DNA from: a virus
DNA length: 39,819 nucleotides
IMG/VR virus record: IMGVR_UViG_3300037343_000304
Coordinates: 1-39,819 of that record
Reading direction: 5' to 3' (one strand)
Positions within the stretch are counted from its first letter, which is position 1; the number at the start of each line of letters is the position of its first letter. The notes beneath the pieces were generated by a model, which made no database searches, was not told the DNA's origin, and saw only the letters and a list, made by a program, of their open reading frames with translations. Shown here piece by piece: positions 1 to 39,819 of this stretch. Both the position numbers and the translations under genes were made by a program.

Positions 1-75
1 CGGCCGATTTTGTAAACCAACCTGTAAACCGGCCGCTTTGCCTGTCGCAGAAGATTATCTAAGTTATTGAAAGTA

Positions 76-125
76 AATGGAGGCGAGTATCGGAATCGAA
101 CCGATATACGCGGATTTGCAATCCG
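76..125. repeat. attL: 50-bp direct repeat, 3' half of tRNA-Cys
   Basis: This 50-bp stretch is identical to 39729-39778. On the minus strand it reads as the 3' half of tRNA-Cys, from the anticodon region through the T arm and acceptor stem to CCA. Homology stops at 126, where phage sequence begins. The 5' half of the tRNA is missing here, so this is the displaced host half left by integration. Bases 1-75 are flanking chromosome with no recognisable gene. Confidence 0.95.
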
Positions 126-193
126 GTGAATTTTACAGATTTTAAACGCTTTTTTGTGCGGTAAAAGGGCAGAACATATCCAGAACGTATCAA

Positions 194-206
194 GAATGTG
201 CGGCAG
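194..206 (+). repeat. candidate integrase arm-type site, left
   Basis: GAATGTGCGGCAG occurs here and identically at 39659-39671, just inside the other att site. A further copy of its TGTGCGGCAG core is at 39674-39683, and a degraded TGTGCGG is at 155-161. Short direct repeats flanking the core on both arms are typical of tyrosine-integrase arm-binding sites. The assignment rests on position and repetition only. Confidence 0.6.
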
Positions 207-628
207 GCATGATACGACCGATGAGGCGGGGCAGGGGACAAAAACACCAGCTCGCACTGCCTTTCGTACAGCGCCACTCGATACACAGCCCAGCCCTGCG
301 CTATTTTCGCTCTGGCCAATCAAACGGTCGATACCCCTCAAGGTAGGCTCGGATCAATCGCACCATCCGAACCGCAGGTGCGCGGAATGTGGATTCGAAA
401 CAATAACCTGCCCTTTAGGAGGGGGATGCGGCACTATAAAAGCGCATGATTTCAATGACGCTAGTGAGCCTAAAGGTTCGTTTATCCCCCTTAAAACCCC
501 TCAAACGGGAGCCAAACGGGAGCGCAGCCCAGACATGATCCCAGAGCCGATAGGCATATCCGCAATCCTGCACCACCACCCAGATGGGACTTCTGGCACA
601 GGGGAGAGTGAATAACGTGGGCACAGTC

Positions 629-656
629 GACCTTCGTGGTCGGCACCACGAAGGTC
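629..656. repeat. perfect 12-bp inverted repeat
   Basis: GACCTTCGTGGT at 629-640 is followed by a CGGC loop and its exact complement at 645-656. It would fold into a very stable RNA hairpin or serve as a dyad protein site. Six A residues follow on the plus strand. No T tract follows the stem on either strand, so it is not a standard intrinsic terminator. It lies upstream of the accessory gene at 873 and may act on its expression. Confidence 0.6.
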
Positions 657-872
657 AAAAAATAACCCCCTTTACAAAATGCCGCCCCCAGTATTTTTCT
701 GGGTCAGAAAATCCAACCTGTTGCAACCTACACCAGACCAGACTTTCGTGGACGGCGCAGCTAACGGCAATAGTGGAGCCCTTTGTGACCGATGCTGCAC
801 CATGCACATTTTGTCTCAAAGGGCGGAATACAGACATTCGCTGCGGTGTGTGCCAAGGTCCGCACTGGTGCG

Positions 873-1571
873 ATGCATTTATTTAGTTTGGAGAAATTGG
901 CCTTGGCAGATAGTAATTCACACAGCGACAGCGGGCTTCAGTTTCTTCTTGATTTGCTCGATGAGAATGATCCCAACTGGCTCAGCACAAATGAGTTTGA
1001 CGATTTGCTTGCGAACTTGCAGGCACTGGAAGCATTGATTTGGGCGACATCCAAAAGTCCGGTGTTGTGGAAATGGGTGATCATCGCGGCGCACACCTCT
1101 TTACAAAGCCTCGCCGTCTGCAAACTGACGCGCACTGATGGGTTCGGCGCTATGAGCGACGACATAGAAAAGAAGGTAGCTGCTTTCTATTCAGAAAAGA
1201 AAAACACTTTTCACAACGACAAGGAGTTCTCAGACTTGGCTGCAAAGCAGAACATGGCAAATCTCCCAGTTTTGATGCGACGGTTAGGCTATGACATCCC
1301 CAAAAACAAAGGCGTCCTCAAGGAGTATGATGCCAAAAATCAGGCGCTCTTCTGGCTTCATGACTTCCGATCAACATACGCTCACTATCCTCCGATCCAG
1401 TTGACCTTAGAGGCTTCTCAGGTGCGCAGTATTGTGCGTATCGCGGTTGATATTATAGACTTGGAGATCAAAAAGGACGACTGGAAGCGCCACCCTTTGA
1501 TCACTCTCGATGAAGTCACACCAATTCTGGACGGCATTCAGCGTAGATTTGAAAGCTTCGAGGAAGGTTAA
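873..1571 (+). CDS. HEPN-like accessory protein
   Basis: This protein of about 230 residues is mostly helical in character and has no signal peptide. Near the C-terminus, a helical stretch contains LHDFRSTYAH, which gives an R-x4-H motif. That motif is the catalytic signature of HEPN ribonucleases in toxin-antitoxin and abortive-infection systems. The domain assignment is an inference from this motif and its context. The gene is on the strand opposite to the tail operon and converges on it at the extreme attL end, a usual place for lysogenic-conversion (moron) genes. ATG 873 is used here, but TTG 903 has the better Shine-Dalgarno (GGAG at 890) and ATG 792 is also open. No partner antitoxin gene is visible beside it, so a stand-alone exclusion or abortive role is more likely than a two-gene toxin module. 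Confidence 0.6.
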   Translation: MHLFSLEKLALADSNSHSDSGLQFLLDLLDENDPNWLSTNEFDDLLANLQALEALIWATSKSPVLWKWVIIAAHTSLQSLAVCKLTRTDGFGAMSDDIEKKVAAFYSEKKNTFHNDKEFSDLAAKQNMANLPVLMRRLGYDIPKNKGVLKEYDAKNQALFWLHDFRSTYAHYPPIQLTLEASQVRSIVRIAVDIIDLEIKKDDWKRHPLITLDEVTPILDGIQRRFESFEEG

Positions 1572-1646
1572 GCAGGCACCATGGCTTGTTCGTCAGTCAC
1601 TCGCGTTTCTGCCCAGCCCAACATGCTGCGCCTGCACAGTGAGGAA

Positions 1647-1716
1647 CTAAGGGCTGGGAGCGGCCGTTAGGCGTGTTTAGCACGAAGTTCCGCTAAGGGC
1701 CGGGAGCAGACCTTAG
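1647..1716. repeat. pair of 24-bp imperfect repeats in the convergent gap
   Basis: The 178-bp gap between the accessory gene and the end of the tail operon holds two related 24-bp units, at 1647-1670 and 1693-1716. Both begin CTAAGGGC and end TTAG, and each has short inverted ends (CTAA/TTAG). No T tract follows either unit, so they do not look like intrinsic terminators. Nothing else is seen in the gap. Confidence 0.45.
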
Positions 1717-1749
1717 CCGTAAAATCCACCGAAAGCCGCTTAGAGTCCA

Positions 1750-2757
1750 TCACTTAGGAGGCTCAGCGACCACCGAACAGCGATAGCCCGAACCGTCGAT
1801 CGAGTGCTCAACCCGCGTGACCAGCCAATCCCCATCGAGGTAGGACCGAAACCCCGAGAGGTTAACGAGTCCCTCTGCCACCAGATCCGGATTGCCTGGC
1901 ATTTCCAGCTGCAGGGCACGCCCAGCGCGAGTGGTACGAGCAAACTCAGCGTCCGCAGCCCGCTGCGCCGCCTCCCGGCTGGGGTAGCGCTGTTTGAGCC
2001 GCTGGATAGGAGCGCCAGACCCGGCCGTGCATTCAACTGGCACACCCGCGTCCAGATCGTGAAACACCGCGATCACCTGCCCAATAGCTTCGCGGAGCGA
2101 CCGGCTCGAGCGCCAGGACGAAACATCGGACAGACCGATCCACACCGCAGGCATTGGCTGACCGCCAACTGACAGGCTCTCGCCCCGCTTTGCCATGATC
2201 AACCGCCCGTCGCCCGGCTTGGCAATCGCGTCCAGATCCAGCGCCAAACGCGAAAGCAGATGAATGTCAGACTCGTCCACCTGGTCGATGTGGGGCAATT
2301 CGATACCAGCAAGTGAAGGTGACACCGCAGCCCGCATGCCATGATCGGCCGCCACCTCAGAAACAAGGGCGCCCAGCGTAGTGCCGACCGGCCACGAGCG
2401 GGTCCTTTGCTCCGTGATCGCAGTCTTTCCCGAGGTGGTTTCCCCATGAATAGACGCAACAGCCGAAATGTTCATCACGTCAGGCGGTCCAGAGATTTCG
2501 ACCCGATCCGCGATAAACAGGCCCATGTATTTGAGGTTAAGGCCATAGCCGAGCCAAACCTTCAACTCGGCCCCCACGCTGGGCTCGCGCATGCGCGACA
2601 TAAGCTCTGCATCCGACAGCGAAATCGTCACCCGATCCGACTGAACTCCCGCCGCGTCCGAGATGTTCAGAGAGATAAGCCGTTTGATGAGAATTTCGGT
2701 GATATCGGACCCGTCGACCTCAACGCGAAACGACGGCTTAAAATCCATCAGCCCCAT
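1750..2757 (-). CDS. D: P2 gpD-like tail/baseplate hub protein
   Basis: This 335-residue protein resembles the phage late control protein D family. In contractile-tail phages it forms the baseplate hub ring that carries the spike and grips the end of the tail tube. Family features visible are the N-terminal beta-rich start (FRVEVDGSDIT), a central HIDQVDESDIHLLSRLA segment, which is a recurrent gpD signature, and a C-terminal DGDWLVTRVEHSID stretch. The length is normal for the family. It is the last gene of the T-U-X-D tail order and overlaps gpX by 10 bp, as expected for a translationally coupled tail operon. The symbol follows P2 usage. Confidence 0.88.
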   Translation of the reverse strand: MGLMDFKPSFRVEVDGSDITEILIKRLISLNISDAAGVQSDRVTISLSDAELMSRMREPSVGAELKVWLGYGLNLKYMGLFIADRVEISGPPDVMNISAVASIHGETTSGKTAITEQRTRSWPVGTTLGALVSEVAADHGMRAAVSPSLAGIELPHIDQVDESDIHLLSRLALDLDAIAKPGDGRLIMAKRGESLSVGGQPMPAVWIGLSDVSSWRSSRSLREAIGQVIAVFHDLDAGVPVECTAGSGAPIQRLKQRYPSREAAQRAADAEFARTTRAGRALQLEMPGNPDLVAEGLVNLSGFRSYLDGDWLVTRVEHSIDGSGYRCSVVAEPPK

Positions 2758-2972
2758 AGCCGCACCGACTCGTCAGGCTTGGCTTGCGCCGCCACCGGCA
2801 GGTCAACGCGAGTGCCCAGCGCCAAGAAAGGTCCAATCCCAGCCAAGCCCGGGTTTGAGGCGAGAACGAACTCCACCAGACCGGCACCTTGACGCCCGTA
2901 GTGCTTCCACACAATCCGGTCGATCGTGTCGCCTTCTTCAGAAAGGTAAAAGGGAACGGAGCCCGCCATCAT
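2748..2972 (-). CDS. X: P2 gpX-like tail protein
   Basis: This 74-residue protein has the gpX (LysM-like) signature near its start, EGDTIDRIVWKHYGRQ, followed by a hydrophobic, proline-bounded C-terminal half. The family acts in tail assembly near the hub or tail tube, and the exact contact is not known from sequence. It lies between gpU and gpD, overlapping both. The start could be either of two adjacent ATG codons (2972 or 2969). Confidence 0.88.
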   Translation of the reverse strand: MMAGSVPFYLSEEGDTIDRIVWKHYGRQGAGLVEFVLASNPGLAGIGPFLALGTRVDLPVAAQAKPDESVRLWG

Positions 2973-3348
2973 ATCGCCTCAATTTTATATCGAACTCTTG
3001 CCGAAGCGGCGCACCGCCCCGATCAAACAAACGCTGCCCCTCACGAACAGCCTCGACCACCCAAGCGCCCATCACCCGGCCGCCCATAGAGATCAACGGC
3101 AGAGGGACGCCAATCGACGCCTGCGCGCGCATTCTGGTCAGCTGGTCGAGCCCGCCTTTGTAGTGCGGATAGATCACGCCACGCAATTCCAGCGTTTCAC
3201 CAGGCGTGCCGGTAAACTGCAGCGCATCATTAGTCCCGACACGCGGCTGGGCTGCCCAGCGATACTCGGCGCCACGCGACAGCTCTTGATATGCCGCGGT
3301 AGATATCGAAAACTGATAAAGGCCCAGCTGGAGCATTGGCTCGCTCAT
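2938..3348 (-). CDS. U: P2 gpU-like tail terminator protein
   Basis: This 136-residue protein has the gpU pattern: LGLYQFSISTAAYQELSR at the start, a central GTPGETLELRGVIYP segment and a C-terminal FDIKLRRYDGG. In P2-type phages gpU participates in tail completion. It follows the tape measure gene with a 4-bp overlap and precedes gpX. The order T-U-X-D is exactly that of P2, which supports each call in the set. Confidence 0.88.
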   Translation of the reverse strand: MSEPMLQLGLYQFSISTAAYQELSRGAEYRWAAQPRVGTNDALQFTGTPGETLELRGVIYPHYKGGLDQLTRMRAQASIGVPLPLISMGGRVMGAWVVEAVREGQRLFDRGGAPLRQEFDIKLRRYDGGLRSLLPF

Positions 3349-5339
3349 ACGGCACCGCCATACTGCCCATAGCCCCGAGCACCATCGTAGAGCGAACCGG
3401 AATTGGCATCACGCAAGCGCCGCTCAAGCTCATCAAGGATCGACTGAGCCGATAGACCAGCGGCATTGATCTGAATGTGGTTGGTGACCGAACCGGAACC
3501 ACCGTTCATGCCACCGAAAGCCGCCTTGATGTTGGCGCGCGCATCGGCCGCCAGCGAAGCGATGCGCTCCGTCGCGCGATTGTTTGCAATAAATCCAGAC
3601 TGGCTTGGATACATCAGCTCCGGCCCGCCCTCTCCTACCACCAAACCACCCGCCCGGAACGATCCACCAACCGCACGCATCTGTGGCCGGTGCATCGGAT
3701 GACCAGGTGGAAAAGGATTTTCAGCAGATCCAAGCGAAGGCCCATCGTTGCCACCAATGCCGACAGCACTCAGCGCCGATCCGGCTTTGCCTGAAACCCA
3801 TTTCAGAGCATCGACGACCGGCCTGATTTTCTCCATGACCCGATCAAAACTCGAACCGATCCAGTTGATAACCGTGCCGAGCGTTTCTCTCAGGGACTGC
3901 CACGCCTGTTTGATCGGCTCGATAGGCCCGGACAATCCCGAGAAAAAGCGTTTGAGCCCATCCATCTGCTTGCTAAACCAAGGTCCGATCGACTCCCAAT
4001 TCTTGTAGATCAGCAGCGCGCCGCCCGCGATGGCAGCAATTGCGATACCAACCGGATTCGCAAGCAACGCTAGGCCGATCGCCTTGATACCAGCTGCGAC
4101 AATGGGAAGCGCCGGACCCAATGCCCACAAGGCCGTGCCGAGCCTAACGACACTCAGACCAAATCTGGCAACACTCACAATCGCCTTACTGGCCATAAGC
4201 GTGCCCAGAACCATCCCGAAGTTTTCCCAACCGCCGACCATATCAGCGACCTTCGAAACCACGCTACCCACAGTGACCGCAATTTTACTCAAACCAGATG
4301 CGAGAGAACCGACAATCGGGATAACACGCTCGAGGCTCAGGACTGCCTGCTCGGCGAAAGACTTGATGTCTTCCCGGTTTGTTTTGGCCCAGGTGGTGAA
4401 GGTTTCCATAGCCCGCTGAACGACAGGAATGAACTCAGCGCCGATCACGTTCTTGAGCCCCTTCACGGTCAGCTGCGCATCGAGAAGGCGATCCTGAAAT
4501 ACCTCAGCGCCACGCGCGGTTTTTTCCGTGAGAACATAGCCCGTATCGCTGCCCGCCTGCATAAGATCTTCGAGCCCGGCCCTTCCGTCGCGCAGCATAA
4601 TGATCATACCCATACCAGCACGCGAAAAGAGATCAGCCGAAAGCGCCGCACGCTCGGCAGGGTTTTTCACATCCTTGAACTTCTCAGCAATTTCGAGCAG
4701 CGCATCCTCGGGTTTCATCTCGATCAAATCGCTGACATTGAGCCCCAGCTCTTTTATGGCATCCGCAGCCGGACCAGTGCCGTCCTTGGCTTCGCCCAGA
4801 CGTTTGACGAAAGCCCCCATCGAAGAATCGAATGTAGCGATAGGAACGCCAGACCGCTCGGCCGCGTAACGCAGCTGCTGAAACGCCTCGATGCCGATGC
4901 CCAGCTTATCGGCCGTTTTTGCAACATCGTCTCCAAGTGCGGCCGTCGAGCTCGCCAAGGTAAAGATCGCGGTACCGACCAAGCCAATGGCGACCCCAGC
5001 GTTTCGCGCCACCCGCGTGAGGTCGCCCGTCATGCGGCGAAAATCCTGACCCACGCGCGCCGAGGCCTGCGCCGCGCGCGTCCAAGCTGCCTGTTTGCGT
5101 CTCAGAGTATCAAGCTGACGCCCGAGCTGCTCATATTCCTGATCCAGATCCGCGACCGAACGGCCCTGCGCCTCAAGGACCTTTCGCTGCTTGGACATTT
5201 CCTTCTGACGGTCCGTGATCGTTTTGATCTCGTTGCCAACGCCCTCGAGGCCCGAGCGCAGAATGCCGATGTTCTTCTTTACCGACCGCTCAAGAACGGA
5301 GCCGATCTGGACCGTGGCATTAAGCCGTTGATTTGCCAT
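3345..5339 (-). CDS. T: tail tape measure protein
   Basis: At 664 residues this is the longest tail-operon protein apart from the fibre-region one. Its layout is typical of tape measures. There is a charged coiled-coil N-terminal part (about residues 25-95). A first hydrophobic segment follows near residues 115-135. A long amphipathic body comes next. A large hydrophobic block near residues 400-450 (ending AIAGGALLIYKNW) precedes a glycine-rich C-terminus. Tape measures set tail length inside the tube and are ejected at infection. Its start overlaps the end of the frameshifted chaperone product, as in P2 and lambda. It is short for a tape measure, suggesting a fairly short tail. Confidence 0.88.
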   Translation of the reverse strand: MANQRLNATVQIGSVLERSVKKNIGILRSGLEGVGNEIKTITDRQKEMSKQRKVLEAQGRSVADLDQEYEQLGRQLDTLRRKQAAWTRAAQASARVGQDFRRMTGDLTRVARNAGVAIGLVGTAIFTLASSTAALGDDVAKTADKLGIGIEAFQQLRYAAERSGVPIATFDSSMGAFVKRLGEAKDGTGPAADAIKELGLNVSDLIEMKPEDALLEIAEKFKDVKNPAERAALSADLFSRAGMGMIIMLRDGRAGLEDLMQAGSDTGYVLTEKTARGAEVFQDRLLDAQLTVKGLKNVIGAEFIPVVQRAMETFTTWAKTNREDIKSFAEQAVLSLERVIPIVGSLASGLSKIAVTVGSVVSKVADMVGGWENFGMVLGTLMASKAIVSVARFGLSVVRLGTALWALGPALPIVAAGIKAIGLALLANPVGIAIAAIAGGALLIYKNWESIGPWFSKQMDGLKRFFSGLSGPIEPIKQAWQSLRETLGTVINWIGSSFDRVMEKIRPVVDALKWVSGKAGSALSAVGIGGNDGPSLGSAENPFPPGHPMHRPQMRAVGGSFRAGGLVVGEGGPELMYPSQSGFIANNRATERIASLAADARANIKAAFGGMNGGSGSVTNHIQINAAGLSAQSILDELERRLRDANSGSLYDGARGYGQYGGAV

Positions 5340-5762
5340 TGTTCAGGCCCTCAATCCACCAGAGAAAGCGCGACGTGCGCATGCCCAAGATTTCAGCTGC
5401 GCTCCACCCGGTATGGTTTGCCAGCAGCAACACCCCCGATCGGATCACTGCTGGCTCCAGGGTCAGCCGTAAAAAAAACCGAGCGCCGCCTGCAGCCGCA
5501 CAAAATCCCGCATTTTCAAAAGGCGAAGGTCAGCCGGAGCCACCTCCGCCAAGTTTGCGATCAGCGCCACCTCGGCCTCAGCATTACTGCCGATCTTTTG
5601 CGACGTCAGCTGATCATCAAGAGACGGCTCACGCAGCTTCAGGCTGCTGACTTTTGCGCCCGCGACATCGAGGCCGCGAACCAAAGTGACCGTAAGGGAA
5701 CCGTCCGGACCTTCTTTGATGAAAGCCGGATAGATCGATTCAGTTTCTGTTTTCTGTGCCAC
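5320..5762 (-). CDS. frameshifted tail chaperone E+E' (predicted -1 frameshift)
   Basis: If ribosomes slip back one base on the T run at 5472-5478, translation continues about 50 codons in the -1 frame to a TAA at 5320-5322, for a product of about 147 residues. The extension reads as a real protein (LLANHTGWSAAEILGMRTSR is in it) and lies where P2 E' and lambda T lie. It ends just inside the tape measure gene, whose ATG is at 5339. The slippery heptamer is T TTT TTT in the zero frame. The extension has no start codon of its own with a ribosome-binding site, so frameshifting is the simplest way to express it. Confidence 0.72.
5463..5762 (-). CDS. E: tail assembly chaperone (P2 gpE-like)
   Basis: This 99-residue product is encoded between the tube and tape measure genes. 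It resembles the gpE/Mu gp41 chaperone family: an N-terminal beta-rich half (GSLTVTLVRGLDVAGAKVS) and a helical C-terminus (DLRLLKMRDFVRLQAALGFF). Such proteins coat the tape measure during tail assembly. The frame ends GGT TTT TTT TAC GGC TGA, placing a run of eight T residues two codons before the stop. That is where a programmed -1 frameshift would produce the longer form. Confidence 0.85.
   Translation of the reverse strand: MAQKTETESIYPAFIKEGPDGSLTVTLVRGLDVAGAKVSSLKLREPSLDDQLTSQKIGSNAEAEVALIANLAEVAPADLRLLKMRDFVRLQAALGFFYG
5472..5478 (-). promoter_or_regulatory. slippery heptamer T TTT TTT for -1 frameshift
   Basis: Eight consecutive T residues on the coding strand (5471-5478) place the heptamer T TTT TTT in the X XXY YYZ register of the gpE frame. 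The zero-frame stop follows two codons later. Conserved frameshifting between the two chaperone frames is known in P2, lambda and many other long-tailed phages. Confidence 0.72.
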
Positions 5763-5774
5763 GATTAAGCCTCC

Positions 5775-6281
5775 TTAAAGACCGAGAGCCGCGCGCCGCG
5801 CCGCCAGTTGATCAACCCCGTTGACGATACGCGTCATGTTCGGGATATCGATCTCATGAATTTGACGGCCGTCGAGGTCTTCAGAGAAGAAATCGCACCG
5901 AACCGCGACAGTGAGAGGTGCCTGCTGCCCAGGCGACCACGTCCCCCGCTCGACACGGAACACCTTACCGCGCAAGCGGTGAACCGATGCCTTGACCAGA
6001 CCATCATAACTCTCGATTGCGCCACGCGCCGTCAAGACAACCTGCTCGCCCTCGGTGACGCCCCACATTTGCAGGACGTGAAAATCATAGGCTGACAGGA
6101 CGAAGGTGGCCTCGAGCGCCTCCATGCCCATGTCCAGCCCGATCGGCGCATCCATGCCACCGGCACGGAAATCCTCGAGCTGAACCGCCAAGGTGGGAGC
6201 GGTATATTCAGAGACATTGCCAGCATAGCCCCGACCGTCAACGAACAGGTTAAAGTTTTTCAGAATATCACGAGCAGCCAT
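5775..6281 (-). CDS. FII: tail tube protein (P2 gpFII-like)
   Basis: This 168-residue protein matches the FII major tail tube family. It begins DILKNFNLFVDGRGYAGN and contains the characteristic GLDMGMEALEATF segment. It forms the stacked hexameric rings of the tube inside the contractile sheath. It starts at the stop of the sheath gene (shared base 6281), so sheath and tube are probably translated together. Length and position are normal for the family. Confidence 0.93.
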   Translation of the reverse strand: MAARDILKNFNLFVDGRGYAGNVSEYTAPTLAVQLEDFRAGGMDAPIGLDMGMEALEATFVLSAYDFHVLQMWGVTEGEQVVLTARGAIESYDGLVKASVHRLRGKVFRVERGTWSPGQQAPLTVAVRCDFFSEDLDGRQIHEIDIPNMTRIVNGVDQLAARRAALGL

Positions 6282-7468
6282 TAGGACAGGGCCTCCGAAA
6301 TGTAGGTATCAACCAGGTGAGAGCGGAACGTGATGTGCTCCGCAGGATAGGGCGGAGTGAACTCCAGATTGAAGTACACCTTACCCTCGATGATGGACGC
6401 CGAAGTGTTTAAATCCGGATCAGGGAAGCACCGGCCGCCCAAAAGCGCACCAAGCTGAACGAGCGTAGCAATATAGCCATTCACCCCGTCAGAGACATCC
6501 TCAAGATAGGTTTTGCAGATATTGCGATCGACAGCCCACAGGTGAGCGCGCTGCAGACTTTCATGCAGGATATCGGCCGTCCGACGAACAGAGATGAACT
6601 GGAATTTAGGATCAGCGGTAGGGACCCGATTACCCCACAAACGAAACCCATCCTGGCGGATGATGGTCGCCACGTTGTTCTCGTTAAGCAGGTTCGCGCG
6701 AGACGCGGAATCGCCAAGTTTGAAATCGACAGGACGCGCCGTGCCGATAATGCCGAAAATGCCCTTGTTGGAAGGGGAGTGCCAGAACCCGAGATCATTG
6801 TCGGTGCGAGCGATCACACCAGCAACCCGAGCCGAACTTGGCTGCGTGATGACCGCGCCATCAGCGCCCAATATCTTCACCCACGGATCCACAACATAAA
6901 CCCGGCCAGATGTACCAAAATCAGCGGCATGGGTCTGCGCGGCCGCGTCTGTGGTGCTTGGCCCATCCGCAACGATCACAGCGCGAAGCCGGTCCGCGAT
7001 GCCCTCGAGCTCCGCGATGACCGGATTTGCGGCATCTTCCGGACGCTGATGTGTCCAGCCAGGTGCGATCAGGATGCGCGGCGCGAAACCGACAACAGAT
7101 TCCGCGCCCGCCAAAGCATGCACGCCCTCATAGGCACCGGTACCCGCGTCAACGCCACCAATGATATTCACCAGAGTGGCAGCTTCGTCCGCGCCAACAT
7201 CGACCCGAACCACAATAACAACCGCGCCGATCTGGTCGAAGATGCCGTCGAGAGCACCCGGCAGCGTGCCCTGGCCATCGCCAGTCGTGTCCAGCTTGGC
7301 AGCCTCTAGGCGACTGCCCGCGATCAAGACAGGAGTGTTCAGAGGGAAGAACGTATCATCGGCATCAGGCGCAGTGCCCACAATGCCGATCACGCCAGAC
7401 CGAACAGTGCGGATTGGCCGCGAGCCCGTGTCCACCTCGATGATTTCAACGCCGTGCAAAAAAGCCAT
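6281..7468 (-). CDS. FI: contractile tail sheath protein (P2 gpFI-like)
   Basis: This 395-residue protein has the expected size and features of P2-type sheath proteins. The N-terminus is HGVEIIEVDTGSRPIRTV. A domain with GIVGTAPDADDTFFPLNTPV follows. The conserved C-terminal part includes LWGNRVPTADP, ISVRRTADILHESLQ and a final YFNLEFTPPYPAEHI-type segment. The sheath surrounds the tube and contracts at injection, so the phage is a myovirus. It is the first gene of the FI-FII-E-T-U-X-D unit. A 115-bp gap with promoter-like elements precedes it. Confidence 0.95.
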   Translation of the reverse strand: MAFLHGVEIIEVDTGSRPIRTVRSGVIGIVGTAPDADDTFFPLNTPVLIAGSRLEAAKLDTTGDGQGTLPGALDGIFDQIGAVVIVVRVDVGADEAATLVNIIGGVDAGTGAYEGVHALAGAESVVGFAPRILIAPGWTHQRPEDAANPVIAELEGIADRLRAVIVADGPSTTDAAAQTHAADFGTSGRVYVVDPWVKILGADGAVITQPSSARVAGVIARTDNDLGFWHSPSNKGIFGIIGTARPVDFKLGDSASRANLLNENNVATIIRQDGFRLWGNRVPTADPKFQFISVRRTADILHESLQRAHLWAVDRNICKTYLEDVSDGVNGYIATLVQLGALLGGRCFPDPDLNTSASIIEGKVYFNLEFTPPYPAEHITFRSHLVDTYISEALS

Positions 7469-7489
7469 AGGTCCCGCCTCAAAAAATGT

Positions 7490-7550
7490 TGTCCATATTT
7501 GAGACGATAATCGCCCAACGACCGCCCGGTTTCCTCTGGCGGTTTGCCCG
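7490..7550 (-). promoter_or_regulatory. candidate late promoter/activator region for the sheath operon
   Basis: The 115-bp gap before the sheath gene contains the 18-bp repeat word at 7533-7550. This sits within a 33-bp block (7518-7550) that matches 15327-15359 at 32 of 33 positions. In the direction of transcription come a near-palindrome (ACCGGGCGGT), the shared octamer TATCGTCT (7509-7502), a possible -10 GATTAT at 7512-7507, and then 7505-7490. That last piece matches 14 of 16 bases of the operator at 35014-35036. The order looks like an activated late promoter. The -10 is a guess and no transcript data are implied. Confidence 0.5.
7533..7550 (+). repeat. 18-bp word, copy 1 (intergenic, before sheath gene)
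   Basis: Exact copy of CCTCTGGCGGTTTGCCCG, non-coding, at the border between the conserved tail genes and the variable fibre region. Confidence 0.95.
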
Positions 7551-7583
7551 CGTTAACCCCAACGCCAAAAAGAGACTCTGCGT

Positions 7584-7928
7584 CTAGGTGGGGTTATCAG
7601 CTGACCATCTAGTAACTACTTCGGTTACAAAGAAAGTAATACGCGATGTTATTCTGTCTGTCGTGCGAGCTGTTGTTCTATCCGCGCCTTTTCCACCTAT
7701 CTCTGTTGATACGCTAGTCCCAAAGTAGGTGGTGTAAGATGTGGAACGGCTTGTCGTTCTAGAACTAAGCGACGAGTCGCTCTTGTTGTAGAAGTCGGAA
7801 AAAGAAATAGCACCAGACGACGGAAGACCCGGCGCGGTGTAATACTCGGACAACGAGTGAGACCCAGTGCCGTTATACTCTGCCGATATTTCTACCAGAG
7901 AAACAGCACCGCTTGATTTTATAGTCAA
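7584..7928 (-). CDS. putative tail fibre/tip protein with Ser-Thr-Arg repeats
   Basis: This is a 114-residue protein in two parts. Residues 1-50 carry a motif seen at the start of many marine-phage structural proteins (SLSEYY ... SSGAISFSDFYN). Residues 51-105 are low-complexity, built from repeated Ser-Thr-Arg triplets (SSRTTSRSTSYTT, later DRTTARTTDRITSRITFF). It starts at TTG 7928 with a good GAGGA site seven bases upstream, a few bases after the glycosyltransferase stop. The fibre-region position and repeat composition suggest a surface or receptor-contact role. The Ser/Thr density would also make it a natural target for modification by the two enzymes encoded upstream. No enzymatic domain is visible. 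Confidence 0.65.
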   Translation of the reverse strand: MTIKSSGAVSLVEISAEYNGTGSHSLSEYYTAPGLPSSGAISFSDFYNKSDSSLSSRTTSRSTSYTTYFGTSVSTEIGGKGADRTTARTTDRITSRITFFVTEVVTRWSADNPT

Positions 7929-7938
7929 TTTCTATTCC

Positions 7939-8811
7939 TCACTTATAAGCGTTTTTCATTTGGTGTCTGATCTTGTGAATATACTCCAAGTATAACACGA
8001 TCCGATCCTGCCAATCGTTATGAATTTCAGGATGGACCATACCCGCTCTTGCATCAGAAAAAATCTTATTGACCGAAATCTTAGGTGACAGTGTCGAAAA
8101 AAGATGTTCGCTGATGTGAGCGAAAGACCCTTCCATACGATTCCCAAACATAGACAACGGACGAACAGCCTTTCCAGAACATGCGGCGTACAGAGCCGTT
8201 TCGCTGGAGTGAGTGGTGTAGACAGTGTTTACTTGCTGCATAATACCATACACATCTTCGTCGGGGTGTAAGACGTTTGCGTTTGGGAGGAGGAGGCTTT
8301 TAATCATTAAAAGGTCGTTTTCAGTGGTGAGCGGGTGAGGCTTAATAGCCGCCAAGCTGCCGTACTCTTCAACAATCCAGCGCAGCTTCGCGATATCAAC
8401 TGTTTTTGATATGCAATTCGAACCCGTTAAAACAGCAAGGCATTTGTGCTTCATATCCGAAAAGACTTTTCTGCCTGCATATTTATTGGCACCGCCATCT
8501 AAAGCATTGATTGCAAAATACTCCGCGTAGTCAAACCCGTCTGGGGTACCGCTACAAAGAGCCTCTTGTATTTGATACCTACGCATCTCATTTTGCAAAG
8601 GAGCCATTGAAAAGAACCCAGCATACAACGAATAGTTTATCGACCAAAACTGAATAGGTTCTTGGCATGTCCTGTCAAAGCAAGGTTTGGTCGGATAAGA
8701 CTGCATGACATCCAGAAAGAATTTTTCCACAGGCCGATGCACATTTAAGGCATCGTTCCATTTAAGATCATCCCCGATCTGCGACGCCCCAAACATTGTA
8801 TCGTCAAACAA
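7939..8811 (-). CDS. capsule-type glycosyltransferase-like protein
   Basis: This 290-residue protein resembles the C-terminal lobe of capsular polysaccharide synthesis proteins (KpsS/LipB-like, Kdo-transferase type). Visible features are AAIKPHPLTTENDL (the KPHP nucleotide-sugar segment), then DEDVYGIMQQVNTVYTTHS, then SSETALYAACSGKAV. The pattern of conserved KPHP followed by a Ser/Thr-rich loop and a Glu-containing helix fits this fold. Codon use is more AT-rich than in the surrounding tail genes, suggesting recent acquisition. It overlaps the GNAT gene by 8 bp if TTG 8811 is used; ATG 8796 is the alternative. It could glycosylate the fibre or alter the host surface polysaccharide. The sequence does not decide between these. 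Confidence 0.65.
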   Translation of the reverse strand: MFDDTMFGASQIGDDLKWNDALNVHRPVEKFFLDVMQSYPTKPCFDRTCQEPIQFWSINYSLYAGFFSMAPLQNEMRRYQIQEALCSGTPDGFDYAEYFAINALDGGANKYAGRKVFSDMKHKCLAVLTGSNCISKTVDIAKLRWIVEEYGSLAAIKPHPLTTENDLLMIKSLLLPNANVLHPDEDVYGIMQQVNTVYTTHSSETALYAACSGKAVRPLSMFGNRMEGSFAHISEHLFSTLSPKISVNKIFSDARAGMVHPEIHNDWQDRIVLYLEYIHKIRHQMKNAYK

Positions 8812-9346
8812 GGGGTAACAAATTTATTTGATGGCCGCCTTCGTCGGTTTCGTCCAGATCAACCCAAGCTGCCCCGCGTGTTTTCTTTGCAAACTCTAGG
8901 ACACTGGGACTCATATATCCAAAGTCTAAAGCAGCTGTGTATCCAAGCAAAACAGCGTCTCTTCGAAGGGTTAAAGAAAGTTCCTTCGCCACACCACGGC
9001 CACGATATTTCTCTGACACTATCAAGATGCGGGTGGTGTACGCCTTTTCCGGATCAAACCCTGCATCAACAATCTTCTTTAAGAGATCGAAGTTGTTTTT
9101 TACTCCCCTGCAGGGTGCAGACGGCCCCCACAAAATCAACCCGACAGTATCGTCTCCGCTTGTTGCCAGTGTCACATTGTGCTCCAAACCCTTGTCCATC
9201 CCAAGGTTAAACAAGTGTGAAATAGACTCCTTTGAGTTTGAAGAAACGTCGTTATTGTTCATCATCAAGCTGTGCAGTTTGATAAGCTCGGGCATTTTTA
9301 GATCGGCAAATACTTTTGTTTCATATGAAAGGGATAGTGTTTCCAT
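8804..9346 (-). CDS. GNAT-family N-acetyltransferase
   Basis: This 180-residue protein has the GNAT acetyl-CoA signature in its second half: RILIVSEKYRGRGVAKEL, with R-G-x-G-x-A forming the pyrophosphate loop after a beta strand. Next comes an amphipathic helix and SVLEFAKKTRG, the usual late helix of the fold. The protein is AT-richer than the tail genes. It starts at the stop of the fibre gene (shared base 9346) and overlaps the glycosyltransferase, so the two enzymes are co-expressed with the fibre. The acceptor substrate cannot be told from sequence. A fibre, a host surface sugar or a sugar-nucleotide precursor are all possible. Confidence 0.75.
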   Translation of the reverse strand: METLSLSYETKVFADLKMPELIKLHSLMMNNNDVSSNSKESISHLFNLGMDKGLEHNVTLATSGDDTVGLILWGPSAPCRGVKNNFDLLKKIVDAGFDPEKAYTTRILIVSEKYRGRGVAKELSLTLRRDAVLLGYTAALDFGYMSPSVLEFAKKTRGAAWVDLDETDEGGHQINLLPLV

Positions 9347-10359
9347 TATATTGACCCAAACGCTGTAATGTCGCCGGTCGCGGTGATGTTACCGGCCGAA
9401 TTAACCCTCAATTTATTTACGCCATTGTGCTCAAAGATCAGGGAAGTGGCTGTAGATCTGACAGTCCACAGGTTCCCCAACCCAATAGTTCCCGTAAGAG
9501 AAGGCCCTGCGCTCGGAGCCTTAGTGTTCGAAACCAGCGCCAATGCATCCAGGGCATCTTGCAGATCAGACACCCCAGAAATCAAATGAGAGTGTTGAAC
9601 CGGCGCAAAGTTATCCGGATCAAAGACGGCCGCCGCCTCTGCAAAACCCTCGGCTGCTTGCGCCGCATCAGACGCGACCCCGGAAGATACAAAGGCCGCA
9701 TCCCGAGCATCTTCTGCACCCCCCCGCGCGAGCCCCGCCGCATTAACAGCGCCCAGAGCTGCATCCCGGTATCCAAGTGCAGTGGTGGCAGAAGCCAAGA
9801 TCACATCCCGAACCGACTGGCCCTCACTCAAAAGCGCATATTGCGCGACCGTCGAACCGGCCAACGCACCGATAACCCAATCAGAATGGGGACCCGCCGC
9901 GCCAACAACTGCCACGACCTGGCAGCGATAAATGCCCGAGACGCTGTCATAAGCGATCGAGCGCGCAACTGCATAATCAGCAGCAGTGCTGGAACGGGTC
10001 AAAGCCGTGAACGGCGAAGGCGTAAACAGACGCCGCTCGACAGGATCAGACACCTCGAACTCTAGGATGTTACCAATTGCGAGCGAAGCCTCGGTAGACG
10101 AGGTGGCGAGCAAAAACCCGCGCTCAGTCAGCGTGAACACATCCTCGATCGCCGGGGTCAAAATATCGTTGATCCGATCGAGAGTGATCCCCTGAAGCCC
10201 GACAAGCGTCTGCTCAACTGTGGCCTGCTGCTCCTGCAGAGGCTTTAGACGAACATCGATCGCCTGCAGTAACCGGCGCAGGAACGCTAGATCAAAGCGC
10301 TCCTGCCCGTCGATATTGAGCGCACTAGTCAGTGGCTGGCGAAACGGACTTAATGTCAT
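9346..10359 (-). CDS. tail fibre-like protein
   Basis: This 337-residue protein has a helical, coiled-coil-like N-terminal part (about residues 20-75), a middle domain, and an alanine-rich helical stretch (about residues 185-255). A C-terminal region containing VQHSHLISGVSDLQDAL follows and ends GNITATGDITAFGS. The H-S-H...I motif and short terminal repeat are typical of phage fibre shafts and tips. It is the most likely receptor-binding fibre, attached to the baseplate through proteins encoded upstream. It overlaps the small upstream gene by 35 bp. Confidence 0.72.
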   Translation of the reverse strand: MTLSPFRQPLTSALNIDGQERFDLAFLRRLLQAIDVRLKPLQEQQATVEQTLVGLQGITLDRINDILTPAIEDVFTLTERGFLLATSSTEASLAIGNILEFEVSDPVERRLFTPSPFTALTRSSTAADYAVARSIAYDSVSGIYRCQVVAVVGAAGPHSDWVIGALAGSTVAQYALLSEGQSVRDVILASATTALGYRDAALGAVNAAGLARGGAEDARDAAFVSSGVASDAAQAAEGFAEAAAVFDPDNFAPVQHSHLISGVSDLQDALDALALVSNTKAPSAGPSLTGTIGLGNLWTVRSTATSLIFEHNGVNKLRVNSAGNITATGDITAFGSI

Positions 10360-10498
10360 CAGCGTGCTCCTTAATTACCCAGCCCTTCATCGTGACATCG
10401 GCACCAGGCCGCAAAAGCGTCCGACCAACCCGAACAGGGCGAAGGAGCACCACACGATAAAGATCATCGTTTTTAACATTTGAAATCTTGGTCGACAT
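10325..10498 (-). CDS. small tail-region protein, 57 residues
   Basis: This small open frame starts ATG 10498 with AAAGGA ten bases upstream, right after the stop of the large upstream gene, and overlaps the fibre gene start. Its product is compact: MSTKISNVKNDDLYRVVLLR at the start and a middle LLRPGADVTMKGWV that reads like a small beta-barrel. Position, ribosome-binding site and coding character support it as real. Its role is unknown. A cap or chaperone for the fibre is a guess from position only. Confidence 0.7.
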   Translation of the reverse strand: MSTKISNVKNDDLYRVVLLRPVRVGRTLLRPGADVTMKGWVIKEHADDIKSVSPATD

Positions 10499-10509
10499 TT
10501 TCTTATCCT

Positions 10510-12798
10510 TTACGCAAATGCCACGTAGCCAAGCCGGGCCACGTGATCAGCAAATAGGCTGTTATCAGTTTCGCCTACCTCCTTGATTTTGAAAGAAGTG
10601 ATATCCGGAACCGTGAACGAGAGCTCACGCACAAGGGCATTCGGATCATCCCGAGGCACAGAATCCACCGCCGCAGCCGCAGTGAGCTCGGTCGCAAAAC
10701 CAGCGCCGTGCAGCAAGGTCACCGCGCTGGTATTGTGATCACCGTCCCAATTCTCATAGCGGACCCGGACAGTCACGGTCGTAACCGCCGCAGGCATGGT
10801 GCGCGCGATCGATATCAGCGTGCGATCCAAAGACGGACGACTGAGCTCGATGTTTGACCGCGCGGCCGTCAGCCCCAGAGCTGGCATGATATCCTTGGTG
10901 CCGATGAACACAGCGCGCAGCCTGGCGAATTCAGGTCTGCTCGCCAGAATCGCATCATCTTCAGAGAGGGATCGCCATACACCGGCAACAAGAACCTGGA
11001 ATTCCAGACGCGTGCCATCATAGGTAGTGGTGTCGGCATTAATATCGATCATATCGATACCGCCCCCCAGACTGAGCGGAGCAAGCTCCACCTGAATGAT
11101 CGGCGACTCAAACTCAGCAAAGAACGCCTCGAAAGCAAGGTCGACAGACGGATCGCCAGCAACCACCTCACCGTCCTGCACATAGAAGATCGCACCCGAC
11201 GCCAACTTGTTTCCCGAGACCGTCGCAAGGAAATGCGCACCGGCCGAGAGCACCACCAGGCTGTATCGGCGACCTTTGAGCAAAGGCAGCGCACCAAAGG
11301 CCACCGACGTCGCGGTCTCCCCGTTCGGATCGCTGGCAATGTCCGCGACCGCAATCGTTTTGCGCGCGATCGTTCGAGACAGGTCAAAGGCACCCGCCCG
11401 CGTTTCGCAGATCAGCACCTGGACCTCACCAGCTACCGCCTTGCGTGTGAAAAACAGATTGATGCTGGAGAGATACCCGTCGCTACCTTGCAGCAGCGTC
11501 TGACCCACGATCGAGCCGGACACCGTCTCCGTGGTCACAACCCGATCGAAAAACGGCTCCTGAATATCCACCTCGGTGAACTTCCGAACACGAACAACGT
11601 GTGTCAGTCCGTGCCGCCCGCCGCCCTGATAGATATTGCCGGTAGTGTTCTCGACCTCGAACGTCTCGCCCCCGCGACGGAAAATACCCGCCTGCTCGTC
11701 ATAACGGCCGGACTGCCAGAACTGCGCGTTTGTGCAGATGCGCTGGCTTTCATGGTAGCGGATGACCGTCCGCGTCCGCGTTAGCTCCCGAATCTCGGTC
11801 GTTTCGACAGTTGTGTCCGACAGGGAATACTCGCCGTCGCGCCCCCGCACAGAAAACAGCTTCTGCTCGGAGAATTTCGGAACCGCCATGTTCCCATGCA
11901 CCGTCACCTTGGAATCGAGCGGGTTATTCAAGGTGACCGCCAAGGACGCAGTAGCAGCATATGGATAGCGCCCGCCCTCAAGTATCTTGGCCGAGAAATC
12001 AGAATGGTCGGAATCGACCTCGTCAGCGGTTAAAAAGTGATCCGTGCCCCAGGCGGTATAATCATCCGGCAGATCAACCTGCTCTTTGACATCTGCAAGA
12101 TCGAACGCCAGATCCATGACGAAGCGCACATCCGCCTTGCCCCGGACCGCATCGCCCAGCGCCGCGATATTCGACTTCGCGGTGTCGAGCTCTGGACCGA
12201 TCGCGGTCAGGCGATTGTTTATGACCGTGATCGCCTCCTTATTTTTGCGCACCGAAGGTAACTGGTTGGCAGTCAGCGGCCGGATGCTCTCGATCCCCGC
12301 TGGCGTCAGAACCACCTCCGCGACCGCTACAAAATCCGAGGCAATGGCAGGCGCGACAGGCGTGGCATTTTCCTGCCCATAGACGGCATCAAGATACGCC
12401 ACCCGACGACTCTCCGTCGCAATTTCCTGCCCCTCGATTTGCCGAGTGGCAGCATCCGTCAGGATGGAGCGGGTCTGCAAATCTGTGTCCACCAGATTCC
12501 CATAAGCGACAATGATGGCAATCCGCTTTGCAACAGCCGGAAGGTTCGAGAGCATATCGATTGCAACGCCACCCTCGTCAGACCGAAAGAAAACCTCGCC
12601 GTTTTTATACATCCGGCCAGAGCCGACGGAGACCTCGGCTGGCGCTGCCTGAACCGCAGGAAAACCCGCGTATTTGACGGTATGATCGATCGCGTCCCGG
12701 TGCAGGACGTCAAACGATGCGCGAGGGAAGGAGCCTAGATTATTGAAATCCTCGGTCGTGACCTTCTGGTTTGGCGTGATGTTAACTTTGCGCTGCAT
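10510..12798 (-). CDS. large baseplate/fibre-attachment protein
   Basis: This 762-residue structural protein lies between gpI and the fibre gene. It begins MQRKVNITPNQKVTTEDFNN and is mainly beta-rich, with a short coiled segment around residues 190-235. There is no signal peptide or enzyme motif. Proteins of this kind in alphaproteobacterial phages and prophages link fibres to the baseplate. A DUF4815-like relationship is possible, but I cannot confirm it. The position gpI - this gene - small protein - fibre matches the place of P2 fibre gene H. Confidence 0.6.
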   Translation of the reverse strand: MQRKVNITPNQKVTTEDFNNLGSFPRASFDVLHRDAIDHTVKYAGFPAVQAAPAEVSVGSGRMYKNGEVFFRSDEGGVAIDMLSNLPAVAKRIAIIVAYGNLVDTDLQTRSILTDAATRQIEGQEIATESRRVAYLDAVYGQENATPVAPAIASDFVAVAEVVLTPAGIESIRPLTANQLPSVRKNKEAITVINNRLTAIGPELDTAKSNIAALGDAVRGKADVRFVMDLAFDLADVKEQVDLPDDYTAWGTDHFLTADEVDSDHSDFSAKILEGGRYPYAATASLAVTLNNPLDSKVTVHGNMAVPKFSEQKLFSVRGRDGEYSLSDTTVETTEIRELTRTRTVIRYHESQRICTNAQFWQSGRYDEQAGIFRRGGETFEVENTTGNIYQGGGRHGLTHVVRVRKFTEVDIQEPFFDRVVTTETVSGSIVGQTLLQGSDGYLSSINLFFTRKAVAGEVQVLICETRAGAFDLSRTIARKTIAVADIASDPNGETATSVAFGALPLLKGRRYSLVVLSAGAHFLATVSGNKLASGAIFYVQDGEVVAGDPSVDLAFEAFFAEFESPIIQVELAPLSLGGGIDMIDINADTTTYDGTRLEFQVLVAGVWRSLSEDDAILASRPEFARLRAVFIGTKDIMPALGLTAARSNIELSRPSLDRTLISIARTMPAAVTTVTVRVRYENWDGDHNTSAVTLLHGAGFATELTAAAAVDSVPRDDPNALVRELSFTVPDITSFKIKEVGETDNSLFADHVARLGYVAFA

Positions 12799-12813
12799 GG
12801 GGAATTCCTTTTA

Positions 12814-14079
12814 TTACAGAGCGTTTGAGACATACCCACCAAGACGCTGACCAGCGTCCAGGCTAAAGCCGTCCGCAAGCGTTCGAGGGCGGAGCGTTTT
12901 ATGGGTGTAGGATATTTTGTCCCTAAGAGACTTTGACGAACGGATCGAACGAGCGACACGGTCCCGCGCCGCGTCCACTTCCCCGGCCGCCCGCATTTCA
13001 CCGACAAACTCGGCTCCCGCGTAGGCATCGCCATGCGCTGCCGTTTCATTCAGGCGAACGATCATGTGAGCAGAGTAGAGAGGGAAATCCGACCGGCAAT
13101 GATCCGCGTAGCTGTTGCCACCGTCCACAAGGGGAGCGTTCACGGCAGGGTTATGAAGATACAGGACATCAGCCAAGAGCTCGTCGCCAATATCATCGGT
13201 CACGAACATATCAGGTGCCAAGACATCATCTGCGAAATGGCCGTCGTCTGCTGGCCCCAACTCACTCTCCCGAAAGTAGCGCGTATCACGCGGCCGGAAC
13301 CCAACAGGCACAGTGTCCAGGAACGCCTCCGCAGCGCGATGCTGATACGCGCGATCAATTGCGAAGGAATACGTGCGCTGCGCCACCTCGTCCGCTTCGA
13401 CGAACAGCTCCGAATAAAACCCGTCATCCGCAAATATTGCGAGCGGATCAGCTGCAGGTCGGATCACCTGCTCGAACAGAACCCCGGTGCGCGCCTCAGT
13501 GCTGGTCTCGATCCGCCTGATTTGGATTGGTGTATCAACCGCCCCTTTGCGTTCGCGCAAGACAGCCTGCCGCGACCGAAGGAACACCCCATCATTTATG
13601 CCCGCACAATCCTCATCGGAATAAGCATGATCAGCAAAGTGACCAAGCGGAGCTGTCCAGGTCGCAGTGTTGCGGGCGATCTTGATACGCAGGCGAGGCT
13701 GGCGATCAAGGTAGGTCTGCCATTGCACCGCAGTGAGGTCTGGAGCCGCGTAGACGCCCTCAGGCGGTGTGACCGTCTGGACGATTTCACCACCTGCAAT
13801 CTCAACGTACCGGCCAACACCAGCGAGCGTGCCCTTTTTGCGATGATCAGCAGGTGCAGACGCGATCACAGACCGCTTCTTCTGGTCAGGCCAATCCACG
13901 TCCCAAATGTCGACAGACCGCTCGAACGCCAAGAAATTCAGCATGTGCGCAGGGCAGACCCACGGATCACGAAAGCGCCGGATCACATCAACATCGAGCG
14001 CATCCCAGCGATCAGCGGAAAGATCATCGAGCGCGAGCTTAAAATCCGTCGCGTTGTGGGGCAGCAGACTAGCCGTCAT
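12814..14079 (-). CDS. I: baseplate protein I (P2 gpI-like)
   Basis: The first part of this 421-residue protein has the gpI signature: SLLPHNATDFKLALDDL, then PWVCPAHMLNFLAFERSVD and WPDQKKRSVIASAPADHRKK. P2 gpI is a wedge protein at the baseplate edge. The protein is about twice the length of P2 gpI. The C-terminal half (about residue 200 onward) is an extension that may be specific to this phage lineage. ATG 14079 overlaps the end of gpJ by 11 bp and is preferred to an upstream in-frame codon at 14100. Confidence 0.88.
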   Translation of the reverse strand: MTASLLPHNATDFKLALDDLSADRWDALDVDVIRRFRDPWVCPAHMLNFLAFERSVDIWDVDWPDQKKRSVIASAPADHRKKGTLAGVGRYVEIAGGEIVQTVTPPEGVYAAPDLTAVQWQTYLDRQPRLRIKIARNTATWTAPLGHFADHAYSDEDCAGINDGVFLRSRQAVLRERKGAVDTPIQIRRIETSTEARTGVLFEQVIRPAADPLAIFADDGFYSELFVEADEVAQRTYSFAIDRAYQHRAAEAFLDTVPVGFRPRDTRYFRESELGPADDGHFADDVLAPDMFVTDDIGDELLADVLYLHNPAVNAPLVDGGNSYADHCRSDFPLYSAHMIVRLNETAAHGDAYAGAEFVGEMRAAGEVDAARDRVARSIRSSKSLRDKISYTHKTLRPRTLADGFSLDAGQRLGGYVSNAL

Positions 14080-14974
14080 AGCTGACCACCTCGAAATCAA
14101 TACTGGTCAACACCGCGACCTCGCCAAAATCCCGCGCAATATCAAGAGCAGGCGACGTCAAAATCACCTTGTCCATTGGCCCGACACTCGCCGCATCAAA
14201 GACCGCACTGCGAGGAACATCCCGTGACGGCGTGCGACGAACCGCAGCCATTGCCTCAATTGCCGCGACCGCCTGGTCCCGAACCGCATTAGCGTCTGGA
14301 CCGGGCAAAACATAGCCGACACCGACAACCTGATAGCCGATATTCACAACCGACCGAACCGACAGAATGTCAGTCAGCGGCTTGATATCATCCCGAGACA
14401 GATGCGCGCGTACAGCTTCGACCAGATCCATCGGCGCAAGGCCGTCGCCCTCACGCGACTGCACCGCAACATTCACGTGCCCAGGCGTAGGAGACCAGAC
14501 GTCAACATTTAAAACACGCGGATCAGAGCCAAGCGCATGGAATACATAGCCCCCAGGCGAGCCCGCGCTGGAGAAAGCCTCAGGCGCAAGCAAGACGCGG
14601 CGTCGAAACTCCCTGTCCGGCTCCATCACAGCCGGATCGGCCCCGGCCGCTGCAGCGATCACACGCCGCGCGACACCGTAAAAAGCAGACAGATGGTCCA
14701 GATCGGCACCAACAGCGAAAGCGATCATGGTCGACCGAACCGCATCGTTGATAGCAGCCAAAGCAAGGAGCTCTCGATACGCGTCCGACTGCTCGATGAT
14801 GACGGCAGGCTCCGACTCAAGCCCGAGTGTGTCGATTTCCAGCCCGGCCGCCTCGAAACGCGTCTGCAGGGATGCCAAACGCTCAGACAGGATGCCCTCG
14901 TAATCCAGGCCCCGAATGGCGAGGGGAGGGGGAAACCGCGAAAGGTCCAATGTCGATGAAGAAAACCGGCTCAT
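14069..14974 (-). CDS. J: baseplate wedge protein J (P2 gpJ-like)
   Basis: This 301-residue protein has the gpJ family features: an N-terminal LPPPLAIRGLDYE-like segment, the central EFRRRVLLAPEAFSSAGSPG motif followed by GGYVFHALGSDPRV, and SPTPGHVNVAV. It forms the wedge of the baseplate together with gpW and gpI. The gene overlaps gpW by 4 bp and gpI by 11 bp. Length is normal. Confidence 0.94.
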   Translation of the reverse strand: MSRFSSSTLDLSRFPPPLAIRGLDYEGILSERLASLQTRFEAAGLEIDTLGLESEPAVIIEQSDAYRELLALAAINDAVRSTMIAFAVGADLDHLSAFYGVARRVIAAAAGADPAVMEPDREFRRRVLLAPEAFSSAGSPGGYVFHALGSDPRVLNVDVWSPTPGHVNVAVQSREGDGLAPMDLVEAVRAHLSRDDIKPLTDILSVRSVVNIGYQVVGVGYVLPGPDANAVRDQAVAAIEAMAAVRRTPSRDVPRSAVFDAASVGPMDKVILTSPALDIARDFGEVAVLTSIDFEVVSYDG

Positions 14975-15309
14975 TGGATGACGACCCCTCTCAGCGCAAA
15001 AGGCGCACCAGATTCAATCCAGACCAAATCGAAGTCCAGCTCGATGCGCCCCGGCTGAAGATCCACAGCCCGAACCCCGTCGACCTCGACCCGAGGCTCC
15101 CATCGAGCGATCGCCACGGCCGATGCCGTATAGATTTCCAGCACCGTCGAGCGATTAAGGGGAGCGTCCACCAAGCGATAGAGATCACTGCCGTAAGCAC
15201 GCCGCATCACGCGAGTGCCGACCGGAGTCGTCAAAATGTCAGTAATGGACTGCTGGAGGTGGTCAAAACCACCCAATGCCGCCCCAGTTTTTGCGTTCAT
15301 GCCAATCAT
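14971..15309 (-). CDS. W: baseplate protein W (gp25-like)
   Basis: This 112-residue protein of the gpW/T4 gp25 lysozyme-like wedge family has ITDILTTPVGTRVMRRAYGS, the conserved TP-G-R-M-R-YG signature. It nucleates sheath-baseplate contact. In P2 it directly follows gpV, but here about 4.9 kb of cargo separates them. The start is ATG 15309, or ATG 15300 four codons later. No clear Shine-Dalgarno precedes either, and the promoter-like block lies so close that a leaderless transcript is possible. Confidence 0.92.
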   Translation of the reverse strand: MIGMNAKTGAALGGFDHLQQSITDILTTPVGTRVMRRAYGSDLYRLVDAPLNRSTVLEIYTASAVAIARWEPRVEVDGVRAVDLQPGRIELDFDLVWIESGAPFALRGVVIQ

Positions 15310-15313
15310 AGAC

Positions 15314-15359
15314 AGACGATAGGCTCACGACCGCGCGGTTTCCTCTGGCGGTTTGCCCG
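15314..15359 (-). promoter_or_regulatory. candidate late promoter/activator region for gpW operon
   Basis: This block contains the 18-bp word (15342-15359) and a perfect palindrome ACCGCGCGGT (15331-15340). The octamer TATCGTCT follows (15321-15314), with its first six bases as a possible -10. The shared 33-bp part (15327-15359) matches the region before the sheath gene at 32 of 33 positions. If the -10 is right, the 18-bp word lies at about -33 to -50, where Mor/C-type activators bind. That placement is inference. Confidence 0.5.
15342..15359 (+). repeat. 18-bp word, copy 2 (intergenic, before gpW)
   Basis: Exact copy of CCTCTGGCGGTTTGCCCG, at the border between conserved gene W and the restriction-modification island. 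Confidence 0.95.
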
Positions 15360-15843
15360 AGCAGGAAAGCCTCCTTGGTGCCGTTAGCTGCACCGCCCAC
15401 GAATGGTAGGTTAAGGCATTCGCGGCGACGATCAGGGAAGGAAGCGGCTCGGTCGCTGCACCACGTACATTTCGACATGAAGGGCGTATAGCTGCCGTTC
15501 TCTGCACCTACTAGGTCATCGCATTAACTTAAGAAAAGCGGTCATTCACGGCGCGGAAGGCACAAGTGCCCATGCTGCACCGGTCACCACAGACGGACAA
15601 TCCCCAAGATGGGACGCGAACGACTGAAAATGTGTCTCTAAAAAACTTCATCGTTATAAGCCTGCGTTGCACGGCTTGCTGAACGAGGGATCGAACTACG
15701 GGAGGCTGCGTACGCAACTAGAGACAAGCTTGAAATTAGTGAAGGCCGCCGAAGAGAGGCTGAAACAGAGTTAGAAGCACGCGAGGTCGAGATGGACCGA
15801 GGGATGACGCATTGAGGTGTTTTGTTATTTTTGAGGGCCAGTG
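15360..15843. other. degenerate stretch at the edge of the R-M island
   Basis: About 480 bases hold no intact gene. Minus-strand open frames (15263-15507, 15529-15717) have no protein-like character. A plus-strand coding fragment at 15660-15815 is listed separately. The mix of remnants on both strands suggests an old insertion boundary. Confidence 0.55.
15660..15815 (+). pseudogene. plus-strand coding remnant, charged helical C-terminus
   Basis: A 52-codon frame opens after a TAA and ends TGA 15813-15815. It has no ATG near its start and reads as a charged helix: ARLAERGIELREAAYATRDK, later EAETELEAREVEM. The heptad-like charge pattern looks like a real coiled-coil tail rather than chance translation. 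It is opposite in strand to all neighbours. The likely reading is the 3' end of a gene truncated when the island arrived. Family unknown. Confidence 0.4.
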
Positions 15844-16257
15844 CTAAGCAATCACCAATGATAAGGCCCCACTGTTAGATCTACCCAGAACAATTCGGCG
15901 ACCAGCATAGTTATTTGCTCGTAGTTCATCGCGAGTGGCATCATCCCAATGAATCCATGTGTTAGGCGTGCTTTTTCCAGTTTCTGCCCGGTCTTCGTCG
16001 TGCGTGACCAAGAGTTCACGAGACCGAGGGGGCTGACCTGGCAATTGAACATTAAAAATAACTAGCGTTTGTTCAACAGCATGGTCCCCAAAATGCCCGG
16101 GCACCCAAGGCACACCAGCGAAAAAAGTATTGCGGAACCATGTCTGGGTGTCCGAGCCATGACCTGATCGCGTAAGTCGGATGTACGGTACAGGCCAACC
16201 TGTCGTTTGAACCTGTGCATCGCTGCGCGAAAGCTCTTTTTCCCAATGTAGCGGGAT
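15844..16257 (-). pseudogene. start-less open frame, possible restriction-enzyme DNA-binding domain
   Basis: An uninterrupted 138-codon frame follows a TAA at 16260-16258 and ends at 15844. It has no ATG, and the first usual start is GTG 16113, inside what looks like one continuous domain. The translation is protein-like throughout, with WPVPYIRLTRSGHGSDTQTW near the start and NTWIHWDDATRDEL and GRRIVLGRSNSGALSLVI at the end. The pattern recalls the B3-like C-terminal DNA-binding domain of BfiI/NgoFVII-type restriction enzymes, which I hold with low certainty. It lies 20 bp after the R-M gene and in a different frame. Either the N-terminal part has been lost, or translation begins at an unusual codon. 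Confidence 0.5.
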
Positions 16258-16277
16258 TTATGTATCTAGCTCCAATT

Positions 16278-19016
16278 TCAGGTGTTCACTGATTGTCGAA
16301 TTTCTGTCAGCACGCGAAGGCTATCATAGATTTTTTCTCGAGCAACGGTAATGCCAAAAGCATTGAGAACAACTTCATCAAACGCGATTCGGTCGTCTTG
16401 ATCTAGTTCGTCAGCAACTTCCAAGATGGTCCTTGCCGTCAGGGGCCCAAAGGCCGCCACGATGCTGTTTCTTGCGTCAGTGTTAAGCGCAGCCGGATCA
16501 AGCACATGCAAAGAACTCTCAATCCGGTCTTTGTTAAGATCCAGAACCCCAAGGCCACGCCCAAACCCGATAGCTTCAATCATCAAGATTCCGAGCGTAC
16601 TGTTGAGCAGCGCGTGCAATAGATCCGCATCAGTCCCTTCTTTCGCGTTCAGGGCGATAAGGCGTTGATCGACAAATGCTGGAGGGTCGAGGCGACCAAC
16701 GTAAAGCCGTGATCCGAACCCCATTGGTACGACGAATTCCGTCAGCCTATCGGCTCGCATTTCGTACCAGTGCCCTCCTAAAGGAGCGGTCTTCGCAAGC
16801 ACTTCGGTAAGTGGCTCATTCTTACCGTTTCGCACGTTTTCAAAACGCTTGATCCACGCAAGAGCACCGGTGTCACCTCGATCTGTTAGATCGTCGATCG
16901 TGCGGGAGCAACTGAAGGCATCCTTACCAGCATTTCCTACCAATCTGTCGAGACCTTTCGGCGATCGAAGTACCGGTGCGATATATTCAACCTCAATCCC
17001 GTGGTTTGGCGCTGGGTAAAACAGATCGTTCCACCCACGCCGTTCACCCCGCCGAATATCGAGAAGGCTACGCGCTGGAACGAGGGGCAAGTCGAGCATC
17101 CAGTCAACGCCAACAAACTGTGCGCTACCCGCAAGACCCATCGGGCGAAGTCGTTCAATACTCTCTCGGTTCGTGCGGTGAACTGACAACACATCCTCTT
17201 GAGACATCCCTTGATCGATTAACGCCGCAACATTTTGGGCGTGTTCATCATCGGCGAGGACCTCGATCGGCTGCTTGAGAACAACGAAGTCTGTCCCGTG
17301 ATCGGGATCAGCACCGTTTGCTGGCTTTTGCAGCACTAGGATATTTGTAACAACATCAGCGTTTGAGAACCACCGCCCTGCGCCGGACGTCACAACAGTT
17401 CTCAACTCAAAAAAGTCCTTTAGGCGCTCGTAGAAGGCTGCGCCCCAAGCCGTACCGAGCCACGCGTTCGTAATGATGATGCCCATGCGGCCACCCGGCT
17501 CTAGAAGATCATAAAGTGCGAAAGGCAGATAGGCAGCGACATCCGCTCTTCCCGGTAGTGTTTCGCCTGTCTCATTTTCCAGCCAAGCGTTTACAGTTTG
17601 AATGGCGTTTCCGTACGTTGCCCTGCCTTCTTGGGCGACGAACGGCAGATTGCTTGCTATCGCACGGAAAGTTCCCAGTGCCTCAGTGTGCTCCGTCCCA
17701 TCGCTCGGATCACGATAGCTCACAGCCAAATCCGGTGCGAGGGTGAAAGCATCAAGGGAGAATAAGCGCAGCGGTTGCCGCATTAACAATGGCGAGGTCA
17801 ATGAAAAGGTTGCCAGCTGTACCGCCGGTTTGTCGAGATCGTTGCCGCAAATCTGGGACGCGGCATCTGCAGGGGCGATGGCTCCATGCAGTTTCATATC
17901 AAGCGCCGCCCTTACTATTGTTCCACTGCCACAGCACGGATCGAGAATACGGTCGTTCAAATCATCGAGGCAGAGTCTCACGAGTAAATTGGCGAGTGGA
18001 GAGGGCGTCGTATATTGGCCACGGGCCTTGCGGTCCGAAACCGCTGCCGAAGTTTCTAAAACCGTTGAAAGCTGTGCTTGATCAACGGTACCGAGGCGTA
18101 GATCAGCTAGGAGGCGATTAAACTCGCAAAGCTGTCGCCATGCTTCTGGTGGTATCACATTGAGAGCCATCGCATCGCAAAAAACGGTCCAAAAATTGCA
18201 CGCCCTAGTTATCTCGTCGAACGTTGCGAGGGCACCGTCAGGACCGCTATTTTCATTGATCCCAGTAACAATGGCAGCACGGTCGTCGCGTTCGCGCAGG
18301 ACATGCGCAAATAAGAATTTACCCATCCAATTGATGAGGTTCGCCCTTGCCAGTGCGAGGTGAGGGTCAGTACCGTCATAATCTTGCTGGTTCCGACTCC
18401 ACCACAGGGAAATCTGTGAGCGTAAATCCCGGCTTTTCTGAGATTCAGCTTTGATTGCTTCAGCGACAAGCTGCGTGTTTTGCAGCACAAGCGTGGTTAG
18501 TCCGCCACTCCGGTAAGCTTCGATGAACTGACGGCCTTCCAAATCACCCGATGCAAGAAGCGCGTTCACCGTCTGAAGGATTTCAGCACCAACAGCCTCC
18601 CAACGTGCGCGATGCCGCTGCACATCTGCACGTGTTTTGATATCGCTCAACCCGTCCCATTCCGTATGCAAAATAAAGACGTCATCTTGGTCAAGCACGT
18701 AGAGGCGAGCGTAACGCACGTTCCAAAGCACAAAGCTGTCTAAGCCAAGTGAGCGCGCCTTTTCCTCTGCATTGTCAAAAAATTCGGCATCATCGATGGA
18801 AGTATTGGGAAGTTTCAGCTCCCAACCTTGCAGGATGCGCGCGGCATCTCGATCACCAAATAGCAGAACATCTGGAAACATGCTTCCGCCATTAACGGCA
18901 ATCGTCTGCTCTCCACTGACATGGCGAACAGATTGGTGCCCCGCGTTTGCTATACCCTGAAGATGTCCGATAAGGTCGATCGCCCAAGAGCGCTCGTTGT
19001 AATTCGCTTTTGCCAC
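16278..19016 (-). CDS. type IIG-like restriction-modification protein
   Basis: This 912-residue single-chain enzyme has a nuclease-like N-terminus. There, PDVLLFGDRD followed by WELKLPN fits a PD-(D/E)xK site (D in PDV, E and K in ELK) at about residues 48-70. The middle carries adenine-methyltransferase motifs: motif I LDPCCGSGTIVRAAL near residue 360 and a motif IV variant IASNLPFV near residue 455. A C-terminal region of about 300 residues is where target recognition would lie. This is the Eco57I/Mme-type layout in which one protein cuts and methylates. The gene starts at the stop of the separate methyltransferase (shared base 19016), so the two form one unit. Base composition is lower in GC than the tail genes. 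It probably restricts competing phages in the lysogen. Confidence 0.78.
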   Translation of the reverse strand: MAKANYNERSWAIDLIGHLQGIANAGHQSVRHVSGEQTIAVNGGSMFPDVLLFGDRDAARILQGWELKLPNTSIDDAEFFDNAEEKARSLGLDSFVLWNVRYARLYVLDQDDVFILHTEWDGLSDIKTRADVQRHRARWEAVGAEILQTVNALLASGDLEGRQFIEAYRSGGLTTLVLQNTQLVAEAIKAESQKSRDLRSQISLWWSRNQQDYDGTDPHLALARANLINWMGKFLFAHVLRERDDRAAIVTGINENSGPDGALATFDEITRACNFWTVFCDAMALNVIPPEAWRQLCEFNRLLADLRLGTVDQAQLSTVLETSAAVSDRKARGQYTTPSPLANLLVRLCLDDLNDRILDPCCGSGTIVRAALDMKLHGAIAPADAASQICGNDLDKPAVQLATFSLTSPLLMRQPLRLFSLDAFTLAPDLAVSYRDPSDGTEHTEALGTFRAIASNLPFVAQEGRATYGNAIQTVNAWLENETGETLPGRADVAAYLPFALYDLLEPGGRMGIIITNAWLGTAWGAAFYERLKDFFELRTVVTSGAGRWFSNADVVTNILVLQKPANGADPDHGTDFVVLKQPIEVLADDEHAQNVAALIDQGMSQEDVLSVHRTNRESIERLRPMGLAGSAQFVGVDWMLDLPLVPARSLLDIRRGERRGWNDLFYPAPNHGIEVEYIAPVLRSPKGLDRLVGNAGKDAFSCSRTIDDLTDRGDTGALAWIKRFENVRNGKNEPLTEVLAKTAPLGGHWYEMRADRLTEFVVPMGFGSRLYVGRLDPPAFVDQRLIALNAKEGTDADLLHALLNSTLGILMIEAIGFGRGLGVLDLNKDRIESSLHVLDPAALNTDARNSIVAAFGPLTARTILEVADELDQDDRIAFDEVVLNAFGITVAREKIYDSLRVLTEIRQSVNT

Positions 19017-19924
19017 TATTGGGTCGCCTCTAGCTTCATGCCCCCGATAACCTCATCAACGTCTATCAAGCCGCGCCCCTTCTGCTTTCCCGTCTTGCCC
19101 GCGGCCTCAATGCTTGCAGACAAAGGCGGGAGATTCACGAGCTCCAGTTTTTCGACCTCCAATAGCCGTTGGCGTGCGACATCCATGTAGTCTATCGGTT
19201 CGTTCTTGAATTGACGCGACTCTTCATTTTTTTCGATGCCTATATAGCGACGACCCTCAATGGCAGCTGCCACCAGAAAGCTCCCGCTTCCAAAAGCATT
19301 GTCCAGTACGACATCGCCGGGACCAGTAAACATCTGGATAAGGTATCGGCCTAGCGCAACTGGCTTTTGAGTTGGGTGCCAGACCCGGCGACCAGCCTCG
19401 CTCTCGGCTGTTTTGCAATATAGCGCATCTGTAGGAAACCTTCCGCCCTCGCTTTTAACCTGAACGGGACGAAAATCACCATAACTGCCAGTATACTGTG
19501 CTTTTCGCCGCCCTTTGTCATAAGGGTCTCCGGAAGACATTACCGGTCGATAGACAGGTTGTTGCTTGTAGAAAATGCAGATGTCTTCGTGCTGGCGGAG
19601 CGGCTGGCGGCGAGCATTCAGGAAATTTGTCGGTTTACTCTTTACCCAAACAAATTTGTATTTGAACCATTTTTCTTTGCTCAACATTAGCTTAGCAGTA
19701 AAAAGCCCTTGGGAGCTTAGCGCAATGACGCCGCGTGGCTTGATAATGCGCTCGTAGTGCGCCCAAAGCTGATCAAGTGGGATTATGCTATCCCACTTAT
19801 TCTGTGTAGTTCCGTATGGAAGATCACATAAAATCATGTCGACGGACGCATCTTCAACGTTCGACATCAGATCTAAACAATCTCCTTCATGGATGGTGTT
19901 CGGCAATAAATTCACGATAAGCAC
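19016..19924 (-). CDS. beta-class DNA methyltransferase
   Basis: This 302-residue methyltransferase has motifs in beta-class order: catalytic CDLPYGTTQNKWD near residue 35 (D-L-P-Y, an N6-adenine or N4-cytosine type), then WHPTQKPVALGRYLIQMF, then VVLDNAFGSGSFLVAA, the AdoMet-binding loop near residue 215. The length fits a single-domain enzyme. It is co-transcribed with the type IIG-like gene and probably protects the second strand of an asymmetric target or acts as companion methylase. The start appears to be GTG 19924; the next in-frame alternatives are internal. Confidence 0.85.
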   Translation of the reverse strand: MLIVNLLPNTIHEGDCLDLMSNVEDASVDMILCDLPYGTTQNKWDSIIPLDQLWAHYERIIKPRGVIALSSQGLFTAKLMLSKEKWFKYKFVWVKSKPTNFLNARRQPLRQHEDICIFYKQQPVYRPVMSSGDPYDKGRRKAQYTGSYGDFRPVQVKSEGGRFPTDALYCKTAESEAGRRVWHPTQKPVALGRYLIQMFTGPGDVVLDNAFGSGSFLVAAAIEGRRYIGIEKNEESRQFKNEPIDYMDVARQRLLEVEKLELVNLPPLSASIEAAGKTGKQKGRGLIDVDEVIGGMKLEATQ

Positions 19925-20180
19925 TTGGAAAATGGCTTGGTGAGGAAGATGCAGTATTTGATATCGGTAATCCTAATCATTGTAACTCCATGCTTTCTCA
20001 CTTGTGGCGGTCAACGTGGAGCATAGCCCGTAAAGATGAATGTCGCCTTGACTAACTTCTCAACACTGAATTTGTAACTGATTATTGCGCACAACTCAAT
20101 CAAACAACTGAATGCAGAGGAAATCGCCGCAGCTTTGCGCTTGCTCGCAGACATCTTTCACCCGCAGTCATAAGGGACAC
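19925..20180. other. gap between gpV and R-M island with a short coding remnant
   Basis: This stretch of about 250 bases holds no intact gene. On the plus strand, codons 20108-20173 read LNAEEIAAALRLLADIFHPQ and stop, the look of a gene's 3' end without a start. It mirrors the plus-strand remnant on the other side of the island (15660-15815). The promoter of the R-M pair must lie here, but I see no convincing -35/-10. Confidence 0.45.
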
Positions 20181-20678
20181 TTAAACCGGAGCGCCGGTAG
20201 AGCCTGGCCCAGACTGAACATCAGAGTGCACATGATCGTCCCCAATATTTTTGTCATTATGCGTGACAGACCCGCCCGTCACGACCAGACCGGCCTCCGA
20301 TATAGACACAGACACCCCGCCAACCCGCATAAGGATGCGCTCAGCCTCAATGATGAGGCTCGCGGTGCCCAGATGCACCTCAACCGCCTCTCCGGCTGCT
20401 GACGGCGCTGGAATGCCGTCTTGAAAGGCCGCGCCCAGAATGACGCCCTGCGCGGTGTCTCCGCTTTCTGACAGAACCCAAACCTGCTCTCCAACCGTAG
20501 GCGGTGCCCAGATCCGAGCCGCGCCCGCACGCATGGCCATAAATGGCAGATCAGCGCTCTCCGAATCTCCACCAAAGGTGACCCGCGCGCGTGCGGTGCC
20601 GGGATCAACGGACATAACCCGGCCGACCCGCACAATGCTGGCAGAGCGCCGCTCGCTTTCAGCCGCCGAGAAGCTCAC
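20181..20678 (-). CDS. V: baseplate spike protein V (P2 gpV-like)
   Basis: This 165-residue central spike protein has an N-terminal OB-fold region (IVRVGRVMSVDPGTARARVT ... PTVGEQVWVLSESGD), which is the gpV signature. A beta-repeat stalk follows, then a C-terminal tip with KNIGDDHVHSD, whose H-x-H pair matches the metal-binding apex of P2-type spikes. It pierces the outer membrane at infection. It is the first baseplate gene. Its usual neighbour W lies across the island. It overlaps the upstream gene by 4 bp. Confidence 0.92.
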   Translation of the reverse strand: MSFSAAESERRSASIVRVGRVMSVDPGTARARVTFGGDSESADLPFMAMRAGAARIWAPPTVGEQVWVLSESGDTAQGVILGAAFQDGIPAPSAAGEAVEVHLGTASLIIEAERILMRVGGVSVSISEAGLVVTGGSVTHNDKNIGDDHVHSDVQSGPGSTGAPV

Positions 20679-21214
20679 AGCGGAGGCTCGATTTCGATAT
20701 ATTTCTCAAGGTTTTCCTGCCCGGTGTCCGGATCGAAGCCAAAATAGACTGTTTGCGGCACGATGCACTCGCCAGACCAGACAGACGCTCCGAGATGCAC
20801 GACCTGCTCCCATTCAACCACCCACGCCTCATACTGATCCAGATCCGGATCAAAGGGATCAGGTCCAACAATCGTGACGCGCGCAGGCCCCACCGGTAGG
20901 CCCCATCGATTGAGATGCACCAAGTGCGCCAATTGAGCCGCGCCCTTTCGTACCTGGCGGTAGACATCGGCCGTCCGGAACCCAAGGACCAGCCGCGCGC
21001 GCCACCGCGTCGTGAGAGCCAGCTGTCCGGTACCAGGATCAACCTCTGGAGCCGCCTCCATGTCTTCGAGATCCACAAGGATCGCTGGCAATTCAAGCGC
21101 CGTCCGCTCGGACGGATAAGACTGCACCGAAGCGACGGTAGGCATGCCTGCCACGATCGCAGCGACAACCGCATCATGCAGCGCGTCCAGATCGATCTCT
21201 GTGTCAGCGTTCAC
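20675..21214 (-). CDS. tail completion/terminator-like protein
   Basis: This 179-residue protein fits the Gp37/DUF1834-like group found just before the spike in many myoviruses. It has an N-terminal helix (ALHDAVVAAIVAGM), then PAILVDLEDMEAAPE, then a beta-rich core with RARLVLGF and PARVTIVGPDPFDPDLD. Such proteins are thought to act in tail termination or head-tail joining. The assignment relies on position and general pattern. It overlaps both neighbours by 4 bp. Confidence 0.6.
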   Translation of the reverse strand: MNADTEIDLDALHDAVVAAIVAGMPTVASVQSYPSERTALELPAILVDLEDMEAAPEVDPGTGQLALTTRWRARLVLGFRTADVYRQVRKGAAQLAHLVHLNRWGLPVGPARVTIVGPDPFDPDLDQYEAWVVEWEQVVHLGASVWSGECIVPQTVYFGFDPDTGQENLEKYIEIEPPL

Positions 21215-21762
21215 CCGCCCACCTCATAGATTGTCCGCGCCCGGATTTCAGCGCGAAAGTTTTTGAAAAACACTTCCTCGATTTCGTCAAAGACCTCGTC
21301 CTCGACAACACGCCAGCCCACGTCCGAGACATCAAGCCGCGCCTCCGCGATCGGATAGCGCGACTTCCCGACCCGCCGCATGACCGTCCGCTGGCCCTTG
21401 GAGTTTTTCGAGACGAACCCACCCGGCACCGATCGGCCCGCCATCGCGGCGCCGGTGCCTGTGGCTTTGGCCCGGCCCTTGAAGGCTGAGGCCCGCAAAT
21501 CGTTTAGACCAAACCACATCCGGACCCCGCCCAGGTCAGACCCACTGCCGCGCTTGAATTTAAAACCCGCCATGCGCTTGCGCAGCTCGGAGGCCGAGCG
21601 CAGGCCAAGCCGCTCGCGCAAAGCCTTGCGCGCTTGGGTTTGCATGTTGGAGGCTGTACGGCGCAACGCCCGAGAATAGGCGAAGGTGAGCTGCTTTTCT
21701 GTGGCCCCGAACTCGTCCGCGATCCGCTGCATTTCAGACCCGTCAAAATCAAAATGCAGCAC
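21211..21762 (-). CDS. minor tail protein Z-like
   Basis: This 183-residue protein resembles lambda gpZ/prophage minor tail protein Z. It begins with the pattern FGATEKQLTFAYSRALRRTA and SNMQTQARKALRERLGL, with basic GFKFKRGSG and RMWFGLNDLRASAF segments after. The C-terminal half is acidic and helical (DEVFDEIEEVFFKNFRAEIR). In lambda this protein connects the tail to the head. Position after the connector gene agrees. Confidence 0.78.
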   Translation of the reverse strand: MLHFDFDGSEMQRIADEFGATEKQLTFAYSRALRRTASNMQTQARKALRERLGLRSASELRKRMAGFKFKRGSGSDLGGVRMWFGLNDLRASAFKGRAKATGTGAAMAGRSVPGGFVSKNSKGQRTVMRRVGKSRYPIAEARLDVSDVGWRVVEDEVFDEIEEVFFKNFRAEIRARTIYEVGG

Positions 21763-22081
21763 GGCCCGCCTCCTGCTTCACAAGCTCAAGTGTGGCCATT
21801 CCAGTGCCGTCAGACTTTGGCTCGGACAAAACCACATAATCGACACCCGCAATCGTGACCAAGGCACCTCGAGGCACACCCGCAAGAGCTGCCTCGCTCG
21901 ATTGAAGCCGAGGCGATGAGGTATCGAGACGATACTCGCCCAGCTGCGCGTCAAGATATTGATCATCGAAGATCCCGGAGACCTCACGCGAAACGCCCTC
22001 CGAAACCAAGATAGTCGCAGAAACAGCGAACTCATCGAGGTTAAGAAAGGCGCCCAGGTCTTCCCAAGATGGTGAAGGCAC
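21749..22081 (-). CDS. head-tail connector protein (gpFII-like)
   Basis: This 110-residue protein has a short N-terminal helix (LGAFLNLDEFAVSATI) followed by a beta-barrel-like body with GVPRGALVTIAGVDYVVL and MATLELVKQE. This is the layout of lambda gpFII head-tail joining proteins. It lies between the capsid block and the Z-like gene, which is where the stopper or adaptor should be. It is a good positional match with moderate sequence resemblance. Confidence 0.68.
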   Translation of the reverse strand: MPSPSWEDLGAFLNLDEFAVSATILVSEGVSREVSGIFDDQYLDAQLGEYRLDTSSPRLQSSEAALAGVPRGALVTIAGVDYVVLSEPKSDGTGMATLELVKQEAGRAAF

Positions 22082-22086
22082 AACCC

Positions 22087-22332
22087 TCAGCCCTTGGCAG
22101 CTTTGGCTGCCGTTTTCGCGCTGACTTTGGCGTCGGCTTTGGCGTCGGTGTCGGAATTATTTGCATCGTCGGTTTTGCCGTCGTCTTCTTGATTGCTGTC
22201 CAGAACCACCTTGCCTGCTTCCAGCAGGTGTTTTGCATCGACAACCGACAAAGTGACCGAAGCGCCGGGCAAGCGGATCGTGCCTCCCAGAACAAATGCC
22301 TTCTTAACTTTACACAGGTGAGATTTTGCCAT
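22087..22332 (-). CDS. small head protein with charged Ala-Lys tail
   Basis: This 81-residue product has a compact N-terminal part (FVLGGTIRLPGASVTLSVVD, then KHLLEAGKVVLD) and a low-complexity tail of Asp, Ala and Lys (DAKADAKVSAKTAAKAAKG). It sits directly after the capsid gene, with GGAG nine bases before the ATG. Short proteins of this type in the same place are common in HK97-like heads, possibly as decoration or connector components. Its function is not established. Confidence 0.6.
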   Translation of the reverse strand: MAKSHLCKVKKAFVLGGTIRLPGASVTLSVVDAKHLLEAGKVVLDSNQEDDGKTDDANNSDTDAKADAKVSAKTAAKAAKG

Positions 22333-22406
22333 TTTTCAGGTCTCCAAATTAAAAGAAAAAGCGCCCGGCCGCCCGAAGGCGACCAGGCATCCCCCGGGAG
22401 GAAGGA

Positions 22407-24491
22407 TTAGCTGGCGTCAGCGCCGTAGCAGAAGCTCTCAACGCGGCGCAAAAGGATATCGACGTCTTGCATGGTCACAATGCGCAGACGGCCCTTCTTG
22501 GAATTGGAGTAGGGATCGACCGTGATATCGAGACCGCCCCACATACCCACAATCACATCGGCCCAATTACCAAAGAACAAATCACCAGCGACGATCTGAT
22601 TTGTGACCTCGGTACCATAGCCGTTCACCGTGTTTCCGTTTTCCCAAATCGGCATGCCATTGGAGCTCTCAAAACGCTCCGTCGTTTTGAAGTGGCCGCG
22701 CATTCCAGACCCCATAGCGTAGGCCATAGAATTGACATCCGCATTATCGCCAGCGATCGCACTCTCCATCTGCACAACCTCAGCAAAGGTGGGCAGCGCC
22801 GAGCCACCACCAGAGGACGCGCCTGCAAAATCAACCGCATTGACGCCGGTGTAATTCTTGATGCCCTTTGGCTGGTTATTTGAGCCGGTGCCGTAGAAGC
22901 CTGCTGTGTCGATGGTCAGAGCCAAAGCCGTGGCCAGATCCCGACGAACAAGCGCCTCCATGTCCATAGAGCTCTGCTTCAACAGCTTGCGCGTGATTTC
23001 AGAGAAAGCAGCAACGGTCTTTGGAGTCATGGACGACTGCCCGAGCTCGAGACCGTCCTCAGTCGCGTCCTCATCTTCACCAATCCAGTAGCCGGATGCA
23101 CCCGACGCCTGCAGCGGAATGTCGACGTTGCCCGAAAGCCCAGACAGCGGAGTGGCAAGGCGCATCAGGACCGCGCGATTACGCAGCATTTCGATGAAGG
23201 ACTGAGACAGCAGCGTAGTGGCGATGGCATTACCACCCGTGTCACCGGCAGCGTCACCGGTTACCGAAGTGTTGACGGCACGCGTGAGAACTTCTGGCGG
23301 AACCATGATCCCCTCGGCAGAGCGCCCCATTGCTTGAGCCGCCGCCTCCGACGCCTCGAATTCAAACGCGGCCGCCTCTTGCGCGCGCCGGTTTGTCGGC
23401 TCGGACAGCGCGCGGATGGCGCGGATGAACGAAAAGGAATCACGCTCTTTATCTGTCAAGCCGACCTGATGGCGATCAGACAGCGGCGATGCGGCACGGC
23501 GGCCGCCGTCAACGTGATCCAGCAGAGCACTCTGGAACTCGTCCGCGCCTTTGCCGTCTTTCACAAAATCGCGTGCCAGATCGTCGGCACCATATTTCTC
23601 ACCCATGTCCATAATAGCGCGCACACGAGCGCGCTCGGTCTCCGAACCGGCTGCCTGCAGCTGGCGTGTGTTTTCGCCTGCCTTTTCAAGCGTTTCGAGA
23701 ACTTCCGTGATGTTGCCTTCACCGTCGACCAAGGCACGAACGAGGTTGCCCGCGCCGTCCCGCAAAATCTTTTCCATAGCGTCACTCCGTTTTTGCGACT
23801 GCGCGGCACGACCATCGTCCGCATTTGTATCTTCGTTATGAACAACAGGAGCGCCTGAATCCTCTGGCGGTTTGCCCGTGTCCATTTCACGCCCGACACC
23901 AACAGATGTGTCAGCCGCGACAGCAACGATCGAAACCTCGAAGGGCTCCCAATCAAGCACAGTGATCAAATCGGCCTGACCAGACCGCTCCTCGATCAAA
24001 ATCTTGTGAATCATATACCCGACAGAAACATGGCGACGGATGCCGTCCACAACGTCCTGGAATACTTCATCGGCGCGAGCACCGCGCCCGAACTTCACGA
24101 CCGCACGGCCGCGCCTGTCGCTGTCGATCTGAGCGCTTAAAACCACCCCAATTTGATCGTCACGATCGTGGTTAACCAAAAGTGCTGCGCCATCTTCCAT
24201 GCGGCCCATCCGAACCGACCCCAGCTCATGCGACAGCACCTCGACGCCAAAATACCGATCGACCTCAATCTCGGACGAAAACGCCAGCTCAACAGTCCGC
24301 GCCTCTTCATTGATCTCGCGCACCTCGGCCAAACGCGACAGCCCGCGCCGCCCTCCTTCGCCTTGAGCGTTCATCTGCTCGACAGTGATAGATCGCGTAA
24401 GACAGCGACCGACCAGGTCAGCCGCCTTAAGCACCCTCGTCCCCGTTGGCTTGATTTCCGGCACCTTTACCGGCTGATTTTTCTGATCCAT
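22407..24491 (-). CDS. prohead protease-major capsid protein fusion
   Basis: This 694-residue single chain has two parts. Residues 1-210 match the U35 prohead protease, with catalytic-type His in LLVNHDRDDQIG and Ser in IRRHVSVGYMIHK. Residues from about 330 to the end match an HK97-fold major capsid protein (TLLSQSFIEMLRNRAVLMRL, FYGTGSNNQPKGIKN, VDPYSNSKKGRLRI). A helical scaffold-like delta region (about 235-330) joins them. The protease would cut itself away during head maturation. The hinge at residues 205-211 is encoded by one copy of the 18-bp word. ATG 24491 has a very strong GGAGGGG site, although it overlaps the portal gene by 65 bp. Confidence 0.9.
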   Translation of the reverse strand: MDQKNQPVKVPEIKPTGTRVLKAADLVGRCLTRSITVEQMNAQGEGGRRGLSRLAEVREINEEARTVELAFSSEIEVDRYFGVEVLSHELGSVRMGRMEDGAALLVNHDRDDQIGVVLSAQIDSDRRGRAVVKFGRGARADEVFQDVVDGIRRHVSVGYMIHKILIEERSGQADLITVLDWEPFEVSIVAVAADTSVGVGREMDTGKPPEDSGAPVVHNEDTNADDGRAAQSQKRSDAMEKILRDGAGNLVRALVDGEGNITEVLETLEKAGENTRQLQAAGSETERARVRAIMDMGEKYGADDLARDFVKDGKGADEFQSALLDHVDGGRRAASPLSDRHQVGLTDKERDSFSFIRAIRALSEPTNRRAQEAAAFEFEASEAAAQAMGRSAEGIMVPPEVLTRAVNTSVTGDAAGDTGGNAIATTLLSQSFIEMLRNRAVLMRLATPLSGLSGNVDIPLQASGASGYWIGEDEDATEDGLELGQSSMTPKTVAAFSEITRKLLKQSSMDMEALVRRDLATALALTIDTAGFYGTGSNNQPKGIKNYTGVNAVDFAGASSGGGSALPTFAEVVQMESAIAGDNADVNSMAYAMGSGMRGHFKTTERFESSNGMPIWENGNTVNGYGTEVTNQIVAGDLFFGNWADVIVGMWGGLDITVDPYSNSKKGRLRIVTMQDVDILLRRVESFCYGADAS
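23861..23878 (+). repeat. 18-bp word, copy 3 (protease/capsid hinge)
   Basis: Exact copy of CCTCTGGCGGTTTGCCCG inside the fusion gene. It is read from the minus strand as Gly-Lys-Pro-Pro-Glu between the protease and the scaffold-like region. Confidence 0.95.
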
Positions 24492-26046
24492 TGGACCCCT
24501 CCGAATTTTGAAGCACGACAGTGTTAATCATTTCTTCAGGGATACCGGCCGCGCGCATGTCCGCGATATCCCGTGCAATATCCCGCCAAACCGACTGTGG
24601 GTCTTGACCACGATCACGAATGATCTGAGACGGCGACATCAGTAGGTTATTCTTCGCCAAAACAGCAGCCTTCACGTCCGCATTCGGATCGATCCAGTCC
24701 CACCGGCGAGGCTGCCAGGTGATCTCGGAATATTTGTCCAACTGCGCCGCTGGCAGTGGCGTGCCTTTGTATTTGATTCGACGCGCCAAAAGGGAGCGCT
24801 TTATCCAAGGCGTGAAAATGTCGGACAGCATCGCCTCGACCACCCACTCCTGTAGATCCTTCCAATGCTCGCGTTCATCGAGCGTGCCCTGCCGGATCGA
24901 GGAATAGTTGACCCCCTCAAGGTCGCTGGCCAGATTGTTGTAGGACACCCCGAAACCTGCCGAGATCCCGCGCAGCTGGTGCTTTGAGAACTGCGCAAAC
25001 TCGCCCGAAGGATAGATCGGATCGTTTGCCTTGAACCGCGCGCCTGCAGGGAGCTCATGATAGACGCCCGCCTCGCTTTCAATTTCCAGCTCGACCGCCT
25101 CACCATGTTCATCGACAGCTTCAGGCCCGTAGCCTTCCTCCCATTCGAAAAAGCCGGTTTTATTTGCACCCTCGCGCGCATTCACAAGCGCCGAATGTTC
25201 CAGCTCCTTCAGCTGCTGCATCCGCCAGAGCGCAGTCGACATCCACGGCAGCCCGCGCTTTTGCCCGACCAGGTCAGTGACAAAGGCGTGAATGATCTGG
25301 TCGGCAGGAATCCGGATGAACGCACGGCCCCCATAGGAATAGTCGCTTTCTTCCGCCTTCAGCGTCGTAAAATAATAAGCAATCGGCCGACCAAAGGCGT
25401 TGAACTCCACACCATGCCGAACAAACCGACCATTCGGCAGGCTGACCTCGTCCAGATCCAAGGGACACCGCTGTGGATCGATCAGATTTAATGCAAATCC
25501 CCAGGGCCCCGCATCACGACCAGAGACCATCTGGATAAAGCACTCTCCGTCCCGCGCCACCGTTTGAACCGCGACCGCCTGAATTTGCCGGAAAGGCAGA
25601 CGCCCCGTCACGTCACAGTTTGCCGCCTTCGACCATTCGCGCCACGCCGCCTCGATCGCAGTGTTCGCATCAACATCGAGGGAACCGTCCAGCTCCTTGG
25701 CTTGCGACTGCAGCTGAATGCCACGCGGTCCGATGATGTTCTGACGGCACATGCGCAAAAATGCCTTTGCGTGATCGTTGTTCGCACATTGCTCCCGAGC
25801 GCGCGCGACCAGGACCCGCTGATTGCGACGGATCACATCGTCAGCTGTCAATGGCGTCGTCGACCAAGAACCCGTCAGGCGATCCGAGGCACCCGCGTCA
25901 AACAACCGCTTGGAGGTGCCACCGCCGCGCCCGAGATGGCCGCCGCGCTTCTTGGAAACCTTCGGCACCGAACTCTCCGAGACTGAACTGTCGACAACAG
26001 GTGGCTCTGAACGCGTGTGGTTCTTCGATTTTCCGAACCAAGCCAT
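24427..26046 (-). CDS. portal protein (lambda gpB-type)
   Basis: This 539-residue portal protein forms the dodecameric ring through which DNA is packaged and ejected. Family hallmarks are RNQRVLVARAREQCANNDHA near residue 75, INLIDPQRCPLDLDE near 175, IIHAFVTDLVGQKRGLPW near 230 and ISAGFGVSYNNLASD near 355. The N-terminal basic stretch and a poorly conserved C-terminal 50 residues are usual. It begins one base into the upstream stop codon and precedes the protease-capsid gene, the standard packaging order. Confidence 0.94.
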   Translation of the reverse strand: MAWFGKSKNHTRSEPPVVDSSVSESSVPKVSKKRGGHLGRGGGTSKRLFDAGASDRLTGSWSTTPLTADDVIRRNQRVLVARAREQCANNDHAKAFLRMCRQNIIGPRGIQLQSQAKELDGSLDVDANTAIEAAWREWSKAANCDVTGRLPFRQIQAVAVQTVARDGECFIQMVSGRDAGPWGFALNLIDPQRCPLDLDEVSLPNGRFVRHGVEFNAFGRPIAYYFTTLKAEESDYSYGGRAFIRIPADQIIHAFVTDLVGQKRGLPWMSTALWRMQQLKELEHSALVNAREGANKTGFFEWEEGYGPEAVDEHGEAVELEIESEAGVYHELPAGARFKANDPIYPSGEFAQFSKHQLRGISAGFGVSYNNLASDLEGVNYSSIRQGTLDEREHWKDLQEWVVEAMLSDIFTPWIKRSLLARRIKYKGTPLPAAQLDKYSEITWQPRRWDWIDPNADVKAAVLAKNNLLMSPSQIIRDRGQDPQSVWRDIARDIADMRAAGIPEEMINTVVLQNSEGSNGSEKSAGKGAGNQANGDEGA

Positions 26047-26579
26047 CAGCTAAACCTCACGCGATGAATGCGCCCCAGGCTCCGGCCCGCCTTCGCAGCT
26101 GCAGCCGACTTGACCTCCGCGCGGTAGCGATCCCGCAGCTTCAAAAGATCGGACACAGGCGTCCGCGAGAGCGAGCGATTGTTGATCGAGTAGGACTCCT
26201 GATCGATCGAAGCCCGGCCCTCGATCACCGCCTCGATCGCATCCAAAACCCGCTGCGCATGCGACCGGCCATCAAACTGACCAGCGACTGCAGAGATATC
26301 CGCCAACATCTTAGTCTGGCCCTCGGCGAGCAAAACCACGTCAGTGCCGTCCGAAGCCCGCAGCTGCCACCAATACGACCCCGGCACCCAAGCCGCGGTG
26401 ACAGCAGCAGCAGCCAAAAATGTGTGGTTTTCAACAAGCCCCTCTGCGATCAGGTCAATCGGAGCCGGACCCCGCAAGATCAAAGACAGCTCCCAATCAG
26501 GCGCCGGATACTCAGAAAACGCCACCGGCACCCGAAAGGTGATGCCTGCCGATATTTCAGATGGGATCAAAGATACCAA
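26046..26579 (-). CDS. gpW-like head-tail protein with N-terminal extension
   Basis: The real frame is about 177 residues. A longer open frame runs back into the terminase gene but is only a shadow there. The C-terminal 65 residues resemble the gpW family of small head-tail joining proteins: AQRVLDAIEAVIEGRA, then SINNRSLSRTPVSDLLKLRD. The N-terminal 110 residues are beta-rich (ISAGITFRVPVAFSEYP) and of unknown role. The start is uncertain: TTG 26579 follows AAAAGG at a suitable distance and is used here. The position between terminase and portal is where gpW lies in lambda. Confidence 0.7.
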   Translation of the reverse strand: MVSLIPSEISAGITFRVPVAFSEYPAPDWELSLILRGPAPIDLIAEGLVENHTFLAAAAVTAAWVPGSYWWQLRASDGTDVVLLAEGQTKMLADISAVAGQFDGRSHAQRVLDAIEAVIEGRASIDQESYSINNRSLSRTPVSDLLKLRDRYRAEVKSAAAAKAGRSLGRIHRVRFS

Positions 26580-26592
26580 CGCATTAACCTTT

Positions 26593-28551
26593 TTATTTGC
26601 GCGGCCGTTTTTTCGACTTCGCACGCCAGACTCGTTTGGAAACACCATCACCGCGTAGAGCCTCGGAATCCTCTGGCGGTTTGCCCGCGACACGAACCGC
26701 CCGATCCACCTCAACCTCCAATGGCTCCGATGCCTGCGCTGGATCGAAAGGCTCATTCTTGGGCACCAAACCCCGGACCAGACGCGGAAGGTTTGGATTG
26801 ACCAGCTTAAACGCGGCATAGGCATAGACCCGGCAATCGAGCGCCTCATTTCTGTCCCTCGTTTTGTGCCATTCGCGCACAGAAAACCCGCGCGACATCC
26901 GCGTCCGTAGCGACTCGGCCGTCGCCTGCGCGAACCATTCCGGCGCACGGCTGGACGGCACATGACAAAAGCCCGGCCCGCGCTCCACGACACCGAACCA
27001 CCGCGACACGATCAGCTTGGCCTCGTCGACACCAACCGAAAACAGCTGGATCATCCGCGCGCGCCGCGATCGGACCCGGCTGGGTGCAGACACAACCGGA
27101 CGGCCCCAGCCACCAACACCTTTGACAGCAAACAGGCGCCTGCCAGTTTTGCCCCGCGCATATTCATAAGCCGACTGCGTCAGACCTTCGCCACCACCGG
27201 TGTCAAGACAGGCCCCTGCGATCGACAGCTGGGCCCCCGAGGCATGCTCGAAGGTTTCGCCCAGCACAGCGTCGAGCTCTTCCCAAACTTCGGAGCGCAT
27301 CGGATCACCGTAGAGAACCCGGTAGTCGATCGACCAAGACTCCTCGCCAAGCCCCCAGCCCACCACCTCAATCTCAAGGCGATCCTGCTGCATGTCGATC
27401 CCGGCCGTCAGCAAACCGACACCCACCGGCACCACCGCATCAAAGGCATAAGCGCGCGCGATCAGATCCGCACTTTCGACCTGGTCGCCCTCTTCCTCCC
27501 AAGTCTCCGCAAGCGAGACGTTCACAAACGTCTGAAGATCCCCTGCTGCCTTCTTATCAAGAAACGACTGCACCACGTCCTCGAGACGACGAAAGCAGGA
27601 ATAGAGCTCATTGAGATGATACGAGGCGTGCCCCCGGAAAGCCTTTTCAGCGATCCAGCCCGCGCCTAGGCTTTCAGCAGCGCGCACCGCCTGCACTCGC
27701 TCGGCGTCGGACCAAACCACGCCGCATCCTTCTCCTTCGCAGATATAGCCCGCCGTTTCCGGTAGATGCACGCCCTCGTCAGACTTGGACCAAGTGACCT
27801 GCGCCCATTTCAAATGATTACGCGCCTCGCAATGTGGGCAGACCACGTGAAACCGGCGCATATCGCCCGCCTCAAAAGCACCCTCGATGTAAGACGCGCC
27901 CTTGATCGTCGGCGTCGAGATTTCCAAAAGAAGCCTCTGGTCGCCAAATGTTGCTGAACGCTGCCAGATCAGCGAGACCGGATGCCCCTCCTGGGTCCGA
28001 TCGTAGCCGTCCGTCTCATCGCAAACGATGAAAGGCGCAGACTTGCCCCGCATCGTCTTAGGAGATCCAGACCAGGCAAACATCAAAAACCCGCCTGGGT
28101 AGGATTTCATCGACTGATTGTTCACCCCATCACGGCCGCGAGGTTTGGCAATCCGGTTTTGCAGCAGCTCGTTAGACTCGACCATCGGGTTAAATTTGGT
28201 TTCAAGCCAGGTGTGCAGATCGCCCTGCGACGGCTGCAACATGATCTGGCTCATTGGATTCTCGGCGATGCGAAACGCCTGACCGCACAACGCGACAGTG
28301 GTCTTGCCCACCTGGGCACCCCACATAAGCGAAATTCGAGAGACAGACGGGTCCATCGTCAGGTCAAGAGGCTCGCGCTGGTAGGGAGCGTTGTCAAAAC
28401 GGATCATCCCCGGAATTGCATTGCCCACAGGGATATAGATCGAACGCTCGGCCCAAACCGAAGGCGCAACATCCGGAGGTGGCGCAAAAGCCCGCAACGC
28501 CTCGGCAGCGATCCGGCGAGACACCGCGCCAATGGGAGGCCTATCATTCAT
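26593..28551 (-). CDS. terminase large subunit (lambda gpA-type)
   Basis: This packaging motor-nuclease has about 652 residues. Its Walker A is MWGAQVGKTTVALCG near residue 75, and the Walker B region is FIVCDETDGYDR near 165. The zinc-ribbon-like PHCEARNHLKW ... CEGEGCGVVW near 230-270 and the nuclease part beginning LLTAGIDMQQDRLEIEVVGW near 380 are both hallmarks of the GpA family. ATG 28551 overlaps the small subunit by 8 bp and is preferred over an in-frame codon at 28587. The last 40 residues are basic, and one copy of the 18-bp word encodes Gly-Lys-Pro-Pro-Glu there. Confidence 0.95.
   Translation of the reverse strand: MNDRPPIGAVSRRIAAEALRAFAPPPDVAPSVWAERSIYIPVGNAIPGMIRFDNAPYQREPLDLTMDPSVSRISLMWGAQVGKTTVALCGQAFRIAENPMSQIMLQPSQGDLHTWLETKFNPMVESNELLQNRIAKPRGRDGVNNQSMKSYPGGFLMFAWSGSPKTMRGKSAPFIVCDETDGYDRTQEGHPVSLIWQRSATFGDQRLLLEISTPTIKGASYIEGAFEAGDMRRFHVVCPHCEARNHLKWAQVTWSKSDEGVHLPETAGYICEGEGCGVVWSDAERVQAVRAAESLGAGWIAEKAFRGHASYHLNELYSCFRRLEDVVQSFLDKKAAGDLQTFVNVSLAETWEEEGDQVESADLIARAYAFDAVVPVGVGLLTAGIDMQQDRLEIEVVGWGLGEESWSIDYRVLYGDPMRSEVWEELDAVLGETFEHASGAQLSIAGACLDTGGGEGLTQSAYEYARGKTGRRLFAVKGVGGWGRPVVSAPSRVRSRRARMIQLFSVGVDEAKLIVSRWFGVVERGPGFCHVPSSRAPEWFAQATAESLRTRMSRGFSVREWHKTRDRNEALDCRVYAYAAFKLVNPNLPRLVRGLVPKNEPFDPAQASEPLEVEVDRAVRVAGKPPEDSEALRGDGVSKRVWRAKSKKRPRK
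26670..26687 (+). repeat. 18-bp word, copy 4 (end of terminase gene)
   Basis: Exact copy of CCTCTGGCGGTTTGCCCG, read on the minus strand as Gly-Lys-Pro-Pro-Glu about 25 codons before the terminase stop. Confidence 0.95.
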
Positions 28552-29044
28552 CAGCGAACAGCTCCTCAACATCCTTGTTAGCCGCAACCGTCATGGCGAG
28601 AGCGATCTCGTCCCGGATCACACGCCGGATTTGAGCATCATCGGACAGCCCGTGAATGCGAGAGGCGATCCGCTGCGGAGTATTACCCAGCAAATTGGCC
28701 CGAACTTCAGCCAGGATCAGCTGCCAAGCACGTTTGACCTCGGCTGCATCGATCGAGGAGCCTCTGCGCTTTGCCACCTCCATCTCCGCGATATCCGCCT
28801 CGGCCCTCGTTTTGCGTGCCTTTTCGACATGGTAATCAATCGCGCCAGCGATCGAGGCTGGACCAGCGGCACGCTCCTGCAGGTAAACAATGTAGCCCTG
28901 AACAGACGCGACTAAATCGTACCGGCCGCGCGCGCCCTTAGGGATGACCCCTGACTTTGCCAGCTGCTGCACGCGCCGCTCGGTCAGCTTCAACAGCTTG
29001 GCAATAGTTTTCAGCGGATAGGTGGGAGATTCCGAGCCACTCAT
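28544..29044 (-). CDS. terminase small subunit (Nu1-like)
   Basis: This 166-residue protein has an N-terminal winged-helix DNA-binding segment of the Nu1 type (LKTIAKLLKLTERRVQQLAK, then GVIPKGARGRYDLVASVQGYI). A coiled segment follows (KARKTRAEADIAEMEVAKRR), then a C-terminal helical part for binding the large subunit. It recognises the packaging site on phage DNA. It overlaps the upstream gene by 4 bp (ATGA) and the large subunit by 8 bp. Confidence 0.92.
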   Translation of the reverse strand: MSGSESPTYPLKTIAKLLKLTERRVQQLAKSGVIPKGARGRYDLVASVQGYIVYLQERAAGPASIAGAIDYHVEKARKTRAEADIAEMEVAKRRGSSIDAAEVKRAWQLILAEVRANLLGNTPQRIASRIHGLSDDAQIRRVIRDEIALAMTVAANKDVEELFADE

Positions 29045-29766
29045 GTGCCCGGCACACCATCATCGTCCATGAAAAGGGGATCGAGGATCAAAGACCCAAG
29101 ATCATCCGCGTCGAAAGGATCGGACCGCGCCACCTTCTCGACAGGTGGCAGAGCCAAGAACCGATCAAACACAGCCTTAATGATAGCCTGATTGTCCCGC
29201 GTGCGGCCGCTTTCGTCCCACAGCGCGTCAAACCACTCAATGAAGAAAGCCCCGATCGCTGGTCCGACATCGATGTCGAATTGCTCGGTGCGCAGGTTTT
29301 TGTTCAAATTCATGGAGGACCGCATGACGGCCGTGCCGCGCGCACCCTCCACAATGATGACCTTGGCATGAACCGACAGACACCGAAACGCATCAACGCC
29401 CAGAATTTGAATGAGGGGCCCGGCAAACTTGGGCGACTTTTCAAACGTGCCTCGATCGAGCAGAACCCGGCACTCGGTGATCCGGCCGTCCAGCTCAATC
29501 TCGCGCGCCCGCTGCACATCGTAGATGCCCGTGGTCCAGGTCGAGAGCCGGACCACCGCAGGCCCCAGCTCGTTCACCATGTGCTCCATCGCATCGATCG
29601 AGGAAAACTGACCGGCCGTCAGCCCAGTGACCGAAACCCCCTCCGACAGCGGCCCGATAGTGTCAGCAGCAGTGCCGGTGCGATGCGCAACAAAGCGAGT
29701 CTTGCGAGACGCTGTCCGCAGCGCGCGAGGTGGATCCTTGCGGTCTTTTGTTGTTTTTTCAGTCAC
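29041..29766 (-). CDS. phospholipase D-like (HKD) protein
   Basis: This 241-residue protein has a single HKD-type motif near residue 150: FRCLSVHAKVIIVEG with H-x-K, followed by MRSSMNLNKNLRTEQFD, where the Ser/Asn-containing strand and acidic residue belong to the same site. A single HKD site per chain is typical of PLD-family nucleases that work as dimers. It lies directly before the terminase genes in the packaging cluster, so a nuclease role in packaging or DNA processing is plausible but unproven. GTG 29766 overlaps the upstream stop (8 bp) and is preferred to an upstream in-frame codon at 29814. Confidence 0.72.
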   Translation of the reverse strand: MTEKTTKDRKDPPRALRTASRKTRFVAHRTGTAADTIGPLSEGVSVTGLTAGQFSSIDAMEHMVNELGPAVVRLSTWTTGIYDVQRAREIELDGRITECRVLLDRGTFEKSPKFAGPLIQILGVDAFRCLSVHAKVIIVEGARGTAVMRSSMNLNKNLRTEQFDIDVGPAIGAFFIEWFDALWDESGRTRDNQAIIKAVFDRFLALPPVEKVARSDPFDADDLGSLILDPLFMDDDGVPGT

Positions 29767-29974
29767 GCAAAGCCCACCAATTAAATAGGCGCCGCAAAAA
29801 GTAAGACCGGACAAGACTGATCACAGTATAGACAGCGCCGATTTGCGCATGCTGCCTTGGGCTAGGGAAAAACCCAAACAGCGGAAACACAACGATGTTG
29901 ACCGCGACAGCAATCGAGTAGCCGAGCGCGATGTTGGCCACCGCCTCTATGAATGAACCCCGCCGCGACTGCAC
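29759..29974 (-). CDS. small phage membrane protein (DUF7220-like)
   Basis: This 71-residue protein has two hydrophobic segments (ALGYSIAVAVNIVVFPLFGF and IGAVYTVISLVRSYFLRRLF). The pattern AIGYTV-like ... IYTVISLVRSY-LRR-F is recurrent in small membrane proteins of tailed phages placed near terminase genes. It begins GTG at the last base of the methyltransferase stop, with GGAGGA just upstream. Its role is unknown. Confidence 0.75.
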   Translation of the reverse strand: MQSRRGSFIEAVANIALGYSIAVAVNIVVFPLFGFFPSPRQHAQIGAVYTVISLVRSYFLRRLFNWWALRD

Positions 29975-31383
29975 TAAACATCCTCCGACACTTTCCGCCG
30001 CTTTTGCGAGAGCGCATCGAAGCCCTCACCCGAACTGGCCAGCTTTGCCTTTTTGCCCGAGAACTCCTGCCAGCGACGAACAATCACATCGCAGTACTTC
30101 GGATCGAACTCCATCAGCCGCGCGCGCCGGCCAACCTTCTGGCAGGCGATCAAGGTGGATCCCGAACCCCCGAACAGATCCAGCACCGCGTCACCGCGAC
30201 GGCTGCTATTTATCAGCATGCCCAAGATCAAGCCGACCGGCTTCATGGTCGGATGCTCCGGCGATCTCTTGGGTTTCTCAGCGCGGATCACAGACCCGAC
30301 CAGCTCCTCAACCATCAGATCGGCACCAGAAATACGAAGCGTCGTCTCGCCCGCCTCAATCTGGACCGCGCCACCGCCTTCCTCCACCCGGAACGGCATG
30401 TCGACCGCATCAACCACCGTGGTGTTTTTGCGGCCGCCATACCACGAATGCGCAGCGCCCTCCTTCCAGCCGTAGAGGATCGGCTCATGCCGCCACTGAT
30501 AATCCGACCGCCCCAAGACAAGCGCCGGTTTCACCCAGATCAAACAGCCCGAGAGTTTGAACCCGGCCTCAAGAAAAGCGCCCCGGAAATTGAACCCTTC
30601 GGTGTCAGAATGCGCGATGTAGATCGGAGCCCCAGCCCGCATTACAGAGAAGGCACCGACGAAAGCATCGCGGAGGAACTCCCGAAACGCGGAGTCTCCC
30701 ATGTGGTCATTCTTGATTTTGCCCGCCTTGCTTTCGTAATTCACGTTGTAGGGCGGATCGGTCCATGAACAGTCGATCGGCTCACCATCACACAGCGTTT
30801 CGACATCGGCCAAAACCGTGCTGTCGCCGCACATCACCCGGTGATCCCCCAAGATCCAGACCTCGCCAGCTCTTGAAACAAACGATCCCTCAAGCCCCGG
30901 CGCAGCATCGTCGTCGGTCAGACCTTCCTGCTCGAGGTTTTCCTCGTCCAAAAACAGGGCATCCACCTCGGAGGCATCGAAACCGGACAGGCCAAGGTTC
31001 ACACCCAAGTCCCGCAGCTCGCCCAACTCCAAGCGCAGCATGTCATCGTCCCAACCGGCATTGAGCGCCAGCTTATTGTCGGCGATCACGTAGAGACGCT
31101 GCTGCTCTTCGGTGAGGTGCGACAGACGGAAACAAGGGACATCGGCCATGCCAAGTAGCTTCGCCGCCATCACCCGGCCATGCCCGGCGATGATCGAGTT
31201 GTCGGCCGAGATCAGGACCGGATTTGTGAAGCCAAACTCCGAAATTGATTTCGCAATTTGCGCGACCTGCATTTCGTTATGAGTGCGAGCATTTCGGGCA
31301 TAAGGAACCAGCTCACCAAGGCCGATATACTCAAGCAGGGAAGGGCGATCAGGACGATCAGACGCTTTTGAAGCCTTAGGCAT
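29974..31383 (-). CDS. ParB-like nuclease domain-DNA methyltransferase fusion
   Basis: This is a 469-residue, two-domain protein. Residues 15-110 match the ParB/sulfiredoxin N-terminal fold (VPYARNARTHNEMQVAQIAK, then GHGRVMAAKLLGM). From about residue 200 comes a beta-class methyltransferase with motif IV SWTDPPYNVNYE and the C-terminal AdoMet loop LDLFGGSGSTLIACQ, plus HPTMKPVGL. Such fusions are common in phages and usually lack a cognate nuclease. They probably modify phage DNA against host restriction. ATG 31383 has a strong GGAGG site; the frame opens earlier but that part is not protein-like. Confidence 0.9.
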   Translation of the reverse strand: MPKASKASDRPDRPSLLEYIGLGELVPYARNARTHNEMQVAQIAKSISEFGFTNPVLISADNSIIAGHGRVMAAKLLGMADVPCFRLSHLTEEQQRLYVIADNKLALNAGWDDDMLRLELGELRDLGVNLGLSGFDASEVDALFLDEENLEQEGLTDDDAAPGLEGSFVSRAGEVWILGDHRVMCGDSTVLADVETLCDGEPIDCSWTDPPYNVNYESKAGKIKNDHMGDSAFREFLRDAFVGAFSVMRAGAPIYIAHSDTEGFNFRGAFLEAGFKLSGCLIWVKPALVLGRSDYQWRHEPILYGWKEGAAHSWYGGRKNTTVVDAVDMPFRVEEGGGAVQIEAGETTLRISGADLMVEELVGSVIRAEKPKRSPEHPTMKPVGLILGMLINSSRRGDAVLDLFGGSGSTLIACQKVGRRARLMEFDPKYCDVIVRRWQEFSGKKAKLASSGEGFDALSQKRRKVSEDV

Positions 31384-31762
31384 AAAACCTCCGAAACGAA
31401 ACGAAATCAAAAAAACTGGGCACGCACAATTGAATTTTTGCGAGTACAAACACCCTCATACCCCACCCCCCCCCAGAAGGACCCAAAGATTCCGGAGCGA
31501 CCAGCTGCTGCGGTACGTCGAACGCCAAGCGAAAGCCGGGACACGCAGCGACGTACACATCGTAGGCCAGACCAATCTCCGATCGAGTGCGCGCAGTGTC
31601 AGCGCGCGACCGCGACGGCAACGACTGGCCCCATGCCTCACACCGCGCCCGCTCAGTCTCGGTAGCCGCGCTGGTCGGATTGCTCGTCGCGCAGGCTGCC
31701 CCGAGCAGCATCAACCCTACGCCGCAGATCAGCCGCCCTGCCTTCGTCAAACTCTCGCCCAT
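31376..31762 (-). CDS. Rz1-like outer-membrane lipoprotein (spanin) candidate
   Basis: This 128-residue frame overlaps the neighbouring Rz-like gene by 110 bp in another frame. It has a lipoprotein-type signal (LICGVGLMLLGAACATS), with Cys near residue 24 as the probable lipid-modified residue. The following part is rich in Thr, Ala and Arg. A conserved-looking YDVYVAACPGFRL segment suggests a folded domain. An overlap of Rz1 within Rz is the classic arrangement. A run of nine G residues (coding strand, 31474-31466) lies near codon 99. The last 30 codons after it look non-proteinaceous, so the true C-terminus may be reached by a shift in frame or be dispensable. Confidence 0.5.
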   Translation of the reverse strand: MGESLTKAGRLICGVGLMLLGAACATSNPTSAATETERARCEAWGQSLPSRSRADTARTRSEIGLAYDVYVAACPGFRLAFDVPQQLVAPESLGPSGGGWGMRVFVLAKIQLCVPSFFDFVSFRRFYA

Positions 31763-31883
31763 CTTCCTCAGCCTCCCTCATACCCTTGCTACGCCCGCGC
31801 CCAAAGGCACGCGCCAATGCAGCGACCAGGGCAAGCACCCCGGCCGCAGCCGCCAACAGCCAAAGCTGGAGGCGACCGATCAC
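31653..31883 (-). CDS. Rz-like inner-membrane spanin candidate
   Basis: This 76-residue protein has an N-terminal membrane segment (LQLWLLAAAAGVLALVAALA) followed by a highly charged, helical periplasmic part (MREAEEDGREFDEGRAADL ... RRRVDAARGSLRDEQSDQRG). The topology is that of inner-membrane spanins, but it is short. It starts in a 4-bp ATGA overlap with the endolysin gene and contains the start of the Rz1-like gene in another frame. With that partner it would span the periplasm to disrupt the outer membrane at lysis. Confidence 0.6.
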   Translation of the reverse strand: MIGRLQLWLLAAAAGVLALVAALARAFGRGRSKGMREAEEDGREFDEGRAADLRRRVDAARGSLRDEQSDQRGYRD

Positions 31884-32500
31884 TCACGCCCCATGTGGAA
31901 TGCACGCCAAGCCACGATACCAAGGCCAAAGAGCGCCAAGCCGGTGAAGCCATAGGTCACCAGCTGATCAGAAAGCAGCGGAGCCGCCTCATTCACAAGA
32001 CGCTCTGCCGCAACTGCGATGGCGGTAACGGAAGTGCCCTCCTTGACCGCTTGGGTTTTGCGCTCGGGAATAGGCTCAGGCAAAAAGCGCGACGTTTGAA
32101 TGGGGAAACGCGTGCCCCATTTGCGCGCAGGCCCAGTGTCGATGTGCATAAATCCCGATTTGGGATAAAAGCCGAAACCCGTGAACCCGACAGCACGAGC
32201 TGCCTTCTCAAAGACAACAGGATCGTGGTTATCCATGCGGATATCGAAAGCCTGCCCGCGCATGTGATAGCTGCTCTTCGCGCCGCCGACCGCACGATTG
32301 TGCGCCGGATCACGATAGGCGGAAGTGACCAGCATGGGAGCTCCGAGTTTGACGCGAAGCCGCTCCAGCTTCTCGATCGCATCAACCTGCAACTTCAAGC
32401 TACCATCGCCCTTGGAAGCAAGCTCGGCAGGCCCAAAATGCGGATACGGCCAACTCCTGGCATCGCGATAGTGAGCCAAACCGATCATTCTCTTGGACAT
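31880..32500 (-). CDS. M15-type peptidase endolysin with C-terminal membrane segment
   Basis: The first part of this 206-residue protein matches peptidase M15 (D-Ala-D-Ala carboxypeptidase-like). It has LVTSAYRDPAHNRAVGG, then SSYHMRGQAFDIRMD with metal-binding His and Asp, then SGFMHIDTGPARKWG with the third metal His. It would cleave peptidoglycan cross-links. Near residues 180-198 a hydrophobic segment (LVTYGFTGLALFGLGIVAW) suggests a tail anchor, less usual for phage endolysins. It is in the lysis cluster between a holin-like gene and the spanin pair. Confidence 0.85.
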   Translation of the reverse strand: MSKRMIGLAHYRDARSWPYPHFGPAELASKGDGSLKLQVDAIEKLERLRVKLGAPMLVTSAYRDPAHNRAVGGAKSSYHMRGQAFDIRMDNHDPVVFEKAARAVGFTGFGFYPKSGFMHIDTGPARKWGTRFPIQTSRFLPEPIPERKTQAVKEGTSVTAIAVAAERLVNEAAPLLSDQLVTYGFTGLALFGLGIVAWRAFHMGRE

Positions 32501-32528
32501 GAAATTCCCCTCAACTTTTCAATTTGCA

Positions 32529-32864
32529 TTATTCGACATCCCGTCCTTGAAGAATTTCCCTCAAAAGCCGGTTGCTTTCGCGCTGGTCAGATTTGAGCTC
32601 CTGAAGCGACTGAAAAAGGGACTCAAAGCGAGCAGTGCTTTGCGATTGGGCATTTTCCAGCAACCGAACCCGCACCTCGATCTGAGACCGATCCAGCGTC
32701 GCGATTGTCGCATTGGTAGAGACTTCATCCAGACGCGTAGTCAAAGTGGCCATGTTCAGCCCCGCGTAGAGGCCAGCCGCGATCAAGCCGGTACCAATGG
32801 TCCAAGCCAGAGTTTTATTGAGAGTGACCCCCAAGTCGCCGTTTTCACTGCTCACAACACCCAC
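32529..32864 (-). CDS. membrane protein with coiled coil, holin-like position
   Basis: This 111-residue protein has one membrane segment near residues 20-38 (AWTIGTGLIAAGLYAGL), followed by a long coiled coil (about 40-105, RLLENAQSQSTARFESLFQS in it) with heptad-like spacing. It is the first gene after the Mor-like regulator and directly precedes the endolysin, so it is the best candidate for holin or a lysis timing factor. The single span plus coiled coil could also fit another envelope protein. The start may be ATG 32864 or an internal GTG (VSSENG). Confidence 0.6.
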   Translation of the reverse strand: MGVVSSENGDLGVTLNKTLAWTIGTGLIAAGLYAGLNMATLTTRLDEVSTNATIATLDRSQIEVRVRLLENAQSQSTARFESLFQSLQELKSDQRESNRLLREILQGRDVE

Positions 32865-32887
32865 CTAAGAATTCAGCGCAAAGCGCA

Positions 32888-32896
32888 ATTATACCA
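32888..32896 (-). promoter_or_regulatory. extended -10 promoter for lysis/packaging operon
   Basis: On the minus strand TGGTATAAT reads 32896-32888, a perfect sigma-70 TATAAT with the extended TG. It overlaps the stop region of the Mor-like gene and lies 24 bp before the first lysis gene. No good -35 is seen, as is common for activated or extended -10 promoters. One 18-bp word lies 40 bp upstream (32933-32950). Confidence 0.6.
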
Positions 32897-33326
32897 ACCC
32901 CTTAAAGTTTAACGGAAACCAACGGTTTAAAGCCTCTGGCGGTTTGCCCGCCAAGGTTCTTCTGACCGTTGTGGCATCAACACCGAGCTCTTGGGCAATG
33001 CGATGCACAGACCCGTTTGAGCGCAAATGAAGGGCAAAAATAGAAACGGACTGCCAAGCACGCTCATGATTTCTAAGGTTTGAGGTTTGGAAGATTTCAC
33101 CGCCAAATTCCCGGCTTAGAAGGACGGCATGATGCCAACCAACAATCCGAACAAGGGGATGATCAAGGTGAACCCGTTTAGGGATATAAAAGCAGACCCT
33201 CCAAGACCTCCCTGTCGACCGGCGCATTGCACTGATCAACCGGACCGTGGCGTCCGAGCCGATGACTTCGACCATCTCGCCAATAAGACCGTGACAGGGC
33301 AGATCGATAATATCGTCATGAGCCAC
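32889..33326 (-). CDS. Mor/C-family late transcription activator
   Basis: This 145-residue protein matches the Mu Mor/gpC family. The N-terminal half has LIGEMVEVIGSDATVRLISA, then a beta-strand WRVCFYIPKRVHLDHPLV, then VLLSREFGGEIFQTS. A C-terminal helix-turn-helix contains RIAQELGVDATTVRRTL. The family activates middle or late operons by binding a dyad near -43. It is the last gene of the replication/regulator operon and just ahead of the lysis genes, the expected place for a late activator. GTG 33326 overlaps the preceding small gene by 11 bp. The last dozen residues include Gly-Lys-Pro-Pro-Glu encoded by the 18-bp word. Confidence 0.85.
   Translation of the reverse strand: MAHDDIIDLPCHGLIGEMVEVIGSDATVRLISAMRRSTGRSWRVCFYIPKRVHLDHPLVRIVGWHHAVLLSREFGGEIFQTSNLRNHERAWQSVSIFALHLRSNGSVHRIAQELGVDATTVRRTLAGKPPEALNRWFPLNFKGLV
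32933..32950 (+). repeat. 18-bp word, copy 5 (end of Mor-like gene)
   Basis: Exact copy of CCTCTGGCGGTTTGCCCG, read on the minus strand as Gly-Lys-Pro-Pro-Glu just after the helix-turn-helix. Confidence 0.95.
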
Positions 33327-33486
33327 CGCTGTCCCTCAGCGACAGGTCGAAACCAACCGGATTTTTCTTGTAGGGTAAAGGATTGCCGCGATGGTCCAGT
33401 AGCTGCGAATGGGAAGGAATATCAGAAACATGGCAACCTGTAGCCACGCGGCCGAGCAAATCGTGCCATTGAGTAGGCTCACTCAT
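33316..33486 (-). CDS. small protein, 56 residues, unknown
   Basis: The ATG (33486) overlaps the DUF1064 gene stop as ATGA, and its stop (33318-33316) lies inside the start of the Mor-like gene. The product starts MSEPTQWHDLLGRVATGC and ends VGFDLSLRDSGGS, a compact mixed composition. Double overlap with real genes and the absence of any other gene in the gap make it a likely real member of the operon. I recognise no family. Confidence 0.65.
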   Translation of the reverse strand: MSEPTQWHDLLGRVATGCHVSDIPSHSQLLDHRGNPLPYKKNPVGFDLSLRDSGGS

Positions 33487-33875
33487 GTTATCAACACCTC
33501 AATCCCCTGAGCAGCAAGCACCGCACGCTTGAATTTGAACACCTCGGTCTCGTGGCCCTTTTTGTCCTCGATCACAGTCTTGCCGCGCGCATGATCGACA
33601 TAGACGAAATCAGCCCGATAGACGCGCTGCCGGTTTCCGCCATCCGTCATGATCGGACCGTCGCGGCCCATTAGGCCGATATTGACCTGACGCCGCAGAC
33701 CAGAAATCTCACCGGCCATCTGCAGAAACGACAGATCACGCCAGCGACCTGCCTCGGACCGGCTGTCAAAGTTCTCACCATCAACAACAACCCGATGGGC
33801 GCCCTTTTCGCGCGCCTCCTTTTTCGGAGACGCCTGCAAGGCAATCAGCTCGGCAGCGGTCATACGATCAACCAC
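33483..33875 (-). CDS. DUF1064 nuclease-like protein
   Basis: This 130-residue protein of the DUF1064 family has VVVDGENFDSRSEAGRWRDL, the central QVNIGL and YRADFVYVDHARGKTVIEDK, then GHETEVFKFKRAVL. The conserved E...D...E-x-K pattern (E in SEA, D in ADF, E-D-K in IEDK) is that of PD-(D/E)xK nucleases. In phages the family is thought to act in DNA recombination, replication or junction processing. The start is GTG 33875, overlapping the previous gene by 8 bp; ATG 33860 is an alternative. Confidence 0.87.
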   Translation of the reverse strand: MVDRMTAAELIALQASPKKEAREKGAHRVVVDGENFDSRSEAGRWRDLSFLQMAGEISGLRRQVNIGLMGRDGPIMTDGGNRQRVYRADFVYVDHARGKTVIEDKKGHETEVFKFKRAVLAAQGIEVLIT

Positions 33876-34155
33876 GGCGATTTTTCTTTTTGTGAGATGC
33901 GATCAACTGAGCTGCAAATTCGAGGGCTCTCGCGACATTGGCCGATCTGCGGTCGGAGGACGCGCGGCCGACCTGAACCTGATAAGCGCCCTGAATTTCA
34001 TCGAGCGAATGAAGGTGCATACGAATCGGAACAGGATCGCCAAGACCGTCTCGAAACGAGTGGACGATGCAGTCCCCAGCATGAACGTCGACCGTGACGG
34101 AAACAGAGCCAAAGACTTGACCGTTTGACGCGCGATGGAGGTTGGGCGAAGTCAC
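33868..34155 (-). CDS. conserved-looking operon protein, unknown
   Basis: This protein of about 95 residues starts at GTG 34155, which overlaps the replication gene stop as GTGA. Its N-terminal half is beta-rich (VFGSVSVTVDVHAGDCIVHS) and its C-terminal half helical with a basic end (LEFAAQLIASHKKKNRR). It lies between replication and nuclease-like genes, suggesting a DNA-metabolism accessory role. No family is recognised. Confidence 0.6.
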   Translation of the reverse strand: MTSPNLHRASNGQVFGSVSVTVDVHAGDCIVHSFRDGLGDPVPIRMHLHSLDEIQGAYQVQVGRASSDRRSANVARALEFAAQLIASHKKKNRRG

Positions 34156-34994
34156 AAGGCAATCCCCGCAGCAAGGCATTGCTCGCGGCTCACCAATTTT
34201 TTCAAGACCAGATCATAAGCCACCCGAGCCGAGCAGTGTGCAGCCAAACCGGACTGTTTCTTAATCAAATCAACCCAACGCGCCGTGACCTTCGCGGCAA
34301 TTGCTGGGTCCGCGCTTTCTTTTGAAAAGTCGCGCCAGCGACCAGCGGAAACCCAATTATCAGAATAGGCGACGTAGCGCCGCTCGTTGCCGTCCTGCTC
34401 GGAGGCGTAGGCTTTGGCAGCCGCCAGCAATTCTTCGAGGGTCGCGCCAGATCGAACCGCAACGAGCAACGCATCCTCGGTTTTTTCAAGGTCACCTGGA
34501 CGCGGATAGACCGACAGGAACCGATCAACAAAACCAGAAGGCAAACCCATTGTTTGTGGATCGGCCTCCGAGGCGCAAGGTTCCTTTACAGGTTCACTTA
34601 CAGGTTTGTCTCCACTGGGGTGGAGTTGGCTTTGGCCTAAAAGTGGAGTTGGGTTTGGCCCAAAAGTGGAGTTGGGCCCATCTCCACTTTGTGGAGTTGG
34701 CTCTGTGGTCAAATCCTCATCGCAACCCAAGACATACAGGGTGGATAAGCGGGTTTTTGTCCGGGTGTTGAACCGCTGTTTACGTCTGATCAGCTTCTTA
34801 CTTTCCAAGCCATTCAAGCATTTATTGAGGCCACCATTGGACAGGCCAGTTTTGCCACGCAGAAACTCCTGCTCGGGAAAGCAGCCGCGACTCGGATTGT
34901 GGCAATCCGCAAGGAAAAACAGCACACGGAACTCGCCGGAGGTCAGCGAAGCCGGAGGAATTTCAGAGAACCAGTTTGTGGCTTTATGGCTCAT
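34152..34994 (-). CDS. O-like replication initiation protein
   Basis: This 280-residue protein starts ATG 34994; open codons upstream of it lie in the operator region. Residues 5-90 form a winged-helix region (LTSGEFRVLFFLADCHNPSR, then KTGLSNGGLNKCLNGLESKKL). Residues 98-125 are a Pro/Gly/Ser-rich linker encoded by tandem DNA repeats. The C-terminal part, about 150-235, contains FVDRFLSVYPRPGDLEKTED and YSDNWVSAGRWRDF, a pattern common in phage initiator or helicase-loader proteins. No helicase or polymerase gene is present, so it would recruit the host replisome. It is the first gene of a minus-strand operon running to the Mor-like gene. Confidence 0.7.
   Translation of the reverse strand: MSHKATNWFSEIPPASLTSGEFRVLFFLADCHNPSRGCFPEQEFLRGKTGLSNGGLNKCLNGLESKKLIRRKQRFNTRTKTRLSTLYVLGCDEDLTTEPTPQSGDGPNSTFGPNPTPLLGQSQLHPSGDKPVSEPVKEPCASEADPQTMGLPSGFVDRFLSVYPRPGDLEKTEDALLVAVRSGATLEELLAAAKAYASEQDGNERRYVAYSDNWVSAGRWRDFSKESADPAIAAKVTARWVDLIKKQSGLAAHCSARVAYDLVLKKLVSREQCLAAGIAL
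34581..34700. repeat. candidate replication-origin repeats inside the initiator gene
   Basis: The linker of the initiator gene holds GTGGAGTTGGG-type direct repeats. Full 23-bp units lie at 34620-34642 and 34643-34665, a third of 25 bp at 34666-34690, and a partial unit at 34691-34700. Because 23 is not a multiple of 3, the repeats are read in different frames, so they are conserved as DNA. Two 12-bp units, TTC(A/C)(C/T)TTACAGG, precede at 34581-34604. Iterons within an initiator gene recall lambda ori inside gene O. Confidence 0.6.
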
Positions 34995-35013
34995 GACAAT
35001 ATGCCCATAAAAC

Positions 35014-35036
35014 CCGTGTCCCAATTTGAGACACGG
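35014..35036. promoter_or_regulatory. operator 1, CCGTGTC-N9-GACACGG
   Basis: A 23-bp dyad with 7-bp perfect arms lies just upstream of the initiator gene start (34994). It shares its arms with the second dyad at 35079-35101, 65 bp away centre to centre. The HTH protein encoded immediately upstream (35225-35569) is a likely binder. Confidence 0.75.
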
Positions 35037-35078
35037 CCGGAAGGGATATCCTGAGCATGAAGGGAATAAGCCAGCTTC

Positions 35079-35101
35079 CCGTGTCCGAATTTAGGACACG
35101 G
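35079..35101. promoter_or_regulatory. operator 2, CCGTGTCC-N7-GGACACGG
   Basis: A 23-bp dyad with 8-bp perfect arms, the stronger of the pair. Spacing to operator 1 is about six helical turns, allowing cooperative binding on one face or a loop over the promoter of the replication operon. The remainder of the 35037-35224 gap shows no gene. Confidence 0.78.
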
Positions 35102-35224
35102 CGACCAACCTGCCCAAATCATTGCGCGATGGCTCATAAAAGCCTCCAAATCCAGCTCGGATCAACGGAAGTAAGTCCGGGCATTAGTCCACATTGTGGC
35201 AAAGAACATGGACGCAGACCCATA

Positions 35225-35569
35225 TCAGGTTGCATCCGAGAATAAAATTTTAAGGGCTGTGTCGCCATGCTCCCGCACCGCGATCGCCACATGGCCACCT
35301 ACAGCGCCAAAGTCGCCCTTCATCCAGTTTCGTGCCGTTCTTTCAGACACATTGAATACGCAGGTGATGGCACGAGCGGACGAATAGTGGGCCAAAATAT
35401 ACGACTGCCACCGGGCAGGAAACTCGCGATGGACCTGATGCGAATCGTACACCACGCGTGAAGTGAAGGAAGGTCCGCTAGACGGGGAGCCAGTTTGCGT
35501 AAACGGTTGTGGATATGAACCACCATTTAAACAAACCACGACAGGCAAATTTTGAGGGTTACCGGTCAT
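35225..35569 (-). CDS. HTH regulatory protein
   Basis: The distinct part of this 114-residue protein is a helix-turn-helix near residues 60-85 (YSSARAITCVFNVSERTARN, followed by WMKGDFGAVGGHVAIAV). The N-terminal 35 residues are low-complexity. It starts at ATG 35569, overlapping the preceding gene as ATGA. It is the third gene from the switch and the last before the operator pair, so control of the replication operon is the likely job. Family not identified. Confidence 0.72.
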   Translation of the reverse strand: MTGNPQNLPVVVCLNGGSYPQPFTQTGSPSSGPSFTSRVVYDSHQVHREFPARWQSYILAHYSSARAITCVFNVSERTARNWMKGDFGAVGGHVAIAVREHGDTALKILFSDAT

Positions 35570-35835
35570 ACCGCCGCCTCGGAGAACCCGACAGAGGAAT
35601 ACGCAGATGATACATCACAGCTTAAATGAGTTAAAAACCGCGAGGTTCGCGACGGTGGCAACAGCACCGCCGCGCGATCCACCTTGCCCAACCAGGGGAA
35701 AGGGAGGGTGGAATTTTTGTACGAGCTGCGGCTCATTGTTGAAATCGAGTACGCAAACCCCTTCGACACAACGCTGCGATACAGTACCGGAGCACTGTGG
35801 ATTTTGCGCCGAAGCTGGTGGTTGTGATTGGTCAT
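35566..35835 (-). CDS. small protein between two regulators, unknown
   Basis: This 89-residue product starts at ATG 35835 in a 4-bp overlap with the Cro-like gene stop and ends in a 4-bp overlap with the next gene. The N-terminus is basic (MTNHNHQLRRKIHSAPVLYR), and the middle (STLPFPWLGKVDRAAVLLPP) is proline-rich. The composition is unlike a typical globular protein. The coupling on both sides is the main reason to accept it. Confidence 0.5.
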   Translation of the reverse strand: MTNHNHQLRRKIHSAPVLYRSVVSKGFAYSISTMSRSSYKNSTLPFPWLGKVDRAAVLLPPSRTSRFLTHLSCDVSSAYSSVGFSEAAV

Positions 35836-36053
35836 GCAGCTTGCTCCCCAACTTGGAGAAACGAAAAAAGCGCGCGAGGCGGTTCTTCGAGCCCATCTCT
35901 TCGCGCAAACCCACAAAGCGCATCATACCAAGAAGCCGGGAAAACACCGGACTGCATGGCAGTGTGCACAGTCTGAGGCTTTTTTTCCAAGCGCATGGCT
36001 ACGGCTTGATAGCCGCCCATCGATTTAATGAATGTTCTTGTCGGTTTATCCAT
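35832..36053 (-). CDS. Cro/YdaS-like repressor
   Basis: This 73-residue protein begins near MDKPTRTFIKSMGGYQAVAM, with the YdaS/Cro-type helix-turn-helix at residues 11-40 (GGYQAVAMRLEKKPQTVHTA). It is transcribed away from the XRE-type repressor gene, from a region with an operator dyad over its probable -10 (TATTAT, 36068-36063). This is the classic cI/cro arrangement. It would switch the phage toward lytic growth. ATG 36053 is preferred over TTG 36059. Confidence 0.8.
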   Translation of the reverse strand: MDKPTRTFIKSMGGYQAVAMRLEKKPQTVHTAMQSGVFPASWYDALCGFARRDGLEEPPRALFSFLQVGEQAA

Positions 36054-36065
36054 AATCAACCGATA

Positions 36066-36082
36066 ATACGAAAATATCGTAT
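36066..36082. promoter_or_regulatory. switch operator O1, ATACGA-N5-TCGTAT
   Basis: A perfect 6-bp-arm dyad lies between the divergent Cro-like and XRE-like genes. It overlaps the probable -10 of the Cro-like gene. A TTTCGTAT half-site near 36116-36123 lies just before the XRE gene's ribosome-binding site. Confidence 0.8.
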
Positions 36083-36141
36083 TTACAAGAATTCAATCGT
36101 TGTAAAGTGCAATTATTTCGTATTGGAGATTAAACATCATC

Positions 36142-36438
36142 ATGGATTACATTGAACAAGAGCGGCTCTCTAAAGCCGGTGATGTCACACCCGAAGCAAT
36201 CCACCACCGGCTTGTAGCGGTGCGAAAGATGACCCGGATGACCAGCAAAGAATTGGCGGCCAGTTCGGGCATCAAGTACACCACCTACATTTCACAAGAA
36301 AGGGCCGGTGCACCATCCGTAAAATTGATGACTTATTACCTTAAAGCATTCCACGTTGATTATAATTTTATTCTTGGGGGAGATACTTCAAGGCTTCCCG
36401 CCGACGTTCGTGCAGAGATTTTGGCGCAGCTCGGGTAA
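36142..36438 (+). CDS. XRE-family repressor (CI-like)
   Basis: This 98-residue protein has a helix-turn-helix at residues 22-58 (HRLVAVRKMTRMTSKELAAS, then GIKYTTYISQERAGAPSV). The C-terminal helix is short (LPADVRAEILAQLG). It lacks a cleavable LexA/S24-type domain, so induction would not work through RecA-stimulated self-cleavage. It lies between operator O1 and operators O2/O3, fitting the role of lysogenic repressor. Which of the two regulators keeps lysogeny cannot be proven from sequence. Confidence 0.82.
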   Translation: MDYIEQERLSKAGDVTPEAIHHRLVAVRKMTRMTSKELAASSGIKYTTYISQERAGAPSVKLMTYYLKAFHVDYNFILGGDTSRLPADVRAEILAQLG

Positions 36439-36673
36439 TCGCAAGCCAAGTCAGCGGAGCAAAAAGCCAGTTTAAATTGACTCCCAGCCCTAATCCAGCT
36501 TTGGCGATCATTCGAATAAACAACTCGATTCCCTTCGATGTTCTCGTTTCATTCTTTATGGTAACATTGCCTTTGTATAGTAGCATCTAGCAAATATACG
36601 AAAATTTTGTATTATCAGATTGACGGATACGAAATTTTCGTATCATTTACCTCCAATAGCAATGGAGGCAGAC
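36439..36673 (+). promoter_or_regulatory. early-operon promoter region with operators O2 and O3
   Basis: This 235-bp gap carries O2 (36596-36612, ATACGA-N5-TTGTAT, one mismatch) and O3 (36627-36643, ATACGA-N5-TCGTAT, perfect). A TTGACG -35 element at 36620-36625 lies between them, with a possible -10 (TATCAT, 36641-36646) overlapping O3. A repressor bound here would block the operon that ends with the integrase. A GGAGG site at 36664 serves ATG 36674. Bases 36439-36595 show nothing convincing. Confidence 0.68.
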
Positions 36674-37189
36674 ATGCAAATCACTGATACGACTTCAGCT
36701 CAGACGCCAGATCGCGATTGCAGAAACAACAACGAAGCCGAGGTGGACGGTCAGCGCGGGGTTTGCGTAGACAAGCTCAAGCATTTTGCGAATTTCCCTA
36801 ACAAGTTTCATTCCGTAGTTATTCCAAGTGTCATGCGGGATGAATTGGAGGGGGGTGTTTGTGGCACTGCTCTCCGTCCCGCGATTGACGTGCGCAAGCA
36901 TCATCAATCGCGGGTTTCTTTTTTTCCTCTGGCGGTTTCCTCTGCCGCAGGACAGCATCACAACACACCGCAGGTGCCAAAGGGCAGTCTTGCGGGAAAG
37001 ATGCTGGACGATGCGCTGGCGACGGTAACAAACCCTGCCGGATGCGCAGACAGGCCGCTTTTGCGCCGGATGGCATGGGTGATCCTGATGGCCGCGCGCG
37101 GCCGCAAGGTGAACCACGCGCAGCTCGCCACGATGGGTCGGCACCTGCCAGCGATGCCAGAGCAGAACGATCAGGCGCGCATAGCATGA
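36674..37189 (+). CDS. first early-operon protein, interrupted by an internal terminator
   Basis: The 172-codon frame starts ATG 36674 after a good GGAGG and ends in an ATGA overlap with the next gene. The last 70 residues read as a real protein (AGKMLDDALATVTNPAG, then LLRRMAWVILMAARGRKVNH). The first 70 are less protein-like. A strong intrinsic terminator lies in the middle (36878-36925) and is translated in frame. An alternative start, GTG 36974, would give only the convincing C-terminal part, leaving 36674-36925 as a leader. No family is recognised. Confidence 0.5.
   Translation: MQITDTTSAQTPDRDCRNNNEAEVDGQRGVCVDKLKHFANFPNKFHSVVIPSVMRDELEGGVCGTALRPAIDVRKHHQSRVSFFPLAVSSAAGQHHNTPQVPKGSLAGKMLDDALATVTNPAGCADRPLLRRMAWVILMAARGRKVNHAQLATMGRHLPAMPEQNDQARIA
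36878..36925 (+). terminator. intrinsic terminator/attenuator within the early operon
   Basis: An 11-bp perfect stem (CCCGCGATTGA at 36878-36888 with its complement at 36904-36914) and a 15-nt loop are followed by TTTCTTTTTTT. It terminates rightward transcription only. It lies 200 bp after the operon promoter and before the remaining six genes, so it probably limits integrase-operon expression unless antiterminated or translated through. Confidence 0.85.
36926..36938 (+). repeat. partial copy of the 18-bp word (13 bp)
   Basis: CCTCTGGCGGTTT matches the first 13 bases of the word and is followed by a second CCTCTG. It directly follows the T tract of the internal terminator and has the same strand orientation as the five complete copies. 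Confidence 0.7.
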
Positions 37190-37467
37190 GCGGCGCGCGT
37201 TTGACCCCCACACAACTCAACGCCCTGAAGGACGCGCATCTGTCGCGGAACTATGGCGGCATGCGAGAGTTGCCCAGCGCAGACCACCAAACAACGGAAT
37301 GGCAGGGGTTCCACCCGAAGTGCCAAGCACGGCACAGCAACACCACAATGCATTTCCTCTTTACCGAGGGATTGATCAGCCGGATCGGAACAAAGCCGAA
37401 GCGATTTGCACAGCTGACAGAGTACGGACTCTTGCAGCTCGATCTGGAGGGCTTCGATAATGAGTGA
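37186..37467 (+). CDS. early-operon protein, unknown
   Basis: This 93-residue protein starts ATG 37186 (ATGA overlap). It contains LTPTQLNALKDAHLSRNYGG near the start, then HSNTTMHFLFTEGLISRI, and KPKRFAQLTEYGLLQLDL near the end. The pattern resembles a small winged-helix protein with a basic recognition segment, but I cannot name a family. It may be a regulator or excision helper. Confidence 0.65.
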   Translation: MSGARLTPTQLNALKDAHLSRNYGGMRELPSADHQTTEWQGFHPKCQARHSNTTMHFLFTEGLISRIGTKPKRFAQLTEYGLLQLDLEGFDNE

Positions 37468-37804
37468 ACGCAAGCGCCCGCCATGCCGACGCCCTTCGGT
37501 CACCCGCGCATTGGTCTGGCAGACCGAAAGCTCTAAACACCGCTTTCATGTCACCTTCGGGCTGGACGTGAACACCACACATCCGATTGAGGTCTTTTAT
37601 GCAGATGGCCAGCGCGTCGGCTCTCAGCTCCAGCACACGATACAAGACGCATGCGTCGTGATCAGCTTGGCCTTACAGCACGGGGTTCCGCCCAGCGCGG
37701 TTGTGAAAAGCCTTTCTACAACAACGATATTGGGAGCAATCCAACCAGCAACGGTGATCGGAGTAATTGCTGCGGCACTGACAGTGGAGGTTCCAGAGAT
37801 ATGA
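37460..37804 (+). CDS. TSCPD-domain-like protein
   Basis: The core of this 114-residue protein (RFHVTFGLDVNTTHPIEVFY, then LQHTIQDACVVISLALQHG) resembles the TSCPD domain found at the C-terminus of some ribonucleotide reductases and as stand-alone phage proteins. The stand-alone form here has no reductase partner in the window. Its biochemical role is not known. It overlaps the upstream gene by 8 bp and the next by 4 bp. Confidence 0.68.
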   Translation: MSERKRPPCRRPSVTRALVWQTESSKHRFHVTFGLDVNTTHPIEVFYADGQRVGSQLQHTIQDACVVISLALQHGVPPSAVVKSLSTTTILGAIQPATVIGVIAAALTVEVPEI

Positions 37805-38085
37805 ATATCCCTAGACAGACTGCTGACCCCATCACAACCGCGCCAACACAGGCGCGCGCTGGGCCAACTCCGCCGTCGATTAACGGCTCTGGCCGATCAA
37901 GGGCGTCTTTCTACTTTCCCAAAATCGGTGAGGAGATCCAGTTTAAACGAACTGCTGCCTACCCGCCCGAGTGGGGACATGTGCGCAGCCGCGAATTCGG
38001 GACACGATTCATCGAGGTCACCGACGTGAATGCCAAGCCGCTGCGGATCGGACCAGTACAGCAGAGCGATAGAAGGGTAGACTGA
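37801..38085 (+). CDS. early-operon protein, unknown
   Basis: This 94-residue protein starts ATG 37801 (ATGA overlap). The first 35 residues are Pro/Thr/Ser-rich and probably disordered. The remainder (ASFYFPKIGEEIQFKRTAAY, then FGTRFIEVTDVNAKPLRIGP) reads as a small beta domain. A longer open frame exists upstream but overlaps the TSCPD gene. No family is recognised. Confidence 0.6.
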   Translation: MNIPRQTADPITTAPTQARAGPTPPSINGSGRSRASFYFPKIGEEIQFKRTAAYPPEWGHVRSREFGTRFIEVTDVNAKPLRIGPVQQSDRRVD

Positions 38086-38426
38086 TGCTTGAACGCACGA
38101 ACCGCTATGAGCCAACCAAAGTGGTCAGCGAAAAATTCATGGCACAGACCAAATGCCAAGGCGCGCTGGTGAAGACCTCCTCCGGTGGTTATTTCGACAG
38201 CTTTCCAATCGCCAGCCTCCAGAGCAAGATCGGCAGCTACTGGCGCACGTTAGAACGTGACGCCAAGCCGACTGCTGAGGTCAAAAAGGCGCTCAGAGTT
38301 TTCTTGGCCCTGACAGCGCTGGTTGCAGAGATCGACAAAGCCAAGATTGCGGCAGTAAAGCGGGCGCGTGGATGGCTCGCCGCCTATATCCACAAACAGA
38401 AACGAGAAGGGGAGGCTGCAGTATGA
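38085..38426 (+). CDS. early-operon protein, helical, unknown
   Basis: This 113-residue protein shares one base with the preceding stop (TGATG). A helical C-terminal half (KKALRVFLALTALVAEIDKA, then KIAAVKRARGWLAAYIHKQK) follows a mixed N-terminus (YEPTKVVSEKFMAQTKC). The basic helix could bind nucleic acid. No known family is evident. Confidence 0.62.
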   Translation: MLERTNRYEPTKVVSEKFMAQTKCQGALVKTSSGGYFDSFPIASLQSKIGSYWRTLERDAKPTAEVKKALRVFLALTALVAEIDKAKIAAVKRARGWLAAYIHKQKREGEAAV

Positions 38427-38623
38427 ACGCACACGTCAGAACCAGCGACACCGGCACGATCCTGTCGCCAAGCCGGGTGGCAGTGTACGTTTCGGCGCTG
38501 GAGAAAAAGCTGGGGCGCCGAGTCGACAGAGCCACGATATTGCCAAACGGCGGGATCGAAGTCAGTCTTTCAGTCAGCACAGGGCCAACAAATCCTGCTG
38601 ATCTGGTGGACATGAACGAATGA
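38423..38623 (+). CDS. small protein before integrase, excisionase position
   Basis: This 66-residue protein starts ATG 38423 (ATGA overlap) and ends in an ATGA overlap with the integrase. It contains VAVYVSALEKKLGRRVDRAT and NGGIEVSLSVSTGP, a basic helix followed by a beta pair. Being directly ahead of int is the usual place for an excisionase, but no Xis signature is visible. Confidence 0.6.
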   Translation: MNAHVRTSDTGTILSPSRVAVYVSALEKKLGRRVDRATILPNGGIEVSLSVSTGPTNPADLVDMNE

Positions 38624-39660
38624 AAGGACGCGAGCTCCCATCGTATGTCCACCGCCGCAAGAGGGACGGAAAGCTATTATTTCGCAAGAGATACGGCTCG
38701 AAGATCATCGAGATTGTGATGGAGACGCAGGTCGAGGTAGGGGAGTCGATCCCGTTTGGCTTGCACCAAGAACGCGAGCGGCTGCTAAACGCACCAGCGC
38801 CGGTAGCGCAAGGCCAGACATTTGCCCATGTGATCGACCGCTATGAGCATTCTCCGGAATTCACGAGCCTTGCCGATAGGACACAATACGATTACCGAAA
38901 GCACCTCGTATTCCTGCACGAAAAGATAGGACACCTAGATCCCAAACGGATCGAGCGCCATCATGTGATCAATTGGCGCGACACATGGGCCAAAAAGAGC
39001 CCGCACAAAGCGAATTACCGGCTGCGGGTTCTCAAGATCGTCATGGAGCGCGCAATCGATTATGGGCTGCTTTTGACAGGTGGCAATAGAGCGAAGGGCG
39101 TGTCGGAGGTCAAATACGAGAAGCAGGAACGGAAGCCGTGGCCAGACGAATTCGTTGACCTCGCACGTGAGGCGGCCGAGCCGCGCACCCGCCTCCTTTT
39201 CGAGCTCCTGCTCGGCACCGGGCAACGGATCGGCGATGTGCTCAAGATGCAGTGGTCCCATTTTGACGGGGAAGCGATCAGCGTGCGCCAAGGCAAGACC
39301 AAGGCAAACCTCTGGATCCCCGCCCCTCAAAAACTGCTAACGACCTTATCCACGGCACCGCGCAGCTCGATCTTCATTCTGACAAACCTCGCCGAAACCG
39401 GACCATGGTCCTATCGAGGCGCGGCTGACGGCATGATGAAGCTGCGCCGAATTATCGGAGCCGAAGCATACGATATCCACTCCTTGCGATACACCGCGAC
39501 AGCCGAACTGGCGCGCGTCGGCCTCGACGATGATATGATTATGGCAATCACCGGACACAAAACGCACCGCATGGTTCAACTATACGCCGGAGCCGAGCGC
39601 CAGAAGGCTCGCGCACGCGCCGCAAATATTGCTCGGGAACAGAACAGGGACAGAACATGA
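38620..39660 (+). CDS. int: tyrosine integrase
   Basis: This 346-residue site-specific recombinase has an N-terminal arm-binding region of about 60 residues, then a SAM-like core-binding domain (about 65-165), then a catalytic domain. All catalytic residues are visible. They are Arg in GTGQRIGDVLKMQW, Lys in RQGKTKANLWIP, His-x-x-Arg in DIHSLRYTATAEL, His in AITGHKTHRM and the Tyr nucleophile in VQLYAGAE. It recombines attP with the tRNA-Cys gene. It is the last gene of the operon, and its stop codon touches the arm-type repeat at 39659. Confidence 0.96.
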   Translation: MKGRELPSYVHRRKRDGKLLFRKRYGSKIIEIVMETQVEVGESIPFGLHQERERLLNAPAPVAQGQTFAHVIDRYEHSPEFTSLADRTQYDYRKHLVFLHEKIGHLDPKRIERHHVINWRDTWAKKSPHKANYRLRVLKIVMERAIDYGLLLTGGNRAKGVSEVKYEKQERKPWPDEFVDLAREAAEPRTRLLFELLLGTGQRIGDVLKMQWSHFDGEAISVRQGKTKANLWIPAPQKLLTTLSTAPRSSIFILTNLAETGPWSYRGAADGMMKLRRIIGAEAYDIHSLRYTATAELARVGLDDDMIMAITGHKTHRMVQLYAGAERQKARARAANIAREQNRDRT

Positions 39661-39685
39661 ATGTGCGGCAGAGTGTGCGGCAGGC
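39659..39685 (+). repeat. candidate integrase arm-type sites, right
   Basis: GAATGTGCGGCAG (39659-39671) and TGTGCGGCAGGC (39674-39685) form a 12-bp-spaced direct repeat between the integrase stop and attR. The first is identical to 194-206, and the second core also occurs at 197-208. Confidence 0.62.
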
Positions 39686-39728
39686 CATTTCTGATGATTG
39701 AGAAAGTGGCACTAAGTGTTTGTAATCT

Positions 39729-39778
39729 AATGGAGGCGAGTATCGGAATCGAACCGATATACGCGGATTTGCAATCCG
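39729..39778. repeat. attR: 50-bp direct repeat within tRNA-Cys
   Basis: Identical to 76-125. This copy is part of the complete tRNA gene, whose 3' half is supplied by the phage after integration. Confidence 0.95.
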
Positions 39779-39804
39779 CTGCGTAACCACTCCGCCAACT
39801 CGCC
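39731..39804 (-). tRNA. tRNA-Cys (GCA), complete, CCA encoded
   Basis: Read on the minus strand, this 74-nt gene begins GGCGAGTTGG and ends ACTCGCCTCCA. The acceptor stem GGCGAGT/ACTCGCC pairs fully. The anticodon loop, TTGCAAA, gives anticodon GCA for cysteine. The T arm contains GGTTCGATTCC. CCA is encoded. It is the integration target, and its 3' half (50 bp) is repeated at attL. Confidence 0.97.
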
Positions 39805-39819
39805 TGCGGGGATATGTTT

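Follow-up and report, generated by a model that had tools for sequence, protein, structure and literature searches.

A predicted KpsC-like glycosyltransferase gene and a Thr/Ser-repeat gene paired in an exchangeable phage tail-tip cassette

Why would a phage encode a glycosyltransferase-like and an acetyltransferase-like protein among its tail genes, and on what would such enzymes act? This question is raised by a viral DNA stretch of 39,819 nucleotides (IMG/VR record IMGVR_UViG_3300037343_000304; hereafter the window), in which an initial annotation had placed a capsule-synthesis-type glycosyltransferase, a GNAT enzyme and a Ser/Thr/Arg-repeat protein (here GT, GNAT and STR) behind the tail fibre gene. 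Two readings had been offered, namely decoration of the virion during late expression or remodelling of the host capsule or O-antigen. Here we followed the locus from its gene order and boundaries to the predicted enzyme, its neighbour and the recurrence of both in other phages.

Gene order and boundaries of the tail-tip cassette

All three open reading frames were recovered at the positions and on the strand initially given. Read along the minus strand, the fibre gene is followed by GNAT, GT, STR and the tail sheath gene (Table 1). Base 9346 is common to the fibre stop codon and the GNAT start, the GNAT and GT frames share 8 nt, and STR begins 10 nt past the GT stop, its TTG codon being preceded by the ribosome-binding sequence GAGGA. 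The proposed co-orientation hence applies to all four genes, but the proposed overlap ends at GT and does not extend to STR. The cassette genes are AT-richer than their surroundings, as had been noted, with a G+C content of 0.472 for STR, 0.443 for GT and 0.453 for GNAT versus 0.585 for the sheath gene, 0.580 for the gene of the 762-aa tail protein and 0.592 for the N-terminal part of the fibre gene.

Table 1. Features of the tail-tip region, in window coordinates.
Feature	Position	Strand	Description
762-aa tail protein (fib762)	10510..12798	-	Precedes the fibre gene; phrog_17470, E 1e-135; 91% identical in L002
Tail fibre	9346..10359	-	337 aa; assigned by PHROG match and comparison with L002
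GNAT-like acetyltransferase	8804..9346	-	180 aa; sub-threshold Pfam GNAT match; accessory, outside the conserved GT/STR pair
GT	7939..8811	-	290 aa; predicted KpsC-like GT-B glycosyltransferase, phrog_26179 family; start TTG 8811 or ATG 8796
STR (Ser/Thr/Arg-repeat protein)	7584..7928	-	114-aa tail-tip-type protein; TTG start, GAGGA upstream; proposed glycan acceptor
Tail sheath	6281..7468	-	After the cassette; Pfam Phage_sheath_1, phrog_23
Swapped tail-tip cassette	7573..9597	-	Fibre C-terminus, GNAT, GT and STR; blastn junctions against L002

Comparison with the closest relative of the window phage, L002 (90% identity in the sheath and 91% in the 762-aa tail protein), located the limits of this island. 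Blastn aligned the two sequences in two blocks, window positions 5001-7572 (84.7%) and 9598-11596 (86.6%), and between the homologous junctions L002 has a fibre tip of another kind together with a tail-fibre-assembly-like and a DUF1353-like gene. Residues 1-260 of the fibre are 90% identical to those of the L002 fibre and the remainder is unrelated, so that the C-terminal tip is foreign from about position 9598 downwards. The boundaries of the swap enclose exactly the tip genes, and the interval 7573-9597 is an exchangeable tail-tip cassette that includes the fibre C-terminus. All 50 contigs of sheath relatives lack GT. An apparent GT match in L003 (16380-16781) was discarded, as the open reading frame does not resemble GT and L003 gives no match to the family profile. 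A genome-contig scan with fib762 gave no match that would point to a host.

Elsewhere in the window, a stretch of lower G+C content at 16278-19924 within the late tail operon encodes a 912-aa protein with a full-length match to Type IIG restriction-methyltransferases (PADLOC, E 1e-239), alongside a 302-aa DNA methyltransferase. A third methyltransferase of the phage is a 491-aa fusion of ParB-N and DNA methylase domains (29974-31449), and a single 694-aa open reading frame (22407-24491) contains both prohead protease (Peptidase_S78) and major capsid (Phage_capsid) domains.

For the GNAT product, matches to Pfam stayed below the gathering scores (15.2 bits versus 27 and 14.4 versus 20.7; E 0.028), and a single-sequence fold model reached a pLDDT of 35. 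The protein has an R-G-x-G motif, and its segment YRGRGVAKEL aligns with the acetyl-CoA motif R/Q-x-x-G-x-G/A of a GNAT protein above threshold. Its closest phage relative (L280:3767-4273; pairwise E 2e-8), encoded behind the tail assembly chaperone of roseophage DSS3_VP1, itself exceeds the Pfam GNAT cut-offs. The assignment as a GNAT enzyme is thus upheld by the motif and by a clear GNAT relative, but not by a Pfam match above threshold.

A predicted GT-B enzyme resembling retaining Kdo transferases

Single-protein scans of viral and genome contigs returned no close relatives of GT or GNAT from the window, nor did a search of phage records at E 0.01, but a relaxed limit gave informative ones. 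GT matches phrog_26179 (E 4e-16) over residues 69-287, the profile covering most of its length. Pfam made no glycosyltransferase call on the window protein itself, which has no PF05159 match. Capsule_synth is the best Pfam match of some relatives, matched weakly by 6 of 17 members, and among the matches listed the best relative scores 18.4 bits for PF05159 against a cut-off of 20. An AlphaFold2 model built from 17 sequences (pLDDT 82.8, pTM 0.81) was compared with the PDB using Foldseek, and the top six matches were all retaining Kdo transferases (KrkA, KpsC; E 9e-5 to 1e-3), at modest TM-scores of 0.36-0.43. In a sequence search against the PDB the sole match was KpsC, with an E-value of 0.76 that is not significant alone. 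The description of GT as a capsule-synthesis-type glycosyltransferase thus draws on its PHROG family, its Capsule_synth-matching relatives and its predicted fold, but finds no Pfam call on the protein itself.

The residues that are invariant in the family, D46, K110-Y111, G130-x-N132, K157-x-H159-P160 and E204, are all present in the window protein, and the KxHP and KY motifs occur in 191-192 of 192 relatives. In retaining Kdo transferases the KxHP motif binds CMP (PMC10148158, PMC12887879), and in KpsC Lys133-Tyr134 contacts O5, O7 and O8 of Kdo (PMC10148158). The corresponding (K/R)xHP motif of GT reads K157-P-H159-P160 and is kept in 191 of the 192 relatives. A Y/F-D pair at positions 45-46 recalls the YE motif that provides the general base in KrkA and KpsS1 (PMC12887879). 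The family lacks QxxxD, the nucleophile motif of the retaining enzymes (PMC12887879); in 190 of 192 relatives the corresponding position between KY and HP is occupied by LPG[ST]N, an assignment drawn from motif spacing and not from superposition.

The likeness to KpsC (GT107), WbbB (GT99) and KrkA (GT140) consists of the best PDB fold match, the (K/R)xHP motif and the KY pair. GT differs from these retaining Kdo transferases in carrying LPG[ST]N instead of QxxxD, in a similarity below the Pfam cut-off, and in its partner, which is a protein where theirs is a lipid or polysaccharide pathway. Membership of KpsC was rejected on the missing QxxxD motif, and since KxHP and KY are kept we term the protein KpsC-like and not a KpsC. 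The absence of QxxxD suggests that donor and mechanism may differ from those of the KpsC type. From the fold model and the motifs we infer a GT-B enzyme that would use a CMP-linked ulosonic acid, possibly by a different, inverting mechanism. The gene is under purifying selection, with dN/dS of 0.05-0.17 in pairs with pS above 0.5.

The repeat protein and its linkage to GT

STR consists of an N-terminal domain (residues 1-47; SSGAVSL..YY..PSSGAISFSDFY) and a Ser/Thr/Arg tetrad-repeat region (residues 48-114). Threonines recur at a spacing of 4 residues (z = 4.4; the value was reached in 0 of 500 shuffles) and the Thr/Ser codons are mixed. The repeats described in the initial annotation are hence real, and the significant spacing together with the mixed codons suggests that they were selected as protein and are not recent DNA duplications. 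The window protein matches phrog_30374 weakly (E 0.0044), shares the SGxIS...YY...PTSGxIS domain and the Thr/Ser tetrads of that family type, and is 34-42% identical to the repeat proteins of the Vibrio phages KVP40, D484, F86 and D479 in an alignment of the N-terminal domain. At 114 residues it is short for a family that extends to about 1970 aa.

The same N-terminal domain begins Gly-rich proteins encoded directly after the tail fibres of Rhizobium and Ochrobactrum phages and therefore probably docks an exchangeable tip. The domain alone did not hold up as the link to GT, as no GT appears in the regions read for LG08 and ORM_20, whose Gly-rich tip proteins contain it. In diverged STR pairs Thr is the best-kept residue (identical in 0.75-0.93), followed by aromatics (0.53-0.83); Ser shows no particular conservation (0.37-0.77). 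With dN/dS of 0.18-0.34 in pairs with pS above 0.5, the alignments indicate purifying selection in which Thr is best conserved. This pattern fits glycan acceptors but also a Thr-ladder beta structure, two readings that sequence alone does not separate.

To follow the linkage from STR to GT we used two viral-contig scans with the STR repeat codon pattern only. They returned 29 distinct contigs with a genuine STR, a number that includes near-identical assemblies. GT is also present in 28 of the 29 and lies 26-142 nt downstream of STR on the same strand wherever both ends were in hand; the one exception is a 16.7-kb fragment (L249). The first of the repeat patterns produced mostly chance matches, three of 120 being genuine. 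S/T-rich matches in L102, L126, L149 and L195, which have no GT, were judged low-complexity or non-tail, and L228 was dropped as an exception, as GT is found elsewhere on the same contig.

In the opposite direction, two scans by GT alone yielded 160 sampled loci, and an STR open reading frame lies directly upstream of GT in 142 of them (67/80 and 75/80). Across the GT family STR adjoins GT in 172 of 192 loci and in 27 of 31 clusters at 70% identity; control loci contained no STR-like frame among 6036 open reading frames (1.06 Mb). Loci without STR are DLP_6, a subclade in which GT stands beside the terminase small subunit and, by a strict criterion, Cr30, whose GT adjoins a Thr/Tyr-rich protein without significant periodicity. 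Phages of T7-like, T4-like and P2-like types carry the pair (Percyvirus/Lullwatervirus, Cr30, KVP40-like phages and the P2-like window), among them the Caulobacter podoviruses BL199 and Lullwater, where GT relatives stand beside Ser/Thr-repeat proteins encoded at L082:5018-5671 and L090:3348-3995, and KVP40, where one lies close to KVP40.0254. In the lytic T7-like and T4-like phages it is located within structural or lysis gene blocks. The window departs from the other loci in gene order, as its GT comes before STR. As judged from these neighbourhoods, GT and STR form a near-obligate pair of neighbouring genes that many unrelated phages share. No GNAT gene was seen beside the pairs whose neighbours were read, and GNAT is for this reason regarded as accessory.

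Several further observations were made at these loci. The repeat gene of the Vibrio phages D484, F86 and D479 had gone unannotated; repeat frames absent from the deposited annotation are found at L087 3207-3740, L088 2846-3403 and L091 2891-3403. Small coiled-coil-like proteins recur beside GT (L084 4451-4669, L087 3569-3952, L089 1664-1837, L227 2074-2343, L265 7106-7363 and, in L328, just upstream of GT) and may form a third part of the module. A gene of about 210-250 aa without a Pfam match often follows GT (L147 7042-7749, L235 314-1069, L084 5500-6132, L089 2696-3448) and could encode another sugar enzyme. Downstream of GT the KVP40-like phages L084, L087, L088 and L091 carry QueC-like, nicotinamide phosphoribosyltransferase and radical-SAM genes, and in L228 two repeat-protein stretches flank a methyltransferase-like gene (130-1230) that has a weak match to intein splicing.

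Proposed function of the pair and comparison with known systems

We favour, with moderate confidence, a model in which STR is a tip protein that is glycosylated by a dedicated GT encoded in the same exchangeable tail-tip cassette. The core of the cassette would be two genes, one for a Thr/Ser tetrapeptide-repeat tail protein and one for a KpsC-like GT-B glycosyltransferase. The attachment site of STR would be the distal fibre or the baseplate, and during late expression and assembly GT would O-glycosylate the Thr/Ser hydroxyls of its repeats, most likely with an ulosonic acid (Kdo or a related sugar) taken from a host CMP-sugar. The product would be a mucin-like, negatively charged, protease-resistant tip that may take part in, or shield, host adsorption, and the GNAT product might act as an accessory modifier of the tip or its glycan. 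As unrelated phages inherit GT and the repeat protein together, STR is the likely acceptor, and not primarily the fibre. Late virion decoration as initially suggested thus gains support from gene linkage, but with the adjacent repeat protein, and not the fibre, as the likely primary acceptor and with GNAT outside the pair.

A different target is conceivable. GT, with GNAT, might modify host LPS, O-antigen or capsule, thereby excluding other phages or stopping progeny from rebinding debris, and STR would be its neighbour through a common receptor-interaction module. The fold relatives KpsC, WbbB and KrkA do act on surface polysaccharides (PMC10148158, PMC12887879) and the window phage is temperate, with an integrase at 38620-39660. 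Against this stand the location of GT, which belongs to the tail operon and is some 29 kb away from the integrase, and the frequency with which STR accompanies GT, since a surface-acting enzyme would not be expected to require a Thr-repeat partner. Lytic T7-like and T4-like phages, moreover, carry the pair in structural and lysis blocks, which makes host-surface conversion less likely and weakens the alternative initially offered; we consider it improbable. Lysogenic serotype-conversion (gtr) cassettes differ from the locus in position, as GT does not lie beside the integrase or attachment site, and no GtrA flippase or GtrB partner gene was seen among the proteins scanned, a set that took in part of the small ORFs.

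It is likewise unlikely that the substrate of the GT-like protein is the neighbouring fibre or some other virion protein in place of STR, or that the protein serves as a non-catalytic chaperone for STR. Several loci do have a fibre as a further neighbour, and the QxxxD motif is missing, but the fibres vary between loci where STR is the constant partner, and the conservation of all predicted binding residues, together with the low dN/dS, argues for an active enzyme. Least probable in our view is that STR is a Thr-ladder or beta-structured adhesin without glycan, linked to GT as one of two independently acting, co-inherited tail-tip genes. The period-4 threonines and conserved aromatics fit a beta repeat, but the linkage holds over 27 clusters, several phage types and STR lengths from 114 to about 1970 aa, and independent genes should separate more often.

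Homologues of both genes, close together and in the same orientation, are annotated in KVP40 as hypothetical only (KVP40.0254 and KVP40.0256; phrog_30374 and phrog_30602); in contrast to the window, STR there precedes GT and a small coiled-coil gene lies between them. Distal tip adhesins of the gp38 type in T4-like phages are encoded behind the fibre gene. STR resembles them in position and in an N-terminal domain with which Gly-rich proteins of LG08 and ORM_20 begin as well, but has Thr/Ser tetrads in place of Gly-rich loops and a GT partner. Glycosylation of phage virion proteins is already known from mycobacteriophages, whose own glycosyltransferases modify virion proteins (Freeman et al. 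2023, cited in PMC12619734). As far as that account goes (PMC12619734), the glycans are located on capsid and tail-tube C-termini, unlike the repeat-rich tip protein with a dedicated neighbour enzyme of another family proposed here. In chlorovirus PBCV-1 the GT-B enzyme A075L also acts on the virus's own structural protein, but it builds an N-glycan core on the capsid protein of a eukaryotic virus, belongs to GT114 and is unrelated to the GT family of the window (PMC11571054). We found no description of the GT/STR pair in the open-access literature.

More tentatively, the pair could represent a widespread, undescribed system in which Thr/Ser tetrapeptide-repeat tail proteins of up to about 2000 residues are O-glycosylated by dedicated enzymes using host CMP-ulosonic acid, giving LPS-mimicking, mucin-like tips that are exchanged as cassettes. 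If the model is correct, a large group of mainly environmental phages would make their own glycoprotein tail tips, with enzyme and substrate encoded side by side, which would make the acceptor and the enzyme of phage protein glycosylation predictable as a pair. The function-unknown PHROG families 26179 and 30602 and the structural family 30374 would gain a function that is directly testable in Caulobacter laboratory phages, and models of adsorption would have to consider a tip that carries sugars and does not only bind them.
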